A stretch of DNA of 64,000 bases, taken from positions 1 through 64,000 of the forward strand of contig CAIOZY010000010.1 of NCBI GenBank assembly GCA_903862935.1, read 5' to 3'. Position numbers and translations under genes: made by a program. Numbering within the stretch: the stretch's first letter is position 1; every line of letters begins with the position of its first letter. The stretch comes from an uncultured Opitutaceae bacterium (GTDB taxonomy: Bacteria; Verrucomicrobiota; Verrucomicrobiia; Opitutales; Opitutaceae). The notes under the pieces were generated by a model. The model was not told the DNA's origin. It saw nothing but the letters and a program-made list of their open reading frames with translations, and did not search any database. Shown here piece after piece: positions 1 to 64,000 of the stretch.

Positions 1-370
1 AACCCGCCATTGCCGAGCCGCATCGATGACACTGCTGCGGGCCAAACCTCCTCTGAAAACCGCCAGCCCAACGCCGATTACGATTGAAGTGCATCAAGGG
101 CACTGGGAAAACTCGTCCGTAACTCTTAAACTTCCGCTAGGGATTGATGGTGGAAATCATCCGCACTGAACGATGACTCTGATGCGGTGATTTCGGGATG
201 GATGCGACCCACGGGCTCGGCGCTGCGGCTCCATACAGTTCTCCACTCGCCCCACTGAGTTTTGGACGCCTGTCACTGCGGCCGCCAAGACGGGTTTTGA
301 TGTTTGGATTGGGTTTTACTACGAGAGAACCGGGCTCGCCTTTTATACCCTCGGGGCGAGAATTTTCCGC
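1..370. other. no gene recognised
   Basis: No convincing reading frame, RNA gene or repeat is visible here. Base composition is visibly less GC-rich than in the genes that follow. The last 80 bases contain an AT-rich patch that may hold the promoter of the downstream cupin gene, but no clear -35/-10 pair can be assigned. The stretch could include the tail of a gene lying outside the window. Confidence 0.4.
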
Positions 371-826
371 GTGAAGCTACTTCTTGTTTCCCCGATCCTT
401 TTCATGGCTGCGCTTCCACCCGCCGTTGCTCAAACCTCCGCCGTCAGCCCATCCGCTGCCCGCGCTCAATTGGCATCCGGCGTGGTTAACTGGGACACCT
501 TGGCCGCCGTGCAGACCAAGGTGGGCGAGCGCCGTGCCGTGTTCGACGCCCCGACGGCGACCTTGGACAACCTCGAATGCCATGTCACCACCGTTAACCC
601 CGGGGAGAGTCCGCATCCTTCACACCATCATCCCGACGAGGAACTGATTGTCCTCCGGGAGGGAACGCTTGATGTGACGATCAACGGTCGCACCCAGCGC
701 GCGGGTCCGGGAGCGGTGATCTTCTTCCGATCCAATGAGATCCACGGGCTGAGGAACAACGGGACAACGCGGGCGACCTACTACGTGTTTCGGTTCATTA
801 CCCCGCTGACTCCGCTGGCGAGGTGA
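371..826 (+). CDS. secreted single-domain cupin protein
   Basis: A 151-residue protein begun at a GTG codon. An N-terminal hydrophobic signal peptide of about 20 residues ends near Ala-Gln, so export to the periplasm is predicted. The remainder is one small cupin_2 beta-barrel: a histidine-rich metal-binding motif (His-Pro-Ser-His-His-His followed by Asp-Glu-Glu, residues about 78-87) and the second cupin motif Pro-Gly...Ile-His-Gly near residues 112-124. Such proteins bind a metal and act as small isomerases, dioxygenases or sugar-binding sensors; the substrate cannot be told from sequence. It stands alone ahead of the sulfoquinovose cluster on the same strand and shows no operator-like site, so membership of that pathway is uncertain. 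Confidence 0.75.
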   Translation: MKLLLVSPILFMAALPPAVAQTSAVSPSAARAQLASGVVNWDTLAAVQTKVGERRAVFDAPTATLDNLECHVTTVNPGESPHPSHHHPDEELIVLREGTLDVTINGRTQRAGPGAVIFFRSNEIHGLRNNGTTRATYYVFRFITPLTPLAR

Positions 827-978
827 GGCCTGGCCCGGGTTAGGACCGTTACGTTCACCGTTTGGGGGCCGGGCCGGCGGGTTTTTTCGATCCGTTGGAG
901 TCGGTTCGTTACCGGAGTTCACCCTAAGGACCGCAGTCGATTCTGGGATGGGGGGCGTGAAAAAGCGCTTTGGGCTTG

Positions 979-992
979 TTTCGAAACCAAAA
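979..992 (+). promoter_or_regulatory. candidate WTTCG-N4-CGAAA operator (weak copy)
   Basis: Sequence TTTCGAAACCAAAA: a perfect left half (TTTCG), a 4-base spacer and a right half with one mismatch (CAAAA for CGAAA). It lies about 75 bases upstream of the DUF4380 gene and matches the stronger copies at 15257, 20863, 35292 and 46210. Assigned by similarity only. Confidence 0.4.
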
Positions 993-1067
993 ATATCGAG
1001 AATGATCCCATGAGCACCGCCAAGCCCGCCCTTTCGCGGCGGTCGCGGTCTCAAGGATGACGACCCC

Positions 1068-2003
1068 ATGAGCGTAGAATTTGAGACGATTGCCTTCAAG
1101 GGCTGGCCCCATGCGCTTCGCATGTCCAACGGCACGATCGAGCTGATCGCAACGCTGGACGTGGGACCCCGCATCCTGTCGTACACGCGGGCGGGGGGCC
1201 TGAACCCGTTCAACGTCTACGAGGACCAGGCCGGCGGGGTAGGGGAGCCGGTCTGGAGAAACCGCGGAGGGCATCGGCTGTGGCTGTCCCCCGAGGCCCC
1301 GGGATTCAGCGATTTTCCAGACAACCATCCGGTTGCCTGGGAGAAGCTGGGGGAGACGGGTGTTCGACTGACGCCGGCCCCGGAGACCGGTCCCGGCTTC
1401 CAGAAACAGATCGACATTGTGCTTACGCCGAAGGGCTCCGGTGTGACCTTGACCCACCGCATCACGCGGATCGGAAAGACCCCCTGCCGGGCGGCCCCTT
1501 GGGCCCTGAGCGTCATGGCTGCCGGCGGGGCGGCCATCATTCCCCAGCCCCCCCTGGGCGTCCACCCCCGGGACCTGCTGCCGAACCGGCGGTTGGTGAT
1601 CTGGCCCTACACGGACCTGACCGACCCCCGCTACCACTTGGGCCCGCGGTACATCACGCTGCGCCAGGATGCCGCCGCGAAGCCGACCAAGATCGGACTC
1701 GCCCTTGAGCCCGCGTGGGCGGGATACCTTCTGAAGCAGACCCTCTTCCTCAAGAAGTTCCCGTGGCTCCCCGACGCCGAGTTTCCGGACTACGGGTGCA
1801 ACATCGAGGTCTTCACAAACGCCCGGATGCTCGAGTTGGAGAGCCTCGGGCCGATGAAGACCCTCGCGCCCGGGGAGAAGAGCGAGTTAAAGGAAGTCTG
1901 GGACCTGAAGGTTGACGTCCCCGAACTCGATCCCCGCGACGAGGCCGCCCTCGATGCCTACTTTTCGGCCCGCGGCATCCCCGCCTCAATTGGGGCGCCC
2001 TGA
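1068..2003 (+). CDS. DUF4380-type aldose-epimerase-like protein
   Basis: A 311-residue cytoplasmic protein without a signal peptide. It resembles the DUF4380 / galactose mutarotase-like superfamily: an all-beta protein starting with a sheet around 'LDVGPRILSY', with a Trp-Leu-Ser-Pro-Glu element near residue 73. Family members are predicted sugar mutarotases or carbohydrate-binding beta-sandwiches, but few are characterised. It sits directly upstream of suyAB, has a candidate operator 75 bases upstream, and is followed by a 94-base gap holding a second operator. By analogy with YihR, the mutarotase of E. coli SQ clusters, it may equilibrate alpha- and beta-SQ after SQase action. That role is inference; the fold call is moderately secure. 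Confidence 0.65.
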   Translation: MSVEFETIAFKGWPHALRMSNGTIELIATLDVGPRILSYTRAGGLNPFNVYEDQAGGVGEPVWRNRGGHRLWLSPEAPGFSDFPDNHPVAWEKLGETGVRLTPAPETGPGFQKQIDIVLTPKGSGVTLTHRITRIGKTPCRAAPWALSVMAAGGAAIIPQPPLGVHPRDLLPNRRLVIWPYTDLTDPRYHLGPRYITLRQDAAAKPTKIGLALEPAWAGYLLKQTLFLKKFPWLPDAEFPDYGCNIEVFTNARMLELESLGPMKTLAPGEKSELKEVWDLKVDVPELDPRDEAALDAYFSARGIPASIGAP

Positions 2004-2053
2004 CCCCGCCGCGAGGCCCTGAAACATTTTTTCACTTGCAGTTCCGTGTTTTT

Positions 2054-2067
2054 TTTCGCAATCGTAA
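2054..2067 (+). promoter_or_regulatory. candidate WTTCG-N4-CGAAA operator before suyA
   Basis: Sequence TTTCGCAATCGTAA, a perfect left half and one mismatch in the right half with the same 4-base spacer as the other copies. It lies 31-44 bases before suyA inside an AT-rich patch, a typical place for a repressor site overlapping a promoter. It would control the suyA-to-ROK operon. Confidence 0.5.
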
Positions 2068-2097
2068 TAATCCTTAGATTCCAACCCGCCAAAACCC

Positions 2098-2376
2098 ATG
2101 ATCTCATTCCTCATGCATGAAAAACAGGACACGGTCGGCGTCGCCGTCGTGGACCTCAAGGCCGGCCAGACCGTGCAGGGACGCTCCCTGCATGGCAATG
2201 CCTCGCCGAAGGTGAAGGTCCTGAGCGACATTCTGCTCGGCCACAAGATCGCCCTCGTTAACTTCAAGCCGGGTGACACCGTCATCAAGTACGGCGTCGA
2301 CATCGGCAAGATCGTCGCGCCCGTCAAGAAGGGCGAGCACGTCCACGTCCACAACCTCAAGACCAAGCGCTGGTAA
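2098..2376 (+). CDS. suyA: (R)-sulfolactate sulfo-lyase, small (SAF-domain) subunit
   Basis: A 92-residue SAF-domain protein of the UxaA N-terminal type (motifs '[11 protein letters not shown]' and '[16 protein letters not shown]'). In SuyAB enzymes this small subunit pairs with SuyB to eliminate sulfite from 3-sulfolactate, giving pyruvate. Altronate and galactarate dehydratases usually carry this domain fused to the catalytic part in one chain of about 500 residues; here the two parts are separate genes 13 bases apart, as in known suyAB pairs. It is the first gene of a tightly spaced operon running to the ROK regulator, and has a candidate operator just upstream. The enzyme is expected in the cytoplasm. 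A Met at residue 6 is an alternative start. The sulfonate substrate rests on SuyB similarity and on the neighbouring sulfoquinovosidases and dsr genes. Confidence 0.87.
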
Positions 2377-2389
2377 TCACTTTTTCCCC

Positions 2390-3553
2390 ATGAAACTTCC
2401 CACCTTTCTCGGCTATCGCCGCGCAAACAAGCGGGTAGGCGTCCGCAACCACGTCATCATCCTTCCGGTTGATGATATTTCAAACGCGGCCTGCGAGGCC
2501 GTCGCCAACAACGTCAAGGGCACAATGGCCCTCCCGCACGCCTACGGGCGCCTGCAGTTCGGCGAGGACCTAGATCTGTTCTTCCGCACGATGATCGGCA
2601 CGGGCTCCAACCCGAACGTCGCCGCCGTTATCGTCATCGGGATCGAGCCAGGCTGGACGCAGCGCATCGTCGACGGGATCGCCAAGACCGGCAAACCTGC
2701 GGCGGGCTTCTCGATCGAGCGCCATGGCGACCTCCAGACAATCGCCTCCGCCGCCCGCAAGGCCAAGGAGTTCGTTCAGTACGCGAGCGAGCTGCACCGC
2801 GTTGAATGCACCGTTGACGAGCTGTACGTCTCCGTGAAGTGCGGCGAGTCCGACACGACGACCGGCCTGGGCTCCTGCCCGACTGTTGGCAACGTGGTCG
2901 ACCGCATCTGCGCCATGGGCGCGATCGCCTCCTTCGGCGAAACGACAGAGCTGACCGGCGGCGAGCATATCGTGAAGGCCAAGGCCGCCACGCCTGCCAT
3001 CGCCAAGGAATTCATGAAGGCCTGGGACAACTACTCGGACCTGATCATGAAGGAAAAGACCGACGACCTCTCGGACTCCCAGCCGACCAAGGGCAACATC
3101 CGCGGCGGACTGAGCACGATCGAGGAGAAGGCCATGGGCAACATCGAGAAGCTTGGCCGCCGGACGAAGTTTGTCGGTTGCCTCAAGCCGGCCCAGGCCC
3201 CGACCAAGAAGGGCCTGTGGTACATGGACACCTCCTCGGCAGCCGCTGAGGCCGTGACCCTGTGGGCCGCCTCGGGCGCCGTGGTGCACCTGTTCCCGAC
3301 CGGACAGGGCAACATCATCGGCAACCCGATCGAGCCCGTCATCAAGCTGTCGGCCAACCCGCTCACGTGCTCCACGATGAGCGAGCACATCGATCTGGAC
3401 GTTTCGGCGATCCTCCGGGGCGAACTGAGCATCGAGCAGGCTGGAAAGCAGCTCCTCGACCTCACGCTGCGCACCGCGAGCGGCCGCCTCACAGCCGCGG
3501 AGGCCCTCGGCCACCGCGAGTTCGTGATGACCAAGCTATACCGGAGCGCCTGA
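2390..3553 (+). CDS. suyB: (R)-sulfolactate sulfo-lyase, large subunit
   Basis: A 387-residue UxaA-family catalytic subunit; the Met start is chosen 13 bases after suyA and gives the usual SuyB length of just under 390. It follows the SuyB pattern I recall closely: '[18 protein letters not shown]' near the start, '[11 protein letters not shown]', '[10 protein letters not shown]', '[12 protein letters not shown]', '[20 protein letters not shown]', '[12 protein letters not shown]' and the end '[17 protein letters not shown]'. The Cys in KCGESDT and nearby acidic residues are probable metal/active-site elements. Product: pyruvate plus sulfite from sulfolactate. Sulfite release fits the dsr operon 32 kb downstream. 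Automatic pipelines would probably call it altronate dehydratase; the split architecture and context argue against that. Confidence 0.9.
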
Positions 3554-3645
3554 GGGCTCCAGGCCCTCGGCTCTGCCGCAAAGTGTCAACCGAGGCTTCA
3601 TCCCTGGCGTCCTGCGTTGAGGCAGGCGCCGGGGAACGAATCGGG

Positions 3646-3674
3646 GAAGCCGCCGCGGATTCCGCGGCGGCTTC
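3646..3674 (+). other. perfect 13-bp intergenic hairpin between suyB and larA-like gene
   Basis: A perfect inverted repeat: 13-base arms at 3646-3658 and 3662-3674 around a 3-base loop, very GC-rich. It lies in the 177-base gap between suyB and the racemase gene. No T-run follows, so it is not a classical intrinsic terminator. A second small CCCC-TAA-GGGG stem follows at once. A likely role is RNA stabilisation or processing that sets suyAB expression apart from the distal genes. Confidence 0.6.
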
Positions 3675-3730
3675 AGCCCCTAAGGGGGGCGGCCCGTTCT
3701 GACGTCCCGGACGACCGGGTTGCTGACGCG

Positions 3731-4993
3731 ATGAGAATCGAGGTTCCCTATGGACGGTCGACGCTCTCGGCCCGCGTTCCCGACGCGGTCGGCGTTGACG
3801 TGATCGAGGCCCCTGAGACGCCGGGCGCCCCCGATCCCGTCGCAGCTGTGCGCGGGGCGCTCGCAAGGCCGCTGGGAGGGGCCGACTGGACGAAATTTAC
3901 CGGGGCAAAGACGGTGGCGATCGCGGTCAACGACAAGACCCGCCCCGTTCCCCACGACCAGCTCCTGCCCCCGCTCATGGAGCGCTTGGCCGCGATCGGA
4001 ATCCCCGACTCGGCCGTCACGTTCTACATTGCGGTCGGCACCCACCCGCCGATGGGCGAGGAGGAATTTCCGGCAATCCTTCCGGCCTGGGTCCTCAAGC
4101 GATACCGCGTGGTGTCCCACGACTCTGAGAACCCCGCGCTGCTCGTGAACCTGGGGACTACCTCGGGAGGGACCCCCGTCATCACGAACCGGGCCTATGC
4201 GGAGTCGGACTTCAAGATTGTCGTCGGCAACATCGAGCCGCACCAGTTCGTGGGGTTCTCCGGCGGGGTGAAGACAGCCGCGGTGGGGCTCGCCAGCCTC
4301 GAGACCATCAACCGCAACCACGCGCTGATGAGCCACCCCAAGTCCCGGCTCGCCGAGTACGACTCGAACCCCGCCCGCCAGGACGTTGAGGAGATCGGCC
4401 AGAAGATCGGGATCCACCTGGCCCTCAACGCGATTCTCAACCACAAGCGCCAGATCGTGCACGCGCTGGCCGGCGATCCCAGGGCGGTGATGCGCTCCGG
4501 AATCCCACTATCAAGGCAGGTCTGCCAGGTCGCCGTCCGCGGCCGCTACGCGCTCATCGTCTCCTCTCCCGGCGGGCACCCCAAGGACATCAACGTCTAC
4601 CAGTCCCAGAAGGGGCTGGCGCACGCCGCCCTAATCGCACGGCCCGGTGCCACAGTGATCCTCGCTGCGGCGTGCACCGAGGGCAGCGGCAGCCCGCACT
4701 ACGAGGAATGGATGGCGGGCAAGACCTCCTACGCGGATGTCCTCGAGCGCTTCCGTTCCGAGGGCTTCCGGATCGGGCCGCACAAGGGTTTCCAGATCGC
4801 CCGCGATGCGTCGAACCTGAGGCTCCTGCTGTGCTCCCAGATGGACGAGCGCCTGGCCCGGGCGCTGCTCCTGAACCCGGCCAAGAGCCTGCAGGAGGCC
4901 CTGGACCTGGCGCTGCCCGCGCTGAAGCCCGGGGAGCGGGTCGGCGTCCTGCCCCACGCCTCCTCAACGGTCCCCTATCTCCAGGACAGCTGA
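3731..4993 (+). CDS. LarA-family nickel-pincer 2-hydroxyacid racemase, predicted sulfolactate racemase
   Basis: A 420-residue member of the LarA family (lactate racemase, about 424 residues). LarA enzymes racemise short 2-hydroxyacids with a nickel-pincer nucleotide bound to a lysine. The key positions are present with near-identical spacing: Asp68 and Arg71 in DKTRP, His105 in GTHPP, Lys181 in SGGVK (pincer attachment) and His197 in NRNH. The loop differs from lactate racemase: GTHPPM replaces GTHRP and the Lys181 surroundings are [10 protein letters not shown], so another substrate is likely. Oxidation of the SLA derived from SQ is expected to give (S)-sulfolactate, whereas characterised SuyAB acts on (R)-sulfolactate. 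A racemase between suyAB and the transaldolase would solve that mismatch. The cofactor genes larB/C/E are not in the window. Family call strong; substrate inferred. Confidence 0.8.
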
Positions 4994-5088
4994 CCAAAGA
5001 AGCCCACCCCTTTTTCCTAAACCACCGCCGAACCGGCAAAAAGCCGGGGCGGCCCAACCTCACAAACCCAAAAAAAAGAAAACCACCC

Positions 5089-5736
5089 ATGAAACTGTTC
5101 CTCGACACAGCAGACGTTGCCCAGATCCGCGAAGTTTGGTCCTGGGGGATCATCGACGGCGTCACCACCAACCCGACCCACGTGTCCAAGACCGGCCGCA
5201 AGCCGGTTGAAGTCTACAAGGAGATCTGCGACATCGTTGACGGTCCGATCAGCATGGAGACAATCGGCCTCAAGGCCGACGAGATCCTGGTCGAGGGCCG
5301 CCAGCTTGCGAAGATCCACAAGAACGCGGTCGTCAAGGTTGTGAACACCCTGGAGGGCCTGAAGGCCGTCAAGCAGTTCACCAAGGAAGGGATCAAGACG
5401 AACGTCACCGTGACCTTCTCGCCGCTGCAGGCACTGCTCGCCGCCAAGGTCGGAGCCGGTTACATCAGCCCGTTCGTCGGGCGGCTCGACGCGGTTGGCC
5501 ATGTCGGCATGGATCTCGTCCGCCAGATCAAGACGATCTACGGCAACTACGGCTACAAGACCGAGATTATCGTCGCCGCTGTGCGCCATCCGATGCACGT
5601 GCTGGAGGCGGGCCTCGCGGGGGCCGAGGTCTGCACGATGGGCTACGACGTCATCAAGCAGCTCTACAACCACCCGCTGACCGATCTCGGGATCGAGATG
5701 TTCCTCAACGACTGGAAGAAGGTTCCGAAGGCCTGA
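5089..5736 (+). CDS. FSA/TalC-type transaldolase, predicted sulfofructose transaldolase
   Basis: A 215-residue class I aldolase of the short transaldolase / fructose-6-phosphate aldolase subfamily. Start: '[10 protein letters not shown]'; then 'GVTTNPT' and the Schiff-base lysine Lys83 in 'VVKVVNT', equivalent to Lys85 of E. coli FSA. In the sulfo-TAL pathway, such an enzyme moves the dihydroxyacetone unit of 6-deoxy-6-sulfofructose to glyceraldehyde-3-P, giving fructose-6-P and 3-sulfolactaldehyde. The gene lies between the sulfolactate racemase and the GAPDH-like gene, exactly where the enzyme making SLA belongs. No YihT-type sulfofructose-1-phosphate aldolase or KDSG aldolase is seen, which favours the transaldolase route. 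An FSA-like release of free dihydroxyacetone is possible. Its leader is A-rich without a clear Shine-Dalgarno sequence. Confidence 0.82.
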
Positions 5737-5791
5737 GCCGGAGAGGCCTCAATCCGAGAATCTCAAAACCAAACGAAACAAACGCTCTAAC

Positions 5792-6817
5792 ATGAAGAAG
5801 ACAAAAGTCGCGGTGGTGGGTTACGGAACGATCGGCCAGCGCCTGGCCGACGGAGTCAAGCTGCAGGGGGACATGGAGCTGGTCGGCATCGCCGACGTGG
5901 CCCCGACCCTCGCCCTGCGGGCTCTCCAGGAAAAGGGCATGCCCTATGACCTGTACTGCCCGGTGCCGGCCAACGTGCCGCTCCTGGAGGCGATCGGGAT
6001 CCCGGTCAAGGGGACGCTCGAGCAGCTGCTCAGCCAGGTGGATGTCGTCCTCGACGCCACCAGCGCCGGCATCGGCGCCAAGAACAAGGAGCTGTACAAG
6101 AAGTACAACCTGAAGGCCGTCTTCCAGGGCGGCGAGAAGAACGAGGTGGCCGACGTGTTCTTCCACGGCTACGCCAACTACGAGAAGGGCGTGGGACAGC
6201 AGTTCCTGAAGCTGACCTCCTGCAACACGACAGGGCTCATCCGCGCGATTGACTGCCTGGACCGCGCCTACGGCGTGGCCAAGGTCGCCATCACGATCAT
6301 CCGCCGCGTGGCGGATCCGGGCGACTACAACCGCGGCCTCACCAATGCCCTGCAGATGGACAAGGCCCCGAACCACCAGGCCGTCGACCTGATGACCATC
6401 ATGCCCCACGTCCAGGCGACCGGACTGCTCGTCCACACCCCCGTGACGCACGGCCACATCATCACGATCCTGGCGACCCCGAAGAAGAAGATCAACAAGG
6501 AGCAGGCCCTTGCCGCCTTCAAGCAGCACCCCCGCATCCGGGTCGTGCGCCTGGCCGACGGCTTCCTCGGCAATGCCTCGCTCTTCAAGTACGCCCGCGA
6601 CCTCGGAAATCCCCGCGGCGACATGTACGAGATCGGGCTGTGGGATGAGAGCATCACGTTCTCCGGCGACGACATCATGTTCGCGATCAACATCCCGCAG
6701 GAGTCCGTGACGATCCCCGAGACGATCGACGGGATCCGCGCGGCGATGAAGATGCAGACCGACCGGCTCGAGGCCGTCGGCGAGACGAACAAGTACCTCG
6801 GCATGAAGGTTAGGTAA
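5792..6817 (+). CDS. archaeal-type (type II) GAPDH paralogue, predicted phosphorylating sulfolactaldehyde dehydrogenase
   Basis: A 341-residue protein of the archaeal GAPDH family, unusual in bacteria. An N-terminal Rossmann motif GYGTIGQR and an acidic residue in 'GIADVAP' where NADP enzymes carry 'SKTRP' suggest NAD+ use. The catalytic Cys144 in SCNTTGL, Arg171-Arg172 and the His pair in THGH are kept, so acyl-enzyme chemistry with phosphorolysis should work. The segment that in archaeal GAPDH reads SHHGPD, near the substrate-phosphate site, is NHQAVD here (194-199), and the preceding KGPINAI is RGLTNAL. SLA is glyceraldehyde-3-P with sulfonate in place of phosphate. I infer oxidation of SLA to 3-sulfolactyl phosphate, handed to the adjacent PGK-like protein. 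A plain glycolytic duplicate cannot be excluded. No ALDH-type SLA dehydrogenase is present. Confidence 0.8.
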   Translation: MKKTKVAVVGYGTIGQRLADGVKLQGDMELVGIADVAPTLALRALQEKGMPYDLYCPVPANVPLLEAIGIPVKGTLEQLLSQVDVVLDATSAGIGAKNKELYKKYNLKAVFQGGEKNEVADVFFHGYANYEKGVGQQFLKLTSCNTTGLIRAIDCLDRAYGVAKVAITIIRRVADPGDYNRGLTNALQMDKAPNHQAVDLMTIMPHVQATGLLVHTPVTHGHIITILATPKKKINKEQALAAFKQHPRIRVVRLADGFLGNASLFKYARDLGNPRGDMYEIGLWDESITFSGDDIMFAINIPQESVTIPETIDGIRAAMKMQTDRLEAVGETNKYLGMKVR

Positions 6818-6864
6818 GTCCCAACTCCTCCCCCCCGGCCCAAGCCCGGGGGGGATTCCATCCC

Positions 6865-8133
6865 ATGCTCAACGGAATCCACACCCTTGATGACTACGAC
6901 CTGAAGGGGAAAACGGTGCTTTTACGCGAGGACATGAACTCGCCGCTGGACCCCGTCTCCCGTTTACCCAGGGACATCACCCGCATCCGGGAGGCCCTCC
7001 CCACCATCCGGGAGCTCTCCGAGAAGGGCGCCCGCACGGTCGTCCTGATCCACCAGGGAAACGACATCGAGTACCACAGCTTCGGGTCGACCGCGCCCCA
7101 CGCCCGGATCGCTTCGGAGGCCCTGGGCAAGCCCGTGGAGCACATCGACGACGTCTGCGGCCCCGCGGCCCGCGAGAGGATCCGCTCCCTTAAGGACGGC
7201 CAGATCCTGATGCTCGAGAACGTGCGCTGGATGGCCGAGGAGATGACGCTGTTCGAGACGAAGGTTAACCCGACACCGCAGGAGCAGGCGAAGTCGGTCC
7301 TGGTCTCCAGGCTCGCACCGCTGGCGGACCTGTACGTCAACGACGCCTTCGCGGCGGCCCACCGCTCACAGCCGACGCTGGTCGGGTTCCCCGAGATCAT
7401 GCCCTCGGCCATGGGCCGGCTCCTCGAGAAGGAACTCGCCTCACTCAGCCGGCTTCTCACCAACCCTGACAAGCCCTGCCTGTTCGCCCTGGGAGGGGCC
7501 AAGATTCAGGACGCCTTCATGATGATGTCGTGCGTTTTGGAAAGCGGGGTCGCCGACCAGATCCTGACGAGCGGGCTCGTCTCCAACATCATGCTGGTCG
7601 CCAAGGGGGTGCCGATAGGCGGGCCCTCCCGCGATTTCATCAAGAAGAAGAACCTCGAGGAGTACATCGAGGTGGGCAAAAAGATCCTCGCCCGGTTCTC
7701 CGACCGGGTCGTGCTCCCCGTCGATCTCGCCTACGCGGCTGGCGGCCAGCGCCACGAGGTCAAGGTGAGCGACCTGCCCGTCGAGCACCTGCTGGCCGAC
7801 ATCGGCAGCGCCTCGGCGGCCCACTACGCGAAGCTCATCAAGGGGGCGAAGACCGTGTTCTTCAACGGGCCGGCCGGCGTCTTCGAGAAGCCAGAGACCG
7901 AGCTCGGGACCAAGGCCATAGTGACCGCGATTGCCGAGAGCGAGGCCTTCTCCGTCCTCGGCGGGGGCGACAGCATAGCCGCCGTCAACAAGTTCAAGGC
8001 CGCTGGCGGGATCTCCTACATCAGCACCGGCGGAGGGGCCCTCGTGCGGTTCCTTTCCGGAGAGGAACTGCCGATCATCACGGCTCTCAAGAAGGGCGCT
8101 GCAAAATTTCCGTGTGGCAAACTGGTACGGTAG
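6865..8133 (+). CDS. archaeal-type phosphoglycerate kinase paralogue, predicted sulfolactate-forming kinase
   Basis: A 422-residue protein aligning with archaeal PGKs, longer than usual bacterial PGKs (about 390-400). Conserved: 'NDAFAAAHRSQP', 'GGAKIQDA', 'NGPAGVFEKPE' and the 'STGGGA' nucleotide loop, so ADP/ATP binding looks intact. In the substrate basic patch Arg21 is kept, but the motif normally H-x-x-R-P is H63-Q-G-N66-D, losing the arginine that helps hold the 3-phosphate. The motif RADMN is REDMN. This fits a substrate with another C3 group, such as sulfolactyl phosphate, giving ATP and sulfolactate. The gene follows the GAPDH paralogue by 47 bases. Loss of the basic residue in the kinase and remodelling of the equivalent site in the dehydrogenase point to a matched pair. 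Activity is inferred. Confidence 0.8.
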   Translation: MLNGIHTLDDYDLKGKTVLLREDMNSPLDPVSRLPRDITRIREALPTIRELSEKGARTVVLIHQGNDIEYHSFGSTAPHARIASEALGKPVEHIDDVCGPAARERIRSLKDGQILMLENVRWMAEEMTLFETKVNPTPQEQAKSVLVSRLAPLADLYVNDAFAAAHRSQPTLVGFPEIMPSAMGRLLEKELASLSRLLTNPDKPCLFALGGAKIQDAFMMMSCVLESGVADQILTSGLVSNIMLVAKGVPIGGPSRDFIKKKNLEEYIEVGKKILARFSDRVVLPVDLAYAAGGQRHEVKVSDLPVEHLLADIGSASAAHYAKLIKGAKTVFFNGPAGVFEKPETELGTKAIVTAIAESEAFSVLGGGDSIAAVNKFKAAGGISYISTGGGALVRFLSGEELPIITALKKGAAKFPCGKLVR

Positions 8134-8151
8134 AAGGTTATAAAAAACCCT

Positions 8152-9426
8152 GTGAGACGATCCTCGTTTCAGACAGCTGACCTGATCTCTGACATCCTCA
8201 AGCGGGTCCGAGCCTGCGGCGGGATCTCGCGGGTTGAACTCGCACGCGACCTGGGCCTGGCCCCCTCCACGGCCGGGATCTACGTCGAGCGGCTCATCGA
8301 GGCGAAGTTTCTCCTCGAGACCGAGGAGACGACTGGCGACGCGGGTCGGCCGCCGAGGATCCTGCGGCCCAACCCCGAGGGGGGGGAGTTCATCGGGGTC
8401 GACTTCGAGGCGCGCAACATCATGGCGGTTGCGGTTGACTTTGCGGACCGGCCGCTGCGCAACTCCCACAAGTGGATCGAGGAGGGGGACTCCGTCGAGA
8501 AGGTGGTCGCCCACATCGGGGAGGCGATAGAGGAGGTGCTCCCCAAGACGGGAAGCCGAATTCTTGCGATCGGGGTGGGGGTGCCGGGAATCGTGGACCC
8601 GAAAAGCGGCGTGGCGGTTTCCTACAAGTACATCCGCAAGTGGGAGAACGTGACCCTGGCCCAGACCCTCTCGCAGCGCTTCGGCGTTCCGGTCTTTCTC
8701 GAGAACAACGCCCGGTCGATGGCGCTCGCGGAGCTCTGGTTCGGACAGGGCAAGGGGCAGGATGACTTCCTGTGCATCGGCATCCGCAACGGTCTCGGAG
8801 CGGGAATGGTGCTAAATGGCCGACTTTACAGCGGCGCGCACAACGCCGCCGGCGAATTCGGCCGGTGGCGCTGCCAGTCCCTGACGGCCTCGGCCGCCCC
8901 TTGGTTCGCCCCGGTCGCCGCCGAGCACAGCGCAGACGGCCCCGAGCTCCAAGATGTGGCGTCGGTCAGGGCGGTCCAGCAGGCGCTGCAGAACGCCCTG
9001 GCCCAGGGCAAGCGCAGCGTGCTATCGGGCACCAAGCTTCCACTTTCGGTGACGGATGTCGTGGGCGCCTGCCAGCAGCGGGACGCCTTGACGATGCGCG
9101 TCACCACGGAGGCCGCGAACGCCCTGGGATCGGCGATCGGCCAGCTGGCGCTCGTTATCGATCCGGCCAAGATTGTCCTGTCCGGGCCGCTGACGGCGCT
9201 CGGGGAAATGTTTCTCCAGCCCCTGCGTTCCCGGGTGGAGCGGATGCTCAAGCCCTCGGGAACCCGCCCGCCGGAGATCGTCAACTCCACGATGGGGGAA
9301 TTCGGCGGAGCGCTCGGCGCCGCGGCGCTGGCACTGCACAAGTGGAAGCCGGTCCTGGCCTCGCGGGGGCGCCTTGTGGACAAGGCGGGCTCCCCTCCGC
9401 CCAAGTCGCGCCGCACCCGCGGATAA
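8152..9426 (+). CDS. ROK-family transcriptional regulator, probable regulator of the SQ/Dsr regulon
   Basis: A 424-residue ROK protein starting at GTG 18 bases after the PGK gene. An N-terminal winged helix-turn-helix (about residues 5-60, 'ISRVELARDLGLAPSTAGIYV') is followed by the two-lobed ROK sugar-binding domain ('GVGVPGIVDP', 'ENNARSMALAE'). It is clearly not a kinase: the catalytic Asp of the ENDA motif is Asn. The usual GE-x-GH sugar contact reads GEFGR (Arg238 in place of His) and the zinc cysteine cluster CxCGxxGC is absent. An arginine at the ligand position could contact a sulfonate. It is the only regulator in the window near the candidate operators, so it is the best candidate to bind WTTCG-N4-CGAAA and to autoregulate its operon. 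That pairing is inferred. Confidence 0.85.
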   Translation: MRRSSFQTADLISDILKRVRACGGISRVELARDLGLAPSTAGIYVERLIEAKFLLETEETTGDAGRPPRILRPNPEGGEFIGVDFEARNIMAVAVDFADRPLRNSHKWIEEGDSVEKVVAHIGEAIEEVLPKTGSRILAIGVGVPGIVDPKSGVAVSYKYIRKWENVTLAQTLSQRFGVPVFLENNARSMALAELWFGQGKGQDDFLCIGIRNGLGAGMVLNGRLYSGAHNAAGEFGRWRCQSLTASAAPWFAPVAAEHSADGPELQDVASVRAVQQALQNALAQGKRSVLSGTKLPLSVTDVVGACQQRDALTMRVTTEAANALGSAIGQLALVIDPAKIVLSGPLTALGEMFLQPLRSRVERMLKPSGTRPPEIVNSTMGEFGGALGAAALALHKWKPVLASRGRLVDKAGSPPPKSRRTRG

Positions 9427-9435
9427 CGGCGAGTG

Positions 9436-9467
9436 GGCCCGCCTCCGGACTGAAGGCGGGCCTGTTT
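9436..9467. terminator. bidirectional intrinsic terminator between ROK gene and glpD
   Basis: A perfect 9-bp GC stem (arms 9436-9444 and 9454-9462) with a 9-base loop, followed by TGTTT. It lies in the 51-base gap between two convergent genes, the expected place for a shared terminator. The T-tract is short. Confidence 0.6.
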
Positions 9468-9477
9468 CAGCTTGGAC

Positions 9478-11106
9478 TCAGTCGAACTGGGCCTTGGCGG
9501 GTTCGGCACCGGGCTCCGGCTTTGCAGGAGCGGCGTGGCTCGCCGGGTCGGAGAAGACGTACCCGCGGGCAATCGCCGTGTATGCGGCCACCTGTTCTGC
9601 CTGCCAGGCCTCGTCCTTGCCGAGCTCGGTGGCCATCAGGCGGGCGACGAGCGGGGCTGCCTCGATCGAGACCCGGGCGTTCAGGATCAGCGAGCGCGTG
9701 CGGCGCGCCAGAACGTCCTCGACCGTCCGCGCCATCTCGTTGCGGACACCCCAGACGACCTCCCCCTGCTGGTAGGGAAGGGCCGGGTGCACCTTCTGGG
9801 CGAGCGCCGGGTCGGTCCGGATGAGCTCCCCTAGGGGAAGGGCGTCCGATCCGTAGGGCTGGAGGTTCTTTTCGCGAATCTCGGCCCGCGTCCACCCGTG
9901 GATGTGCATGGTCTCGGTCTGGCAGCGGATGTCGTCGAGCCCTGCGACGGTCTCGGCGTGATCGATCACGTCCTCGGCCATCTTCCGGTAGGTGGTCCAC
10001 TTGCCGCCGGTGATCGTGATCAGGCCGCTATTGCTCACAAGGATCGTGTGGTCCCGCGAAAGGGCCGCCGTGTTGCTCGCGTCGCCGGACTTAACAAGCG
10101 GCCGGAGGCCGGCGAAGATGCTCAGCACGTCGCTGTCCGACGGATCCTTGGCCAGGTAGCGGCGGGCGTGGGACATCACGAACTCGCGCTCCTCGTCCAG
10201 GGCCCGCGGCTCGAGCGACTCGCCGGACACGGGCGTGTCGGTCGTACCGACGACGACACAGTCGCGCCACGGAACGGCGAAGAGCACCCGGCCGTCGGCC
10301 GTCTTCGGGACCATGATGGCGGTGTTGCCCGGCAGGAAGGCCTTGGGCAGCACCAGGTGGATCCCCTGGCTAACCGCGACCAGCCTCTTGCCGCCCTTCT
10401 CGTCGAACTGGCGGATGTCGTCGACGAAGACACCGGTGGCGTTGATGACGGAGCGGGCCTTGATAGTGAGTTCCTCCCCGGACTCCATGTCGCGGGCGAG
10501 GACGCCGGTCACGATTCCCTTCTCCTTTACCAGGCCGACGCAGCGGCAGTAGTTGAGCACCGCCGCCCCGAGCTCGTAGGCGGTCTGGGCGAGATTGACC
10601 GCGAGCCGGGCGTCGTCGAACTGCCCGTCGTGGTAGCTCACGCCTCCGGTCAGGTTCTCGGGCTCGACCGTCGGGATCAGTTCGAGGGTCTCCTCCCGGC
10701 TCAGGACGCGAGAGGGGTTCAACCCGAGCTTTCCGGCGAGCTGGTCGTAGACCTTCATGCCGACTCCGTAGAACGGACCCTCCCACCACTTGTAACTGGG
10801 GATCACGAACGCCATGTCGTGAACCAGGTGCGGGGCGTTGCGGGCGAGCCTTCCGCGCTCCCGCAGGGCCTCGAGAACCAGAGAGATGTTCCCCTGGCGC
10901 AGGTAGCGCACGCCGCCGTGGACCAGCTTTGTCGACCGGCTTGATGTGCCCTTGGCGAAGTCGTCCTGCTCGATCAGCGCAACGCGGTGCCCGCGCGCGG
11001 CGGCGTCGACGGCCGCGCCCAAGCCCGTAGCCCCGCCTCCCACGACGAGGATGTCAAAGGGCTCCGTTGCGGAGCGGATGCGGTCAAGAGATGTGGATCT
11101 TTTCAT
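9478..11106 (-). CDS. glpD: FAD-dependent glycerol-3-phosphate dehydrogenase
   Basis: A 542-residue GlpD/GlpA-type flavoprotein. The N-terminal FAD fold is marked by 'VVGGGATGLGAAVDAAARG', then the DAO-family 'GTSSRSTKLVHGGVRYL' signature; the C-terminal helical DAO_C domain ends near residue 510, followed by an Ala/Pro/Glu-rich tail. It oxidises glycerol-3-P to dihydroxyacetone phosphate at the membrane and feeds electrons to quinone. It follows a sulfoquinovosidase gene on the same strand (63-base gap). Sulfoquinovosyl glycerol cleavage releases glycerol, and the matching glycerol kinase gene is at 53.7 kb. Its place in the SQ locus suggests that the glycerol half of the sulfolipid head group is also used. 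The gene has no candidate operator of its own, so it may be transcribed with the SQase gene. Confidence 0.93.
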   Translation of the reverse strand: MKRSTSLDRIRSATEPFDILVVGGGATGLGAAVDAAARGHRVALIEQDDFAKGTSSRSTKLVHGGVRYLRQGNISLVLEALRERGRLARNAPHLVHDMAFVIPSYKWWEGPFYGVGMKVYDQLAGKLGLNPSRVLSREETLELIPTVEPENLTGGVSYHDGQFDDARLAVNLAQTAYELGAAVLNYCRCVGLVKEKGIVTGVLARDMESGEELTIKARSVINATGVFVDDIRQFDEKGGKRLVAVSQGIHLVLPKAFLPGNTAIMVPKTADGRVLFAVPWRDCVVVGTTDTPVSGESLEPRALDEEREFVMSHARRYLAKDPSDSDVLSIFAGLRPLVKSGDASNTAALSRDHTILVSNSGLITITGGKWTTYRKMAEDVIDHAETVAGLDDIRCQTETMHIHGWTRAEIREKNLQPYGSDALPLGELIRTDPALAQKVHPALPYQQGEVVWGVRNEMARTVEDVLARRTRSLILNARVSIEAAPLVARLMATELGKDEAWQAEQVAAYTAIARGYVFSDPASHAAPAKPEPGAEPAKAQFD

Positions 11107-11169
11107 GGGTGGATGGGGGGTGGAGGTGGGGGAGCAGTGGGAGGGGGATAGTGCGTTAATGTGGCGCCT

Positions 11170-13188
11170 TCAAACCGAGGCCAACGCCATGAGGAGCGCC
11201 TGATCTGCGCAGCCTTGGCGGACAAAGACCGGGGGCTCGCCCAGGGGAGCGGGAATCTTGACGCGTTCCCCGCCCTCGAAGGCCTTCCCGCTCCACAGAT
11301 GGAGCCAGCGGGCCCCCTTCGGCAGGTAGGGCTCCCAGTCGCTGCGCCCGGCCTGGTGGACCGGGGCCACAAGCAGGTCCTGACCGAAAAGGTATTCGTC
11401 CTGGATCGTGTAGGTCTGGGGATCGGATTCGTGGTGCAGGAACAGGGGCCGCTGGAGAGGCAGGCCCGTCCGGGCGGCCTCCGAGGAGAGCTGGCTCACG
11501 TAGGGGGCGAGGGCCGCGTAGACCCTCGTCATCCGGGCGAAGTGCGCGAGGACTCCCTCGTCCTGCCAGAACTGGAAGTTGTCGTCGGGCCGGTTCCCCT
11601 CGTGCGTGCGCATGACGGGCGTGAAGGCCGCCATCTCGGCCCAACGCTGGAAAAGCTCCGGGGTGCGCTTGTTGTCGAACAAGCTCGTGTAGCCTCCGAT
11701 GTCGCTGTGGTGGTAGGCATTTCCGAGCAGCCCCGAGGAGAGAGCTCCGCAGATGACGGTCTGCAGGCCGTCGTGCCGGGTGAAGTCTACCGACTGGTCC
11801 CCGGCCCAAAGCAGCGGACAGTGCGCCTGGACGCCGGTGTAGCCCGCCCTCATGAAGAAAAGGATATCGCCCCGGCGGCCGGCCCCGGCGACCGCCTCGG
11901 CATTCACCTTCGCCCACAGGGTGGGCCAGGCGTTGTGCATCATCATGCCGGGTGCTCCGTTCGCGAGCACGACGTCGGTCGGTTGGTACTCGCCGAAGTC
12001 GGCCATCCATCCGTCCAGCCCGGCGTCGATCATCTCCTGGCGGATGACACGCCTGCTGAACCAGTGGGCCGCCTCTGGATTGGTGAAGTCAACGATCCCG
12101 CATCCGAACTCACCGAAGTCGACCACGTAATCCGCTCCGGTGGCGTTCTTCGCGAGGTAGCCTGCCGCCTTGGCCTCCTTGAAGATCGCTCCATCGCTGC
12201 ACAGGTAAGGGGTCGCGTAGCCCATGAAGCGCACGCCCCGGGCGTTCAGCGAGGCCACCCACGCCTTCGCGTCCGGATAGCGCTTCTCGTTCCAGCTCCA
12301 GTTCCAGAAAAGCCGCCTGCCGAAGGAGGTCTGGCGAATCCCGGCCCAGTCTTCACACCACAGCGCCGAAACGAGGACTCCGCGGTCGCGGCTAAGTTTA
12401 AGGATGCGCTCCGCGTGGTCGGGCCCGTTCTTGAGCCCCAGTATCGCGCCCTTCTGCACCCAGCCGGGAAGCTCCGGCTGGCGGCCGAACCGAGTGGAGA
12501 CGAGCCCGACCAGCTCGACATAGGTCGGCGCGGCAAAAAGCTCGATCCGCTCGGGCACGGCCCAGAACTGAAGCTCGTGGAAATCCCCGTGGCGGAAGTC
12601 GAAGTCGGCGTAGGCGGTCGTCTCGGCGTGCAGGCAATAGTGCTCGGACGACAGGAAGGTCGGCTGGGGATAGTTGGTGTGGTAGTAGTCGCCTCCGGCC
12701 TTACCGTGCACATCTGCTTGCCAGGTGATGTAGGTCGACTTGTCGCGGCCGACTCCAGGCTCGGAGGTCCACAGCGGAAAGTTCCGGCCGCGCAGATCAA
12801 AGTAGGACATTTGTTCGCCGCAGCCCCAAACGTGCTCGTCGGGCTTAGCGGCAACCCGCCACCACAGACGATTTATCGCGGGGGCCGATTTTTCAAACTC
12901 GATCACCGCCCCCGCCTTCTCGCAGGACACCTTGAGGACCAGCTCGGGCTCCGAGGCCGCATCCCGACCTAGATAGACCCTGAGGCCGGCGCCTGCGGGC
13001 TCCGTACGGGCGTGGCGCAACGGCACCCGCTCCTCGACGAAGTCGGCGAACTGGAAATTGCCGTGGTACATCGACACCGATTCGCGGCCCGAACCGACGT
13101 AGCAGCACGGCCTTTCCAGGCTGTGCTCGATCACGGGGCGGCCCGCGTGGACGAGGGCCCAGCTGTTGCGTTCGGATTTGAGTTCCAT
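11170..13188 (-). CDS. yihQ: GH31 sulfoquinovosidase, copy 1
   Basis: A 672-residue cytoplasmic GH31 enzyme similar along its length to E. coli YihQ: 'GCGEQMSYFDLRG', 'TYITWQAD', 'EDWAGIRQTSFGRR', nucleophile in 'GWMADFGEY' (Asp about 397), acid/base in 'WAGDQSVDF' (Asp about 464) and 'SDIGGYTSLF'. The five sulfonate-recognition positions I recall for SQases (Q262-Q288-R301-W304-Y508 in YihQ) read K-E-R-W-Y here, the variant known from Agrobacterium-type SQases. This separates it from ordinary alpha-glucosidases. Without a signal peptide it should hydrolyse imported SQ-glycerol or other alpha-SQ glycosides to SQ inside the cell. It has the same length as the second copy at 20.9 kb, and has a candidate operator 68-81 bases upstream. 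Confidence 0.9.
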   Translation of the reverse strand: MELKSERNSWALVHAGRPVIEHSLERPCCYVGSGRESVSMYHGNFQFADFVEERVPLRHARTEPAGAGLRVYLGRDAASEPELVLKVSCEKAGAVIEFEKSAPAINRLWWRVAAKPDEHVWGCGEQMSYFDLRGRNFPLWTSEPGVGRDKSTYITWQADVHGKAGGDYYHTNYPQPTFLSSEHYCLHAETTAYADFDFRHGDFHELQFWAVPERIELFAAPTYVELVGLVSTRFGRQPELPGWVQKGAILGLKNGPDHAERILKLSRDRGVLVSALWCEDWAGIRQTSFGRRLFWNWSWNEKRYPDAKAWVASLNARGVRFMGYATPYLCSDGAIFKEAKAAGYLAKNATGADYVVDFGEFGCGIVDFTNPEAAHWFSRRVIRQEMIDAGLDGWMADFGEYQPTDVVLANGAPGMMMHNAWPTLWAKVNAEAVAGAGRRGDILFFMRAGYTGVQAHCPLLWAGDQSVDFTRHDGLQTVICGALSSGLLGNAYHHSDIGGYTSLFDNKRTPELFQRWAEMAAFTPVMRTHEGNRPDDNFQFWQDEGVLAHFARMTRVYAALAPYVSQLSSEAARTGLPLQRPLFLHHESDPQTYTIQDEYLFGQDLLVAPVHQAGRSDWEPYLPKGARWLHLWSGKAFEGGERVKIPAPLGEPPVFVRQGCADQALLMALASV

Positions 13189-13255
13189 CGGGGTGCGGGT
13201 GGTTATGGGTGCTCGAGCCGGCCCCGGGCTGCCAGGATGCGGTCGAGGCGGATTA

Positions 13256-13269
13256 ATTCGGTTTCAAAA
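13256..13269 (-). promoter_or_regulatory. candidate WTTCG-N4-CGAAA operator (weak copy) before SQase 1
   Basis: Read on the minus strand as TTTTGAAACCGAAT: one mismatch in each half, spacer of 4 kept. It lies 68-81 bases upstream of the SQase 1 start within a 146-base gap. Support comes from position and from the stronger copy ahead of SQase 2. Confidence 0.4.
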
Positions 13270-13334
13270 ATACTGCCCCAACAGGGGCTGTCAATCGCAG
13301 AGTCTGCGGGTGCCGGCCTGAGTGTCTAGGCGGC

Positions 13335-15071
13335 CTAGCCCGGGCGGCGCTGCTCCGGGGCCCCGGCGAAGGCAGGGCGCCGGGCAAAGAGCCAGGCTAG
13401 GGCCAGGGCGATAGTCCAAAGGGTGGCCAGGCCGGGCAGGTAGCCGGCGCTGGCGCCGCCCGTCCGGGCGATCCCGACGGGGGACAGCGTCAGATAGACC
13501 GTCACCAACAGGGCGAGCAGCAGGGTCCCGGCGCTGCGGGCCCAGCGCCACGGGGTTATATCGCAGTGATCGCGCAGGATGGCCTTGTAAGGTGTTGGGC
13601 GGGCGAAACGCTTGCGCAGGGCGAGCATCAAAGCCACCTCGGCGACCCCGAGGATGCCCATGAGGTGGATGAAGTGGATTCCGAGGCGCTGGTCGACTCC
13701 GAGGATGATCACGAACAGGGTGTAAACCACGACATGGGTGAACAGCACAATCTTGGCCGGAAGCGCCCCGACGGAGCGGTCGAAGAAGCCCACGAGCATG
13801 ATCACGATGATCGGCACGTTGAAGAATCCTGTCCAGCGGCGCAGCAGGGCGTAAATCCCGTCGGGCGCGTAGACGAGCAAGGGCGCAATCGCGAGCGAGG
13901 CGACAGCGATCGCCATGCTGGCCCATTTCCCGACTAGGACCAGCTCGCCGTCACTGGCCCGGGGATGCCGCGGCTTGTAGAAATCGAGGGTGAAGAGGGT
14001 CGCCGCGCTGTTGAGCACCGCCTTGAAGTGACTGAGCATGGTGCCGAAAAGGGCCGCGCTGAAGAATCCTTTGGCCCAGAAGGGAAGGAGATCGGCGACC
14101 AGGCGCGGGTAGGCGAGATCGGGCCGGAGCAGGGGATGGGAAGCGTACGCCCGGTACGCGATGATCCCAGGCAGCAGGGACAAGAGCGGCATCGTCAGCT
14201 TCAGGAAACCCATCAGCAGCACGCCTTTCTGCCCTTCGGCGAGATTTCTGGCCGCCATCGTGCGCTGCACGATCGACTGGTTCGTGCACCAGTAGAAGAG
14301 GTTCGCGAAAACCATGCCGGTGAAGACCGTTCCGAAGGGGACCGTGTCGCGCGGACCGCCGACTGCGTTGAGTTTCTCCGGGGCGTGCGCGATTAAGTCC
14401 CGCAGGCCGGCCAGCGCGCTCCCGTGGCCGATGGCCACCAGACCGGCGATAGGGATGATAAGTCCCGCAACCAGGATCGCCGCCCCGTAGATCGTGTCGG
14501 AAACCGCCACCCCGCGCAGGCCGCCAAGGACGGCGTACAGGGCGCCGATCACCCCGGCAGACAGGGCCAGGGCGGTGATTGTCGCCGGGTACGACAAACC
14601 GAGCAGCGTCTGGACCGAAAAGATCTGGTTGAAGGTGATCGCTCCCAGGTACAGCCCCGAGGGGTTCACGACTAGAACGTAGCCGATGATAAACAGTCCG
14701 CTCACCGCCCGGCGCGTGGCCGGGTCGTAGCGTTCCTCAAGGAACTGGGGGAGCGTCGTAAAGCCCCCCCTCAGGTACCGGGGAAGAAAGAACAGGGCTA
14801 GGGCCACGATGGCTACCACAGCCGTCACCTCCCACGATAGGGACGACAGGTTGTGGGCGTACGAGTCGCCGTTGAGGCCCACCAGGGCCTCGAGCGAGAG
14901 GTACGTCAGAAGCATCGAGCCGGCGATGAACCAGCTCGAGAGCCCACCACTCGCTAGAAAGTAGCCGCGCGCCCCGGTGTCGCCGGCTCGCCGGGTGATG
15001 CGGTAGGAAAAAAATGCGACCGCCGCTGTGAAGAGCGCGAAACTGGCGAGGGCGAAAAGGTCGGAATGCAT
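13335..15071 (-). CDS. sodium:solute symporter (SSS/SGLT family)
   Basis: A 578-residue polytopic membrane protein with about 14 hydrophobic segments. Family landmarks: 'YFLASGGLSSWFIAGSMLLTYLS' in the first helices and 'WCTNQSIVQRTMAARNLAEGQKG', the classic SSS motif near residues 275-297. Members import sugars, carboxylates or other small solutes with Na+. It is divergent from the TonB receptor gene (235-base gap) and upstream of SQase 1 on the same strand, so SQ, SQ-glycerol or a sulfonate is a reasonable cargo. Substrate assignment is inference; three MFS carriers in the window are rival importers or exporters. Confidence 0.85.
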   Translation of the reverse strand: MHSDLFALASFALFTAAVAFFSYRITRRAGDTGARGYFLASGGLSSWFIAGSMLLTYLSLEALVGLNGDSYAHNLSSLSWEVTAVVAIVALALFFLPRYLRGGFTTLPQFLEERYDPATRRAVSGLFIIGYVLVVNPSGLYLGAITFNQIFSVQTLLGLSYPATITALALSAGVIGALYAVLGGLRGVAVSDTIYGAAILVAGLIIPIAGLVAIGHGSALAGLRDLIAHAPEKLNAVGGPRDTVPFGTVFTGMVFANLFYWCTNQSIVQRTMAARNLAEGQKGVLLMGFLKLTMPLLSLLPGIIAYRAYASHPLLRPDLAYPRLVADLLPFWAKGFFSAALFGTMLSHFKAVLNSAATLFTLDFYKPRHPRASDGELVLVGKWASMAIAVASLAIAPLLVYAPDGIYALLRRWTGFFNVPIIVIMLVGFFDRSVGALPAKIVLFTHVVVYTLFVIILGVDQRLGIHFIHLMGILGVAEVALMLALRKRFARPTPYKAILRDHCDITPWRWARSAGTLLLALLVTVYLTLSPVGIARTGGASAGYLPGLATLWTIALALAWLFARRPAFAGAPEQRRPG

Positions 15072-15256
15072 CAGCCGCGGGGACGCCGGGTCCGCAAGGG
15101 ACAGGCCGGGGCGGGGGGGTTGTCAATTTCAGAATTATCTCGTGACGTTCGGGTTAGAACGGGGTGGGGCCGCGCCGCCCAGACCCGGGAGATGGAAATT
15201 TTGGATGTGCGAGCAAAATGGGCTTGATTTCAATCCGGGTTCGAACTTACTAGTTT

Positions 15257-15270
15257 ATTCGAAAGCGAAA
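15257..15270 (+). promoter_or_regulatory. WTTCG-N4-CGAAA operator before TonB receptor
   Basis: Sequence ATTCGAAAGCGAAA, identical to the copy at 20863 and one base different from that at 46210. It ends 36 bases before the receptor start, in an AT-rich patch where the promoter should lie. One of the clearest members of the set. Confidence 0.7.
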
Positions 15271-15306
15271 AAAGTTACCGTAACCCCCAACCTAATGCTA
15301 CCAGCC

Positions 15307-17592
15307 ATGAGATACCGCTCTAAGGCCAGTGTCCGTCACATGGGCGTCTTGCTCGCCCTTACCGCGATCGGCGCCCTGCCGCTGCTCGCGCAGAAACCAG
15401 CCGCCGCTCCATCCAGCGACGATAACACGATCTTCGAGCTCCCGCCCGTTGAGGTTACCGCGACCCTGCGTTCGGAGCCGCTGCTCTCGATTCCCGTCTC
15501 GGTCGCCGTCATGTCGGGCACCCAGATGCTCGCTGCGAACATGGCGAACCTCTCGGACGTCACGATGCAGATGCCGTCGTTCACGTACCGGTTCCAGGGT
15601 TCTGCCAAGGACCAGGCGATGCTGATCCGCGGCCTGGGCACCATCACCACATCTCCCGGCACTGAGCCCGACGTCTCGACGGTTGTCGACAGCGTTGTCC
15701 TCGCCCGGCCCGGCCAGGCCTTCATGAGCCTGATCGATGTCGACCACATCGAGGTCCTGAAGGGACCCCAGGGCACGCTGTTCGGAAAGAACGCGTCGGT
15801 CGGCGTCGTCAACATCGTCACCAAGGATCCAACGGAAAAGCCCGAGGGTTACCTCGACGTGCGCTACCTCGGCAGCGGCAACGAGGAGGATGTCCGCGCC
15901 GGCGTCAGCGGGGCGATCATCCCCGGGAAGTTGAACGGAATGCTCTCGGTGATGTACGGCAACTACGACGGAAACGTCCAGAACATCACGCTGAACAAGA
16001 CGGTCAACGGCTTCTCCAACTGGGGCACCCGCGGCAAGCTCGTCTTCAAGACGAACGACAACTTCAAGGCCACGTTCATCCTGAGCTATGTTCACTCTTA
16101 TATCACGCCCCCGCTTGTGGCCATGGCGACGGCGACGACCAACTTCCCGGCGGGCGTCACCTCATCGTTCCCGGTTATGGCCCAGGCCATCCTGCCCGTG
16201 GTTGCCAGTACCAACAACCTACAGACGGGCAGCGGCTACTACGCCCACGACTACGACGACAACGCCACGCTCTCTGGGCAGTTTGAATGGAAGATCGGCG
16301 AGTTCACGCTCACCGCGATCAGCGCCTACCAGCATTGGTTCAACAAGCAGCTGCAGGACCAGGGCAACGTTCCGGTGGCCATCTACCTCCCGGGCACGAC
16401 CAACACCTACACGAGCTGGGACCACGGCTGGCTGATGTTCGACGCGTACTCCCAGGAGCTGCGCATCACCTCACCAAAGGGGCACCTGTTCGAATACGTC
16501 GGCGGCCTGTTCTGGGAGAAGGCTATCGACACCGAGACCTACCGCCGCGACGTCACGCAGGCTCCTGACGCGACCACGAAGGTAGCGAACTTCGGAGAGG
16601 CCCACTACGGAACGGTCAACAACACAGTGGCCGCCTACGGCGAGGGCACGTGGAACATCAGCAAGCAGTTCCGCGTTGTGACGGGCCTGCGGGTGACCCA
16701 TGACACGCTCAGCTTCTACCACCAGCGCGTGGCCTCCTCCCCGGTCGCCGTCCCCGGCGTCCAGCCCACCCTGGGCATCCACTCCGGTGACACGAGCGCC
16801 AACGGCGTCTCGGGGCGTGGCGGACTCCAGTACGACCTTGCCAAGAACACGATGGTCTATGTGACCTACACCAAGGGCTACAAGGGCCCGGCCTATAACG
16901 TGTTCTTCAACCAGACCATCCTGCAGGTGGGCGCCCTCCAGCCCGAGGTTTCCGATGACTACGAGGTGGGCATCAAGACGATGGCCTTGAGCAACCGCCT
17001 GCAGTTCACGGGCACGGTCTTCGACACCAAGTACAAGAACTACCAGGCGAACTTCCAGACGTACGTCCTCGGGACGGCGGTCACCAACCTGATCAACGCC
17101 GGCCAAGTCTCGACCAAGGGCATCGAGTTCGATTCCCGCTACCTCGTGACGCCGGACTTCACACTGTACTCCTCAGCTGCTTGGATCAACGCGAAGATCG
17201 ACAACTTCTTCACGCCGGCCGGTGCGGCGAACGTCAACGGGCAGCCGCTGCCGTTCTCCCCGACCTTCAAGGGCAACGTGATGGGGACCTACACGATCGC
17301 CATGTCCAACGGGTACAAGGTGCTCGTCTCCTCCGACTACACCTACCTGACCAAACAGCAGTTTAGCCTCACGGAGACGCCTGACACGGTCCAGCCCGCC
17401 TACGGGATCTGGAACGCCTCGGTCGCCCTGGTTAACCCGGCTAGCGGCTGGAAGGTCACCCTGTTCGCGAAGAACATCGCCGACCAACACTACGCCCTCA
17501 TCATCTCCCAGGGCACGAACGCCCTTGTGCGCATGGTTCCGAGGGACAACAGCCGCTACTTCGGCATCGCGATCCACAAGGACTTCTACTGA
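15307..17592 (+). CDS. TonB-dependent outer-membrane receptor, candidate sulfolipid/SQ-glycoside importer
   Basis: A 761-residue TonB-dependent receptor. A signal peptide of about 35 residues ends near Leu-Leu-Ala-Gln. The plug domain (about 50-180) shows a TonB-box-like 'VEVTAT', 'LIRGLGT' and 'IEVLKGPQGTLFGKNAS'. The beta-barrel runs to a terminal aromatic residue ('IAIHKDFY'), as needed for outer-membrane insertion. Starts at 15295 and 15340 are possible; 15307 gives a proper basic n-region. It imports a ligand too large or scarce for porins. The operator 36 bases upstream matches those of an SQase and the dsr operon, and a secreted esterase follows 28 bases downstream. Uptake of SQDG, its deacylated form or another SQ-glycoside is therefore likely, but the ligand is inferred. 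Confidence 0.92.
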   Translation: MRYRSKASVRHMGVLLALTAIGALPLLAQKPAAAPSSDDNTIFELPPVEVTATLRSEPLLSIPVSVAVMSGTQMLAANMANLSDVTMQMPSFTYRFQGSAKDQAMLIRGLGTITTSPGTEPDVSTVVDSVVLARPGQAFMSLIDVDHIEVLKGPQGTLFGKNASVGVVNIVTKDPTEKPEGYLDVRYLGSGNEEDVRAGVSGAIIPGKLNGMLSVMYGNYDGNVQNITLNKTVNGFSNWGTRGKLVFKTNDNFKATFILSYVHSYITPPLVAMATATTNFPAGVTSSFPVMAQAILPVVASTNNLQTGSGYYAHDYDDNATLSGQFEWKIGEFTLTAISAYQHWFNKQLQDQGNVPVAIYLPGTTNTYTSWDHGWLMFDAYSQELRITSPKGHLFEYVGGLFWEKAIDTETYRRDVTQAPDATTKVANFGEAHYGTVNNTVAAYGEGTWNISKQFRVVTGLRVTHDTLSFYHQRVASSPVAVPGVQPTLGIHSGDTSANGVSGRGGLQYDLAKNTMVYVTYTKGYKGPAYNVFFNQTILQVGALQPEVSDDYEVGIKTMALSNRLQFTGTVFDTKYKNYQANFQTYVLGTAVTNLINAGQVSTKGIEFDSRYLVTPDFTLYSSAAWINAKIDNFFTPAGAANVNGQPLPFSPTFKGNVMGTYTIAMSNGYKVLVSSDYTYLTKQQFSLTETPDTVQPAYGIWNASVALVNPASGWKVTLFAKNIADQHYALIISQGTNALVRMVPRDNSRYFGIAIHKDFY

Positions 17593-17620
17593 GATCCTTG
17601 GCCCGCCCTAGTTTCCGCCG

Positions 17621-19375
17621 ATGCCCGGTAAAGTGGTTCTAATCGGCTGGCGAAGGCGAATCTGCGCCGGAGTGCTTGTGCTCCTTCCCCTCTGGGGCGG
17701 GGCCCGGGCCTCCGGCGCAGCTGCTTTAGTGGGTCTGGGATACGGCGAGGTGCCTATCCCGGCCTTTCCCGGCACGCTGCCGGACGCCACCGCCTTCACC
17801 TACCGCGATGCGAAGCCGGAGCCGCTGCGGCTCCACGTCTTCAGGCCCGTAGGGTCGAAAGCAGGTGACCGACGCCCCGCCCTTCTCTGGTTCTTCGGAG
17901 GGGGCTGGGTGACCGGAAAGCCCAGTTTCTCGGTTCCGTTCGCCCGGTGGGCGGCCAGCTTGGGCATGGTGGGGATCGCCGCCGACTACCGGGTTGGGGA
18001 CCGCTTTGGCACCCCGCCCATCACGGCGGTCGCTGACGGGCGCAAGGCCCTCCGCTGGGTGCAGGCTCATTGCGGGGAACTGGGAGTCGACCCGGGCCGG
18101 ATCGTGGTTGGGGGAAACTCGGCTGGAGCCCACCTTGCCCTGTGGACCGCGATCATGCACACCCCGCCCGGGTGCGATCCGTCCGAGGCGCCGCTGGCCA
18201 AGCCCGTCGCTCTTTTCCTCACATCGGCTCCCTCGGACACCTCGGGTATCCCACCCGAGCGGTTCAGTTCAGCCGACCCCAAGGCCCTGTCTCCGCTTCA
18301 CCAACTCGACCCCCGGATGCCCCCGGTGATCGAGTTCCACGGGCAGAACGACACGATTGTCCCTGTGGCCCAGGCCATCGCCCTGCACGAGCGCCTGCTG
18401 GCCAGCGGTAATACCTCAGAATTGGTGATGGTCCCGCAGGCCGGGCACAACTTCGTCGCGGACTCCCCCTCTTGGGGGAATAGGACCCTCGACATGGCCA
18501 GGGACTTCCTCGTGCGGCAGGGCGTGCTCGCCCCGACTGCTGGCGGTCCGCAGGCGGTCCCCTCTGACGGGAGTCCCGTCGCGGTGCCTCGGGAAAGGCA
18601 GTTCGACCTCACATCGAGGATAAACGGCGGGACGTACCGCCTCATGATTTCGGCCCCGCCCGCCGCGGCGGAGCGGGCCTGCCCGGTCTTCTATGTCCTG
18701 GACGGAAACTGGTACTTCCGGGCGGTCTCAGACATGGCGACCTGGGGGAGCGGCCAGTTCGAGCCGGCGATCGTGGTCGGGATCGGTTACCCGACCCTGG
18801 AGAATCGGGAGGTGCACCGCCGCAGGACGTTCGACTTTTCCCTAGTCTCAAGCCCGCCCGTTCCGATCGGCATCCCCTGTGGTGGGGGGGAAGCCTTCCT
18901 CAGGGTCCTCAACGAGGAGATTCGGCCCTTTGTCGAGGCCCGCTACCGGATCGACCCCCTCCGGCAGACCCTTTTCGGGAAGTCGCTCGCCGGTTCGATG
19001 GTGCTCCATGCGATGTTCCGCAACCCCGCCTCGTTCTCCACCTACGTCGCGGCGAGCCCCGCGATCTCGTTCAATCGGAAGGTCCTCGAACCCGAGGAGG
19101 CGGAATTTTCGGCCCGGGTCCGCGCCGGTTCGGTCCGCGCCGCACTCCTGCTAACCTCTGCGGGCGACGAACAGTACCGGGGAACCGACCCCGACCAGCT
19201 CGCGATCTTCGGCCGGTTTGTCGACGACGTCACGGAACTGTCCGCCCATCTTTCCTCCCTGGATTCGAAAAAACTCCGGGTCGAGCACGTCGTCTTTCCC
19301 GGGGAGAGCCACGCGTCGGTGTCGCTGGCGAGCCTGGCCCGGGCAATCACGTTTGCGCTGCGCCCGGCGCCTTAG
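17621..19375 (+). CDS. secreted fusion of two alpha/beta-hydrolase esterase domains
   Basis: A 584-residue protein with an N-terminal hydrophobic segment ('VLVLLPLWGGARASG') predicted to export it. Domain 1 (about 55-305) is an acetyl-esterase-like hydrolase: oxyanion motif 'FFGGGW', nucleophile in 'GGNSAGAH', acid in 'NDTIVP' and His in 'AGHNF'. Domain 2 (about 325-580) is of the esterase D / IroE type: 'YVLDGNWYF', nucleophile in 'GKSLAGS' and a His in 'GESHAS'. Both catalytic triads look complete. It lies 28 bases after the TonB receptor in a likely operon, so removal of the two acyl chains of SQDG before head-group use is an attractive role. Xylan or other acyl-sugar esterase activity is the alternative. 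Confidence 0.8.
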   Translation: MPGKVVLIGWRRRICAGVLVLLPLWGGARASGAAALVGLGYGEVPIPAFPGTLPDATAFTYRDAKPEPLRLHVFRPVGSKAGDRRPALLWFFGGGWVTGKPSFSVPFARWAASLGMVGIAADYRVGDRFGTPPITAVADGRKALRWVQAHCGELGVDPGRIVVGGNSAGAHLALWTAIMHTPPGCDPSEAPLAKPVALFLTSAPSDTSGIPPERFSSADPKALSPLHQLDPRMPPVIEFHGQNDTIVPVAQAIALHERLLASGNTSELVMVPQAGHNFVADSPSWGNRTLDMARDFLVRQGVLAPTAGGPQAVPSDGSPVAVPRERQFDLTSRINGGTYRLMISAPPAAAERACPVFYVLDGNWYFRAVSDMATWGSGQFEPAIVVGIGYPTLENREVHRRRTFDFSLVSSPPVPIGIPCGGGEAFLRVLNEEIRPFVEARYRIDPLRQTLFGKSLAGSMVLHAMFRNPASFSTYVAASPAISFNRKVLEPEEAEFSARVRAGSVRAALLLTSAGDEQYRGTDPDQLAIFGRFVDDVTELSAHLSSLDSKKLRVEHVVFPGESHASVSLASLARAITFALRPAP

Positions 19376-19397
19376 GCGGGACGCCGAGGCGCCGCTC

Positions 19398-20714
19398 CTA
19401 CGTGATCTCGGCCAACTTCTTACCCTTGGTCTCGGGCAGGTACCACAGGCAGACCAGAGCCGGCACGTAGAGTAGCGTGAGCAGACACGTGGCCTCGCGA
19501 AGCTCCAGGCCGTGCCGGGACTTGAGCCATCCGGAGAAGACGAGCATCACCGCGGCGATCAGGCGGCCCGCGTTGAAGCAGAAGCCGGCCCCCGTTCCGC
19601 GCAGGTGGGTGGGAAACAGCTCCGGAAAATAGATCGCAAAACCGGAGTGGAACCCCGCGGTCAGGATCCCGTACAGGGGCAGCATCAGCATCAGCTCCCC
19701 ATAGGACCGGGGGAGGTACCAGGTCGCCGGGACGATTGCGATCCCGCTTAAAATTGCCAGGGCGAACGCCTTGCGGCGCCCGAGCCACTGCGTGAACGGG
19801 CCAAAGAGCAGCGACCCGACGAAGCTGCCTCCGCTGATCAGGAAACCGTAGTCGAACTGGGCCTTGGCCAGGGCCGTTGCGGCGTCGACCCCCCGGCGCA
19901 TCAAGAAGTCCTGCACGAGGTCCTGCCCGCCGACGGTGATGCACCAGTACGTTCCAACTCCCACGGAGGCGAGGAGCATCCCGAGGATCGCCCTGGGCCA
20001 CCAGGGCCGCACAAGCAGGAGTTCCCTCAGGCTGCCCCGCTTCGGGCTGCCGGCCTGGCCCGCCTCCTCCGTCCAGGCCTGGGATTCCGTCACCCCTGTG
20101 CGAACGAAGAAAATGAGCACGATTGGAACGAAGCCAATCAGGTAGCCGAGGCGCCAGCGCGGGCCGATTGCCATCCCGACGAGAACGGCTAGCCAGATCC
20201 CGCCGGCGCTCGTGGAGTGGAAGATCCCTCCGGCCTGGGCCCGGGATCGGGGCGGGAACATCTCGGAGACGAGCGCCGCACCGACCGACCATCCCCCGGA
20301 TGCCCCCACGCAGACGAAAAACCGGCAGACGGCGACCTGCCAGGCCGACTGCGCCAGGCCTATCAGCCCGCACGAGACCGTGAACGTGAGGATCGTCAGG
20401 ATCATCGCCGGGCGACGGCCTAGCCGGTCCGCCAATGAGCCGAAAAAGATTCCCCCGACGGCGCCCCCGGCGAGCGAAATGCTCAGGAAGGATTCGCCCC
20501 AGAACGTGATGCCCGGGTCGCCCGTCTTGAGGTGGAAGATGTCCCCGAGCATCACGCCCCGGGTAACGTTGAAAATCTGCGAGGCGTAGGAGTCGAAGAT
20601 CCAGGCGATGCAGGCGACCACCAGGAGCAGCCACTGGGCCCGCGAGATTCCCTGGTACCAGCGGGGGACAGGGTTCCCGGCCTGCGCTGCCCCGGGCCTG
20701 CTGGGGAAACTCAT
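19398..20714 (-). CDS. MFS transporter (metabolite:H+ symporter type), paralogue 1
   Basis: A 438-residue, 12-helix major facilitator. The inter-helix motif 'GSLADRLGRRPA' is clear, and a second, 'QWLGRRKAF', lies after helix 8. It shares with the carriers at 24680 and 33752 the N-terminal 'WY-x-G' element, the 'FNVTR'-type segment after helix 1 and 'FPELFPTHLRGTGAGFCFN', so the three are paralogues. It is divergent from SQase 2 (199-base gap with a strong operator) and convergent with the esterase gene. Import of SQ or export of a sulfonate or sulfite by-product are the likely roles. Similar MFS carriers (YihO/YihP are of another subfamily) occur in SQ clusters. Cargo unknown. Confidence 0.85.
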   Translation of the reverse strand: MSFPSRPGAAQAGNPVPRWYQGISRAQWLLLVVACIAWIFDSYASQIFNVTRGVMLGDIFHLKTGDPGITFWGESFLSISLAGGAVGGIFFGSLADRLGRRPAMILTILTFTVSCGLIGLAQSAWQVAVCRFFVCVGASGGWSVGAALVSEMFPPRSRAQAGGIFHSTSAGGIWLAVLVGMAIGPRWRLGYLIGFVPIVLIFFVRTGVTESQAWTEEAGQAGSPKRGSLRELLLVRPWWPRAILGMLLASVGVGTYWCITVGGQDLVQDFLMRRGVDAATALAKAQFDYGFLISGGSFVGSLLFGPFTQWLGRRKAFALAILSGIAIVPATWYLPRSYGELMLMLPLYGILTAGFHSGFAIYFPELFPTHLRGTGAGFCFNAGRLIAAVMLVFSGWLKSRHGLELREATCLLTLLYVPALVCLWYLPETKGKKLAEIT

Positions 20715-20862
20715 GAGCGGGTGGGGTTTGGTAACGGTGGGGCCACGGCCTTCTTTCGGATTCCAGAGCTAGCAGATACGCGCCGGCGGGTCGCTTCAAC
20801 CTCATTCGGAAGCTGCGCTGCAAAGCGGCTTTGTGCTATTGACGCCCCTTCGAGGCAGGCTT

Positions 20863-20876
20863 ATTCGAAAGCGAAA
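20863..20876 (+). promoter_or_regulatory. WTTCG-N4-CGAAA operator before SQase 2 / MFS 1
   Basis: Sequence ATTCGAAAGCGAAA, identical to the copy before the TonB receptor. It lies 38-51 bases upstream of SQase 2 in the divergent gap with MFS 1 and could control both directions. Confidence 0.7.
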
Positions 20877-20913
20877 GAATTGTGGCTTACCGCCACGCCA
20901 CCCCAGAATCCGG

Positions 20914-22932
20914 ATGAAACTCGAATATAGCCAGGAGTCATGGGCTCTGCTCCATGAGGGACGCAGGATCGTCGAGCACAGCCCGAGCCGGCCGTGCTGC
21001 TTTGTCGGAGCGGGCAAACCGTCCGTCTCAATGTACCACGGCAACTACGACATACGGGACTTTGTCGAGGAGCGGGTTGCACTGAGGCACGCCCGGGTCT
21101 CGGCGATCTCGGGAGGCGCCCGCGTCGAGCTGGCGCGCTCCGCCCACGGCGAGCCGGAGCTTGTCCTGGCCGTACGGGCGAAGGCGGAGGGGGCCGTCAT
21201 CGAATTTGAGCGCTCGGCGCCCTGGATCAACCGCCTGTGGTGGCGCGTCGCAGCGACCCCGGACGAGCGCGTCTGGGGGTGCGGAGAGCAGTTTTCGTAC
21301 TTCAACCTCCGGGGCCGGCACTTCCCGCTGTGGAGCTCCGAACCCGGGGTGGGGCGCGACAAGTCAACCTACATTACGTGGCAGGCGGACACGACCGCCA
21401 AGGCCGGCGGCGACTACTACACGACCTACTATCCCCAGCCGACCTATCTGTCGTCCTCCCGCTACGCCCTTCACGCCGACACGAGCGCCTATGCGGACTT
21501 CGACTTCCGCAACCCGGACTTCCACGAGCTGCAGCTGTGGGCGGTGCCGCCGCGGATCGAGCTGTTCTCAGGGGCGACGTATCCGGAGTTGGTCGAGCGC
21601 GTATCGGCCCGGTTCGGGCGCCAGCCCGGGCTGCCGGAGTGGTTATGGAAGGGAGCGATCCTGGGACTGAAGAACGGCCCGGAGCACGCCGAGCGGATCC
21701 TGGATCAGGCGCTGGCGGCCGGGGTCCGGGTCTCGTCTTTGTGGTGCGAGGACTGGAGCGGGATCCGCAAGACCTCGTTCGGTCGGCGGCTGTTCTGGGA
21801 CTGGCGCTGGAACGAGACGCGCTACCCGAAGCCCCGCGAGTGGGTCGCCGCGTTGAACGCCCGCGGCATCCGCTTCATGGGCTACGACAACCCGGCCCTG
21901 TGCGTCGACGGGGTCCTCAACAAGGAGGCGAGCGCTGCGGGATTCCTCGTCAAGGACCGCACCGGGGCTGACTACGTCGTCGACTTCGGCGAGTTCGGCG
22001 CGGGGCTGGTCGACTTCACCAACCCCGAGGCCTCGCACTGGTACGGGGAGCGCATCATCCGCAGGGAGATGATCGACCGGGGCTTGGACGGATGGATGGC
22101 CGACTTCGGCGAGTACCTGCCGACGGACGCCAGGCTCGCTAGCGGGATCGACGGGATGATCGCGCACAACGCCTACCCCACGCTCTGGGCGAAGGCGAAC
22201 GCCGACGCGATCGCCGCGGCCGGCCGCACGGGCGACATCCTGTTCTTCATGCGCTCGGGCTTCACGGGCGCGCAGGGGTACTGCCCGCTGCTCTTTTCCG
22301 GGGACCAGTCGGTCGACTTCTCCCGCCACGACGGGCTTCAGACGGTCGTCTGCTCGGCCCTGTCCTCCGGCGTCCTGGGGAACGCCTTCCACAACTGCGA
22401 CATCGGGGGCTACACGAGCCTGTTCGGCAACAAGCGCACCCCCGAGGTCTTCAAGCGCTGGGCCGAGATGGCCGCGTTTACCCCCGTCATGCGCACGCAC
22501 GAGGGAAACCGCCCCGACGACAACTTCCAGTTCTGGCAGGACGGGCCGACGCTCGCGCACTTCGCCCGGATGACCCGCATCAACGGAGCCCTTCAGCCGT
22601 ACTCCCGCCGGCTCGCCCGGGAGGCGGTCAGCCGAGGGATTCCGCTCATGCGGCCGCTGTTCCTGCACTTCCCCGACGACCCCGAAGCCCAGGTGGTCCA
22701 GGATGAATACCTGTACGGCGAGGACCTGCTCGTCGCGCCCGTCCACGAGGGCGGCCGGGATACCTGGCAGCCCTACCTGCCCAAGGGGGCCCGCTGGGTC
22801 CACCTGTGGACGAAAAAGAGTTTCGACGGGGGCGCGAAGGCCACGGTTCCCGCCCCCCTGGGTATGCCTCCGGTCTTTGTGCGCGAGGGCTCCCCCGCCC
22901 AGGCCGAGCTGCTCGGGCTCGCCCAGATCTGA
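20914..22932 (+). CDS. yihQ: GH31 sulfoquinovosidase, copy 2
   Basis: A 672-residue cytoplasmic GH31 enzyme, colinear with copy 1 and with E. coli YihQ. Catalytic residues: nucleophile Asp397 (GWMADFGEY) and acid/base Asp464 (GDQSVDF). Sulfonate-binding set: Lys253 (GLKNG), Glu279 (CEDWSG), Arg292, Trp295 and Tyr500 (DIGGYT), the K-E-R-W-Y version of the SQase signature. It releases SQ from alpha-SQ glycosides such as SQ-glycerol. It is first in an apparent operon with a NagB-like isomerase (49-base gap), an amidohydrolase and an MFS carrier, which suggests the isomerisation of SQ is coded next to it. A strong operator lies 38 bases upstream. Why two SQases are kept is unclear; different aglycones are possible. 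Confidence 0.92.
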   Translation: MKLEYSQESWALLHEGRRIVEHSPSRPCCFVGAGKPSVSMYHGNYDIRDFVEERVALRHARVSAISGGARVELARSAHGEPELVLAVRAKAEGAVIEFERSAPWINRLWWRVAATPDERVWGCGEQFSYFNLRGRHFPLWSSEPGVGRDKSTYITWQADTTAKAGGDYYTTYYPQPTYLSSSRYALHADTSAYADFDFRNPDFHELQLWAVPPRIELFSGATYPELVERVSARFGRQPGLPEWLWKGAILGLKNGPEHAERILDQALAAGVRVSSLWCEDWSGIRKTSFGRRLFWDWRWNETRYPKPREWVAALNARGIRFMGYDNPALCVDGVLNKEASAAGFLVKDRTGADYVVDFGEFGAGLVDFTNPEASHWYGERIIRREMIDRGLDGWMADFGEYLPTDARLASGIDGMIAHNAYPTLWAKANADAIAAAGRTGDILFFMRSGFTGAQGYCPLLFSGDQSVDFSRHDGLQTVVCSALSSGVLGNAFHNCDIGGYTSLFGNKRTPEVFKRWAEMAAFTPVMRTHEGNRPDDNFQFWQDGPTLAHFARMTRINGALQPYSRRLAREAVSRGIPLMRPLFLHFPDDPEAQVVQDEYLYGEDLLVAPVHEGGRDTWQPYLPKGARWVHLWTKKSFDGGAKATVPAPLGMPPVFVREGSPAQAELLGLAQI

Positions 22933-22981
22933 GGCCCGGGCGCGCTCCCGCGCCCCGGACCACCTCCAACAAACACCCCCC

Positions 22982-23884
22982 ATGCCCAATTCTCCCAAGA
23001 AGCTGATCCCGGGATCCGCCGGGATCACCGACCAAGAAATGATGAGCCTGATCGCCCTGCCGCTCCCCGAGCTTGAGCGAGCGGCGCGCATCCCCTTCCG
23101 CCTGGTGCCCGACCGCGCCGCGATCATCGAGGAGTTCGCGCAAGCGATCCTATCCGAGATCCGCGAGCACAACCGCAAGGGGGAGCCCACGCGGCTCATC
23201 CTTCCCGTCGGGCCGATCGCCCAGTACCGCCGGGTGGTCGACCTGTCCAACAGCGAGAAGATCAGCTGGAGAAACGTCCACACGTTCAACATGGACGAGT
23301 TCCTCGACTGGCAGGGCCGGCCGGTCCCGACCGACCATCCCCTTAGTTTCGAGGGGTATATGCGGCGCGAGGTGTTTGGCCGCCTGGACCCGCAGATCCG
23401 GATCCCCGACTCCCAGGCCCATTTCCCGCACCCGTTCCGCATCGACGAAATCAGCGAGGCGATCCGCTCGGTCGGAGGGATAGACGCCTGCTACGGCGGC
23501 ATCGGCTACCACGGACACGTGGCCTTCAACGAGCCCCCAATGTCGCGGTGGCACCGGGTCTCGATCGAGGAGCTGCGCCAGTCGAAGACGCGGGTCCTCT
23601 CCCTCGGTGACGACTCGATCCTCGTCCAGAGCATCCACTGCTCCGGGGGCTGCTCGGCGGCGATCCCGCCGATGGCGATCACTCTCGGGTTCGCCGACAT
23701 TCTCGCCTCCCGCAAGATCCGCCTGTACTGCGCCGCAGGCGACCGCCACCGGGCGATCTTCCGGATCGCGGTGGCCGGGGCGGTGACGACCGACTTTCCC
23801 GCAACCCTCGTCCAGGGGCACCCCGACGCCCTGGTCGTCACGGACGCCGCGACCGCGGCCCCGATCCGGGTCGGGCTCGTCTAA
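22982..23884 (+). CDS. NagB-family (glucosamine-6-P isomerase-like) protein, candidate SQ isomerase
   Basis: A 300-residue protein of the glucosamine-6-phosphate deaminase/isomerase family, longer than E. coli NagB (266). Kept motifs: 'NMDEF' (Asp equivalent to D72), His179 and Glu184 in 'GHVAFNEP' (equivalents of H143 and E148), and 'PPMAITLG'. The ring-opening aspartate D141 of NagB is His177 here ('GYHGH' instead of 'NDGH'). The family catalyses aldose-ketose isomerisation of 6-phosphorylated sugars. Because it follows an SQase gene and no YihS-like (AGE-family) isomerase is present, I propose that it converts SQ to 6-deoxy-6-sulfofructose, with the sulfonate in the phosphate site. Alternatives: an amino-sugar deaminase unrelated to SQ, or another aldose isomerase. 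Confidence 0.75.
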   Translation: MPNSPKKLIPGSAGITDQEMMSLIALPLPELERAARIPFRLVPDRAAIIEEFAQAILSEIREHNRKGEPTRLILPVGPIAQYRRVVDLSNSEKISWRNVHTFNMDEFLDWQGRPVPTDHPLSFEGYMRREVFGRLDPQIRIPDSQAHFPHPFRIDEISEAIRSVGGIDACYGGIGYHGHVAFNEPPMSRWHRVSIEELRQSKTRVLSLGDDSILVQSIHCSGGCSAAIPPMAITLGFADILASRKIRLYCAAGDRHRAIFRIAVAGAVTTDFPATLVQGHPDALVVTDAATAAPIRVGLV

Positions 23885-23895
23885 CCCTAACTTCC

Positions 23896-24675
23896 ATGGT
23901 CATCGACATCCACGCCCATTACCCGAAGGGCGTTCCGGATTTTCCGGAGCGCCTCGTGACCCTCCTGCCCCAGGCCGGGATCGACAAGATCTGCCTGTTC
24001 TCCGCCGGAGACTGCCTGGGCCACGTCTCCAACGCCGAGATCCTCGAGGCGGCGCGTCGCCACCCCAAGCACATCATCCCGTTCGCGCTGGTCGAGCTCG
24101 GCAAGGACGGGCCCGAGTGCGTCGACCACTACGCCGCCCAGGGCTTCCGCGGCTTCAAGATCACCAACCCGCGCAGCTCCTACGACTCCGAGGAGTACTT
24201 TTCCATCTATGAGAGGATGGAGCGGACGGGACTGCCGCTTCTCGCCCACACGGGAATCCTGATGACCTTTCGCCCGCCGCCCGGAGTGAGGGTCAGTTCG
24301 AACTGGATGCGGCCCATCTGCCTCGACGCCGTGCTGCGCAGCTTCCCGGGCCTGAACATCATCGGGGCCCACCTGGGCGTTCCCTGGCACGAGGAGGCCT
24401 CGATGATGGCCCGCGTGCACCGGAACTTCTACGTGGACCTGACCGGGGCGTGGTGGGGTGGCTGGCGCGTGAACAAGGGCCCGGAGTTCTACCGTTACCA
24501 CTTCTTCTGGAAGGACGCCTGGGACAAGGTTCTGTTCGGCACCGACATCCTGGCCCTGAACGAGCTGATCCCCGCAAAGCAGGTGCATGACAAGATCCTC
24601 GCGGACCTGAAGCTGCCGGCCGACGTCCTCGAGAAGGTGAACGGCGGCACCGCGGCGCGGCTTCTGCGGCTCTGA
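23896..24675 (+). CDS. amidohydrolase-superfamily metal-dependent hydrolase
   Basis: A 259-residue TIM-barrel protein of the amidohydrolase_2 (COG2159) type, 11 bases after the NagB-like gene. Metal ligands are visible: His-x-His in 'IDIHAH' (residues 4-7), His in 'LAHTG', His in 'GAHLG' and Asp in 'LFGTD'. Family members are decarboxylases, lactonases or hydrolases of small acids. Its place in the SQase operon suggests a role on an SQ-derived sugar, for example a lactone or an aldose/ketose, but nothing in the sequence fixes the reaction. The superfamily also contains uronate isomerase, so an isomerase role cannot be dismissed. No signal peptide. Confidence 0.75.
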   Translation: MVIDIHAHYPKGVPDFPERLVTLLPQAGIDKICLFSAGDCLGHVSNAEILEAARRHPKHIIPFALVELGKDGPECVDHYAAQGFRGFKITNPRSSYDSEEYFSIYERMERTGLPLLAHTGILMTFRPPPGVRVSSNWMRPICLDAVLRSFPGLNIIGAHLGVPWHEEASMMARVHRNFYVDLTGAWWGGWRVNKGPEFYRYHFFWKDAWDKVLFGTDILALNELIPAKQVHDKILADLKLPADVLEKVNGGTAARLLRL

Positions 24676-24679
24676 GGGA

Positions 24680-26005
24680 ATGGTCTCCGAGGGCAGACCC
24701 GAGAGGGGAGAGGGCGGCCCCTCCCACGGTCCCGCCGGGCCCCGGTGGTACCGCGGTCTCCCTGGCGCCCTGTGGATCGCCCTGGCGATCCTCAGCGCCG
24801 CGTGGATGCTCGACACCTACGAGACGCAGATTTTCAACATCACCCGGATCGACCTGCTCTCGGAGCTGCTCAGGCTCCCGCCCGGCGACCCGGGGATCAA
24901 GTTCTGGGGGGAGATCTTCCTCGGCCTGTATCTGGTCGGAGGGGCGGTCGGGGGGACCTATTTCGGGTCGCTCGCCGACCGGATCGGCCGCCGGCCGGCG
25001 CTGATCATCACGATCCTTGTCTTCACGGTATTTTCCGGGGTGATCGGGCTTGCGCAGGCCGCCTGGCAGGTCGCGGTCTGCAGGTTCACCGTGGCGCTCG
25101 GCTCGGCCGGCGCCTGGGCGGTGGGGGCGCCCTACATCGCGGAGGTTTTTCCGGCCCGTTCCCGGGCCCAGGCCTCAGCGGTCTTCCACTCGTCGGGAAG
25201 CCTGGGAACCTGGGTCGCGGGCCTCGTCGGCGTGGTCCTAGGCGCCAACTGGCGCGTGGCGTATTTTCTGGGGGTGGTTCCGATCGTGCTCGTGTTTGCC
25301 GTGCAGGCCGGAATCAAGGAGTCCAAGAGCTGGCAGGACTCGGTCCTCAACCCCGGGGCGTCGAGGGGCAGCCTGAAGGAGCTTCTGCTGTCGCGCGCCT
25401 GGGGGGGCAGGGCGATCCTCGGAATGCTCATCGCCGGGATCGGGCTCGGGACCTTCTGGTGCCTCAACGTCGGGGGCCAGGACTTGGTCCAGGAGTTTCT
25501 CGCGAGGCACGGGATCGCCGATGACGAGGCTCGGTCGCGGGCCCGGTTTGCCTACGGCTTCCTGATCGCCGGGGGGAGCCTCCTCGGGGTGATCACCTTC
25601 GGCCCCATAGCCCAGAAGTTCGGGCGGCGGCGCTCGCTCGGCTGGGCCCTGGCAGCCGCAGCGCTGATCATTCCCGCAACCTGGTACCTCCCGCGGACCT
25701 ACGGGCAGCTCCTGCTCGTGCTCCCCCTCTACGGGTACATCACCAACGGCTTCCACGCGGTCTTCGCCGTGTACTTTCCGGAGTTGTTCCCGACGCACCT
25801 GCGGGCGACCGGGGCGGGCTTCTGCTTCAACGGCGGCCGGCTCCTGGCGGCCGCGATCCTGGTGTCCTCGGCGTGGATAAAGTCCGTGCCGGGTCTGGAG
25901 CTGAGGGCCGCCGCGTGCATCCTCGCCGTCCTGTACCTGGCGGGCATCGGAGTGACTACGCTGCTCCCTGAGACCAAGAATGAGGACCTGGCTGCGGTGC
26001 CGTGA
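24680..26005 (+). CDS. MFS transporter (metabolite:H+ symporter type), paralogue 2
   Basis: A 441-residue, 12-helix MFS carrier begun 4 bases after the amidohydrolase stop, so translationally linked to the SQase 2 operon. Motifs: 'GSLADRIGRRPA', 'PARSRAQASAVFHSS' and 'FPELFPTHLRATGAGFCFN'. It closely resembles the carriers at 19398 and 33752. As last gene of the SQase/isomerase operon it is the best candidate for cytoplasmic-membrane uptake of SQ or SQ-glycerol. It could also export a product. Cargo inferred from context only. Confidence 0.85.
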   Translation: MVSEGRPERGEGGPSHGPAGPRWYRGLPGALWIALAILSAAWMLDTYETQIFNITRIDLLSELLRLPPGDPGIKFWGEIFLGLYLVGGAVGGTYFGSLADRIGRRPALIITILVFTVFSGVIGLAQAAWQVAVCRFTVALGSAGAWAVGAPYIAEVFPARSRAQASAVFHSSGSLGTWVAGLVGVVLGANWRVAYFLGVVPIVLVFAVQAGIKESKSWQDSVLNPGASRGSLKELLLSRAWGGRAILGMLIAGIGLGTFWCLNVGGQDLVQEFLARHGIADDEARSRARFAYGFLIAGGSLLGVITFGPIAQKFGRRRSLGWALAAAALIIPATWYLPRTYGQLLLVLPLYGYITNGFHAVFAVYFPELFPTHLRATGAGFCFNGGRLLAAAILVSSAWIKSVPGLELRAAACILAVLYLAGIGVTTLLPETKNEDLAAVP

Positions 26006-26020
26006 ACGGCAGGGAGGGGC

Positions 26021-27124
26021 TCAGGGGCCGGGCAAGGGGGGCAGGCACTCGAGGATCTCTGCCCGAGGCCCCGGCGTCAGGCACAGGGGCCCGAGGCCGG
26101 CCGGTACGAAGAACTTGTCGTAGGTCTTGAGGGCGTGGGCCTCGCCGCCCGCCTCCGCGACGAGGCTGCCGGAGGTGACGATGCAGATCCGGGGTCCGTC
26201 CCCTGGCAGGGTCGTTGAGCCGCCAAGCACCGCCCGGCGGACGCGAAAGCAAGGGGTCTGCTCCGGGCCTATCAGCTCCTCTCTCCACGATCCCGGGCCG
26301 AGCTCGGTGGGGTTGCGGGGTCTGCACCGGTGGTCGCGCTCGATCCGCTCCCGGGGCCTGGCCGAGAAATCAGTCATCGCCAGCGCGAAGTCGACTCCCC
26401 GTCCCATGAAGCGTGTCGCCTCGGGCGCGGCCCGGTCGGCCGACGAGAACTCGTAGCGGACCACGAAGTCGGTGGGTTCCTGGATCTCGACAAGCAGGAT
26501 CTCCCCGCCGATCGCATGGGGGACGCCCCCGGGGACCAGGTACGTGTAGCCCGGGGCGACGGGGATCTTCTCGAAGCAGCGCTCGAGGGCGGCGATGTCC
26601 TGCTGCTCCACCATGCGCCGCAGCTCGGCCGGCTGCGGGGGGTGCTGGAAGCCGATGTAAAGAAAGGGCTGCCCCGATCCTGGCCTGACCCCGAGGATGT
26701 GGTAGGCCTCGGTCTTTCCCGAAGCCGTTCCGAGGTGCTCCCGGGCGAATGCCTGGGACGGGTGAACCTGGAAGAAGAAACGACGGGAGGCGTCGAGCAG
26801 CTTCACCAGAAGCATCGGATGGGCGCCGAACCGCCGCACGTGGTCCGGCCCCAGGAAATAGTCGGGGTCCTCCTCGAGCAGCGTGCGGAAGTCCGCCTGC
26901 TGGCCTCCGATCAGGACGGTGGATGCCCCGTCGGGCCGCGCCCCGTCCGGGGCGAGCGAGGACTCCGTGACCGAGGCGATCCAGTCCTCGGGCCGGTCGG
27001 AGTCCCGCGGGTCCGCCGCTCCAGCGATCGCGTCGAGCGTCCGTCCGCCCGCGTACAAGCGGTGAACCCGGTTTTGGGGGAGCAGGACCAATCGGCCGCG
27101 GTGTTCAGACATGCGGGTGCTCAC
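26021..27124 (-). CDS. manA: type I mannose-6-phosphate isomerase-like cupin protein
   Basis: A 367-residue protein of the zinc-dependent type I phosphomannose isomerase family. Zinc-site motifs are visible: 'FQVHPSQAFAREHLG' with Gln/His, Glu in 'SGKTEAYHIL' and His in 'VPGGVPHAIGGEILLVEIQEPTD'. It interconverts an aldose and ketose 6-phosphate, normally mannose-6-P and fructose-6-P. It is divergent by only 35 bases from the GH38 mannosidase gene, which supports mannose as the sugar. Because the SQ locus lacks a classical isomerase, this enzyme is a second, weaker candidate for SQ isomerisation. A Met at residue 5 is an alternative start. It is convergent with MFS paralogue 2. Confidence 0.82.
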   Translation of the reverse strand: MSTRMSEHRGRLVLLPQNRVHRLYAGGRTLDAIAGAADPRDSDRPEDWIASVTESSLAPDGARPDGASTVLIGGQQADFRTLLEEDPDYFLGPDHVRRFGAHPMLLVKLLDASRRFFFQVHPSQAFAREHLGTASGKTEAYHILGVRPGSGQPFLYIGFQHPPQPAELRRMVEQQDIAALERCFEKIPVAPGYTYLVPGGVPHAIGGEILLVEIQEPTDFVVRYEFSSADRAAPEATRFMGRGVDFALAMTDFSARPRERIERDHRCRPRNPTELGPGSWREELIGPEQTPCFRVRRAVLGGSTTLPGDGPRICIVTSGSLVAEAGGEAHALKTYDKFFVPAGLGPLCLTPGPRAEILECLPPLPGP

Positions 27125-27159
27125 TTGCCACGGCTGCAGGGCGGACTCAAGTTCATCCC

Positions 27160-29301
27160 ATGAGCCTGCGCACAGTTCACGTGGTGTTCAATGCCCACAT
27201 TGATCCGATATGGCTCTGGCCGTGGTCGGCGGGGCTGGACGAGATCGTGGGGACGTGCGAGAGCGTCTGCTCGGTCCTGGAGCGCAATCCGGACGTCTTC
27301 TTCACGCGCGGCGAGGCCTGGGTGTACGAGCAGATCGAGGCGATCGACCCCGCGCTCTTCCGGCGGATTCGCCGGCTTGTCCGCGGCGGCCAGTGGTGCG
27401 TCGTGGGTGGGTGGTACGTTCAACCCGACTGCAATATCCCGGGTGCGGCGGGATTCAGGAAACAGATCGAGATCGGGCAGGCCTACTTCCGCCGCACCTT
27501 CGGGCGCGCGCCAAAGATTGCCTACAACGTGGACTCCTTCGGGCATGCGGCGACGATTCCCAACTTTCTCTCCGAGGCGGGGCAGACGCACTACGTCTTC
27601 CTGCGCCCCCAGGAGCACGAGAAGGTCCTTCCCTCCCGCCTGTTTCGCTGGCGCTCGACCCCGCGCGGCCCGTCTGTAACGGCCTTCCGGATCGCCGGGA
27701 TGTACCACACCTCAACCGGCCTCGGTCTCGAGCGGGTCGAGGCGAGCCTGAGCGAGCTTCCCCCCGGCGTGACCGACACCATGTGCTTTGCGGGGGTGGG
27801 GGACCACGGAGGCGGCCCGACCGAGGAGCTGATCGAATGGTGCCGCGCCCACCGCGACGCGGTCAAGGGGGCGAGGCTTGAGTTCTCGACGCCCGAGCGC
27901 TTCTTCAGGGCGGTCGCAGCCCACACGCCGCGCCTGCCGGTCGTCACCGGGGAATTGCAGCGCAACTCGATCGGCTGCTACAGCGTCCACCGCAGGGTCA
28001 AGGTGGGCGTGCGCCGGGCCGAGGCCCTGCTCTCCCAGGCCGAAACCGCGCTTGCGCGCGACCCCGGGCTCCGGGGGCACCGAGCGGAGTTGGACCGTGC
28101 GTGGCGCTGGCTGTGCTTCAGCGAGTTCCATGACACCCTCGGCGGCACCTGCATTCCCAGCGCCTATCCCCAGGTTGACGCGCACCTCGGCTGGGCCCAG
28201 GCGGCCGGCGACGAGGTGGTCCATCTCGCGCTGCGCCGCGCGGCGCGGAAACTCGCCCCCGACCGCAGGCAGCGGCTGGTTATCGGAAACTTCTCGGGCA
28301 GGGACTTCTCCGGCTGGATCGAGCACGAGCCCTGGCTTGACTGGACCCGATGGCAGCCGGGCTGGTGCCTTCTCGACGAGCGGGGCCGGGAGGTGCCCCA
28401 CCAGCGCCTGGAGCCGGAGGCTATGTTCCGCAGCACGCACTCGATCACCCGGCTCCTGTTCCGGCTGAGCGTGCCCGCGAAGGGTGTCCGTGTCCTCCGG
28501 ATTGCGGCCCGGGCCGGCGCCGGACCCTCGCTCAGCGCCCGGGAGGTGAAGCTGGTCCGCGCGGCGAAGGGCGGGCTGGGACTTGGCCACGGCCCGGGCC
28601 GGACTCTTGCGCCCCGCCTGGAGCTCGTCGAGGACCGGACCGACACGTGGGGGCACCACGTCGAGGGATATTCGGGCCCGGTTGTCGGGCTGGCGACCTG
28701 GGGGGCGCCGAAGCGGGTTGAGTCCGGCTTTCTGCTGACCGCCTGGCGCCTGGAGGGCAGGATCGGCTCAAGCCGGCTTGTCGCGGAGCTTCGAGGCTAC
28801 CGGGGCGAGCGCTTCTGGGAGATGCGGCTTGAGGTCGACTGGCGCGAGCGCCACCGCGCTCTGCGTCTGGTCGTGCCCACACCGTCCGCAATCCGAAAGA
28901 CCCTCGACGGCATTCCGGGGGGCGAGACGGCCCGCCCGCCCGACGGCCGGGAAAGCCCGCTGCGGGACCGCGTGCTGGCGCGCCTGTCCGGCGGCTCCGC
29001 GCTCGGGATCGTCGCCCCGGGGGTCTTCTCCGTCAGCTCCGTTCCGGATGCGGTCCGCCTGACGCTGCTGCGCTCACCGCTCATGGGCCACCATGTCCTC
29101 CATGTCGGCCGGCCGGTGCGCCGCGTCTTTGCCGACCAGGAACGGCACCCGTTTGTGTTCCGATTCTTCCCGGATGGAGGGGCTGGAGGGGCGCTCCTGG
29201 ACCGGGAGGCGCTCGGGCTTCAGGCCCCGCCGCTGATCTCCGACGTGACCCGGGGAATGCCGTTTCGGGCGCTTGAGGGAAAGTTGGACCGCCCGCTCTG
29301 A
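27160..29301 (+). CDS. GH38 alpha-mannosidase
   Basis: A 713-residue glycoside hydrolase of family GH38. The N-terminal domain carries 'HIDPIWLW' (His/Asp zinc ligands, residues about 12-19) and 'YNVDSFGHA' with the catalytic nucleophile Asp (about residue 125); a later His-rich 'GVGDHGGGP' belongs to the same site. A mid helical domain and a C-terminal beta-sandwich follow. No signal peptide, so it acts on imported oligosaccharides. It is paired head-to-head with a mannose-6-P isomerase-like gene. Mannose is the natural guess for the released sugar, but related enzymes also act on other alpha-linked sugars. Confidence 0.88.
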   Translation: MSLRTVHVVFNAHIDPIWLWPWSAGLDEIVGTCESVCSVLERNPDVFFTRGEAWVYEQIEAIDPALFRRIRRLVRGGQWCVVGGWYVQPDCNIPGAAGFRKQIEIGQAYFRRTFGRAPKIAYNVDSFGHAATIPNFLSEAGQTHYVFLRPQEHEKVLPSRLFRWRSTPRGPSVTAFRIAGMYHTSTGLGLERVEASLSELPPGVTDTMCFAGVGDHGGGPTEELIEWCRAHRDAVKGARLEFSTPERFFRAVAAHTPRLPVVTGELQRNSIGCYSVHRRVKVGVRRAEALLSQAETALARDPGLRGHRAELDRAWRWLCFSEFHDTLGGTCIPSAYPQVDAHLGWAQAAGDEVVHLALRRAARKLAPDRRQRLVIGNFSGRDFSGWIEHEPWLDWTRWQPGWCLLDERGREVPHQRLEPEAMFRSTHSITRLLFRLSVPAKGVRVLRIAARAGAGPSLSAREVKLVRAAKGGLGLGHGPGRTLAPRLELVEDRTDTWGHHVEGYSGPVVGLATWGAPKRVESGFLLTAWRLEGRIGSSRLVAELRGYRGERFWEMRLEVDWRERHRALRLVVPTPSAIRKTLDGIPGGETARPPDGRESPLRDRVLARLSGGSALGIVAPGVFSVSSVPDAVRLTLLRSPLMGHHVLHVGRPVRRVFADQERHPFVFRFFPDGGAGGALLDREALGLQAPPLISDVTRGMPFRALEGKLDRPL

Positions 29302-29364
29302 ACGCGCGCCGGTTTCCCCGGGGCAATTTGACTTGTCCTTTCCCGGCCCCGCCGGATGATTTTC

Positions 29365-29378
29365 GTTCGAATTCGAAA
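29365..29378 (+). promoter_or_regulatory. WTTCG-N4-CGAAA operator before SUMF1-domain gene
   Basis: Sequence GTTCGAATTCGAAA, with a perfect right half and one mismatch in the left half. The core TTCGAATTCGAA is itself a perfect palindrome. It lies 51-64 bases before the SUMF1-domain gene, in the 128-base gap after the GH38 gene. Confidence 0.55.
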
Positions 29379-29429
29379 GAATCGGCGCAGTCGCCGTCCC
29401 CGGTCCCCACGGCGCGGCGGCACCCCTCC

Positions 29430-31622
29430 ATGGACCCTCGCACCCCCTCTGAATGCCTGCGGGCAGCCCGCGGATTTTGGGCTCTCCTGGCCCTGACCGC
29501 CGCCGCCGCGCCGGCCTTCGGCCAGGCGCTCCTCAACCAGCCCTCGCCCGAGCAGCTCGCAGGGCCGGAATACCGTGAGGTCGCCTTTCTCGGGACGATG
29601 ACCCGGCCCTTCCTCCCCGAGGAGCGCACCGCCTGGATGGCCAGGATCAAGGCGTGGCGGGGCGAGGCCCGGGACCGCTTCGGGCTGTCGGGCCGGGGAT
29701 ACGAGCGCCCCGAGCTGCTGTGGACCCAGTCGAGCTTCGTCCAGACGCAGATGATGGTCCACGACCGCTATTTCTACGACCCGGTCGCGCGGCGGTACAC
29801 CGTGGCGCGGTACCTCGAGGACCTGCGGGATCGTTACGGCGGGATCGACAGTGTGCTCCTGTGGCACGGCTACCCGAACCTCGGGGTCGACGACCGAAAC
29901 CAGTACGACCTGTTCCAGGACCTGCCCGGCGGGCCGGCGGCCGTCCGCGAGATGATCGCTGAGTTTCACCGCGCAAACGTGCGGGTGCTCCTGCCCGTCT
30001 ACCCCTGGGACCAGGGCACGCGGGCCTGCGAGGCGCCCGCTTGGGACGCGATGGCCCGCGAGCTTGCCGATGCGGGGGCGGACGGTATCAACGGAGACAC
30101 CCTGAAGGGGATGCCCCGGGTGTACCGGGCGGCCTCGGACCGGATCTCGCACCCGCTCGCGCTCGAGCCCGAGGGGGAACTCGGCTCGGAGGAAATGCTC
30201 GAATACAACACCCTGAGCTGGGGCTATTGGAAGCACGACTTCGTGCCCTCGATCAGCCGCTACAAGTGGCTTGAGTCGAGGCACATGGTGAATATCTGCG
30301 AGCGCTGGTCCCGCGACCACACCGACGCGCTCCAGGCGGCGTTCTTCAACGGGGTCGGCTTCGAGAGCTGGGAGAATGTCTGGGGAATCTGGATGGGGAT
30401 CACGCCCCGCGACGCCGAGGCCCTGAGGCGCATCGCAGCGGTTGAGCGGCGTTTCGCCGGGTTGCTGCACTCCCCGGACTGGGAGCCCCACGCGCCGACC
30501 GAGCAGTTCGGGGTCTTCGCAAGCCGCTGGCCGGGCCGGGATGCGACGCTGTGGACGCTGGTCAACCGGAACCACTACGGTGTCTCGGGCACCCAGATGG
30601 TCGTCCCGGCGGTCCCCGGTGCGCGGTATTTCGACGTATGGAACGGGGCCGAACTCCATCCTGCGGCGCGCGGGAGCGGTTCGGAACTGTCCTTCCGACT
30701 CGAGGCCGACGGTTTTGGCGCGGTCCTTCAGGTCTCGACCGTTGCGCCCGACCTCGGGGTCTTCCTAAAGACTGTGTCCGGGATGGCCTCGCGGCCCCTT
30801 TCGGACTTTTCCCGGACCTGGAAGGCCCTTCCCCAGCAGCTGGTCGAGATTGCCGCCGCCGCACCGGCGGCTGCCGCGCCGGAGGGAATGGTGCGGATCC
30901 CGGCCGCCTCCTTCCGGTTCCGCGTGACCGGAAACGAGATCGAGGGGCAAAACTACGACGGGGTCGACGTCCAGTACCCGTGGGAGGAGGTTGCCCGCCG
31001 GTTCCACGACCACGTGATCGATGTGCGCTCGTTCTGGATCGACCGGTATCCGGTCACCAACGCGGACTTCAAGCGGTTTGTCGATGCAACCGGGTACCGG
31101 CCCGCCGACGCGCACAACTTCCTCAAGGACTGGACCGCGGGCAGCTATCCGAAGGGCTGGGACCGCAGGCCCGTGACCTGGGTCTCCCTCGAGGACTCCC
31201 GGGCCTACGCGCGCTGGGCCGGAAAGCGCCTGCCGCACGAATGGGAGTGGCAGCTGGCCGCCCAGGGGACCGACGGGAGGACCTACCCGTGGGGCGACTC
31301 ATGGGCCCCGGAGGCGGCCCCCGCCCAGGACGGCGGGCGGACCATGCTCCCCCCGTCCGAGGTCGACGCCCATCCGGCCGGGGCCAGCCCCTTCGGGGTG
31401 ATGGACTTGGTGGGTAACGTGTGGCAGTGGACCGACGAGTACTCGGACGCCCACACGCGGGCCGCCGTCCTGCGGGGGGGCAGCCACTACCGACCCCAGT
31501 CAAGCGTCTGGTATTTTCCGCAGGCCAAGGAGCTCGACCGGCATGCAAAGCTGCTGCTGATGGCGCCGAGCATCGACCGCTCGGGAACGGTCGGCTTCCG
31601 CTGCGCCCGGGATACCCCGTGA
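29430..31622 (+). CDS. secreted glycosidase-like protein with C-terminal SUMF1 (FGE-sulfatase) domain
   Basis: A 730-residue exported protein: signal peptide of about 30 residues ending 'AAAPAFGQ'. Residues about 60-480 look like a glycoside-hydrolase-type barrel with a C-terminal beta domain ('VLLWHGYPNLGVDDRNQYD', 'ADGINGDTLKGMP', 'YWKHDF'), not assignable to a numbered family by eye. Residues about 510-730 form a SUMF1 domain ('FWIDRYPVTNADFKRFVDATGY', 'LPHEWEWQLAAQGTDGRTYPWG', 'GNVWQWTDE', 'GTVGFRCARD'). The two catalytic cysteines of formylglycine-generating enzyme are missing (the RGGS-x-C-x4-C region reads RGGSHYRPQSSV), so sulfatase activation is unlikely; sugar binding is more plausible. 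An operator of the SQ/Dsr set lies 51 bases upstream. It is followed by the sugar transporter and ribokinase genes. Confidence 0.75.
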   Translation: MDPRTPSECLRAARGFWALLALTAAAAPAFGQALLNQPSPEQLAGPEYREVAFLGTMTRPFLPEERTAWMARIKAWRGEARDRFGLSGRGYERPELLWTQSSFVQTQMMVHDRYFYDPVARRYTVARYLEDLRDRYGGIDSVLLWHGYPNLGVDDRNQYDLFQDLPGGPAAVREMIAEFHRANVRVLLPVYPWDQGTRACEAPAWDAMARELADAGADGINGDTLKGMPRVYRAASDRISHPLALEPEGELGSEEMLEYNTLSWGYWKHDFVPSISRYKWLESRHMVNICERWSRDHTDALQAAFFNGVGFESWENVWGIWMGITPRDAEALRRIAAVERRFAGLLHSPDWEPHAPTEQFGVFASRWPGRDATLWTLVNRNHYGVSGTQMVVPAVPGARYFDVWNGAELHPAARGSGSELSFRLEADGFGAVLQVSTVAPDLGVFLKTVSGMASRPLSDFSRTWKALPQQLVEIAAAAPAAAAPEGMVRIPAASFRFRVTGNEIEGQNYDGVDVQYPWEEVARRFHDHVIDVRSFWIDRYPVTNADFKRFVDATGYRPADAHNFLKDWTAGSYPKGWDRRPVTWVSLEDSRAYARWAGKRLPHEWEWQLAAQGTDGRTYPWGDSWAPEAAPAQDGGRTMLPPSEVDAHPAGASPFGVMDLVGNVWQWTDEYSDAHTRAAVLRGGSHYRPQSSVWYFPQAKELDRHAKLLLMAPSIDRSGTVGFRCARDTP

Positions 31623-31676
31623 GGCCCCGCTCCCCTTTGCGAACCACAACACAGTCCATTCCCCGGAAAATTTTCC

Positions 31677-32687
31677 ATGATCATTGTTGAATCCTACCCG
31701 ATCGCCGTCGCGATGTGCGTCGTAACGATGCTGTGCTGGGGCTCGTGGGCTAACACCCAGAAGCTGGCCAGCCGCGAGTGGCGTTTCCAGCTGTTCTACT
31801 GGGACTACGCGATCGGCGTCCTGCTGCTGTCGCTTCTGCTCGCCTTCACGATGGGAAGCACCGGAAGCGGAGGGCGCGGCTTCCTCGCCGACTTGCACCA
31901 GGCCGACGCCCGCTGGCTCGGGTCGGCCTTCCTCGGGGGCGTGACCTTTAACCTCGCGAACATCCTCCTGGTCGCGGCGATCGACATCGCGGGGCTCGCG
32001 GTCGCCTTCCCGGTGGGCGTGGGGCTCGCCTTGTGCCTGGGCGTCGTAACGACCTTCATTGCGACGCGCCAGGGCAACGCCCCCATGCTCGGCCTAGGGG
32101 TCGCGGCCGTCATGGTGGCGATCGCGCTGGACGCCCTGGCGTACCGGAAGCTCGCCGCCAACTCCAAGTCGACACCCGCCAAGGGGATCGTCATCTCCGT
32201 CGTCGCGGGCCTGCTGATGGGCTGGTTCTACAGCTTCGTCGCCCAGTCCATGGGCCGGATCGATCCGGCCACGAAGCTGCTCGAGCCCGGAAAACTCAGC
32301 CCGTACACGGCGATCGTGCTCTTCAGTGCCGGGCTGCTGGTCTCCAATTTCCTGTGGAACAGCATCATGATGGTCCGGCCGCTCAGCGGGGACCCCGTGC
32401 CGTTCCGCGACTATTTCACAACGGGCAACGCCCGGCTGCACGGAATCGGCATCCTTGGCGGCATGATCTGGAACACCGGCATGGCCTTCAGCATCGTCGC
32501 CAGCACCGCCGCCGGCGCGGCTCTCTCCTACGGGCTCGGCCAGGGCGCGACAATGATCGGGGCGATCTGGGGTGTCTTCATATGGAAGGAGTTCCATGGG
32601 GCTCCCCCGGGAACCAACCGGCTGCTCGGGGCGATGTTTCTCTTCTACGTGATCGGGCTGTCTATCCTGATTGCCTCCAAGTCGTGA
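31677..32687 (+). CDS. GRP/RhaT-type sugar permease
   Basis: A 336-residue membrane protein with about 10 hydrophobic helices, starting 'YPIAVAMCVVTMLCWGSWANTQKL'. It belongs to the drug/metabolite transporter superfamily, glucose/ribose porter or L-rhamnose:H+ symporter branch ('ANILLVAAIDIAGLAVAFPVGVGLAL', then a Ser/Lys-rich cytoplasmic loop near residue 160). It imports a monosaccharide with protons. Its stop overlaps the ribokinase start by 4 bases, so the two are translationally coupled; a pentose is the likely cargo. Confidence 0.85.
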   Translation: MIIVESYPIAVAMCVVTMLCWGSWANTQKLASREWRFQLFYWDYAIGVLLLSLLLAFTMGSTGSGGRGFLADLHQADARWLGSAFLGGVTFNLANILLVAAIDIAGLAVAFPVGVGLALCLGVVTTFIATRQGNAPMLGLGVAAVMVAIALDALAYRKLAANSKSTPAKGIVISVVAGLLMGWFYSFVAQSMGRIDPATKLLEPGKLSPYTAIVLFSAGLLVSNFLWNSIMMVRPLSGDPVPFRDYFTTGNARLHGIGILGGMIWNTGMAFSIVASTAAGAALSYGLGQGATMIGAIWGVFIWKEFHGAPPGTNRLLGAMFLFYVIGLSILIASKS

Positions 32688-33616
32688 AGCCGCGCCCCAT
32701 CGCCGTAGTCGGAAGCTCCAACACAGACATGGTGATCCGGGTGGACCGGATCCCCAGGCCCGGAGAGACGATTCTCGGGGGAAGGTTTGTCACGGCCGCC
32801 GGGGGCAAGGGGGCCAACCAGGCGGTCGGAGCCGCCCGGGCCGGGGGCAAGGTCACCTTTGTCGCCCGCCTGGGCCGGGACATGTTCGGGGACCAGGCCC
32901 TGACCGGACTCGTCCGGGACGGGATCGACGTCAGGCATGTCTCACGGGACGGCGCCGCGCCGTCCGGGGTGGCCCTGATCTTCGTGGCCAAGAGCGGTGA
33001 GAACAGCATTGCCGTCGCCGGCGGGGCGAACAGCAGGCTATCCCCCGCCGATGTGGGACGGGCGAGGACGGCCCTGGCGCGGGCCGCGGTGTGCGTCCTG
33101 CAGCTGGAAACCCCGCTTTCCACGGTGCGCGCCGCGGCGCGGATCGCCGCGGCGGCGGGCGCCTGCGTGATCCTCAATCCGGCTCCCGCCCGGCCCCTTC
33201 CGGCTGGGCTTCTGAAGACTGTCTCCATCCTCACGCCGAACGAGACCGAGGCCGAGCTTCTCACGGGAGTCCGGGTGAAGGACCAGGCCTCGGCCCGGAA
33301 GGCCGCGGCCGCCCTGAGGGCCCGCGGGGTCGGCACGGTTATCCTGACCCTCGGGGCCAGGGGGGCGCTGGTCGCCGATTCCGGCGGAATGCGCACCGTG
33401 CCCAGCTTCAAGGTCAGGGCCGTGGACACGACAGCTGCCGGCGATATCTTCAACGGGGCGCTTTCGGTTGCCCTGGCGGAGGGGGCGGTGCTCGACCGGG
33501 CCGTGCGCTTTGCCAACGCAGCCGCGGCGATCTCGGTCACCCGGATCGGGGCGCAACCCTCGGCCCCGACTCGGCGCGAGATCGGGCGGTTCCTCGCCCG
33601 AAACGGGGGCCCGTGA
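32684..33616 (+). CDS. rbsK: ribokinase (PfkB family)
   Basis: A 310-residue PfkB-family kinase with a GTG start overlapping the transporter stop (GTGA). Ribokinase marks: 'VGSSNTDMVIRVDRIPRPGET', 'AAGGKGANQAVGAAR' (PfkB signature 1), 'LNPAPA', 'TPNETEAELLTG' and 'VDTTAAGDIFNGAL' with the catalytic Asp (signature 2). It phosphorylates ribose or a similar pentose taken up by the upstream permease. Although sulfofructose kinase (YihV) is also a PfkB protein, this one carries the standard ribokinase sequence marks and sits beside a sugar permease, so I do not link it to SQ. Confidence 0.88.
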   Translation: MKPRPIAVVGSSNTDMVIRVDRIPRPGETILGGRFVTAAGGKGANQAVGAARAGGKVTFVARLGRDMFGDQALTGLVRDGIDVRHVSRDGAAPSGVALIFVAKSGENSIAVAGGANSRLSPADVGRARTALARAAVCVLQLETPLSTVRAAARIAAAAGACVILNPAPARPLPAGLLKTVSILTPNETEAELLTGVRVKDQASARKAAAALRARGVGTVILTLGARGALVADSGGMRTVPSFKVRAVDTTAAGDIFNGALSVALAEGAVLDRAVRFANAAAAISVTRIGAQPSAPTRREIGRFLARNGGP

Positions 33617-33664
33617 GTGGGGGGGGCAGGATGAGGGCTTGACAGGGGAGCATGGGGATAGTTT

Positions 33665-33678
33665 TTTGTAATCCGAAA
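33665..33678 (+). promoter_or_regulatory. candidate operator (weak copy) and possible promoter before MFS 3
   Basis: Sequence TTTGTAATCCGAAA: perfect right half (CGAAA), left half two mismatches. It lies 74-87 bases before the MFS 3 gene in an AT-rich patch, 20 bases after a TTGACA hexamer at 33639-33644 that could be a -35 box. The weakest member of the operator set. Confidence 0.3.
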
Positions 33679-33751
33679 TAATAAGCCCCGTCCGGACCGA
33701 CCTCTCCCGCGACCCCGCGGCGCGCCGGCGCCGGAGAGAATCCCCCCTCGA

Positions 33752-35050
33752 ATGACGACCCACCCCGCCGCCGCGCCCAAAGTCCGCTGGTACCATGGAG
33801 TTTCCGGCCCCCAGTGGGTTGTCCTTCTGATCGCCTCGGGAGGGTGGATCTTCGACTCCTACGCCGCCCAGATCTTCAATGTCACCCGCGGCGACATGCT
33901 GGCGGAGATCCTGCACCGCCAGACCGGGGACCCGGCGGTCAAGTTCTGGGGCGAGGTGTTCCTCGGGATCTACCTGATCGGCGGGGCGATCGGGGGAACG
34001 TATTTCGGCTCGCTCGCCGACCGCATCGGCAGGAGGCGGGCCCTGAGCCTGACAATCGTGACCTACACGATCTTCTGCGGGCTGATCGGTTTCGCGCAAA
34101 CGGCCTGGCAGGTGGCAGTTCTCCGGTTCATCGTGGCGCTGGGTACCGCGGGGGCCTGGGCGGTGGGCGCCTCCCTCGTGGCGGAGGTGTTCTCGCCCAG
34201 AGCCCGCGCCCAGGCCGGCGCGATCTTTCACTCGACGAGCAACATCGGAACCTGGCTTGCTGCGCTGATCGGAATGGCTGTCGGCCTGAACTGGCGCCTG
34301 GCCTATTTCCTCGGGGCCATACCGATCGTCATCGTGTTCTTCATCAGGTCCGGCGCCGAGGAGGCGAAGAGCCTGAAGGAGCAGGCGGCTCTGCCCGGCA
34401 GCGCCTCCCGCGGCAGCTTCAAGGAGCTGCTGCTCATGCGCCCCTGGGGGCCTCGGGCGATCCTCGGCATGCTTCTCGCCTCCGTCGGCCTGGGGACCTA
34501 CTGGTGCATCACCGTCGGCGGGCAGGACGTTGCGCAGGAGTTTCTGATGCGCCGCGGTGTCGACGCGGCCACGGCCCTGTCGCGGGCCCAGTTTGCCTAC
34601 GGTTTCCTCATCAACGGGGGCGGGTTCATCGGCGCGATCTCCTTCGGCCCGCTCGCGCAGTGGCTCGGCCGCCGGAAGGCCTTCGCCGTGGTGATGGTGT
34701 GCGGAATGCTGATCGTGCCCGCCACCTGCTATCTGCCGCAGACATACACGCAGCTGCTGTGCATGCTGCCGTTTTACGGCATGCTCACCTTCGGATTCCA
34801 CGCCGGCTTTGCGTTCTACTTTCCGGAGCTGTTCCCGACGCACCTGCGCGGAACCGGCACGGGCTTCTGCTTCAACGGCGGGCGCCTGCTGGCGGCCGGG
34901 ATCCTCGTCTTCTCAGGCTGGCTCAAGTCCCGGCCTGGAATGGAGCTGCGCTCGGCGATCTGCCTGCTTGCCCTGCTTTACCTCGTGGGCCTGCTCTGCC
35001 TGGTGTTCCTTCCGGAGACCAAGGACGAGAAGCTGGCCGACATGCCCTGA
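33752..35050 (+). CDS. MFS transporter (metabolite:H+ symporter type), paralogue 3
   Basis: A 432-residue, 12-helix MFS carrier, the third paralogue of the same subgroup ('WYHGVSGPQW', 'IFNVTRGDML', 'GSLADRIGRRRAL', 'FPELFPTHLRGTGTGFCFN'). It seems closest to paralogue 1: both contain 'GTYWCITVGGQD' and 'FLMRRGVDAATAL'. It lies alone ahead of the dsr operon, separated from it by 349 bases. A role in bringing in a sulfonate or in removing sulfite or sulfide-related products is possible, but the cargo cannot be read from the sequence. Confidence 0.85.
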   Translation: MTTHPAAAPKVRWYHGVSGPQWVVLLIASGGWIFDSYAAQIFNVTRGDMLAEILHRQTGDPAVKFWGEVFLGIYLIGGAIGGTYFGSLADRIGRRRALSLTIVTYTIFCGLIGFAQTAWQVAVLRFIVALGTAGAWAVGASLVAEVFSPRARAQAGAIFHSTSNIGTWLAALIGMAVGLNWRLAYFLGAIPIVIVFFIRSGAEEAKSLKEQAALPGSASRGSFKELLLMRPWGPRAILGMLLASVGLGTYWCITVGGQDVAQEFLMRRGVDAATALSRAQFAYGFLINGGGFIGAISFGPLAQWLGRRKAFAVVMVCGMLIVPATCYLPQTYTQLLCMLPFYGMLTFGFHAGFAFYFPELFPTHLRGTGTGFCFNGGRLLAAGILVFSGWLKSRPGMELRSAICLLALLYLVGLLCLVFLPETKDEKLADMP

Positions 35051-35399
35051 GTGTTCGCGGGATCCCGCACAGGGAGGCGAAACAGTAATTGGGGCACTAA
35101 TGGCGCTCCCAAGGTTTTTCATGGGTTGGTTTCGGGCTGCAGGTCAAGGCGCTTAATATCACGCAAGCTGTTATTCATGAAATAGAAGGGTTATATGAGA
35201 TTTTCCCCTTCGCGCCTGCGATGAAGGGCAAAATCGTCGCGGGCCTGCAGGGCCTCATCAGGGAGCGCAACCGAGTGGCTGTTTTCCATTGTTTCGAAAA
35301 CGAAATTATGATCGAACCTGCGTGTCCGCTGCCCGTCGCATCGAAATTTCCTCGCCGGTCCCCACCGGCGCCCCGAACCAACGAAAACCACCTCCCACG
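35051..35399. other. 349-bp promoter region of the dsr operon
   Basis: No gene is supported in this gap. It is clearly more AT-rich than its surroundings, especially 35150-35210 ('TTAATATCACG', 'GGTTATATGAG'), and is likely to hold the dsr promoter. It contains the best-matching operator copy at 35292. The last 40 bases are a C/A-rich leader before dsrA without a Shine-Dalgarno sequence. Extending dsrA upstream to 35289 would place the operator inside the coding region, so the 35400 start is preferred. Confidence 0.6.
35292..35305 (+). promoter_or_regulatory. WTTCG-N4-CGAAA operator before the dsr operon
   Basis: Sequence TTTCGAAAACGAAA, a perfect match to both half sites. It lies 95-108 bases before dsrA. 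This copy connects sulfite respiration to the same predicted regulator as the SQ genes. Confidence 0.7.
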
Positions 35400-36812
35400 A
35401 TGGAAAAGATCAAGCTCTGCTGCGCCAAGTGCGGCTTCACGATCGAAGAATACACCGCCGAGGAACTGGCCACCGTTCCGCGCAAGGAGAAGCGGTACAA
35501 GTACCTTAAGGCCAAGTCCAGCATCTGCCCGAGCTGCCTCGCCTCCGGCCGGCTCGCGGAGACCCGCGTAACGGTGGACGCCGCGACCGGCCCGGCCCCC
35601 AAGGCCGCGCCCGCCAGCTCCGTCGCCGCCCCCATCGCCCACGAGGTGCATGCCGAGGGGGACACGCCGATGATGGACGCCATGTCCACCGGCCACTTCC
35701 CGAGCCACGCCGTGGAGCTCAAGAAGACCCGCTACCCTGCGCAGATGTACGAGCAGGCCCTTCAGCAGCGCCGCACCCAGTGGGGGTACGGCGGCTACGT
35801 CTCGCTGCCCGGTGTCGCCTCGGGGGTCTTGGTCCGCGCCTCGGCCCGTCCCGAGATCACCAAGGGATCCAATTTCGTCCGGATCATGGACCCGTGCGGG
35901 AACTTCTTCAGCACGAAGTCCATGTATGCGCTCTGCGACATCGCCGACAAGTACGCCTACGGCCTGCTGCACCTGCTGAGCACGGGCGGCGACCTGGAGC
36001 TGCTGGGTATCCCGACCGAGAACCTCAAGCCCGCCGTCGAGGAGATCACGGCGATCGGCTTCGACATCGGCTCGACCGGGGACGACTACCGCACGAGCGA
36101 GGAGTGCATCGGCCCGGCCAAGTGCGACCTGACGCTCTACGACACCCTCGGGCTGCGCGAGGCCTGGTACAAGCGCTTCCTCGACGACGTGCAGTACCCG
36201 CGCTTCCCGCACAAGATCAAGTGCAAGTTCTCCGGCTGCCCGAACGACTGCGTGCGGGGCTGCCAGAAGGCCGACTTCTTCCTGTGCGGCGTTTACCGCG
36301 ACGCCCCCAAGATCAACCAGGAGAAGGTTTCCAAGTGGGTCAAGGACGGCGGCGACATCGCCACCGTGTGCTCCCGCTGCCCGGGCAAGTGCCTGACCTG
36401 GAAGAACGGCGACGGCCTGAAGGTCGACAACGACAGCTGCCTGCACTGCATGTACTGCAGCAACAAGGTTCCGGGCGTCAGGCCCGGCGATGACCGCGGG
36501 GTCGCGATCATGGTCGGCGGGAAACTGCGCGGGAAGTTCGGCCCGATGCTCTCCAAGGTCCTGGTCCCGTTCATGAAGGCCGAGCCCCCGGACTACAAGG
36601 AGGTGTTCGACGCCCTCGAGCGCTTCACCGAGGTCTACGACGCGAACGCTCGCAAGAAGGAGAGGGTGGGCGACTTCATCCTCCGCATCGGAATCGACGA
36701 GTTTTACCGGCTGTGCGGGGTCGAGCCCGTCCCGCAGATGCTGGCCCAGCCCAGGACCAACTTCTTCACCCACTGGGAACCCGAGGAAGTGAAGGACGAG
36801 CGCAGGCTCTGA
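35400..36812 (+). CDS. dsrA: dissimilatory sulfite reductase, alpha subunit
   Basis: A 470-residue DsrA. Siroheme/[4Fe-4S] ligands: Cys236-x5-Cys242 ('ECIGPAKCDL') and Cys280-x3-Cys284 ('GCPNDC'). An inserted ferredoxin domain with 'CPGKCLTW...DNDSCLHCMYCSN' follows at about residues 325-358. With DsrB it reduces sulfite by transferring the sulfur to DsrC as a trisulfide, in the cytoplasm. Unusual is the N-terminus: a Cys8-x2-Cys11 ... Cys43-x2-Cys46 zinc-ribbon-like module of about 50 residues, then an Ala/Pro linker, before the usual DsrA core. No DsrEFH genes are nearby, in keeping with the reductive direction. It is first in a nine-gene operon, with a perfect operator upstream. Confidence 0.95.
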   Translation: MEKIKLCCAKCGFTIEEYTAEELATVPRKEKRYKYLKAKSSICPSCLASGRLAETRVTVDAATGPAPKAAPASSVAAPIAHEVHAEGDTPMMDAMSTGHFPSHAVELKKTRYPAQMYEQALQQRRTQWGYGGYVSLPGVASGVLVRASARPEITKGSNFVRIMDPCGNFFSTKSMYALCDIADKYAYGLLHLLSTGGDLELLGIPTENLKPAVEEITAIGFDIGSTGDDYRTSEECIGPAKCDLTLYDTLGLREAWYKRFLDDVQYPRFPHKIKCKFSGCPNDCVRGCQKADFFLCGVYRDAPKINQEKVSKWVKDGGDIATVCSRCPGKCLTWKNGDGLKVDNDSCLHCMYCSNKVPGVRPGDDRGVAIMVGGKLRGKFGPMLSKVLVPFMKAEPPDYKEVFDALERFTEVYDANARKKERVGDFILRIGIDEFYRLCGVEPVPQMLAQPRTNFFTHWEPEEVKDERRL

Positions 36813-36844
36813 GGCACCAACCCCCTAAGAAAAAGGACCATCCC

Positions 36845-37903
36845 ATGCCCGGAATCGGAATCCCCTCCCTCGCATCCAGCCTCCCGCCGATCGTCAAGCG
36901 CAACTACGGCCGGTGGATCTCACACGAGCACCCGCGCCCCGGCGTCATCAAGCATGACTCCGAGAGCGGCGAGGCCTGCTTCACGGTGCGGGCGGCAATG
37001 CCGCCCAACGCCCGAGTGAGCACCTCGACCATGCGCATGCTCTGCGGCCTCGCCGACGAGTTCGCCGAGGGCTTCTTCCGCGTCACCCAGCGCAACTCGA
37101 TCGAGTTCATCGGCGTGCCCGAGGGACGGATCGAGGAGCTGATCGCGCGCCTGGCCAAGCAGAACTTCCCCGTGGGCGGCACCAACCGCTCGCTGCACAA
37201 CACGACCTGCTGCACCGGCTACATGCACTGCCACCTGGCGGCGACCGACCCGGCGGCGATCATGAAGGCCATCTCGGAGATGCTCCACAAGGAGTACACG
37301 ACCGACTGCCTGCCGGCGAAGCTCAAGATCTCGGGCTCGGGCTGCATCAACAACTGCGGCGAGGGCTCCTGCGCCGACATCGGCATCGTCGGGATCCACC
37401 GCGACCTGCCCCCCGTCAACGCCGAGAAGCTGAAGGGCTGCGAGCTGCCGCTCGTCATCTCGGTCTGCCCGGTCGGCGCCATCAAGCCCAAGGGGCCCGG
37501 AATGGTCGAGATCGACCCCAAGAAGTGCATCCACTGCCCGGCCTGCTCGGTCGCGTGCGCCGCCTTCGCCCCCATCGGCAGCCCCGACGGCGACGGCGTG
37601 GCGATCGTGGTCGGCGGCAAGGCCGCGAACACGGGCGACGGCCCGGCGATCGCCAAGATGGTGATCCCGTACCTGCCCAACAACCCGCCCTACTTCCCCG
37701 AGATAACCCAGGCCGTTCGCAACATCGTGGACGTCTGGGTCGCCAACGCCCAGCCCGACGAGCGCATCGGCGAGTGGATCAACCGCATCGGCTGGGAGAA
37801 GTTCTTCCAGAAAGCCAAGCTCCCCATGAGCTTCCGCCTTGTCGACGGCTACGACGCCCGCTCGCTCGAGTACGCCAAGGCCAACGTCAGGTTCCGCTGG
37901 TAG
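36845..37903 (+). CDS. dsrB: dissimilatory sulfite reductase, beta subunit
   Basis: A 352-residue DsrB, 32 bases after dsrA. Ligand motifs: Cys123-x5-Cys129 ('CCTGYMHCH') and Cys167-x3-Cys171 ('GCINNCGEGSCADIGIVGIHR'); the ferredoxin domain carries 'CPVGAIKP' and 'KKCIHCPACSVACAAF' near residues 220-240. It forms the alpha2beta2 enzyme with DsrA, docking DsrC near the active heme. The length is normal. The sequence around the first motif (NTTCCTGYMHCH) departs from the TQGWVHCH of well-known sulfate reducers, which suggests a deep-branching Dsr lineage; this needs a tree. Start chosen at the ATG giving 'MPGIGIPSLASSLPPIVKR'. Confidence 0.95.
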   Translation: MPGIGIPSLASSLPPIVKRNYGRWISHEHPRPGVIKHDSESGEACFTVRAAMPPNARVSTSTMRMLCGLADEFAEGFFRVTQRNSIEFIGVPEGRIEELIARLAKQNFPVGGTNRSLHNTTCCTGYMHCHLAATDPAAIMKAISEMLHKEYTTDCLPAKLKISGSGCINNCGEGSCADIGIVGIHRDLPPVNAEKLKGCELPLVISVCPVGAIKPKGPGMVEIDPKKCIHCPACSVACAAFAPIGSPDGDGVAIVVGGKAANTGDGPAIAKMVIPYLPNNPPYFPEITQAVRNIVDVWVANAQPDERIGEWINRIGWEKFFQKAKLPMSFRLVDGYDARSLEYAKANVRFRW

Positions 37904-37936
37904 ACGGCCCCTCAAACCCTAGACCCACACATCCCT

Positions 37937-38254
37937 ATGCCCACCATCACACTGTCTGGAGAGCCCTTTGAAGTTGACGAGGACGGATTCCTAAAGGATC
38001 CCGCCCGCTGGAACGAGTCCGTCGCCAAGGGCCTCGCCTCCGAGGAGGGAATCTCAGAGCTGACTGAGGACCACTGGAAGGTGATCCGCTACTTGAACAA
38101 CTACTACAAGCAGTTCGGGAGCGCCCCCATGGTCCGCAAACTCAGCAAGGAGACGGGCTTCGATCTGAAGACGATCTACAAGCTGTTCCCGACCGGCCCG
38201 GCCAAGGGCGCCTGCAAGCTTGCGGGCCTGCCCAAACCCACGGGCTGCATCTGA
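37937..38254 (+). CDS. dsrC: DsrC sulfur carrier protein
   Basis: A 105-residue DsrC, the co-substrate of DsrAB. The C-terminal arm holds both functional cysteines, Cys93 and the penultimate Cys104, spaced by 10 residues ('GACKLAGLPKPTGC'), so it can form the trisulfide with DsrAB and be reduced by DsrMKJOP. That separates it from TusE-type homologues, which have only the penultimate Cys. The core ends with 'YLNNYYKQFGSAPMVRKLSK'. It follows dsrB by 33 bases, behind a C/A-rich leader. Confidence 0.96.
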   Translation: MPTITLSGEPFEVDEDGFLKDPARWNESVAKGLASEEGISELTEDHWKVIRYLNNYYKQFGSAPMVRKLSKETGFDLKTIYKLFPTGPAKGACKLAGLPKPTGCI

Positions 38255-38302
38255 GCCCCCGGGCCTCGCCGATCCCGCCCCCAGACCCCAGCCCAAACCA
38301 CC

Positions 38303-38488
38303 ATGTACGTCATCACGATCGACGAGGCCAAGTGCACCCAGTGCGGCGAGTGCATCAAGATGTGCCCTTGCGAGGTTTATAAGCTCGAGAACGGCAAGGT
38401 CACCGTCGGCAGCACCGACGACTGCAGCAATTGCCAGAGCTGCCAGTCGGTGTGCGCGCCTGCAGCGATCACGCTCGTAGAGATGTAG
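38303..38488 (+). CDS. small 2[4Fe-4S] ferredoxin in the dsr operon
   Basis: A 61-residue protein with two clusters: Cys11, 14, 17, 21 ('CTQCGECIKMCP') and Cys41, 44, 47, 51 ('CSNCQSCQSVCAP'). It lies between dsrC and dsrM (17 bases before dsrM), a spot where sulfate reducers often carry dsrD, a small non-ferredoxin protein not seen here. A soluble electron carrier for DsrAB, perhaps from pyruvate oxidation, is likely. Both cluster motifs are complete. Confidence 0.85.
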   Translation: MYVITIDEAKCTQCGECIKMCPCEVYKLENGKVTVGSTDDCSNCQSCQSVCAPAAITLVEM

Positions 38489-38505
38489 TCTGCCCGCCTT
38501 CCCCC

Positions 38506-39588
38506 ATGCCTGATCACGGGCCAGCGTCGCTCGGCAAGGTCGCTCCGGCCGCGTGCGGCGCCTGGCGGCTGGCCGCCCTGAGGATGGGGGTCCCCCTGCT
38601 GGCCGCGACCGCCCTGATCCTGGCGGCGTGGACCGCGGCGGGGTCGGCCAAAGCCGGGTTCCTCTTCGGTGTCGTGCTGCCCTACGGCTCCCTGGCCCTG
38701 TTCCTCGGCGGGATCACATGGCGGGTCCTCTACTGGGCGCGCGCCCCGGTCCCCTTCGCCATCACGACCACCTGCGGCCAGCAGGTCTCCCTCCCGTGGA
38801 TCCGCTCGAGCCCGCTCGAGAACCCGCACACCCGCTGGGGTGTCGCCGGGCGGGTCCTCCTGGAGATGCTGGCCTTCCGCAGCCTCCTTCGCAACGTGCG
38901 CCACCGGTGGGTCGCCGACGAGGGCTCACCGCCCCGGCTCGTCTTCCGGGCGAGCCTCGGCCTCTGGGTCGGTGCGATCGTCTTCCACTACTCCCTGCTC
39001 CTTGTCCTGCTGCACCACGCCCGGTTCTTCCTCGACCCGGTCTTCGGCTGGATCGAGGGGATATCCCGCCTGGACTCGTTCTTCAGGGTGGGCTCGGCGG
39101 CCTTCTTCCTGAGCGGGATCGCGCTGACCGCCGCCGCGCTCTACCTGCTCGGGCGGCGCGTGACGGATCCGTGGATGCGCCACCTGTCGCTGCCGTCGGA
39201 CTACTTCCCGCTGTACCTGCTGCTCGGGATCGCCCTGACGGGCGGCATGATGCACTACTCCACGCGGACGGACGTCCCGGCGGTCAAGGCCTTCTGCCTG
39301 GGGCTGGCGGCGCTGCATCCGGGGACGCTCGCCGGGGTGGGGCCCCTCTTCCACGTGCACCTCGCCCTGGCGTGCGTCCTACTGGCCTACATCCCGTTCA
39401 GCAAGCTGGCGCACATGGCGGCCCTGCCGCTCAGCCCCACGCGCAACCTTCCCGGGGCGGGCCGGATGATCCGGCACCGCAACCCCTGGAACCGCCCCGT
39501 CCCGGTGCACACCTACGGCGAGTACGAGGACGAGTACCGCGACAAGATGAAGGCGGCCGGGATCCCGGTTGAAAGGCAGGCGCCGTGA
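38506..39588 (+). CDS. dsrM: DsrM, heme b membrane subunit of the DsrMKJOP complex
   Basis: A 360-residue membrane protein with about five to six helices, of the nitrate reductase gamma-type cytochrome b family. Histidines that may bind heme b are seen in 'FHYSLLLVLLHHARF' and 'FHVHLALACVLLAYIPFSKLAHM'. It takes electrons from menaquinol and passes them to DsrK. The C-terminal cytoplasmic tail ('NPWNRPVPVHTYGEYEDEYRDKMKAAG') is characteristic of DsrM. The stop overlaps the GTG start of dsrK by 4 bases. Confidence 0.9.
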   Translation: MPDHGPASLGKVAPAACGAWRLAALRMGVPLLAATALILAAWTAAGSAKAGFLFGVVLPYGSLALFLGGITWRVLYWARAPVPFAITTTCGQQVSLPWIRSSPLENPHTRWGVAGRVLLEMLAFRSLLRNVRHRWVADEGSPPRLVFRASLGLWVGAIVFHYSLLLVLLHHARFFLDPVFGWIEGISRLDSFFRVGSAAFFLSGIALTAAALYLLGRRVTDPWMRHLSLPSDYFPLYLLLGIALTGGMMHYSTRTDVPAVKAFCLGLAALHPGTLAGVGPLFHVHLALACVLLAYIPFSKLAHMAALPLSPTRNLPGAGRMIRHRNPWNRPVPVHTYGEYEDEYRDKMKAAGIPVERQAP

Positions 39589-41189
39589 GCACCGAGGCAA
39601 GGCCAGCCCCCCCGGCCCCGGTGCCGTTCGACCCCAGCCCGCGCGACTGGCTCGAGCCGACGACGAAGTTCGCCGCCGGGCGCTGGAGCTACAGCGCGAA
39701 GCCCAAGGCGCTGAACACGCTCGGGTTTCCCAACCCCCGCGACTGGTCCCCGGCCGAGCCCGACTGGAAGCTGCCGGACAACTGGAAGGAGATCATCCTC
39801 CAGGGCCTCAAGGAGAGGATGGGCCGCTTCCGCTCGCTCAGGATCTTCATGGACTCGTGCGTCCGCTGCGGGGCGTGCGCCGACAAGTGCCACTACTTCA
39901 TCGGCACGGGCGACCCGAAGAACATGCCCGTCCTGAGGGCCGAGCTCCTGCGCTCGGTCTACCGCGGCGAGATGACGCTCGCCGGCCGGATCCTCGGGCG
40001 GCTCGTCGGGGCCCGGCGGCTCACCCCCGAGGTCCTGCGGGAGTGGTTCTACTACTTCTACCAGTGCACCGAGTGCCGCCGGTGCTCGGTCTTCTGCCCG
40101 TTCGGGATCGACCAGGCGGAGATCACGATGCTCGGCCGCGAGCTGCTGAACCTGCTCGGCCTGAACATCAACTGGGTGATGGACCCGGCGGCGAAGTGCT
40201 TCATGACGGGCAACCACCTGGGGATCACGCCCCACGCCCTCAAGGACAACCTGGAGTTCTTCGTCGACACGATCGAGGAGATCACCGGGATCCGGATCGA
40301 CCCGCCGATCAACAAGAAGGGGGCGCAGGTCCTCTTTGTCGCCCCGTCGGGCGACCTGCTCGCCGAGCCCGGCATCTTCACCCTGATGGGGTACCTGCTG
40401 GTGCTGCACCAGAGCGGGCTGGACTACACCTGGAGCACCTACGCCTCCGAGGGGGGCAACTTCGGGATGTTCGCCTCCCACGACCTGATGAAGAGCCTCA
40501 ACGCCAAGATCTACGCCGAGGCGCGCAGGCTGGGCGTCAAGTGGATCCTGGGCGGGGAGTGCGGGCACATGTGGCGGGTTGCGCACCAGTACATGGAGAC
40601 CATGAACGGGCCCGCCGACTTCCTCGAGGAGCCGGTGTCCCCGATCACGGGCACCCGCTTCGAAAACGCCCGGACGACCCGCATGGTGCACATCGCGGAG
40701 TTCACCGCCGACCTGATCCACCACGGAAGGCTCAGGCTCGCGCCGGAGCGCAACGACGGGTACCGGGTGACCTACCACGACTCGTGCAACCCCGCCCGCT
40801 CGATGGGCCTGCTGGAGGAGCCGCGCTACATCCTCGGGAAGACCTGCCGCCATTTCCACGAGATGCCCGCCGAGACGATCCGGGAGAAGACCTTCTGCTG
40901 CGGCTGCGGCGCCGGCCTGGGCAGTGAGGAGTGCATGGACCTGAGGATGCGCGGCGGGATTCCCCGGGCGGAAGCCGTCCGGGCGGTGAGGGAGAAGCAC
41001 GGGGTGAACCTGCTGTCCTGCATCTGCGCGATCGACCGGGCGGTGCTGCCGACCCTGATGGAGCGCTGGGTGCCGGACGTGGGGGTGGCGGGGCTCCACG
41101 AGCTCGTCGGCAACGCCCTGGTCCTCGACGGCGAGAAGCCGCGCACAACCAACCTGAGGGGGGAGCCGCTCGGAGGGGGCGTGGCCTGA
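39585..41189 (+). CDS. dsrK: DsrK, HdrD-like iron-sulfur subunit
   Basis: A 534-residue cytoplasmic iron-sulfur protein related to heterodisulfide reductase HdrD. Two [4Fe-4S] motifs lie at Cys92 onward ('CVRCGACADKC') and Cys161 onward ('CTECRRCSVFCPF'). The CCG domain is represented by 'DSCNPARSMG' and 'FCCGCGAGLG' near residues 400-445, the site thought to reduce the DsrC trisulfide with a special [4Fe-4S] cluster. It forms a module with DsrM, to which it is translationally coupled through a GTGA overlap. Confidence 0.93.
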   Translation: MSTEARPAPPAPVPFDPSPRDWLEPTTKFAAGRWSYSAKPKALNTLGFPNPRDWSPAEPDWKLPDNWKEIILQGLKERMGRFRSLRIFMDSCVRCGACADKCHYFIGTGDPKNMPVLRAELLRSVYRGEMTLAGRILGRLVGARRLTPEVLREWFYYFYQCTECRRCSVFCPFGIDQAEITMLGRELLNLLGLNINWVMDPAAKCFMTGNHLGITPHALKDNLEFFVDTIEEITGIRIDPPINKKGAQVLFVAPSGDLLAEPGIFTLMGYLLVLHQSGLDYTWSTYASEGGNFGMFASHDLMKSLNAKIYAEARRLGVKWILGGECGHMWRVAHQYMETMNGPADFLEEPVSPITGTRFENARTTRMVHIAEFTADLIHHGRLRLAPERNDGYRVTYHDSCNPARSMGLLEEPRYILGKTCRHFHEMPAETIREKTFCCGCGAGLGSEECMDLRMRGGIPRAEAVRAVREKHGVNLLSCICAIDRAVLPTLMERWVPDVGVAGLHELVGNALVLDGEKPRTTNLRGEPLGGGVA

Positions 41190-41190
41190 C

Positions 41191-41649
41191 GTGAGGCTCT
41201 ACAACGCCCAGTACATTCTGCCGGGGCTCGCGATCTTCCTCGCGGCGGCAACCTTCCCGTTCTGGCGCGGGGCGGCCGCCCGCAGCGCGGGATTCCGCAG
41301 CCCGCCCAACCCGGCCGGGGAGCGGTGCATCGAGCCCAAGCAGGTCATGCGCACCGAGCACATGCGGATGCTGGTCCGCTGGCGCGACGCCGTGGTCCGC
41401 GAGGACAGCCGCACCTACGTCGCCTCTGACGGCACCCGCTGGGAGAGGAGCCTGAGGACCTGCGTCGCCTGCCACGGCCACGCCGATGCGCAGGGCAGGT
41501 CCACGACCGCGGCGGCTGCCTGCAGCGAGTGCCACGGGCACATGGACGCGAGCCTCGACTGCTGGGACTGCCACCACGAATTCGCCGCGCCGGGTTCAAG
41601 GAGTGCGCGGCTCGAGCCCGGCCCCGCGGCCGGAAGGGGGCCCCTGTGA
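41191..41649 (+). CDS. dsrJ: DsrJ, triheme cytochrome c subunit
   Basis: A 152-residue protein with an N-terminal membrane anchor/signal segment and three CxxCH heme sites: Cys91-His95 (CVACH), Cys111-His115 (CSECH) and Cys124-His128 (CWDCH). An extra cysteine in 'ERCIEP' matches the distal Cys ligand that gives DsrJ its unusual His/Cys-coordinated heme. It faces the periplasm. GTG start one base after dsrK; its end overlaps dsrO by 4 bases. Confidence 0.92.
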   Translation: MRLYNAQYILPGLAIFLAAATFPFWRGAAARSAGFRSPPNPAGERCIEPKQVMRTEHMRMLVRWRDAVVREDSRTYVASDGTRWERSLRTCVACHGHADAQGRSTTAAAACSECHGHMDASLDCWDCHHEFAAPGSRSARLEPGPAAGRGPL

Positions 41650-42428
41650 GCGACCTGAGCCGGCGGGACATGCTGAAACTGTCGCTCCTGGCGGCCGCTG
41701 GACTTGCGCGCACCCGGCCGCTCTTCGCGTCGCTCGCCTCCGTCCGGCCCGAGGACGTGCTCGAACCCGGGGCTGCGCTCAAGGCGGGCCGCTGGGCCAT
41801 GGTGATCGATGTGCGCAAGTGCCTGGCCGCGACCGACTGCCCCGACGACTGCGCCCGGGCCTGCCGCAGCGAGCACAACGTCCCCGAGATCGGCGACACG
41901 AGGCACGAGGTCAAGTGGCTCTGGCGCGAGCCGGGCGAGCACCTGTTCCCCGGGGAGCTGGACCAGTTCAGGGGAGGGGAGCTCTCCCGCCGCAGGCTCC
42001 CGGCGCTGTGCAACCACTGCGCGAACCCTCCGTGCACCCGCGTCTGCCCGACCGGGGCCACCTTCTCCCGCCCGGACGGGATCGTCGTCATGGACCCGCA
42101 CCGCTGCATCGGCTGCCGCTTCTGCATGGCGGCCTGCCCGTACGGCTCGCGCAGCTTCAACTGGGAGGACCCGCGCCCCCACCTGAAGGCGGTCAACCCG
42201 GACTATCCCACCCGCACGAAGGGCGTCGTGGAGAAGTGCACGTTCTGCGACGAGCGGCTCGCCAAGGGCCGGCCCCCGGCCTGCGTCGAGGCCTGCAAGT
42301 ACAAGGCGATGTCCTTCGGGGACCTGAAGGACGCAAAGTCCCCCGTCGCCGCACTCCTGCGCGACAACTACAGCATCCGCCGCAAGCCCGAGCTGGGGAC
42401 CCAGCCGGCGGTCTACTACGTGATCTGA
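41646..42428 (+). CDS. dsrO: DsrO, periplasmic iron-sulfur subunit
   Basis: A 260-residue four-cluster ferredoxin-like protein. The N-terminal Tat signal 'SRRDMLKLSLLAAAGLA' shows export in folded form. Cysteine clusters: 'CLAATDCPDDCARAC', 'CNHCANPPCTRVCP', 'CIGCRFCMAACPYG' and 'CTFCDERLAKGRPPACVEAC'. It links the periplasmic hemes of DsrJ to the NrfD-like DsrP. GTG start overlapping the dsrJ stop (GTGA). Confidence 0.93.
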   Translation: MSDLSRRDMLKLSLLAAAGLARTRPLFASLASVRPEDVLEPGAALKAGRWAMVIDVRKCLAATDCPDDCARACRSEHNVPEIGDTRHEVKWLWREPGEHLFPGELDQFRGGELSRRRLPALCNHCANPPCTRVCPTGATFSRPDGIVVMDPHRCIGCRFCMAACPYGSRSFNWEDPRPHLKAVNPDYPTRTKGVVEKCTFCDERLAKGRPPACVEACKYKAMSFGDLKDAKSPVAALLRDNYSIRRKPELGTQPAVYYVI

Positions 42429-42429
42429 C

Positions 42430-43614
42430 ATGATCGAACGAGCGTTCATAGGACGGGCCCGCTCCCAGCTCTGGCTGGCGGCGCTGCTGATCCCGATCGG
42501 GGTGGGCCTGGCCTGCTACCTGAGGCAGTTCGAGAGGGGACTCGCCATCACGGGGATGGGCCGGGATGTGATCTGGGGCTTCTACGTGGCGCAGTTCACC
42601 TTCCTCGTGGGGGTGGCCGCCTCGGCGGTGATGGTGGTGGCGCCGTTCTACCTGCACCAAAGCCGGGAGTTCGCCCGGATCGTGATCCTCGGGGAGTTCC
42701 TAGCCGTCGCCGCGGTCCTCCTGTGCATCCTGCACATCTTCGTCGACCTGGGCCAGCCCGCTCGGGTCCTCAATGTCCTCATCCACCCGGCCCCGGGCTC
42801 GGTGATGTTCTGGGACATGGTCGTCCTGTCGGGTTACCTCGTGCTGAATCTGGTGATCGGCTGGACGTGCCTCGACTGCGAGCGCAACGGGGCCAAGCCC
42901 CCGGGCTGGGTCAAGCCGCTCATTTACCTGTCGATCCCCTGGGCGGTCGGGATCCACACGGTCACGGCCTTCCTCTACTGCGGCCTGCCGGGCCGCGGGC
43001 TGTGGCTCACGGCCCTCCTGGCCCCGCGGTTCCTGTCGAGCGCGTTCGCCTCCGGCCCGGCGCTGCTGGTCCTGATCTGCCTGGCGCTGAAAAGGTTCGC
43101 GGGATTCGACGCGGGCGAGGCGGGCCTGAGGAAGCTCACGGTGACGGTCGCCTACGCGATGGCGGCGAATCTGTTCTTCATCGCCCTGGAGTTCTTCACC
43201 GCCTTCTACAGCGGGATTCCCGGGCACCGGCGCGACCTCCAGTACCTGTTCTTCGGCCTGGATGGGCATACGGCCATGGTGCCCTGGATGTGGACGTCCC
43301 TCACCCTCATGGCCGCCTCGATCCCGCTCCTGGTGGCCTCGCTGCGCCGCAGGAGCATGCGGATCCTGGCCGTGGCTTGCTCCTTGGTGTTCGTCTCGAC
43401 CTGGATCGACAAGGGCCTGGGGCTTATCGCCGGCGGGCTCGCCGTGTCTCCGCTGGAGACCGTCGTCGACTATGCGCCGACCGCGCCCGAGGTCCTGATC
43501 AGCGTCGGCATCTACGCCTCGGGGGCGCTGATCCTGACCCTCCTGTACCGGATCGTGCTGTCCGTGAGGAGCGATGCGGACCACGGCAGCGCGGCCCTCG
43601 GAGCAGACTCCTAG
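42430..43614 (+). CDS. dsrP: DsrP, NrfD-like integral membrane subunit
   Basis: A 394-residue membrane protein with about 10 helices, of the NrfD/PsrC family, beginning one base after dsrO. It is the quinone-interacting partner of DsrO/DsrJ in the DsrMKJOP complex. Typical features are an early helix with 'WGFYVAQFTFLVGVAASAVMVVAPF' and a charged loop 'GQPARVLNVLIHPAPGSVMFWD' near residue 110. It closes the dsr genes proper. Confidence 0.92.
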   Translation: MIERAFIGRARSQLWLAALLIPIGVGLACYLRQFERGLAITGMGRDVIWGFYVAQFTFLVGVAASAVMVVAPFYLHQSREFARIVILGEFLAVAAVLLCILHIFVDLGQPARVLNVLIHPAPGSVMFWDMVVLSGYLVLNLVIGWTCLDCERNGAKPPGWVKPLIYLSIPWAVGIHTVTAFLYCGLPGRGLWLTALLAPRFLSSAFASGPALLVLICLALKRFAGFDAGEAGLRKLTVTVAYAMAANLFFIALEFFTAFYSGIPGHRRDLQYLFFGLDGHTAMVPWMWTSLTLMAASIPLLVASLRRRSMRILAVACSLVFVSTWIDKGLGLIAGGLAVSPLETVVDYAPTAPEVLISVGIYASGALILTLLYRIVLSVRSDADHGSAALGADS

Positions 43615-43623
43615 ACCCCTTAT

Positions 43624-45288
43624 ATGCATGCTCACCCCCTTCACCTCGTGATTGTCGGAGGCGTAGCGGCCGGCGCCTCGGCGGCCGCTCGGGCTCGTCG
43701 ATTGTCGGAGGCAGCGGTAATCACCATGATCGAGCGGGGGCCTGACGTCTCCTTCGCAAACTGCGGCCTTCCCTATTTCATAGGCGGCGAAATCGCGGAC
43801 AGGTCGGCCCTTTCCGTGCAGACGCCCCAGACGCTGAAGGCTATGCTCAACCTCGATGTGCGCACCCGCACCGAGGCCGTAGCGATTGACCGCCCGGGAA
43901 AACGGGTGCGGGTCCGGGGCGGCTCGCCCGGCTCGGAAGAGTGGATCGCCTACGACAAGTTGGTCCTGGCGCCCGGCGCCGTGCCGATCCGGCCGCCCCT
44001 CCCGGGCATAGGCAGCCCGCGGATCCACACGCTGCGCAACCTGCAGGACATGGACCGCATCAAGGCGGCGGCGGTGGCCGCCGAGCAGGTGGTGGTGATA
44101 GGGGGGGGATTCATCGGGGTGGAGATGGCCGAGCAACTTGTCCGGCTCGAGAAGAAGGTGGCCCTCGTAGAGATGCTCGATCAAGTGATCCCCCCGATGG
44201 ACGCGTCGATGACAGTGCTGGTTGAAGATGAACTTAGGCAGGGCGGTGTTGATCTGATCCTGGGAGATGGCGTGGTCGCGTTCGAAGATGGAGGGAAAAC
44301 GATCTGCTCCCTGAGGTCCGGCCGCAAGGTCGAGGCGGACTTGGTTGTACTCGCGATCGGCGTCCGCCCCGACACCGCGCTCGCCCGCGACGCGGGACTA
44401 CTTCTGGACCCGCGCGGGTATATCCGTGTCGACGGTCACATGAGGACAAGCGATCCGGACATTTATGCCGCAGGCGATGCCGTGCTCGTGTCGGACTATG
44501 TGTCCGGGGATCCGTGCACGGTTGCCTTGGGGGGGCCTGCGAACCGTCAAGGGCGCGCCGCGGCCACCCATATCTTTCGCCCGGACCTGGCTCGGGAGAT
44601 GCCCGGCGCCATAGGCACGGCGATCGTGCGGGCCTTCAACGCTACGGCAGGCCTGACGGGGTGGTCCGAGAAGCGACTGCGCGCCGCCGGTCGCAGCTAC
44701 CGGTCCACGACCGTCAACGACAAGCACCACGCCGGATATTTTCCCGCGGCCCAGCCGCTGATGCTGAAGCTTCTGTGGGATCCCGCAACGGGTCGGGTGC
44801 TCGGAGCCCAAGTCACCGGCCTGGACGGTGTCGACAAGCGGCTTGACGTCCTTGCGACGGCGATCGCGGGAGGACTCACGATCGATCGCCTCGCTCAGCT
44901 GGAACTCGCGTATGCGCCCCCCTTTGGATCGGCGAAGGACATCGTTAATCTAGCCGGGATGTCCGCGTGCAATGCCCGTGACGGCCTAGTTGATCCGGCA
45001 GGCGAGCTGCCGGGAGACCCAACCGTGCAGATTGTCGATGTGCGCCCTCAGGGGCATGCGAAGGCCCATCCCTTTCCCGCGGGGGGGCGGGCCGTGGTCA
45101 ACATCCCGTTGGATGTCCTCCGTTCCCGGCTGGGCGAGCTTGACCGTTCGCGCCCGGTCGTCGCGGTCTGCGCGCTTGGGAAGAACTCATACTTTGCGGC
45201 ACGGATTCTCGCGCAGAATGGCTTCAGTGTGCAGAGCCTGAGCGGAGGCCTGAGGGCAAGCCTGGACCGCACTTGCTCAACCTGGTAG
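43624..45288 (+). CDS. CoA-disulfide/polysulfide reductase fused to rhodanese
   Basis: A 554-residue fusion. Residues 1-445 are a FAD/NAD(P)H pyridine nucleotide-disulfide reductase: Rossmann motifs 'VIVGGVAAGASAAARAR' and 'VVVIGGGFIGVEMAEQL', the single redox Cys47 in 'FANCGLPYF' typical of CoA-disulfide reductase, and 'DIYAAGDA'. Residues about 465-550 are a rhodanese domain with Cys516 ('VCALGKNS'). Such proteins reduce CoA-persulfide, polysulfide or sulfur with NADH. It starts 9 bases after dsrP, so it may be the last gene of the operon and detoxify or recycle sulfane sulfur. Its codons end in A or T more often than those of its dsr neighbours, which hints at a separate origin or lower expression. 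Confidence 0.88.
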   Translation: MHAHPLHLVIVGGVAAGASAAARARRLSEAAVITMIERGPDVSFANCGLPYFIGGEIADRSALSVQTPQTLKAMLNLDVRTRTEAVAIDRPGKRVRVRGGSPGSEEWIAYDKLVLAPGAVPIRPPLPGIGSPRIHTLRNLQDMDRIKAAAVAAEQVVVIGGGFIGVEMAEQLVRLEKKVALVEMLDQVIPPMDASMTVLVEDELRQGGVDLILGDGVVAFEDGGKTICSLRSGRKVEADLVVLAIGVRPDTALARDAGLLLDPRGYIRVDGHMRTSDPDIYAAGDAVLVSDYVSGDPCTVALGGPANRQGRAAATHIFRPDLAREMPGAIGTAIVRAFNATAGLTGWSEKRLRAAGRSYRSTTVNDKHHAGYFPAAQPLMLKLLWDPATGRVLGAQVTGLDGVDKRLDVLATAIAGGLTIDRLAQLELAYAPPFGSAKDIVNLAGMSACNARDGLVDPAGELPGDPTVQIVDVRPQGHAKAHPFPAGGRAVVNIPLDVLRSRLGELDRSRPVVAVCALGKNSYFAARILAQNGFSVQSLSGGLRASLDRTCSTW

Positions 45289-45369
45289 CGGCCCAATCTG
45301 ACCGGGCCTGCCAGAAGCGTTTGGCCTATCTTTGGCTCCAAAAACAAGGAGGGTTGCTTCAAGCTCCGG

Positions 45370-46146
45370 TCATGCCTCGGGTACGGCTGCCGTTTCCCGG
45401 GCGCATACCCCCCCGATAATCACGATCGCCGGGGAGGCGATCGCGGCCGCCTCGGAGCGCTCGGCGAGCGTGGACAGGGTCGCCAGGACCTCGCGCCGGC
45501 GCTCGGTCGTCGCAGCCTCGATGATCGCCGCCGGGGTGTCCCCGGACAGCCCGCCGTCCATGAGCCGCTGCGTGATGGACGCCAGGCGGTGGCGGCCCAT
45601 GTAGATGCACAGGGTCGCCCGGAGCTTGGCATAGTCCTCCCAGCGCACCGCGCTCTCGGGCTTGCCCGGGGACTCGTGGCCGGTGAGGAAGACCAGGGCC
45701 GAGGCGTGCGCCCGGTGGGTGAGGGGTATGCCGGACGAGGCCGCCGCCCCAAGGGCCGCCGTGATGCCGGGAATCACCTGAACGGGGATTCCCGCCTGAG
45801 TCAGGGTCTCGGCCTCCTCGCCGCCCCTGCCGAAGACGAAGGGGTCTCCGCCCTTCAGCCGGACGACTCGCTTTCCCTGCTTGGCCAGAGCGACAAGAAT
45901 CTGCTCGATCTCCTCCTGAGGCTTGCAGGGGTGCCCGGCCTGCTTTCCCACGAACACCCGCTCGCAGCCCGCCGGGATCTCGGCGAGGATGCCGGGGGAG
46001 ACCAGGTAGTCATAAACCACGACGTCGGCCGAATGGATGAGCCGCAGAGCCTTCACCGTGAGCAGTTCCGGATCGCCGGGACCCGCGCCCACGAGGCACA
46101 CCGTTCCGGGTGCAAATGAAGTTTGCTTGCATTGGGGCGAGTTCAT
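45370..46146 (-). CDS. cobA: uroporphyrinogen-III C-methyltransferase (siroheme synthesis)
   Basis: A 258-residue SUMT. Landmarks: '[16 protein letters not shown]', '[10 protein letters not shown]', '[22 protein letters not shown]' and the SAM-binding '[22 protein letters not shown]'. It methylates uroporphyrinogen III at C2 and C7 to precorrin-2, the precursor of the siroheme in DsrAB (and of cobalamin). No CysG-type dehydrogenase/chelatase domain is attached. It is convergent with the CoA-disulfide reductase gene, next to the dsr operon, and the operator shared with dsr lies 64 bases upstream. The start giving 'MNSPQCK' was chosen; an upstream extension would run through the operator. Confidence 0.93.
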
Positions 46147-46209
46147 GGGGTGTTTGGTCCTCTTGGGTGGGATGCTGTCCCGGGCGCGGGGTGCCTGCAA
46201 CCGGACAAA

Positions 46210-46223
46210 TTTCGAAAGCGAAA
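46210..46223 (-). promoter_or_regulatory. WTTCG-N4-CGAAA operator before cobA
   Basis: Sequence TTTCGAAAGCGAAA (written on the plus strand), a perfect match to both half sites, 64-77 bases upstream of cobA in the divergent gap with carB. Siroheme supply would thus be co-regulated with the SQ and dsr genes. An effect on carB (128 bases away) is less likely. Confidence 0.65.
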
Positions 46224-46260
46224 CAATTAAGGCCGACTGAATCCCCAAATACGACCCCTA

Positions 46261-46292
46261 ATGGGCCGTCAAGGGCCCATGACGGGTTTTTT
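46261..46292 (+). promoter_or_regulatory. leader hairpin with T-run before carB
   Basis: A 7-bp perfect stem (46261-46267 with 46274-46280, 6-base loop), then six bases and a run of six T (46287-46292), about 60 bases before carB. It resembles an intrinsic terminator in the leader, so attenuation of carB by pyrimidine supply is possible. The gap between stem and T-run makes this uncertain. Confidence 0.35.
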
Positions 46293-46350
46293 CCCAGTTC
46301 CTCCTTGCGGAGGCATTGGCCTGCCACAACTCTCCCGGGAGTCCACGCCC

Positions 46351-49300
46351 ATGCCGAAACGCAGCGACCTGAAGTCCATCCTGATCATCGGCGCCGGCCC
46401 CATCGTTATTGGGCAGGCCTGCGAGTTCGACTATTCAGGCACCCAAGCCTGCAAGGCGCTGCGGGAGGAGGGCTACCGGGTCGTCCTGGTCAATTCCAAC
46501 CCGGCGACGATCATGACCGATCCGGAATTCGCGGACGTGACCTACATCGAGCCGCTGACCCCGGAGATTCTCGAGAAGATCATCGCCGCCGAGCGGCCCT
46601 CGGCCCTCCTGCCCACCCTGGGCGGACAGACCGCCCTGAACCTGGCGATGGACCTGCACAACCAGGGCATCCTCGCCCGCTACGGGGTGGAGATGATCGG
46701 CGCGAAGCCGGCGGCGATCGCCAAAGGCGAGGACCGGGAGCTCTTCAAGCAGGCGATGATCAAGATCGGGCTCGATGTCGCCAAGTCGCGGACCGTGCGG
46801 AAGATGGAGGACGCCCGCGCGGCCGCCGAGGAGCTGGGCGTCTTTCCGCTGATCATCCGGCCGTCGTTCACCCTCGGGGGCGCCGGCGGCGGCATCGCCT
46901 ACAACAAGGAAGAGTTCGAGCAGATCGTCTCCAACGGGCTCGACATCTCCCCGGTGCACGAGGTGCTGATCGAGGAGTGCCTGCTCGGCTGGAAGGAATT
47001 CGAGATGGAGGTGATGCGCGACCACAAGGACCAGTGCGTCGTCATCTGCTCGATCGAGAACTTCGACCCCATGGGGGTCCACACGGGCGACTCAATAACG
47101 GTCGCCCCCGCGATGACGCTCACCGACAAGGAGTACCAGGTGATGCGGGATGCCTCCTTCGCGGTGATCCGCGAGATCGGGGTCGAGACGGGCGGCTCCA
47201 ACATCCAGTTCTCCGTCGACCCGCAGACCGGGCGCATGGTCGTGATCGAGATGAACCCACGGGTGTCGCGCTCGTCGGCCCTCGCCTCGAAGGCCACGGG
47301 CTTCCCCATCGCCAAGATCGCCGCAAAGCTCGCGGTCGGCTACGCCCTGGACGAGCTCCGCAATGACATCACCCGGCTCACGCCCGCGAGCTTCGAGCCG
47401 ACGATCGACTACGTGGTGACCAAGGTCCCGCGCTTCACCTTCGAGAAGTTTCCGGATGCCGACGCCGCGCTCACCTCCTCGATGAAGTCCGTGGGCGAGG
47501 CGATGGCGATCGGCAGGACCTTCAAGGAGTCGATCCAGAAGGCGCTTCGCTCGCTGGAGATCGGGGCCCGCGGCTTCGGCGGGGGCGGCCGGATGGGCGG
47601 CGACGAGATCCCCGAGGACGCGCTCATCAAGACCCGGCTGGGCACGCCCAACGCCGAGCGAATCTTCTACATCCGCCATGCGTTCAGGGCCGGCTACACG
47701 GTCGACCAGATCTTCGAACTGACCAAGATCGACCCCTGGTTTCTGCACCAGCTGCGCGAGATCCACGAGATGGAGGATAGCATCCGGGGCCAGACCCTGG
47801 CCGGGATCGGGACCGACCACCTGCGTCGCGCGAAGCAGTTCGGGTTCTGCGACGCCCAGCTCGCCCACTTGTTCTCGAGCGACCTCGCCTCCGTCCGGGC
47901 CGAGCGCAAGAGCCGGGGCATCCACACGACCTACCGGCTCGTGGACACCTGCGCGGCGGAGTTCGAGGCCTTCACGCCCTATTACTACTCGAGCTATGGC
48001 GACGAGAACGAGGTCATCCCCTCGGCCAAGCCCAAGATCATGATCATCGGCGGCGGCCCCAACCGGATCGGGCAGGGGATCGAGTTCGACTACTGCTGCG
48101 TTCACGCGAGCTACGCGCTGCGGGAGATCGGGTACGAGACGGTGATGGTGAACTCCAACCCGGAGACCGTCTCCACCGACTACGACACGAGTGACCGGCT
48201 GTACTTCGAGCCGCTGACCCTCGAGGACGTGCTGGAGGTCTACCAGCAGGAGCAGTGCGTCGGCGCGATCGTCCAATTCGGCGGCCAGACCCCGCTGAAC
48301 CTCTCCTCGGCCCTCAAAGCGAACGGGGTCAACATCATCGGGACCTCACCGGAGAGCATCGAGATCGCCGAGGACCGGAAGCTCTTTGCCGCGATCCTGA
48401 ACAAGATCGGGCTCAAGCAGCCCGCCAACCGCACGGCCTTGAGCGAGGGCGAGGCGGCCGCCTTCGCCGCCGAGGTCGGCTACCCGGTGCTCCTGCGCCC
48501 CTCGTTCGTCCTGGGCGGGCGGGGCATGTTCATTGTCGACAGCGAGGCGGAGCTGAAGGCGGTGGTCCGCCAGGTGTTCGACGTGATGCCGGGCAAGCCC
48601 GTGCTGATCGACAAATTCCTGGAGGACGCAATCGAGCTCGACGTGGACTGCATCAGCGACGGGTCCACAACCGTGATCGGCGGGATGCTTGAGCACATCG
48701 AGTACGCCGGGGTCCACTCCGGCGACGCCTCGATGGTGATGCCGCCCCACACCCTGAATGCCGAGATGAAGACGACGGTCCGGACTGCGAGCTTCGCCCT
48801 GGCGAGGGAGCTCAAGGTCGTGGGGCTGATGAACGTGCAGTTTGCGATCAAGGACGGCGAGCTGTACGTCCTGGAGGTGAACCCCAGGGCGTCCCGCACC
48901 GTGCCCTTTGTCTCGAAGGCGATCGGGGTGCCCCTGGCAAAACTCGCCGCAAAGCTCATGACGGGCCGAACGCTCGCGGAGCTGGGCTACACCCGAGAGC
49001 TCACCCCCAAGCACTGGTGCGTCAAGGAGTCGGTATTCCCCTTCGTGCGGTTTCCCGGAGCGATGATCACGCTGGGCCCCGAGATGCGCTCCACGGGGGA
49101 GGTCATGGGGGTCGACGACGACCTGGGGCTCGCCTTTGCCAAGGCAGAGGCCGCCGCCAGGCCCGGCCTTCCGACCAAGGGCAACGTGTTCCTGAGCGTC
49201 AAGGACACCGACAAACCGGGGGCGGTCGAGGTGGCGCGCTCCCTCGAGCAGCTGGGCTTCACGATCTACTCGACGAGCGGCACGGCTAAATTGCTGGCCG

Positions 49301-49587
49301 ACAGCGGGGTCGCCGTGAAGCGCCTCGCGAAGATCAGCGAGGGCCGGCCGAACTCGGTCGACATGATCAAGAACGGCCAGATCGCCATGGTCATCAACAC
49401 GCCGAGCGGCATGATCCCCCGGCGCGACGAGAACGCGATTCGGGCGGCTGCCTACGCGCACAACGTGTGCCTGATGACGACCCTTGCCGGAGCCCGTGCC
49501 GCCGCCTACGGGATCCGGGCCCTGCGGGACAAGCCGGTCGGGGTCCGCCCGATTCAGCATTACCGGGGCAACGTGATTCCGGTGTGA
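46351..49587 (+). CDS. carB: carbamoyl-phosphate synthase, large subunit
   Basis: A 1078-residue CarB, the usual length. Two homologous ATP-grasp halves are visible, each starting with a nucleotide-binding motif ('[21 protein letters not shown]' near residue 10 and '[20 protein letters not shown]' near residue 560), with 'GGQTALNLA' and 'GGQTPLNLS' repeats. The C-terminal MGS-like allosteric domain follows at about residues 945-1078 ('TSGTAKLL'). It makes carbamoyl phosphate for arginine and pyrimidines with ammonia from CarA, which is not in the window. ATG chosen at 'MPKRSDLKS'. Confidence 0.97.
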
Positions 49588-49597
49588 GGCTTTTTCC

Positions 49598-50446
49598 ATG
49601 GCCGATTCCCAGACCCTAGTCGCCCTCCTGCACGGGCCGGACCAGCCGGGCATCGTCGCCCGCGTCGCCGGATGGATCTTCGTGCGCGGAGGCAACATCC
49701 TCCACGCCGACCAGCACCGGGACATGGAGGCCGGCATCTTTTTCCAGCGGGTCGAGTGGGAGCCCGGCCCCGGATCCTCGGGGGCGGGGGATTTTGTCGC
49801 GTTCGCGGCCAGCCTGGGCATGGCGGCCCTCGTCACCTCGTCGGCCGACCGGCCCCGGGTTGCCGTCTTCGTCTCCAAGTTCGACCACTGTTTTCACGAC
49901 CTGGCCCTGCGTTGGCGCGCCGGCGAGTTCAGCGCCGACCTGGTGGCCGTGGTGTCGAACCACTCGGACCTGGCCGAGGCCGCCCGCGGCTACGGGCTGC
50001 CGTTTCACCTGGTGGCGCTTCCCTCCGGGGGCAAGGCTGCGGCGGAGGCCCGGCAGCTTCAGATCCTTCGCGAGCTCAATATCGACTTGGTCATCCTGGC
50101 CCGGTACATGCAGGTCCTCTCGGCCGAGTTTCTTGCCGACTTCGGGCGCCCGGTGATCAACATCCACCACTCCTTCCTTCCCGCCTTCGCCGGGGGCAAG
50201 CCCTACCACCAGGCCCACGAGCGGGGGGTGAAGCTGATCGGGGCGACGGCCCACTACGCCACGGCCGAGCTGGACGACGGCCCCATCATCCAGCAGGACG
50301 TGGCCCGGGTCACCCACCGCCACAGCGTCGCGGACCTGGTTCGCAAGGGCAGGGACCTGGAAAAACTCGTCCTGGCCCAGGCCGTGCGCTGGCATCTGGA
50401 GGGACGCGTCCTCGTCTACGGCCGAAAGACGGTCGTTTTCGACTAG
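49598..50446 (+). CDS. purU: formyltetrahydrofolate deformylase
   Basis: A 282-residue PurU, 10 bases after carB. An N-terminal ACT domain ('LLHGPDQPGIVARVAGWIF', residues 9-80) is followed by a formyltransferase-type hydrolase domain with the catalytic elements 'INIHHSFLPAF' (Asn, His) and 'LDDGPIIQQD' (Asp). It hydrolyses 10-formyl-THF to formate and THF, balancing one-carbon pools and supplying formate to purine synthesis. Confidence 0.95.
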   Translation: MADSQTLVALLHGPDQPGIVARVAGWIFVRGGNILHADQHRDMEAGIFFQRVEWEPGPGSSGAGDFVAFAASLGMAALVTSSADRPRVAVFVSKFDHCFHDLALRWRAGEFSADLVAVVSNHSDLAEAARGYGLPFHLVALPSGGKAAAEARQLQILRELNIDLVILARYMQVLSAEFLADFGRPVINIHHSFLPAFAGGKPYHQAHERGVKLIGATAHYATAELDDGPIIQQDVARVTHRHSVADLVRKGRDLEKLVLAQAVRWHLEGRVLVYGRKTVVFD

Positions 50447-50519
50447 ACTGGGGCAATTTCGGGGATTTACACCGCTTCGGGGTTTTGCTCTTGTAACCGT
50501 TTACCAACAAAGAACGCCC

Positions 50520-51239
50520 GTGACCACGCCAGCCACACCCTCAGCCCCCAAGCCCGCCGCCGGCCCGAACAAGCCCGCCGCCGAGGGCCAAGCCCCCGTT
50601 GCCTCGCCGATCGACGAGCACCTGCATGGATTCTGGAAGGACAACGGCCGCACGATCCTCGGGGTCTGCGTGGTCGCCCTGGTCCTTTATATTGGCAACG
50701 GACTCTGGGAGTACTGGGGCCTCCAGAAGGAGGCTGCCGTGGAGGTCGAGTTTGCCGCCTGCTCGAACCCCGAGAAGTTCAAGGCCTTTGCCGCAGCCCA
50801 CCCGGGCCACACCCTCGCAGGGATCGCGGAGCTGCGCCTGGCCGACGCCGCCTACGCCTCCCAGCGGTCCGCCGAGGCGGTCGATGGCTACGCGAAGGCC
50901 GCGGCCGACCTCAAGGCAACCCCCCTTGGCTCCCGCGCCCAGCTCGGGCTGGCCATGGCCCAGATCCAGGCCGGGAAGGCCTCGGAGGGTGAGACGGCCC
51001 TGCGCCAGCTCGCCGCCGACCTGCGTCAGTTCAAGGCCGTCCGGGTCGAGGCCACCTACCAGCTCGCCAGCCTCGCCGCTTCGGCCGGCAAGTCCGACGA
51101 GGTCCAGAAGCTCGCCCTCCAGGCGATGCAGATCGACGCGAACAGCCCCTGGGCCCAGCGCGCCTTCGGGCTGCAGGCCAAGCAGGCTGCGCAGCCCCCG
51201 GCCCAGCCCGCCCCCGCCCCCAAGCCGGCGGCCAAGTGA
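50520..51239 (+). CDS. membrane-anchored TPR protein (YfgM-like)
   Basis: A 239-residue protein started at GTG. A Pro/Ala-rich cytoplasmic N-terminus (1-40) is followed by one transmembrane helix ('TILGVCVVALVLYIGNGLW', about 47-65), then a tetratricopeptide-like helical repeat domain (about 80-225) and an Ala/Pro-rich tail. The layout is that of YfgM/TPR_21 proteins, which assist the Sec translocon or chaperone periplasmic proteins. It is upstream of accA on the same strand, with no functional link evident. Confidence 0.7.
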   Translation: MTTPATPSAPKPAAGPNKPAAEGQAPVASPIDEHLHGFWKDNGRTILGVCVVALVLYIGNGLWEYWGLQKEAAVEVEFAACSNPEKFKAFAAAHPGHTLAGIAELRLADAAYASQRSAEAVDGYAKAAADLKATPLGSRAQLGLAMAQIQAGKASEGETALRQLAADLRQFKAVRVEATYQLASLAASAGKSDEVQKLALQAMQIDANSPWAQRAFGLQAKQAAQPPAQPAPAPKPAAK

Positions 51240-51301
51240 GCCTGTAGGGCCCCGCCGGCCAAGTTGACAGGATCGAAGCCGAACTTGTACCGTTCCGGCC
51301 G

Positions 51302-52282
51302 ATGAAGCCCCCGGCATACGTCTTGGAGTTCGAGAAGCCCCTGCGCGACCTCTCCAAGCAGCTCGACGAGCTCAGGCAGCGCTCGATCGAGACCAACGAG
51401 GACCTGAACAAGGAGATTTTTGCCGTCGAAAAGCGCATCAAGCAGGCCCAGGGCGAGATTTTCTCGAACCTCACCCCCTGGCAGCGAGTCCAGATCGCCC
51501 GGCATCCGAAGCGGCCCTACGCCCTGGACTACGTCGAGCTGATCTTCGAGAAGTTCCAGGAGCTGCACGGCGATCGCCAGTTCAATGACGACCGTGCGCT
51601 GGTCGGCGGCCCCGCCTTCTTCGAGGGCAGGAGCGTGATGATCGTCGCCCACCAGAAGGGCAGGGACACCAAGGACAAGATCGCGCGCAATTTCGGCATG
51701 CCCCAGCCCGAGGGCTACAGGAAGGCCCTGCGCCTGATGCGCATGGCCGAGAAGTTCGGGCTGCCTGTGGTCACGCTGATCGACACGCCCGGGGCATTCC
51801 CCGGGATCGGGTCCGAGGAGCGCCATGTCTCCGAGGCGATCGCGGTCAACCTGCGGGAGATGGCGATGCTCAGAACGCCGACGATTTCCGTCGTCGTGGG
51901 GGAGGGCGGCTCGGGTGGGGCCCTGGGGATCGGGGTCACCGACCGGGTGCTCATGTTCGAGAACAGCTACTACTCGGTGATCTCCCCGGAGGGCTGCGCG
52001 GCGATCCTGTGGAAGGACGGGGCGGAGGCGCCCTCGGCGGCCGCCGCGATGAAGGTCAGCGCCGAGCACCTCCACAAGTTTGGGGTCGTCGAGGAGATCG
52101 TCCCGGAGCCTGAGGGAGGAGCCCACAACGACCCGGCGGCCGCGGCGGCGTCCCTGAAGTCGGCGCTTCATCGGCACTTGGACGCCCTGTGCGCCCTCTC
52201 GCCCGAGGCCCTCTTCGAGGGCCGGCACAACCGCTACCGGCACCTCGGGGTGTACGAGGAAGCCAGCGCGTCCAAGAGCTGA
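51302..52282 (+). CDS. accA: acetyl-CoA carboxylase carboxyltransferase, alpha subunit
   Basis: A 326-residue AccA of normal length: N-terminal coiled helices ('FEKPLRDLSKQLDELRQRS'), then the crotonase-like core with 'RHPKRPYALDYVELIFE', 'IDTPGAFPGIGSEER' and 'GEGGSGGALGIGVTDRVLMFENSYYSVISPEGCAAILWKD'. With AccD it transfers the carboxyl group from carboxybiotin to acetyl-CoA, making malonyl-CoA for fatty acid synthesis. The biotin ligase gene is 9 kb downstream. Confidence 0.97.
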   Translation: MKPPAYVLEFEKPLRDLSKQLDELRQRSIETNEDLNKEIFAVEKRIKQAQGEIFSNLTPWQRVQIARHPKRPYALDYVELIFEKFQELHGDRQFNDDRALVGGPAFFEGRSVMIVAHQKGRDTKDKIARNFGMPQPEGYRKALRLMRMAEKFGLPVVTLIDTPGAFPGIGSEERHVSEAIAVNLREMAMLRTPTISVVVGEGGSGGALGIGVTDRVLMFENSYYSVISPEGCAAILWKDGAEAPSAAAAMKVSAEHLHKFGVVEEIVPEPEGGAHNDPAAAAASLKSALHRHLDALCALSPEALFEGRHNRYRHLGVYEEASASKS

Positions 52283-52454
52283 GCCTGCCCATCGCCTGCA
52301 ATTAGGTCAGAAAGTGTATCATCTGCGGCCGGATGGCCCCCTTGAGGCGTTCCTTCCGGTTTAGTCCCGGGGAATGGGGTATTTTTAAGGGATCGCTGAC
52401 TGCCCTTATCTTGTTTTCCCTGGCGGCGGTTAGGTGTATGTCACGAGCCGCGCG

Positions 52455-53591
52455 ATGAAACTATTGAAACTCCCGTCGTTTGCCTTTCTTTTCTGCATTC
52501 TCGCCGCGTTGTGCTGCGGCGCGGAGCGCCCCCCCATGGCCACTCCTTCAATTGACAAGCGCCCCTTCGGAGTCGCCGACGGGATTCCGGTTGACCTGTA
52601 CGTGCTGCGCAATTCCCGGGGCGCCACGGCGAAGGTAACCACTTACGGGGCGCGGGTCACCGAACTGCTCGTGCCCGACCGGCAAGGGAAGCTCGCCGAC
52701 ATCGTCCTGGGCTTTGACGACCTCAAGGGCTACCTCGGGCCCAATCCTTATTTCGGCGCCGTTGTCGGCCGCGTCGGAAACCGGATCGCCAAGGGGCGCT
52801 TCACCCTAAAAGGGAAGGCCTACCAGCTGGCCGCCAACAACGGACTCAACCACCTGCACGGCGGGATCAAGGGGTTCGACAAGGTTGTCTGGGGGGCGAA
52901 GGCGGCCCTGGGCGCGGACGGGCCGTCCGTCGAGCTGAGCTACCTCAGCAAGGACGGCGAAGAGGGCTACCCCGGAAACTGCCGGGTCGTTGTCCGGTGC
53001 ACGCTCACGGATGCGAACGAGCTCCGGTTCGACTACGCGGTCAGCTCCGACCAGGACACCCCGATCAACGTCACCCACCACGGGTACTTCAACCTGGCTG
53101 GGGCCGGCTGCGGCACGATCCTGGGGCACGAGATCATGCTCAACGCCGACCGGTTCACGCCGGTCGATTCCGGCCTGATCCCGACCGGGGAACTGAAGCT
53201 AGTGGCCGGCACGCTGATGGACTTCCGCAGCCCCGTGGCGATCGGTGCCCATGTCCGTGAGGTCGGCGGCAATCCCGCCGGCTACGACCACAACTACGTC
53301 GTGAATGGCGGGGGAGGAAAACTGGCGCTCGTCGCCCGGGTCTACGAGCCCGGCTCGGGCCGGGTGATGGAGCTCCTCAGCACCGAACCCGGGGTCCAAT
53401 TCTACACCGGAAACTTCCTGGACGGCACGGTCGCCGGCAAGGGCGGCGCGGCCTACCCCCAGCACGGGGGCTTCTGCCTGGAGACCCAGCATTTTCCGGA
53501 CTCGGTCAACCACCCCGATTTTCCATCGAGCATCCTGAAGGCGGGAGCGACGTACCGCTCCACCACGGTCTACCGCTTCACGGCCCGGTGA
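52455..53591 (+). CDS. galM: exported aldose 1-epimerase (galactose mutarotase)
   Basis: A 378-residue mutarotase. The start at 52455 gives a good signal peptide ('FAFLFCILAALCCGAE'), so a periplasmic enzyme is predicted; a Met 7 codons upstream is an alternative. Catalytic motifs: 'NHLHGGIKGFDK' (His), 'THHGYFNLAG' (His) and 'FCLETQHFPDS' (Glu, near residue 340). It interconverts alpha and beta anomers of glucose, galactose or similar aldoses. It is far from the SQ genes and has no candidate operator, so a general sugar role is likely. Confidence 0.9.
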   Translation: MKLLKLPSFAFLFCILAALCCGAERPPMATPSIDKRPFGVADGIPVDLYVLRNSRGATAKVTTYGARVTELLVPDRQGKLADIVLGFDDLKGYLGPNPYFGAVVGRVGNRIAKGRFTLKGKAYQLAANNGLNHLHGGIKGFDKVVWGAKAALGADGPSVELSYLSKDGEEGYPGNCRVVVRCTLTDANELRFDYAVSSDQDTPINVTHHGYFNLAGAGCGTILGHEIMLNADRFTPVDSGLIPTGELKLVAGTLMDFRSPVAIGAHVREVGGNPAGYDHNYVVNGGGGKLALVARVYEPGSGRVMELLSTEPGVQFYTGNFLDGTVAGKGGAAYPQHGGFCLETQHFPDSVNHPDFPSSILKAGATYRSTTVYRFTAR

Positions 53592-53677
53592 GGGGCGGCC
53601 ATGGCGGTATCCTTGGGGCCGGCGCGGCCCTCTCTTCAAACTCGCACACGCGCGACCGGCCGGCGTAGAATTTTCCC

Positions 53678-55186
53678 ATGAGCACGCAGACCCCCTGCAT
53701 CCTCGCTATCGACCAGGGAACGACAAGCTGTCGTTCGATCATTTTCGACCGCTCAGGCGTCGTCGTGGCCGTGGCCCAGAAGGAGTTCACGCAGATCTAC
53801 CCCCAGCCGGGGTGGGTCGAGCACGATCCGCTCGAGATCTGGGCGGCCCAGAAGGCGACGGTCGCCGAGGTCCTGTCCAAGGCCAGGGCGTGCGGCGCCC
53901 AGGTCACCGGGATCGGCGTCACCAACCAGCGCGAGACCACCGTCATCTGGGAGCGGGCCACGGGCCGGCCGGTCCACAACGCGATTGTCTGGCAGGACCG
54001 GCGGACCGCCGACGAGTGCGCGCGCCTCAAGACGGCGGGCGTGGAGCCGGAGGTCGCCGAGCGCACCGGGCTGCGGCTGGACCCCTATTTCTCGGGTACG
54101 AAGGTGTGCTGGATCCTAGACCACGTGCCCGGGGCCCGGGCCCAGGCCGAGGCGGGGAAGCTCTGCTTTGGAACGATCGACAGCTGGCTCATCTGGCAGC
54201 TGACCGGGGGCAGGGTCCACGTGACCGACGCCTCCAACGCGTCGCGGACCCTCCTGTTCAACCTGAGGACGGGCTCATGGGACGACCGGATGCTGGACCT
54301 GCTCCGGGTTCCCCGCGCGATCCTGCCCGAGGTGCGCTCCTCATCCGAGATCTACGGGAAGGTGGAGGCGGGCCTGCAGCCCGAGGGCGTCCCGATCGCG
54401 GGCATCGCGGGCGACCAGCAGGCCGCCCTCTTCGGCCAGGCCTGCTTCCGGCCCGGCATGGCCAAGAACACCTACGGAACGGGGTGCTTCATGCTGATGA
54501 ACACCGGGGACAAGGCGGTCCCGTCGAGCCACAACCTGCTGACAACCGTGGCCTGGAAGATTGGCGGCAAGACCGAGTATGCCCTGGAGGGATCCGTCTT
54601 CATCGCGGGCGCGGCGATCCAGTGGCTGCGCGATGAGCTGAAGCTCGTCAACTCTGCGGCCGAGTTGGACGAGCTCGCCGCCTCGGTCCCCGATTCCGGC
54701 GGGGCGATCCTGGTGCCGGCCTTCGCCGGACTCGGTGCGCCGCACTGGGACCCCTACGCCCGGGGAACCCTCCTGGGCCTCACCCGCGGGACGGGCAGGG
54801 CACACCTGTGCCGGGCGGTGCTCGAGTCCATCGCCTTCCAGGTGGGCGACCTGGTGACGTGCATGGAGAAGGACAGCGGGGTCGCGCTCAAGGAGCTCCG
54901 GGTCGACGGCGGCGCGGCCCGCAGCGCCCCGATGATGCAGTTCCAGGCGGATCTGCTCGGCGTGCCCGTGGTGCGCCCGAAAAATATCGAGACGACCGCG
55001 ATGGGGGCCGCCTACCTGGCGGGCCTCGCTGTGGGGCTGTGGACCGACCGGGACGACATCTCGCGGCAGTGGGCGATGCAGAAGACCTTCACGGCGTCGC
55101 GCCCGGCCTCGGCCATGGCGCCCCTGCGCCGCAACTGGGAGCGCGCCCTGGAGCGGGCGATGAAGTGGGAGACCTCCGGGTCCTGA
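53678..55186 (+). CDS. glpK: glycerol kinase
   Basis: A 502-residue FGGY kinase with GlpK hallmarks: '[13 protein letters not shown]' near the N-terminus, '[31 protein letters not shown]', the catalytic Asp in '[10 protein letters not shown]' and '[21 protein letters not shown]'. It phosphorylates glycerol to sn-glycerol-3-P, which GlpD at 9.5 kb oxidises. It could use the glycerol released from sulfoquinovosyl glycerol. No operator of the SQ/Dsr set is seen upstream. Confidence 0.96.
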
Positions 55187-55198
55187 GGCGGCCCCCGG

Positions 55199-55993
55199 CT
55201 AGCCCCTGACCGCCCGCCAGACCGCGAGGCACTCGCGCACCAGCGCCGGCAGCGCCGAAAGCGGGACCATGTTCGGCCCGTCGCTCAGCGCCTTGTCGGG
55301 CTCCGGGTGCGTCTCGATGAACAGGCCGTTCGCCCCGGCCGCGAGCGCCGCCTTGGCCAGGACCGGCACGAACTCCCTCTGGCCGCCGCTGCGCCCCTTG
55401 CCGGCTCCGGGAAGCTGCACGCTGTGGGTCGCATCGAAGATGGTGGGGCATCGGTTGCCCTTCATGATTGCGAACGAGCGCATGTCGACGACCAGGTTCT
55501 GGTAGCCAAACGTCGTTCCCCGCTCGGTCTGCCAGATCTCCTTGGCCCCGCCTCCGCGGAGCTTGCCGACCACGTGCTCCATCTCCTGGGGGGAAAGGAA
55601 CTGGCCCTTCTTCACGTTGACCACCCGTCCGGTCGCCGCCGCAGCGAGAAGCAGGTCCGTCTGCCGGCACAGGAAAGCGGGGACCTGGAGCACGTCGCAG
55701 ACCTCGGCCACCGGGGAGGCCTGGGAGCGCTCGTGGATGTCGGTCAGGACCGGGAAGCCGTAGTCTTTCCGGACGAGCCTGAGGAGGGCGAGGCCCTCCT
55801 CGATCCCCGTTCCCCGCGGGCCGGCGAGCGAGGTTCGGTTCGCCTTGTCGAAGGATCCCTTGAAGACGATGTTGAGCTCCGGGTTGGCTCGCCCGATCTT
55901 CTTGAGCTCGCGGGCGACCGCCCGGCAGACGGCCTCGCTTTCCAGAGAGCAGGGGCCCGCGATTAGGAGGAGCTTCTTTGGGCTGAAGATCAT
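55199..55993 (-). CDS. kdsA: 3-deoxy-D-manno-octulosonate 8-phosphate synthase
   Basis: A 264-residue KdsA of the DAHP/KDO8P synthase family: '[12 protein letters not shown]', '[11 protein letters not shown]', '[10 protein letters not shown]' and '[16 protein letters not shown]'. It condenses phosphoenolpyruvate and arabinose-5-P to KDO-8-P, the first step towards LPS inner-core KDO, so this is a Gram-negative with LPS. It follows pyrG by 24 bases, a common pairing because CTP is needed to activate KDO. Convergent with glpK. Confidence 0.95.
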
Positions 55994-56017
55994 GGCTGAG
56001 GATGGGGCCCGGAGCGC

Positions 56018-57631
<1,614 letters not shown>

Positions 57632-57693
57632 CTAAGGGCACCGCCGAGGGCGCGCAAGGAAAAGCAGGGGAAAACGCGGCGCCCGCGGGGCGC

Positions 57694-57876
57694 TCAGTGA
57701 AACATCTTCCAGAGTACCAGGGCCGCTCCACCCACCACCACGACAATCAGGATCAGCCAGAGCGCGAACTTGAGCAGCTTCGCCAGCAGCCAGATCGCCA
57801 CGGCGGCGGCGAGCGTCGCGCAGGCGATAACGAACCACCGCGGATACTGGGACAGGGAGTCGAGGAAGGCCGACAT
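57694..57876 (-). CDS. small two-helix membrane protein
   Basis: A 60-residue protein, most of it two adjacent hydrophobic stretches ('FVIACATLAAAVAIWLLAKLL' and 'FALWLILIVVVVGGAALVLWKMF') separated by Lys. It lies 71 bases upstream of pyrG on the same strand. No known family recognised; a small inner-membrane protein is all that can be said. Longer upstream frames lack a membrane or domain signature, so the Met at 57876 is preferred. Confidence 0.55.
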   Translation of the reverse strand: MSAFLDSLSQYPRWFVIACATLAAAVAIWLLAKLLKFALWLILIVVVVGGAALVLWKMFH

Positions 57877-58003
57877 AGGGTGATGCGCTTTTGCAATCCT
57901 TGGGCAACAGGTGCGCAAAAGCCATGATTTTCCGGGTTCGCCCGCGAAGGGTACCGCCGAAAAAGGGTTTGCCCCGCGCTCGGGGCGGAGTCCAACTCGC
58001 GGG

Positions 58004-58387
58004 GTGCAATCCAAGCCCCAGCTGCTCGCCTGGCTCACCTGCGACGCGGTCCACATGGACCCCAATTCGGGCAAGTACACGATCCTCGGGGTGTTTTCCA
58101 ACATCAAGGCCCAGCAGTTCCCGGTCGTCCACCCGCTGATGGTGTGGTTCTTGACGATCACCGACGTTTCCGCGGGAAACCACAAGATGCGCATCTCCAT
58201 GGGGCTGGACCCCACCGCGATGCAGCCCCTGATCGAGCGGCCCTTCGCCTCCCAGAGCCCGCTTCACCGGATCAACCTGATCAACGAGATCCGGCAGCTG
58301 TCCTTTCCCAAGCCTGGCGATTACTCGCTGCTGATCGAGATCGACGACGAGCCGCTGCTCGCCACCAACCTCACCGTCACGCAATGA
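58004..58387 (+). CDS. conserved hypothetical protein (DUF6941-like)
   Basis: A 127-residue soluble protein from a GTG start; upstream codons in the frame look non-coding. Features: 'LLAWLTCDAVHMDPNSGKYTILGVFSNI' near the N-terminus and 'PKPGDYSLLIEIDDEPLLATNLTV' at the end, a beta-rich pattern resembling the DUF6941 family, whose function is unknown. It precedes a PfkB kinase by 4 bases and may be co-transcribed with it. Confidence 0.65.
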   Translation: MQSKPQLLAWLTCDAVHMDPNSGKYTILGVFSNIKAQQFPVVHPLMVWFLTITDVSAGNHKMRISMGLDPTAMQPLIERPFASQSPLHRINLINEIRQLSFPKPGDYSLLIEIDDEPLLATNLTVTQ

Positions 58388-58391
58388 CCCC

Positions 58392-59315
58392 ATGAGATAC
58401 CCCCGGACCGCAAAGCCTGCACTGGTCATCGGGTCGGTCGCGATCGACCGCGTCGCCACCCCCCAGGCCCGCAGCGGGGACATCCTCGGCGGGGCGGCGA
58501 GCTACGCGGCGATCGCCTCGAGCTACTTCGCGCCGACGCGCATGGTCGGCGTCGTGGGCCGGGACTTCCCGCGTCGGTTCGTCGCCCGGTTCCGCCGCCA
58601 CGGGATCGACCTGGAGGGCCTGCAGGTCGACCCCGCGGGCAAGACCTTCTTCTGGTCGGGGCGCTACGCCGAGAACTTCAACCGCTGCGAGACCCTCAAG
58701 ATCCAGCTGAACGTCTTCGAGACCTTCGTGCCGACCCTGCCGGCCTCCTACCGCGACACCCGCTACGTGATGCTCGGGGCCATCACGCCGGCCCTCCAGC
58801 ACCGCGTGATGGACCAGGTCCCGAAGGGTGCGTTCGTCCTGGCGGACACCCGCGACCTGTGGATCAACATCCGCAGGCCCGACCTCGAGCGCCTGCTCCC
58901 CCGGGTCGACCTGTTCGCCCTGAACGAGGACGAGGCGGAGCTGCTCGCCGGGGAGAAGAACCTGATCGTCGCCGGGCGCAAGATCCGCCGCATGGGCCCG
59001 AAGATCGTCATCATCAAGAAGGGGTCCCACGGGTCGCTCCTGTTTCACCCCGAGGGCCTCTTCGCCCTGCCGGCCTACCCCGTTGAGCGCCTGACCGACC
59101 CGACCGGGGCGGGGGACAGCTACGCGGGCGCCCTGGTCGGCTACCTAGCCTCCGTCGACCGCACCGACCTTGCGGCCCTAAAGCGGGCGATCGCCTACGC
59201 CACGGCCTGCGCCAGCCTCACCGTCGAGAGCTTCGGGGTGAACCGGCTCTCGGCGGGAGGGCGCCGGGCGATCGACAAGCGCTACCGGGAACTCGTCCGC
59301 CTGACGCGGTTTTAG
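58392..59315 (+). CDS. PfkB-family carbohydrate/nucleoside kinase
   Basis: A 307-residue PfkB kinase: 'GGAASYAAIASSYF' near the N-terminus, 'ALNEDEAELLAGE' and the C-terminal signature 'DPTGAGDSYAGALVGYL' with the catalytic Asp. The sugar is unknown; the unusual 'WSGRYAENFNRCETLKIQLN' insert resembles a subgroup of adenosine/fructose-like kinases seen in Verrucomicrobiota and Planctomycetes. Although YihV-type sulfofructose kinases are PfkB proteins, this gene is over 30 kb from the SQ genes and lacks their operator. Confidence 0.82.
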   Translation: MRYPRTAKPALVIGSVAIDRVATPQARSGDILGGAASYAAIASSYFAPTRMVGVVGRDFPRRFVARFRRHGIDLEGLQVDPAGKTFFWSGRYAENFNRCETLKIQLNVFETFVPTLPASYRDTRYVMLGAITPALQHRVMDQVPKGAFVLADTRDLWINIRRPDLERLLPRVDLFALNEDEAELLAGEKNLIVAGRKIRRMGPKIVIIKKGSHGSLLFHPEGLFALPAYPVERLTDPTGAGDSYAGALVGYLASVDRTDLAALKRAIAYATACASLTVESFGVNRLSAGGRRAIDKRYRELVRLTRF

Positions 59316-59352
59316 TTGGTTTTCGGGCCCCGGGGTGGTTTTCTAGGCGGCG

Positions 59353-60630
59353 ATGGAGCCGAGCCTGAAGCAGACCGTGACCGACCTTGCCGTGCGCGCC
59401 CGCGCCGCGGCGCTCGCGCTTGCGACCGTGACGTCCGCGTCGAAGGACCGGGCGCTAGTGCGGCTGGCGGACCTGATCGATGGCTCCCACGCGCCGCTGC
59501 TTGCGGCCAACCACAGGGACCTCGAGGCCGCCCAGGCCGGAGGCCTCAGCGAGGCCCAGGTCGACCGCCTGCGGCTCACCCCCGCCCGGCTCGCCCACTT
59601 GGCGAACTCGGTCCGCGAGGTCGCCGCCCTGCCCGACCCGGTGGGGGAAGTCCTGGAGGAATGGGCCCGGCCAAACGGCCTGAAGATCCGCAAGGTCCGC
59701 GTGCCGATCGGCGTCATCGCGGTCATCTATGAGGCTAGGCCCAACGTGACGGTCGACTGCGCGGTCCTTTGCCTGAAGAGCGGAAACGCCGCGATCCTGC
59801 GCGGCGGAAGCGAGATCTTCCACACCAACGGCGCCCTGGCCTCCCTGGTCCGCGAGGCACTCGCGCGGGAGCCGGGCATTCCGGCCGACTCGGTGCAACT
59901 CGTCCCCACGACCGACCGGGCGGCCCTGCAGGCCCTCCTCAAGCTCGACGAGCTGGTCCAGTGCGTCATCCCGCGCGGCGGCGAGGGGCTGATCCGATTT
60001 GTGGCCGAGACCAGCACGATCCCGGTGATCAAGCACTACCGGGGCGTGTGCTTCGTCTACGCCGACCGCAGCGCCGACCCCGCCATGGCGGAGGCCGTGA
60101 CGGTGAATGCCAAGGTCCAGCGCCCGGGGGTCTGCAACGCTGCCGAGCAGCTGCTCGTGCACGCGGAGGCGGCGGACAGCCTCCTGCCGCGCCTAGCGAG
60201 GGCCCTGGTCTCCCGCGGGGTGCAGCTGCGCTGCGACCCGGCGGCCGCGGCGATCCTCAAAAGGGAGGGAATCGCCCACGGCGCGGCGAGGCCGGAAGAC
60301 TACTCGACCGAGTTTCTGAGCCTCACCCTGGCGGTGCGGCTCGTCGGCTCCCTCGAGGAGGCGATCGCCACCATCAACCGGGACAGTTCCGGGCACACCG
60401 ACGCCATCATCACCGCCGACCCGGAGGCCGCCCGGCGGTTCCAGGCCGCGGTCGACAGCGCGGTCGTCCTGTGGAACGCGAGCACCCGGTTCAACGACGG
60501 GTTTGAGTTCGGCTACGGCGCCGAGATCGGTATCAGCACGGACCGCCTTCATGCGCGGGGGCCGATGGGCCTAAAGGAGCTGTGCTCCCACAAGTTCCTG
60601 ATCGACGGGGCGGGCCAGGTCCGGGGCTAG
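59353..60630 (+). CDS. proA: gamma-glutamyl phosphate reductase
   Basis: A 425-residue ProA of the aldehyde dehydrogenase superfamily. Landmarks: 'RVPIGVIAVIYEARPNVTVDCAVLCLKSGNAAILRGG', 'VIPRGGEGLI', the catalytic Cys261 in 'RPGVCNAAEQ' and the C-terminal 'NASTRFNDGFEFGYGAEIGISTDRLHARGPMGL'. It reduces gamma-glutamyl phosphate to glutamate semialdehyde in proline synthesis. As the only ALDH-fold gene in the window, it clearly belongs to proline synthesis and is not an SLA dehydrogenase. Confidence 0.96.
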   Translation: MEPSLKQTVTDLAVRARAAALALATVTSASKDRALVRLADLIDGSHAPLLAANHRDLEAAQAGGLSEAQVDRLRLTPARLAHLANSVREVAALPDPVGEVLEEWARPNGLKIRKVRVPIGVIAVIYEARPNVTVDCAVLCLKSGNAAILRGGSEIFHTNGALASLVREALAREPGIPADSVQLVPTTDRAALQALLKLDELVQCVIPRGGEGLIRFVAETSTIPVIKHYRGVCFVYADRSADPAMAEAVTVNAKVQRPGVCNAAEQLLVHAEAADSLLPRLARALVSRGVQLRCDPAAAAILKREGIAHGAARPEDYSTEFLSLTLAVRLVGSLEEAIATINRDSSGHTDAIITADPEAARRFQAAVDSAVVLWNASTRFNDGFEFGYGAEIGISTDRLHARGPMGLKELCSHKFLIDGAGQVRG

Positions 60631-60711
60631 GACTAAGTCCGCCTCGCCCGGGGCTATATCTTCCGGGGTTGCGTGGAACCCCTGCCCGGGACAAATTACT
60701 AAGTCCTTGGG

Positions 60712-61377
60712 ATGAATCTCTTTTCTTCATTGCTCCGGGCCTCCGGATGCGCCGCCTTGGGCGTCGTTTTGACCGGGGTCAGGGCGGATCCGCCCCGGGA
60801 GGCCGAGACCCCCGCGGCGATCGCCTCCCCGGGGGCGAACCTTGCGTCGGCTCCGGCCCAGCCGGCCGCGCCTGGGTCGGAATCGCGGGATGTCTCCACC
60901 GACACCGCCGCAATCCTCGCCGCCCGCATGCCGCGGTACGCCCCCCCGCCCAAGCCGGCCCCCCCCAAGGCCGGGGAGGAGCAGCCCGACCTGCGGGACA
61001 TCGACAAGCCCAAGAACGAGATCATCCGCCTGCCCAAGTTCTACGTGCGGGCGGCCAAGCCGCCGATCTTCCGCGAGCAGGACATCTACAACGCGAAGGG
61101 CCTGGCCGACCTCGCCGTGAGGCGCTACCTGACGGAGTTCGACGCCGGGATCCTCAACCGGCTGACGGTGCCCCTTTTCGGGGCTTCCGCCGAGTCCCGG
61201 GCCCTGCTGCAGTACGAGGAGGACCTGCGGCTGGCCAACATCGCCAAGCTCACGGACACCGCGGACTCGATGAGCCGCGGGGGCGACCCGGCCGAGGGCC
61301 TCTACATCAAGAAGGCGATGGAGGACACCTACCAGCGGGGGATCGACTGGGGCGGCACGGTCCCCACACCGCACTGA
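60712..61377 (+). CDS. hypothetical exported protein
   Basis: A 221-residue protein with a signal-like N-terminus ('LRASGCAALGVVLTGVRA'), a long Pro/Ala-rich stretch (about 25-105), then 'IIRLPKFYVRAAKPPIFREQDIYNAKGLADLAVRRYL' and an acidic, soluble C-terminus. No domain recognised. The 'LPKF-V' element is like segments I have seen in Opitutaceae hypothetical proteins, but I cannot give a function. It lies 8 bases before birA, so may be co-transcribed. Confidence 0.6.
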   Translation: MNLFSSLLRASGCAALGVVLTGVRADPPREAETPAAIASPGANLASAPAQPAAPGSESRDVSTDTAAILAARMPRYAPPPKPAPPKAGEEQPDLRDIDKPKNEIIRLPKFYVRAAKPPIFREQDIYNAKGLADLAVRRYLTEFDAGILNRLTVPLFGASAESRALLQYEEDLRLANIAKLTDTADSMSRGGDPAEGLYIKKAMEDTYQRGIDWGGTVPTPH

Positions 61378-61384
61378 GGACGCC

Positions 61385-62368
61385 ATGTCGCCTGAGAACC
61401 TGATCCTTCGCGAACTGCTCGCCCGGGAGCCCGGCTGGGTTTCGGGGCCCGGGCTTGCCGCGAAACTCGGGGTCAGCCGGGTCGCCGTCTGGCACCACAT
61501 GGAGAAACTGCGGGCGCAGGGCTTCGAGTTCGAGGCCAGGCGCGCCCGCGGTTACCGCCTGGCCGCCCGCCCGGCCGCGCTGAACGCCGCCCTCGTGGAG
61601 GCGCAGCTCAAGGTCGCCCCCCGGGGGTTCACGCTGCTCATCCTCGACGAGATCGACAGCACGAACGACGAGGCGGCCCGGCAGCTCGGGGCCGGCCGTG
61701 CGGCGCCGTTTTGCGTCCTGGCCCGGCGCCAAACCAGCGGCCGGGGGCGCTTCGGCCGCTCCTGGCACAGCGCCGACAACGGGAACCTCTACGCGAGCTT
61801 CGCCTTCCGCCCCCGGGTTCCGCCCGAGCGCATGCAGACGTTCACCATGTGGATGGGGGTCACGATCTGCCAGCTGATCGAGAACTTCACCGGCCTGAAG
61901 CCCGGCCTGAAGTGGCCCAACGACATCGTCTTCGAGGGCCGCAAGGCGGGGGGAATGCTCACCGAGGCGCGGGTCGACGCCGACCAAATCCGCGACCTGG
62001 TCTTCGGCCTGGGCCTGAACGTGAACAGCGCGCCGAAGGACTGGCCTTCGGAACTGGTCCGCAGCGCCTCGTCCCTGTCCGAGGTCGCCGGGGCGCCCCT
62101 CGACCTGAACCGGCTGACGGCGGCCCTGATCGGCCGGGTGCTCCTCGCCTACGAGGCGTTCTCCGACGGCGATCACGCCGGGAGTTTTGCCGACCTGTGG
62201 CAGCGCTACGACGTCCTGCGGGGCCGCCGCGTGGCCGTCCTCGAGGGCGGCAGGCGCCATCCCGGGACCGTCACGGGCGCCGACGACGAGGGGGCGCTTC
62301 TGCTCCGCGACGACCGGGGCCGCGCGCGCCGGTTCCGCGCGGGTGAGGTCACGCTTGAAAAAGGCTAG
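61385..62368 (+). CDS. birA: bifunctional biotin ligase / biotin operon repressor
   Basis: A 327-residue BirA: N-terminal winged helix ('LAAKLGVSRVAVWHHMEKLRAQGFE', about 20-50), the ligase core with 'DEIDSTNDEA', 'QTSGRGRFGRSW' (biotinyl-AMP site) and 'LKWPNDIVFEGRKAGGML', and a C-terminal SH3-like domain. It attaches biotin to the BCCP subunit of acetyl-CoA carboxylase and may repress biotin genes. accA lies 9 kb upstream. Confidence 0.95.
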   Translation: MSPENLILRELLAREPGWVSGPGLAAKLGVSRVAVWHHMEKLRAQGFEFEARRARGYRLAARPAALNAALVEAQLKVAPRGFTLLILDEIDSTNDEAARQLGAGRAAPFCVLARRQTSGRGRFGRSWHSADNGNLYASFAFRPRVPPERMQTFTMWMGVTICQLIENFTGLKPGLKWPNDIVFEGRKAGGMLTEARVDADQIRDLVFGLGLNVNSAPKDWPSELVRSASSLSEVAGAPLDLNRLTAALIGRVLLAYEAFSDGDHAGSFADLWQRYDVLRGRRVAVLEGGRRHPGTVTGADDEGALLLRDDRGRARRFRAGEVTLEKG

Positions 62369-62404
62369 AGGAGCGGTCCAAAAGCCTAGATACTGCCTCC
62401 CGAC

Positions 62405-63394
62405 ATGCCCGAATCGTCCCCGAACGCCATCGAAGTGACCAACCTGGTCAAGACCTTCGCCGGCGTGGCGGCAGTGAACGACATCAGCTTCACGCTGGCC
62501 CGCGGGGAAATCCTCGGATTCCTCGGCCCCAACGGGGCCGGCAAGTCGACGACAATGCGCATCCTCACCGGGTACCTCCCCGCGACCTCCGGGCACGTGA
62601 GGATCTGCGGGTTTCCGGTGACGACCCACCCCGACGAGATCAAGCGCAGGATCGGCTACATGCCGGAGAACAACCCCCTGCCGGAGGACATGAGGGTGAG
62701 CGAGTACCTGTACTTCCGGGGGCGGCTGAAGGAGGTCCCGCGCCGCAAGCTCGGGCCGCGGATCGACGAGGTGCTGGAGCTGTGCGACCTGAAGCGCATG
62801 CGCCACCGGATCATCGGGAAACTCTCGAAGGGCTACCGCCAGCGCGTGGGGATAGCCGAGACGATCCTCGCGGAGCCCCCGGTCATCATCATGGACGAGC
62901 CCACGATAGGCCTGGACCCCCACCAGATCCTGATCGTGCGCGACCTGATCGGAAGCCTGCGGGGGCGCATGGCCGTGATCATCTCCAGCCACATCCTGCC
63001 CGAGATTGAGGTCACCTGCGACCGGGTCATGATCATCAACCAGGGGCGCGTCGTCGCCCAGGGAACCCCGGCGGCGCTGCGGCGCGAGATCTTCGGGCAC
63101 AGCACCTACATTGTGGAGATGGCCGGCGAGGCCTCCAGCCTCACGGGGGCCCTGGCGGGGTTTGAGCCGTTCCTGTCGGTTGCGGCGGAGGCGGAGGCCG
63201 ACCCGAGCGGGTTCCGGAACGTAACCCTGACGACGCAAAGCGAGGCTGAACTGGGGGAGCCGCTGCTGCGGGCCATGCTTGGCCGCGGGCTGCGCGTGCG
63301 GGCGATCAGCCGGCAGCACCCCACGCTCGAGGACGTGTTCCTCGCCGCCACCCGCCGCAGCTGGGACACGGTCGACGCAAAGCCGCAGAAATGA
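62405..63394 (+). CDS. ABC transporter ATP-binding protein (GldA-like)
   Basis: A 329-residue ABC ATPase: Walker A 'GPNGAGKSTT', signature 'LSKGYRQRVG', Walker B 'VIIMDEPTIGLDP' and the switch His in 'ISSHILPEIE'. It is of the DRA/ABC-2 type, similar to GldA and nosF-like proteins, with a C-terminal extension of about 90 residues. It overlaps the permease gene by 4 bases and forms a two-component exporter with it. Substrate unknown. Confidence 0.92.
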   Translation: MPESSPNAIEVTNLVKTFAGVAAVNDISFTLARGEILGFLGPNGAGKSTTMRILTGYLPATSGHVRICGFPVTTHPDEIKRRIGYMPENNPLPEDMRVSEYLYFRGRLKEVPRRKLGPRIDEVLELCDLKRMRHRIIGKLSKGYRQRVGIAETILAEPPVIIMDEPTIGLDPHQILIVRDLIGSLRGRMAVIISSHILPEIEVTCDRVMIINQGRVVAQGTPAALRREIFGHSTYIVEMAGEASSLTGALAGFEPFLSVAAEAEADPSGFRNVTLTTQSEAELGEPLLRAMLGRGLRVRAISRQHPTLEDVFLAATRRSWDTVDAKPQK

Positions 63395-64000
63395 AGCACT
63401 TCCTCACCCTCCTTTCGCACGAGATCCGCATGCTGCTCGTCAGCCCGAGCACCTACATCGCGGCCGTGCTCTTCCTGGCCGTGATGGGGTCTGTCTTCAA
63501 CGGCATCCTCGACACCTACAGCCAGGCTCCCCAGGAGGCGTCCCCGGCGAGCGTGTTCTTCCAGCTGTTCTGGCTGCCGGTGCTGTTCATGGTGCCGCTG
63601 CTGACGATGAAATGCCTGGCCGAGGAGCGCAGGCTCGGGACGATCGAGACCTTGCTGACGACGCCGGTCACGACGACCGAGGTCGTGCTGGGCAAGTACG
63701 GGGCCGCCTACGCGCTGTACATCGCCCTGTGGGGCGCCACGGGTGGGTTCTTCTGGATCCTGGGCAAGTTCGCGGGCGACCGCCGGATCCTGGACCTGGG
63801 GCCGCTGGTCGGCGGCTACGTCTTCATCGCCGTCTCCGGGCTGCTGTTCGTGGCGATAGGGGTCCTGGCGAGCGCGCTGTCGCGCAACCAGGCCGTCGCG
63901 GGGATCCTCTGCTTCACGATGCTCTTCGCCCTGATCTTCGGGGTCCACTACCTCGCCGACGCCGCTTGGCTGAACACCGACATCTTGCACCCGGTCCGGG
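63391..64000 (+). CDS. ABC-2 type permease (cut by window end)
   Basis: The first 203 codons of an ABC-2 membrane subunit, open at the window edge. It starts 'MKHFLTLLSHEIRMLLVSPSTYIAA' and shows several hydrophobic helices plus 'LTMKCLAEERRLGTIETLLTTPVTTTEVVLGKY', the intracellular coupling segment typical of GldF/NosY-like permeases. Start overlaps the ATPase stop (ATGA). Confidence 0.88.
   Translation, partial: MKHFLTLLSHEIRMLLVSPSTYIAAVLFLAVMGSVFNGILDTYSQAPQEASPASVFFQLFWLPVLFMVPLLTMKCLAEERRLGTIETLLTTPVTTTEVVLGKYGAAYALYIALWGATGGFFWILGKFAGDRRILDLGPLVGGYVFIAVSGLLFVAIGVLASALSRNQAVAGILCFTMLFALIFGVHYLADAAWLNTDILHPVR

Follow-up and report, generated by a model that had tools for sequence, protein, structure and literature searches.

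The output of sulfoquinovose has been put at about 10 billion tons per year (PMC10755693, PMC12890257), and the transaldolase system described for this sulfosugar in PMC12890257 is the one that the locus reported here most resembles, with a transaldolase and a sulfoquinovosidase encoded in one cluster and sulfolactaldehyde (SLA) as the proposed branch intermediate. Oxidation of SLA has been ascribed to ALDH superfamily enzymes, the known SLA dehydrogenases being GabD and SlaB ALDHs (PMC10599462). Oxidation of this type conserves no ATP. The window, by which we mean the whole 64-kb stretch of DNA analysed, differs from the described system in having a GAPDH-like and PGK-like gene pair in place of the ALDH, and in having SuyAB in the operon.

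A second comparable system is the tandem sulfofucolytic-sulfolactate sulfolyase pathway of Paracoccus wurundjeri, which likewise proceeds from SLA through (S)-sulfolactate and (R)-sulfolactate to pyruvate and sulfite with SuyAB as the last enzyme, and for which the SLA-oxidising enzyme is reported as missing (PMC12421959). Energy-conserving oxidation of sulfonate aldehydes has also been described, in the form of CoA routes that yield ATP, by SqwD/SqwKL from sulfoacetaldehyde and by HpfX/HpfYZ from 3-sulfopropionaldehyde (PMC12890257). These act on other substrates through a CoA thioester and an ADP-forming ligase, whereas the step proposed here would pass through an acyl phosphate. An earlier sequence-only reading of this DNA had stated that no energy-conserving step of sulfoglycolysis was known, which is too broad in view of the CoA routes; what stands is that no description of an acyl-phosphate route for SLA was found in the literature searched, which took in few subscription journals and no bioRxiv preprints.

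The sulfoquinovose operon and its surroundings

The operon runs on the forward strand in the order mutarotase, SuyA, SuyB, LarA-like protein, transaldolase, GAPDH-like protein (GAP), PGK-like protein (PGK) and ROK regulator. The first gene (1068..2003, +) encodes a mutarotase-like protein of the TTE1925 type that stays below the cut-off of its model (NF052227, 280 bits against 550) and has a 70% identical counterpart directly upstream of SuyA in two related clusters, L105 and L106. SuyA (2098..2376, +; SAF domain, PF08666, 27 bits against a cut-off of 21) and SuyB (2390..3553, +; PF20629/PF04295) are the separate small and large subunits expected of an (R)-sulfolactate sulfo-lyase, and SuyB matches at 64.5% a split pair of the UxaA family that lies close to hpsN/hpsO in Cupriavidus pinatubonensis HN-2 and is annotated there only as "UxaA family hydrolase"; SuyAB has been placed in C. 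pinatubonensis JMP134 (review PMC12890257). The transaldolase (5089..5736, +; TalC/FSA type, TIGR00875, 293 bits against 245.95), for which we propose 6-deoxy-6-sulfofructose as the substrate, matches at 76% its counterpart in L106, a cluster of the ALDH type. Among solved structures it scores higher with the transaldolase 1vpx (254 bits) than with BmSF-TAL (8bc3, 163 bits), and no SQ-sulfofructose isomerase was assigned among the window proteins scanned, a subset of its ORFs.

The GAP (5792..6817, +, 341 aa) and PGK (6865..8133, +, 422 aa) ORFs are both intact and are followed by the ROK-family regulator (8152..9426, +; PF00480, 150 bits). On the opposite strand lie a glycerol-3-phosphate dehydrogenase-like gene (9478..11106, −; NF008899, 311 bits, under the cut-off of 360; 84% identical in L105/L106), which may act on glycerol released from sulfoquinovosyl glycerol, a GH31 sulfoquinovosidase of the YihQ type (11170..13188, −; NF007746, 949 bits against 553; best solved relative 5ohy, 924 bits) and a sodium:solute symporter (13335..15071, −; NF007790, 633 bits against 401) that is a possible sulfosugar importer. 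The window further holds a second YihQ-type GH31 (20911..22932, +; NF007746, 908 bits against 553) and a dissimilatory sulfite reductase locus (35289..43614, +) with DsrA, DsrB, DsrM, DsrK, DsrO and DsrP, all of which exceed their profile cut-offs except DsrA (328 bits against 393). This locus is a plausible sink for the sulfite that SuyAB would release. Scans for promoters and terminators stayed near the level of shuffled sequence (2 against a mean of 0.9, and 9 against a mean of 7.4).

The ORF list and the profile scans gave no ALDH among the operon genes, and coordinates, profiles and gene list thus agree with the sequence-only reading, which had described a GAPDH and a PGK within a suy/transaldolase operon lacking an ALDH. 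The only ALDH-family matches in the window fall within an ORF read as proA (59353-60630), and six more lie elsewhere in the genome.

The ALDH position in related clusters and the proposed pathway

A search of the host's family beyond the window's own genome (251 genomes) gave SuyB at 81-89% identity in three (L105, L106 and L107), the remaining homologues in the family being only 29-35% identical. The clusters of L105 and L106 each run mutarotase, SuyA, SuyB, Ldh_2, LarA, transaldolase, ALDH and ROK, with transaldolase, ALDH and ROK contiguous. The genes shared with the window are 70-89% identical, among them SuyA (77-89% across L105-L107) and the ROK gene, whose 76% identical counterpart directly follows the ALDH. 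The slot between transaldolase and ROK is thus filled by GAP-PGK in the window and by an ALDH in L105/L106; in L107, too, an ALDH directly follows the transaldolase and is 72% identical to that of L106. None of the 251 genomes carries a window-type GAPDH at E <= 1e-20, so that the recurrence of the pair in other suyAB clusters, which the sequence-only reading had thought worth looking for, was seen in none of the three genomes with a related SuyB.

The ALDH of the related clusters is GabD/SSADH-like (TIGR01780, 542 bits, under the cut-off of 646), and scores higher with the ordinary SSADH 3jz4 (479 bits) than with 8c54 (440 bits), which we take to be the SLA dehydrogenase RlGabD. This ALDH would be the SLA oxidiser of those clusters. 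The window's genome contains no orthologue of it; the best paralogue, a GabD-like ALDH on contig C36, is 48% identical.

SLA is the sulfonate analogue of glyceraldehyde-3-P. Because a GabD-like ALDH holds the place of GAP-PGK in the related sulfo clusters, we consider GAP-PGK, with good though not full confidence, to be the SLA-oxidising and ATP-forming step of a sulfo-transaldolase pathway, horizontally acquired and displacing the ALDH. In the pathway that the gene content suggests, the transaldolase would yield (S)-SLA from sulfofructose; the GAPDH-like enzyme would form a thioester on Cys144, pass a hydride to NAD+ and release sulfolactyl phosphate with Pi; and the PGK-like enzyme would convert sulfolactyl phosphate and ADP to (S)-sulfolactate and ATP. 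The most likely net reaction of the pair is SLA + Pi + NAD+ + ADP -> sulfolactate + NADH + ATP, after which the LarA-like enzyme would turn (S)-sulfolactate into (R)-sulfolactate and SuyAB would cleave the latter to pyruvate and sulfite. If correct, oxidation by way of an acyl phosphate would gain the cell one further ATP for each sulfosugar and constitute a new enzyme activity, and it would supply a candidate enzyme type where SLA oxidation is reported as missing or its fate as unclear, as in P. wurundjeri (PMC12421959) and Caproiciproducens. The same route from SLA over sulfolactyl phosphate to sulfolactate and ATP had been put forward in the sequence-only reading, and its core is well supported by the ALDH replacement; two of its props, the residue argument and the archaeal source, fared less well, as described below.

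The inversion of sulfolactate is assigned to SlcC/ComC in P. wurundjeri (PMC12421959), and the window operon has neither, carrying a LarA-like protein instead (3731..4993, +). This protein passes the model for the LarAH5 group of NPN-dependent malate racemases (NF052595, 529 bits against 462), and its best solved relative is the malate racemase Mar2 (6d6z, 248 bits). The LarA of an inositol operon among the relatives of the pair (L009, from Caloramator quimbayensis) passes the LarAH6 model (NF052593, 592 bits against 500). The described members of these groups, LarAH5/Mar1 and LarAH6/Mar2, are malate racemases, whereas the substrate we propose for the window LarA is sulfolactate; for Mar1 a KM of 55 mM was reported, and its authors raised the possibility that its native substrate is a compound other than malate (PMC7583248). 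A role of the LarA-like protein as a racemase from (S)- to (R)-sulfolactate is doubtful, because LarC (PF01969), which serves in assembly of the LarA cofactor, was found in none of four genomes including the window's (control, 6 of 14). LarC was present in 17 of the 23 genomes of GAP relatives covered by 24 hand-chosen loci of the 80.

The GAPDH-like and PGK-like proteins

By profile, GAP belongs to the type II (archaeal) phosphorylating GAPDHs (NF003251, 399 bits against 185; TIGR01546, 301 bits against 232.9), and its best solved relative is archaeal (1cf2, 257 bits). With archaeal-type GAPDH and PGK the window pair shares family and catalytic cysteine and would share the sequential acyl-phosphate chemistry, and it differs from them in Q196/A197 for His-Gly, in the loss of Arg66 from PGK and in standing beside separate glycolytic copies. 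In an alignment of 79 relatives (the 80 loci less L078, whose 761-aa frame of GAP with PGK fell outside the length filter of 320-420 aa), C144 in SCNTT and R171 and R172 are present in the window, in 79/79 relatives and in 4/4 archaeal sequences. Positions 194-199 read N194-H195-Q196-A197-V198-D199 against archaeal SHHGPD (SHHAKD in 1b7g), Q196 being shared by the window and 79/79 relatives and His by 4/4 archaeal sequences. Since N-H-Q replaces the archaeal SHH, we place the window GAP in a paralogous subfamily and do not assign it as a glycolytic GAPDH. One further residue, N180, is found only in the window (His in 78/79 relatives).

The PGK matches its profile over the full length (PF00162, 367 bits against a cut-off of 27; positions 1-379 of 379), with 2cun as the best solved relative (324 bits, versus 229 bits for 1vpe); we presume these to be from Pyrococcus and Thermotoga, respectively. 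In the H-x-x-R motif, whose basic residue presumably binds phosphate, the window has N66, and the 69 aligned relatives (length filter 380-460 aa) have D, S or G, in contrast to Arg in the genome's own glycolytic PGK and in 1vpe and Lys in 2cun. The alignments thus bear out the residue changes named in the sequence-only reading, namely an intact Cys144 with SHHGPD changed to NHQAVD in GAP and the H-x-x-R-P arginine changed to Asn66 in PGK. The argument built on them there is not specific: Q196 occurs in 79/79 non-sulfo relatives and Arg66 is absent from 69/69 PGKs. We rejected sulfonate specificity as read from these residues, and, on the alignments, anion-site residues do not separate SLA from malate semialdehyde as the substrate.

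The pair might oxidise SLA with the GAPDH-like enzyme hydrolysing the thioester or acyl phosphate, leaving no net ATP and a vestigial PGK. We hold this to be very unlikely, as the PGK is intact, occurs in 79/80 relatives' loci, has the same tree partners as GAP, and retains R21, R40, R121 and R167, which we take to be the basic-patch arginines, in the window and in 69/69 relatives.

The names and overall similarity of the two families would also suit an extra glyceraldehyde-3-phosphate dehydrogenase and PGK boosting lower glycolysis from the F6P and triose phosphates of the operon. However, contig C25 carries a complete canonical set of class I gap, pgk and tpi, the separate glycolytic copies that the sequence-only reading had wanted checked, and we rejected the idea of the pair as the genome's only gap/pgk. 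Both proteins moreover depart from true GAPDH and PGK at family-wide positions, and the neighbours of their relatives, described below, point to malate. The transaldolase pathway uses glyceraldehyde-3-P as its acceptor (PMC12890257), so draining it would presumably be counterproductive. An extra glycolytic role is accordingly quite unlikely in our estimation.

The bacterial family and the origin of the pair

The window GAP has 413 bacterial relatives, of which the best 80 were examined (44/80 loci span more than 7 kb before and more than 8 kb after the GAP start). IolD or IolE occurs in 48 of these 80 loci, and many have transketolase, which is split in L009, malate racemase and malic enzyme as neighbours (tblastn, E <= 1e-15, queries taken from L009 or the window; the count for the transketolase C-part may include related E1-beta subunits). 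Fumarase is among the neighbours in one locus (L007). SuyA, SuyB, transaldolase and GH31 were found in the flanks of none of the best 80 of 413, which leaves the sulfo setting of GAP-PGK in one genome only. The family's usual substrate is probably malate semialdehyde, in which a carboxylate stands where glyceraldehyde-3-P has its phosphate. The family would then suggest that inositol breakdown with a gain of ATP is widespread; no paper on such a route was found in the same literature search.

The window pair might still use such an ancestral carboxylate aldehyde, with SLA left to an unlinked ALDH; its anion-site residues match the inositol-type family, and the GabD-like ALDH on C36 could oxidise SLA. 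Nevertheless, IolD stays under the cut-off throughout the genome (225 against 715; 3 of 14 control genomes exceed it), on which ground we rejected inositol catabolism in the host as the pair's job. The transketolase pair is absent among the operon genes, the neighbours of the C36 ALDH look unrelated by eye, and GAP-PGK sits in the exact slot of the sulfo-ALDH of L105/L106. We therefore regard an ancestral substrate as unlikely; with a separate gap-pgk-tpi set and IolD under its cut-off, glycolysis and inositol are both poor explanations for the pair.

Returning to the favoured reading with SLA as the substrate, the window clusters in the GAP tree and in the PGK tree alike with one and the same pair of Atribacterota loci (SH-aLRT 85 and 100; both trees come from quick searches, are not bootstrapped and had long archaeal branches flagged), which suggests that the two genes were transferred together. 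The pair appears to be a branch of the bacterial family that was gained by horizontal transfer and now serves the sulfonate analogue, and would have come from the malate-semialdehyde family of transketolase-type inositol operons and ousted a GabD-like ALDH. The archaeal type named in the sequence-only reading fits the best solved relatives; the source appears instead to be a bacterial GAP-PGK module, found with IolD/IolE in 48/80 loci. More broadly, we lean, by a little, towards a bacterial "analogue glycolysis" module in which GAPDH-PGK paralogues would draw ATP from glyceraldehyde-3-P analogues that carry another anion for the phosphate. Its common form would be an inositol route, in which transketolase converts 2-deoxy-5-ketogluconate to malate semialdehyde and GAP-PGK, malate racemase and malic enzyme follow, and the window would hold a sulfonate form for sulfoquinovose, with a LarAH5 sulfolactate racemase and with Dsr reducing sulfite. 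The stereochemistry of 2-deoxy-5-ketogluconate fits transketolase and D-malate.

Base composition gives no sign of a recent import of GAP-PGK, GC3 being 94 for GAP, 89 for PGK and 85-88 for the remaining operon genes. Plasmid-borne bacterial type II GAPDHs were considered as close kin and rejected, all 37 records being under 60% identical and at most 36% in full-length rows. Two plasmid neighbourhoods of such GAPDHs were read, and a multicopper oxidase is encoded in both and a heavy-metal ATPase in one.

The pair at the aldehyde dehydrogenase position

The + strand operon at 1068-9426 is ordered mutarotase-like gene, SuyA, SuyB (SuyAB being (R)-sulfolactate sulfo-lyase), LarA-like gene, transaldolase, GAPDH-II-like gene (GAP, 5792-6817), PGK-like gene (PGK, 6865-8133) and ROK regulator, with intergenic gaps of 13 to 180 bases. 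Next after it, all on the - strand, come a glycerol-3-phosphate dehydrogenase-like gene, a YihQ-type GH31 sulfoquinovosidase (NF007746, 949 bits vs a cut-off of 553; best structure 5ohy) and then a sodium symporter. GAP and PGK, the two genes picked out by the sequence-only reading, are intact, full length and each above its family cut-off. They are not the genome's sole GAPDH and PGK genes, which would have spoken against that reading's claim of recruitment for ATP-yielding oxidation of sulfolactaldehyde (SLA): a class I gap-pgk-tpi operon is present on another contig, C25, which rules out the window pair as the glycolytic one.

Of the family's 251 other genomes, three (G060, G525 and G375) encode a SuyB 81-89% identical to the window's, and 14 further genomes have homologues at 29-35%. 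Window-type GAP was found in none of these 251, nor in any of the 386 others among 387 genomes drawn from the phylum (E <= 1e-20). The sulfo clusters of G060 (L105) and G525 (L106) both run mutarotase, SuyA, SuyB, Ldh_2, LarA, transaldolase, ALDH, ROK, with 72% (LarA), 76% (transaldolase) and 76% (ROK) identity to the window, and place a GabD-like ALDH exactly where the window has GAP-PGK. The L106 Ldh_2 has L-sulfolactate dehydrogenase NF040650 as its best model (265 bits, under the cut-off of 500). GlpD (84%) follows both operons, and L106 has a sulfoquinovosidase (78%); no GH31 was found before the end of L105 in the stretch fetched. In G375 (L107) an ALDH, 72% identical to that of L106, again follows the transaldolase, ROK is upstream and LarA was not found; between SuyB and transaldolase are two dehydrogenases, an Ldh_2 and one of D-3-PGDH type, each under its model's cut-off, as would be expected for a ComC/SlcC pair.

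An orthologue of this ALDH is absent from the window's genome (95.6% complete), where the best match reaches 48%, on contig C36 among neighbours that look unrelated by eye; the best ComC-like match there is 35%. The simplest account of these comparisons is non-orthologous displacement of the ALDH by GAP-PGK, and it is on this displacement that we assign the pair to SLA oxidation. Known SLA dehydrogenases are described as ALDHs (PMC10599462), and ATP-yielding oxidation of other sulfonate aldehydes is described through CoA routes (PMC12890257); no acyl-phosphate route for SLA turned up in the literature searched. The question of SLA oxidation is live, since the enzyme is given as missing in P. 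wurundjeri (PMC12421959) and the fate of SLA is reported as unknown in Caproiciproducens. GAP and PGK belong to known protein families, here in what would be an unusual and probably new energy-conserving role, making the cluster a new variant of sulfoglycolysis and pointing to a broader new module.

A second YihQ-type GH31 lies in the window at 20911-22932, followed at 22988-23884 by a NagB-like protein (116 bits, under its model's cut-off). Directly 5' of the mutarotase in the G060 cluster, a KduI/IolB-family cupin (L105:7974-8732) is a candidate sulfoquinovose isomerase; the window gene at 371-826, upstream of the window mutarotase, encodes a cupin unlike it.

Active-site residues and origin of the pair

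The sequence-only reading argued from changed phosphate-site residues. The residues it named in both proteins are correct on alignment, but they fail as a sulfonate marker: the phosphate sites are changed throughout the relatives of GAP (n=79) and PGK (n=69), and the changes therefore mark the family. At Q196, K140, L141, T142 and other GAP positions the window agrees with the 79 relatives' loci and is unlike all four archaeal GAPDHs. Position 194 is Ser in 67 relatives and Asn in 11; N194 is not peculiar to the window. The PGK position of Arg66 holds Asp in 52 of the 69 relatives, Ser in 15 and Gly in 2, and arginines R21, R40, R121 and R167 are kept in all 69. Departures peculiar to the window GAP, at positions more than 85% conserved in relatives, are A7, I153, N180, L212 and T289, with N180 standing where 78 of 79 relatives have His.

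Both genes group with the same Atribacterota loci, L005 and L007 (SH-aLRT 85 in the GAP tree and 100 in the PGK tree), which points to a probable joint transfer. Transketolase parts and malic enzyme adjoin GAP-PGK in L005, and both fumarase parts are also present in L007. Base composition of the window pair is local, so the transfer would be not recent, or the donor genome similar.

Racemase step and sulfite

Sulfosugar-derived SLA is (S) and the SuyAB substrate is (R)-sulfolactate, inversion being attributed, where known, to SlcC/ComC (PMC12421959); neither is in the window operon. LarA genes lie within sulfolactate sulfo-lyase operons at window 3731-4993, L105:12356-13624 and L106:6386-7648, those of the window (529 vs a cut-off of 462) and L106 (532) matching the LarAH5 malate-racemase group (Mar1). 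The authors describing Mar1 write that malate is perhaps not its native substrate (KM 55 mM; PMC7583248). This placement suggests sulfolactate as the native substrate of the group, and sulfolactate is an attractive candidate for a LarAH5-type racemase. What counts against a LarA racemase step is that none of the four sulfo genomes, the window's included, yielded a LarC. LarC was likewise not found in 6 of 23 genomes of chosen GAP-PGK loci, five of the six being Spirochaetota; LarA lies beside GAP-PGK, with LarC not found, in the genomes of L036, L042, L045, L068 and L082 (Spirochaetota) and L007 (Atribacterota). In such genomes, and the window's, the nickel cofactor might be obtained another way, or LarA might work otherwise.

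A DsrAB and DsrMKOP locus occupies 35289-43614 of the window, DsrA being under its cut-off. Of the 252 family genomes, four have DsrB above cut-off: G060, G525, G447 and that of the window. In G060 and G525 it lies on the SuyB contig ~22-24 kb away; none is above cut-off in G375. Three of the four genomes with this sulfo cluster thus have Dsr as well, ALDH-type and GAP-PGK-type alike, so Dsr does not account for the change to GAP-PGK. Sulfoquinovose breakdown is perhaps coupled to sulfite respiration within one organism.

Relatives of the pair in inositol and other loci

Querying the species-genome collection with the window GAP retrieved 413 relatives, of which the best 80 share 72-82% identity with it and are hosted by Bacillota, Spirochaetota, Chloroflexota, Atribacterota, one Kiritimatiellia MAG and one unclassified MAG. 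By tblastn, 79 of these best 80 loci have PGK, 46 have IolD and 47 IolE (48 at least one of the two); the N-part of transketolase is present in 47 and its C-part in 45, LarA homologues in 54 and malic enzyme in 26. All of IolD, IolE, transketolase, LarA and malic enzyme are lacking from 13 loci. None of the 80 gave a match to SuyA, SuyB, GH31 or the window transaldolase, and the sulfo ALDH was matched in one, at 30% identity.

A frequent order in Clostridia is GAP, PGK, transketolase N, transketolase C, IolB, IolD, IolE, IolG, LarA. The myo-inositol operon of Caloramator quimbayensis (L009:8717-20073) and the like loci L011, L016, L017, L023, L025, L026, L027 and L052 combine a split transketolase with GAP-PGK and malate racemase, some of them also with malic enzyme; neither IolC nor IolJ is among the genes identified at these loci. 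At L009, IolD, IolE and IolG are above model cut-offs, LarA is a LarAH6 malate racemase (592 vs a cut-off of 500), and IolB, malic enzyme, PGK and both transketolase parts match their own models, under cut-off. In these loci transketolase would cleave 2-deoxy-5-ketogluconate to malate semialdehyde, the carboxylate counterpart of glyceraldehyde-3-P, which GAP and PGK would convert to D-malate with ATP, and racemase and malic enzyme would perform the final steps. L009-type loci thus probably encode an undescribed ATP-yielding inositol route via malate semialdehyde, on which no publication was found in the literature searched.

Three Spirochaetia loci (L046:302-5610, L067:6490-13014 and L068:45-7276) have GAP-PGK beside a fucose-isomerase-like gene and an aldolase of the HpaI/GarL type, and may thereby serve a third substrate of the family. 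In a Dehalococcoidales MAG (L078:9826-12111) a single 761-aa frame comprises GAP and PGK. Two plasmid loci, L127 and L130, encode bacterial type II GAPDHs, more distant relatives at 34-36% to the window GAP, near a multicopper oxidase and, in L130, additionally a heavy-metal ATPase; their role is perhaps in metal resistance.
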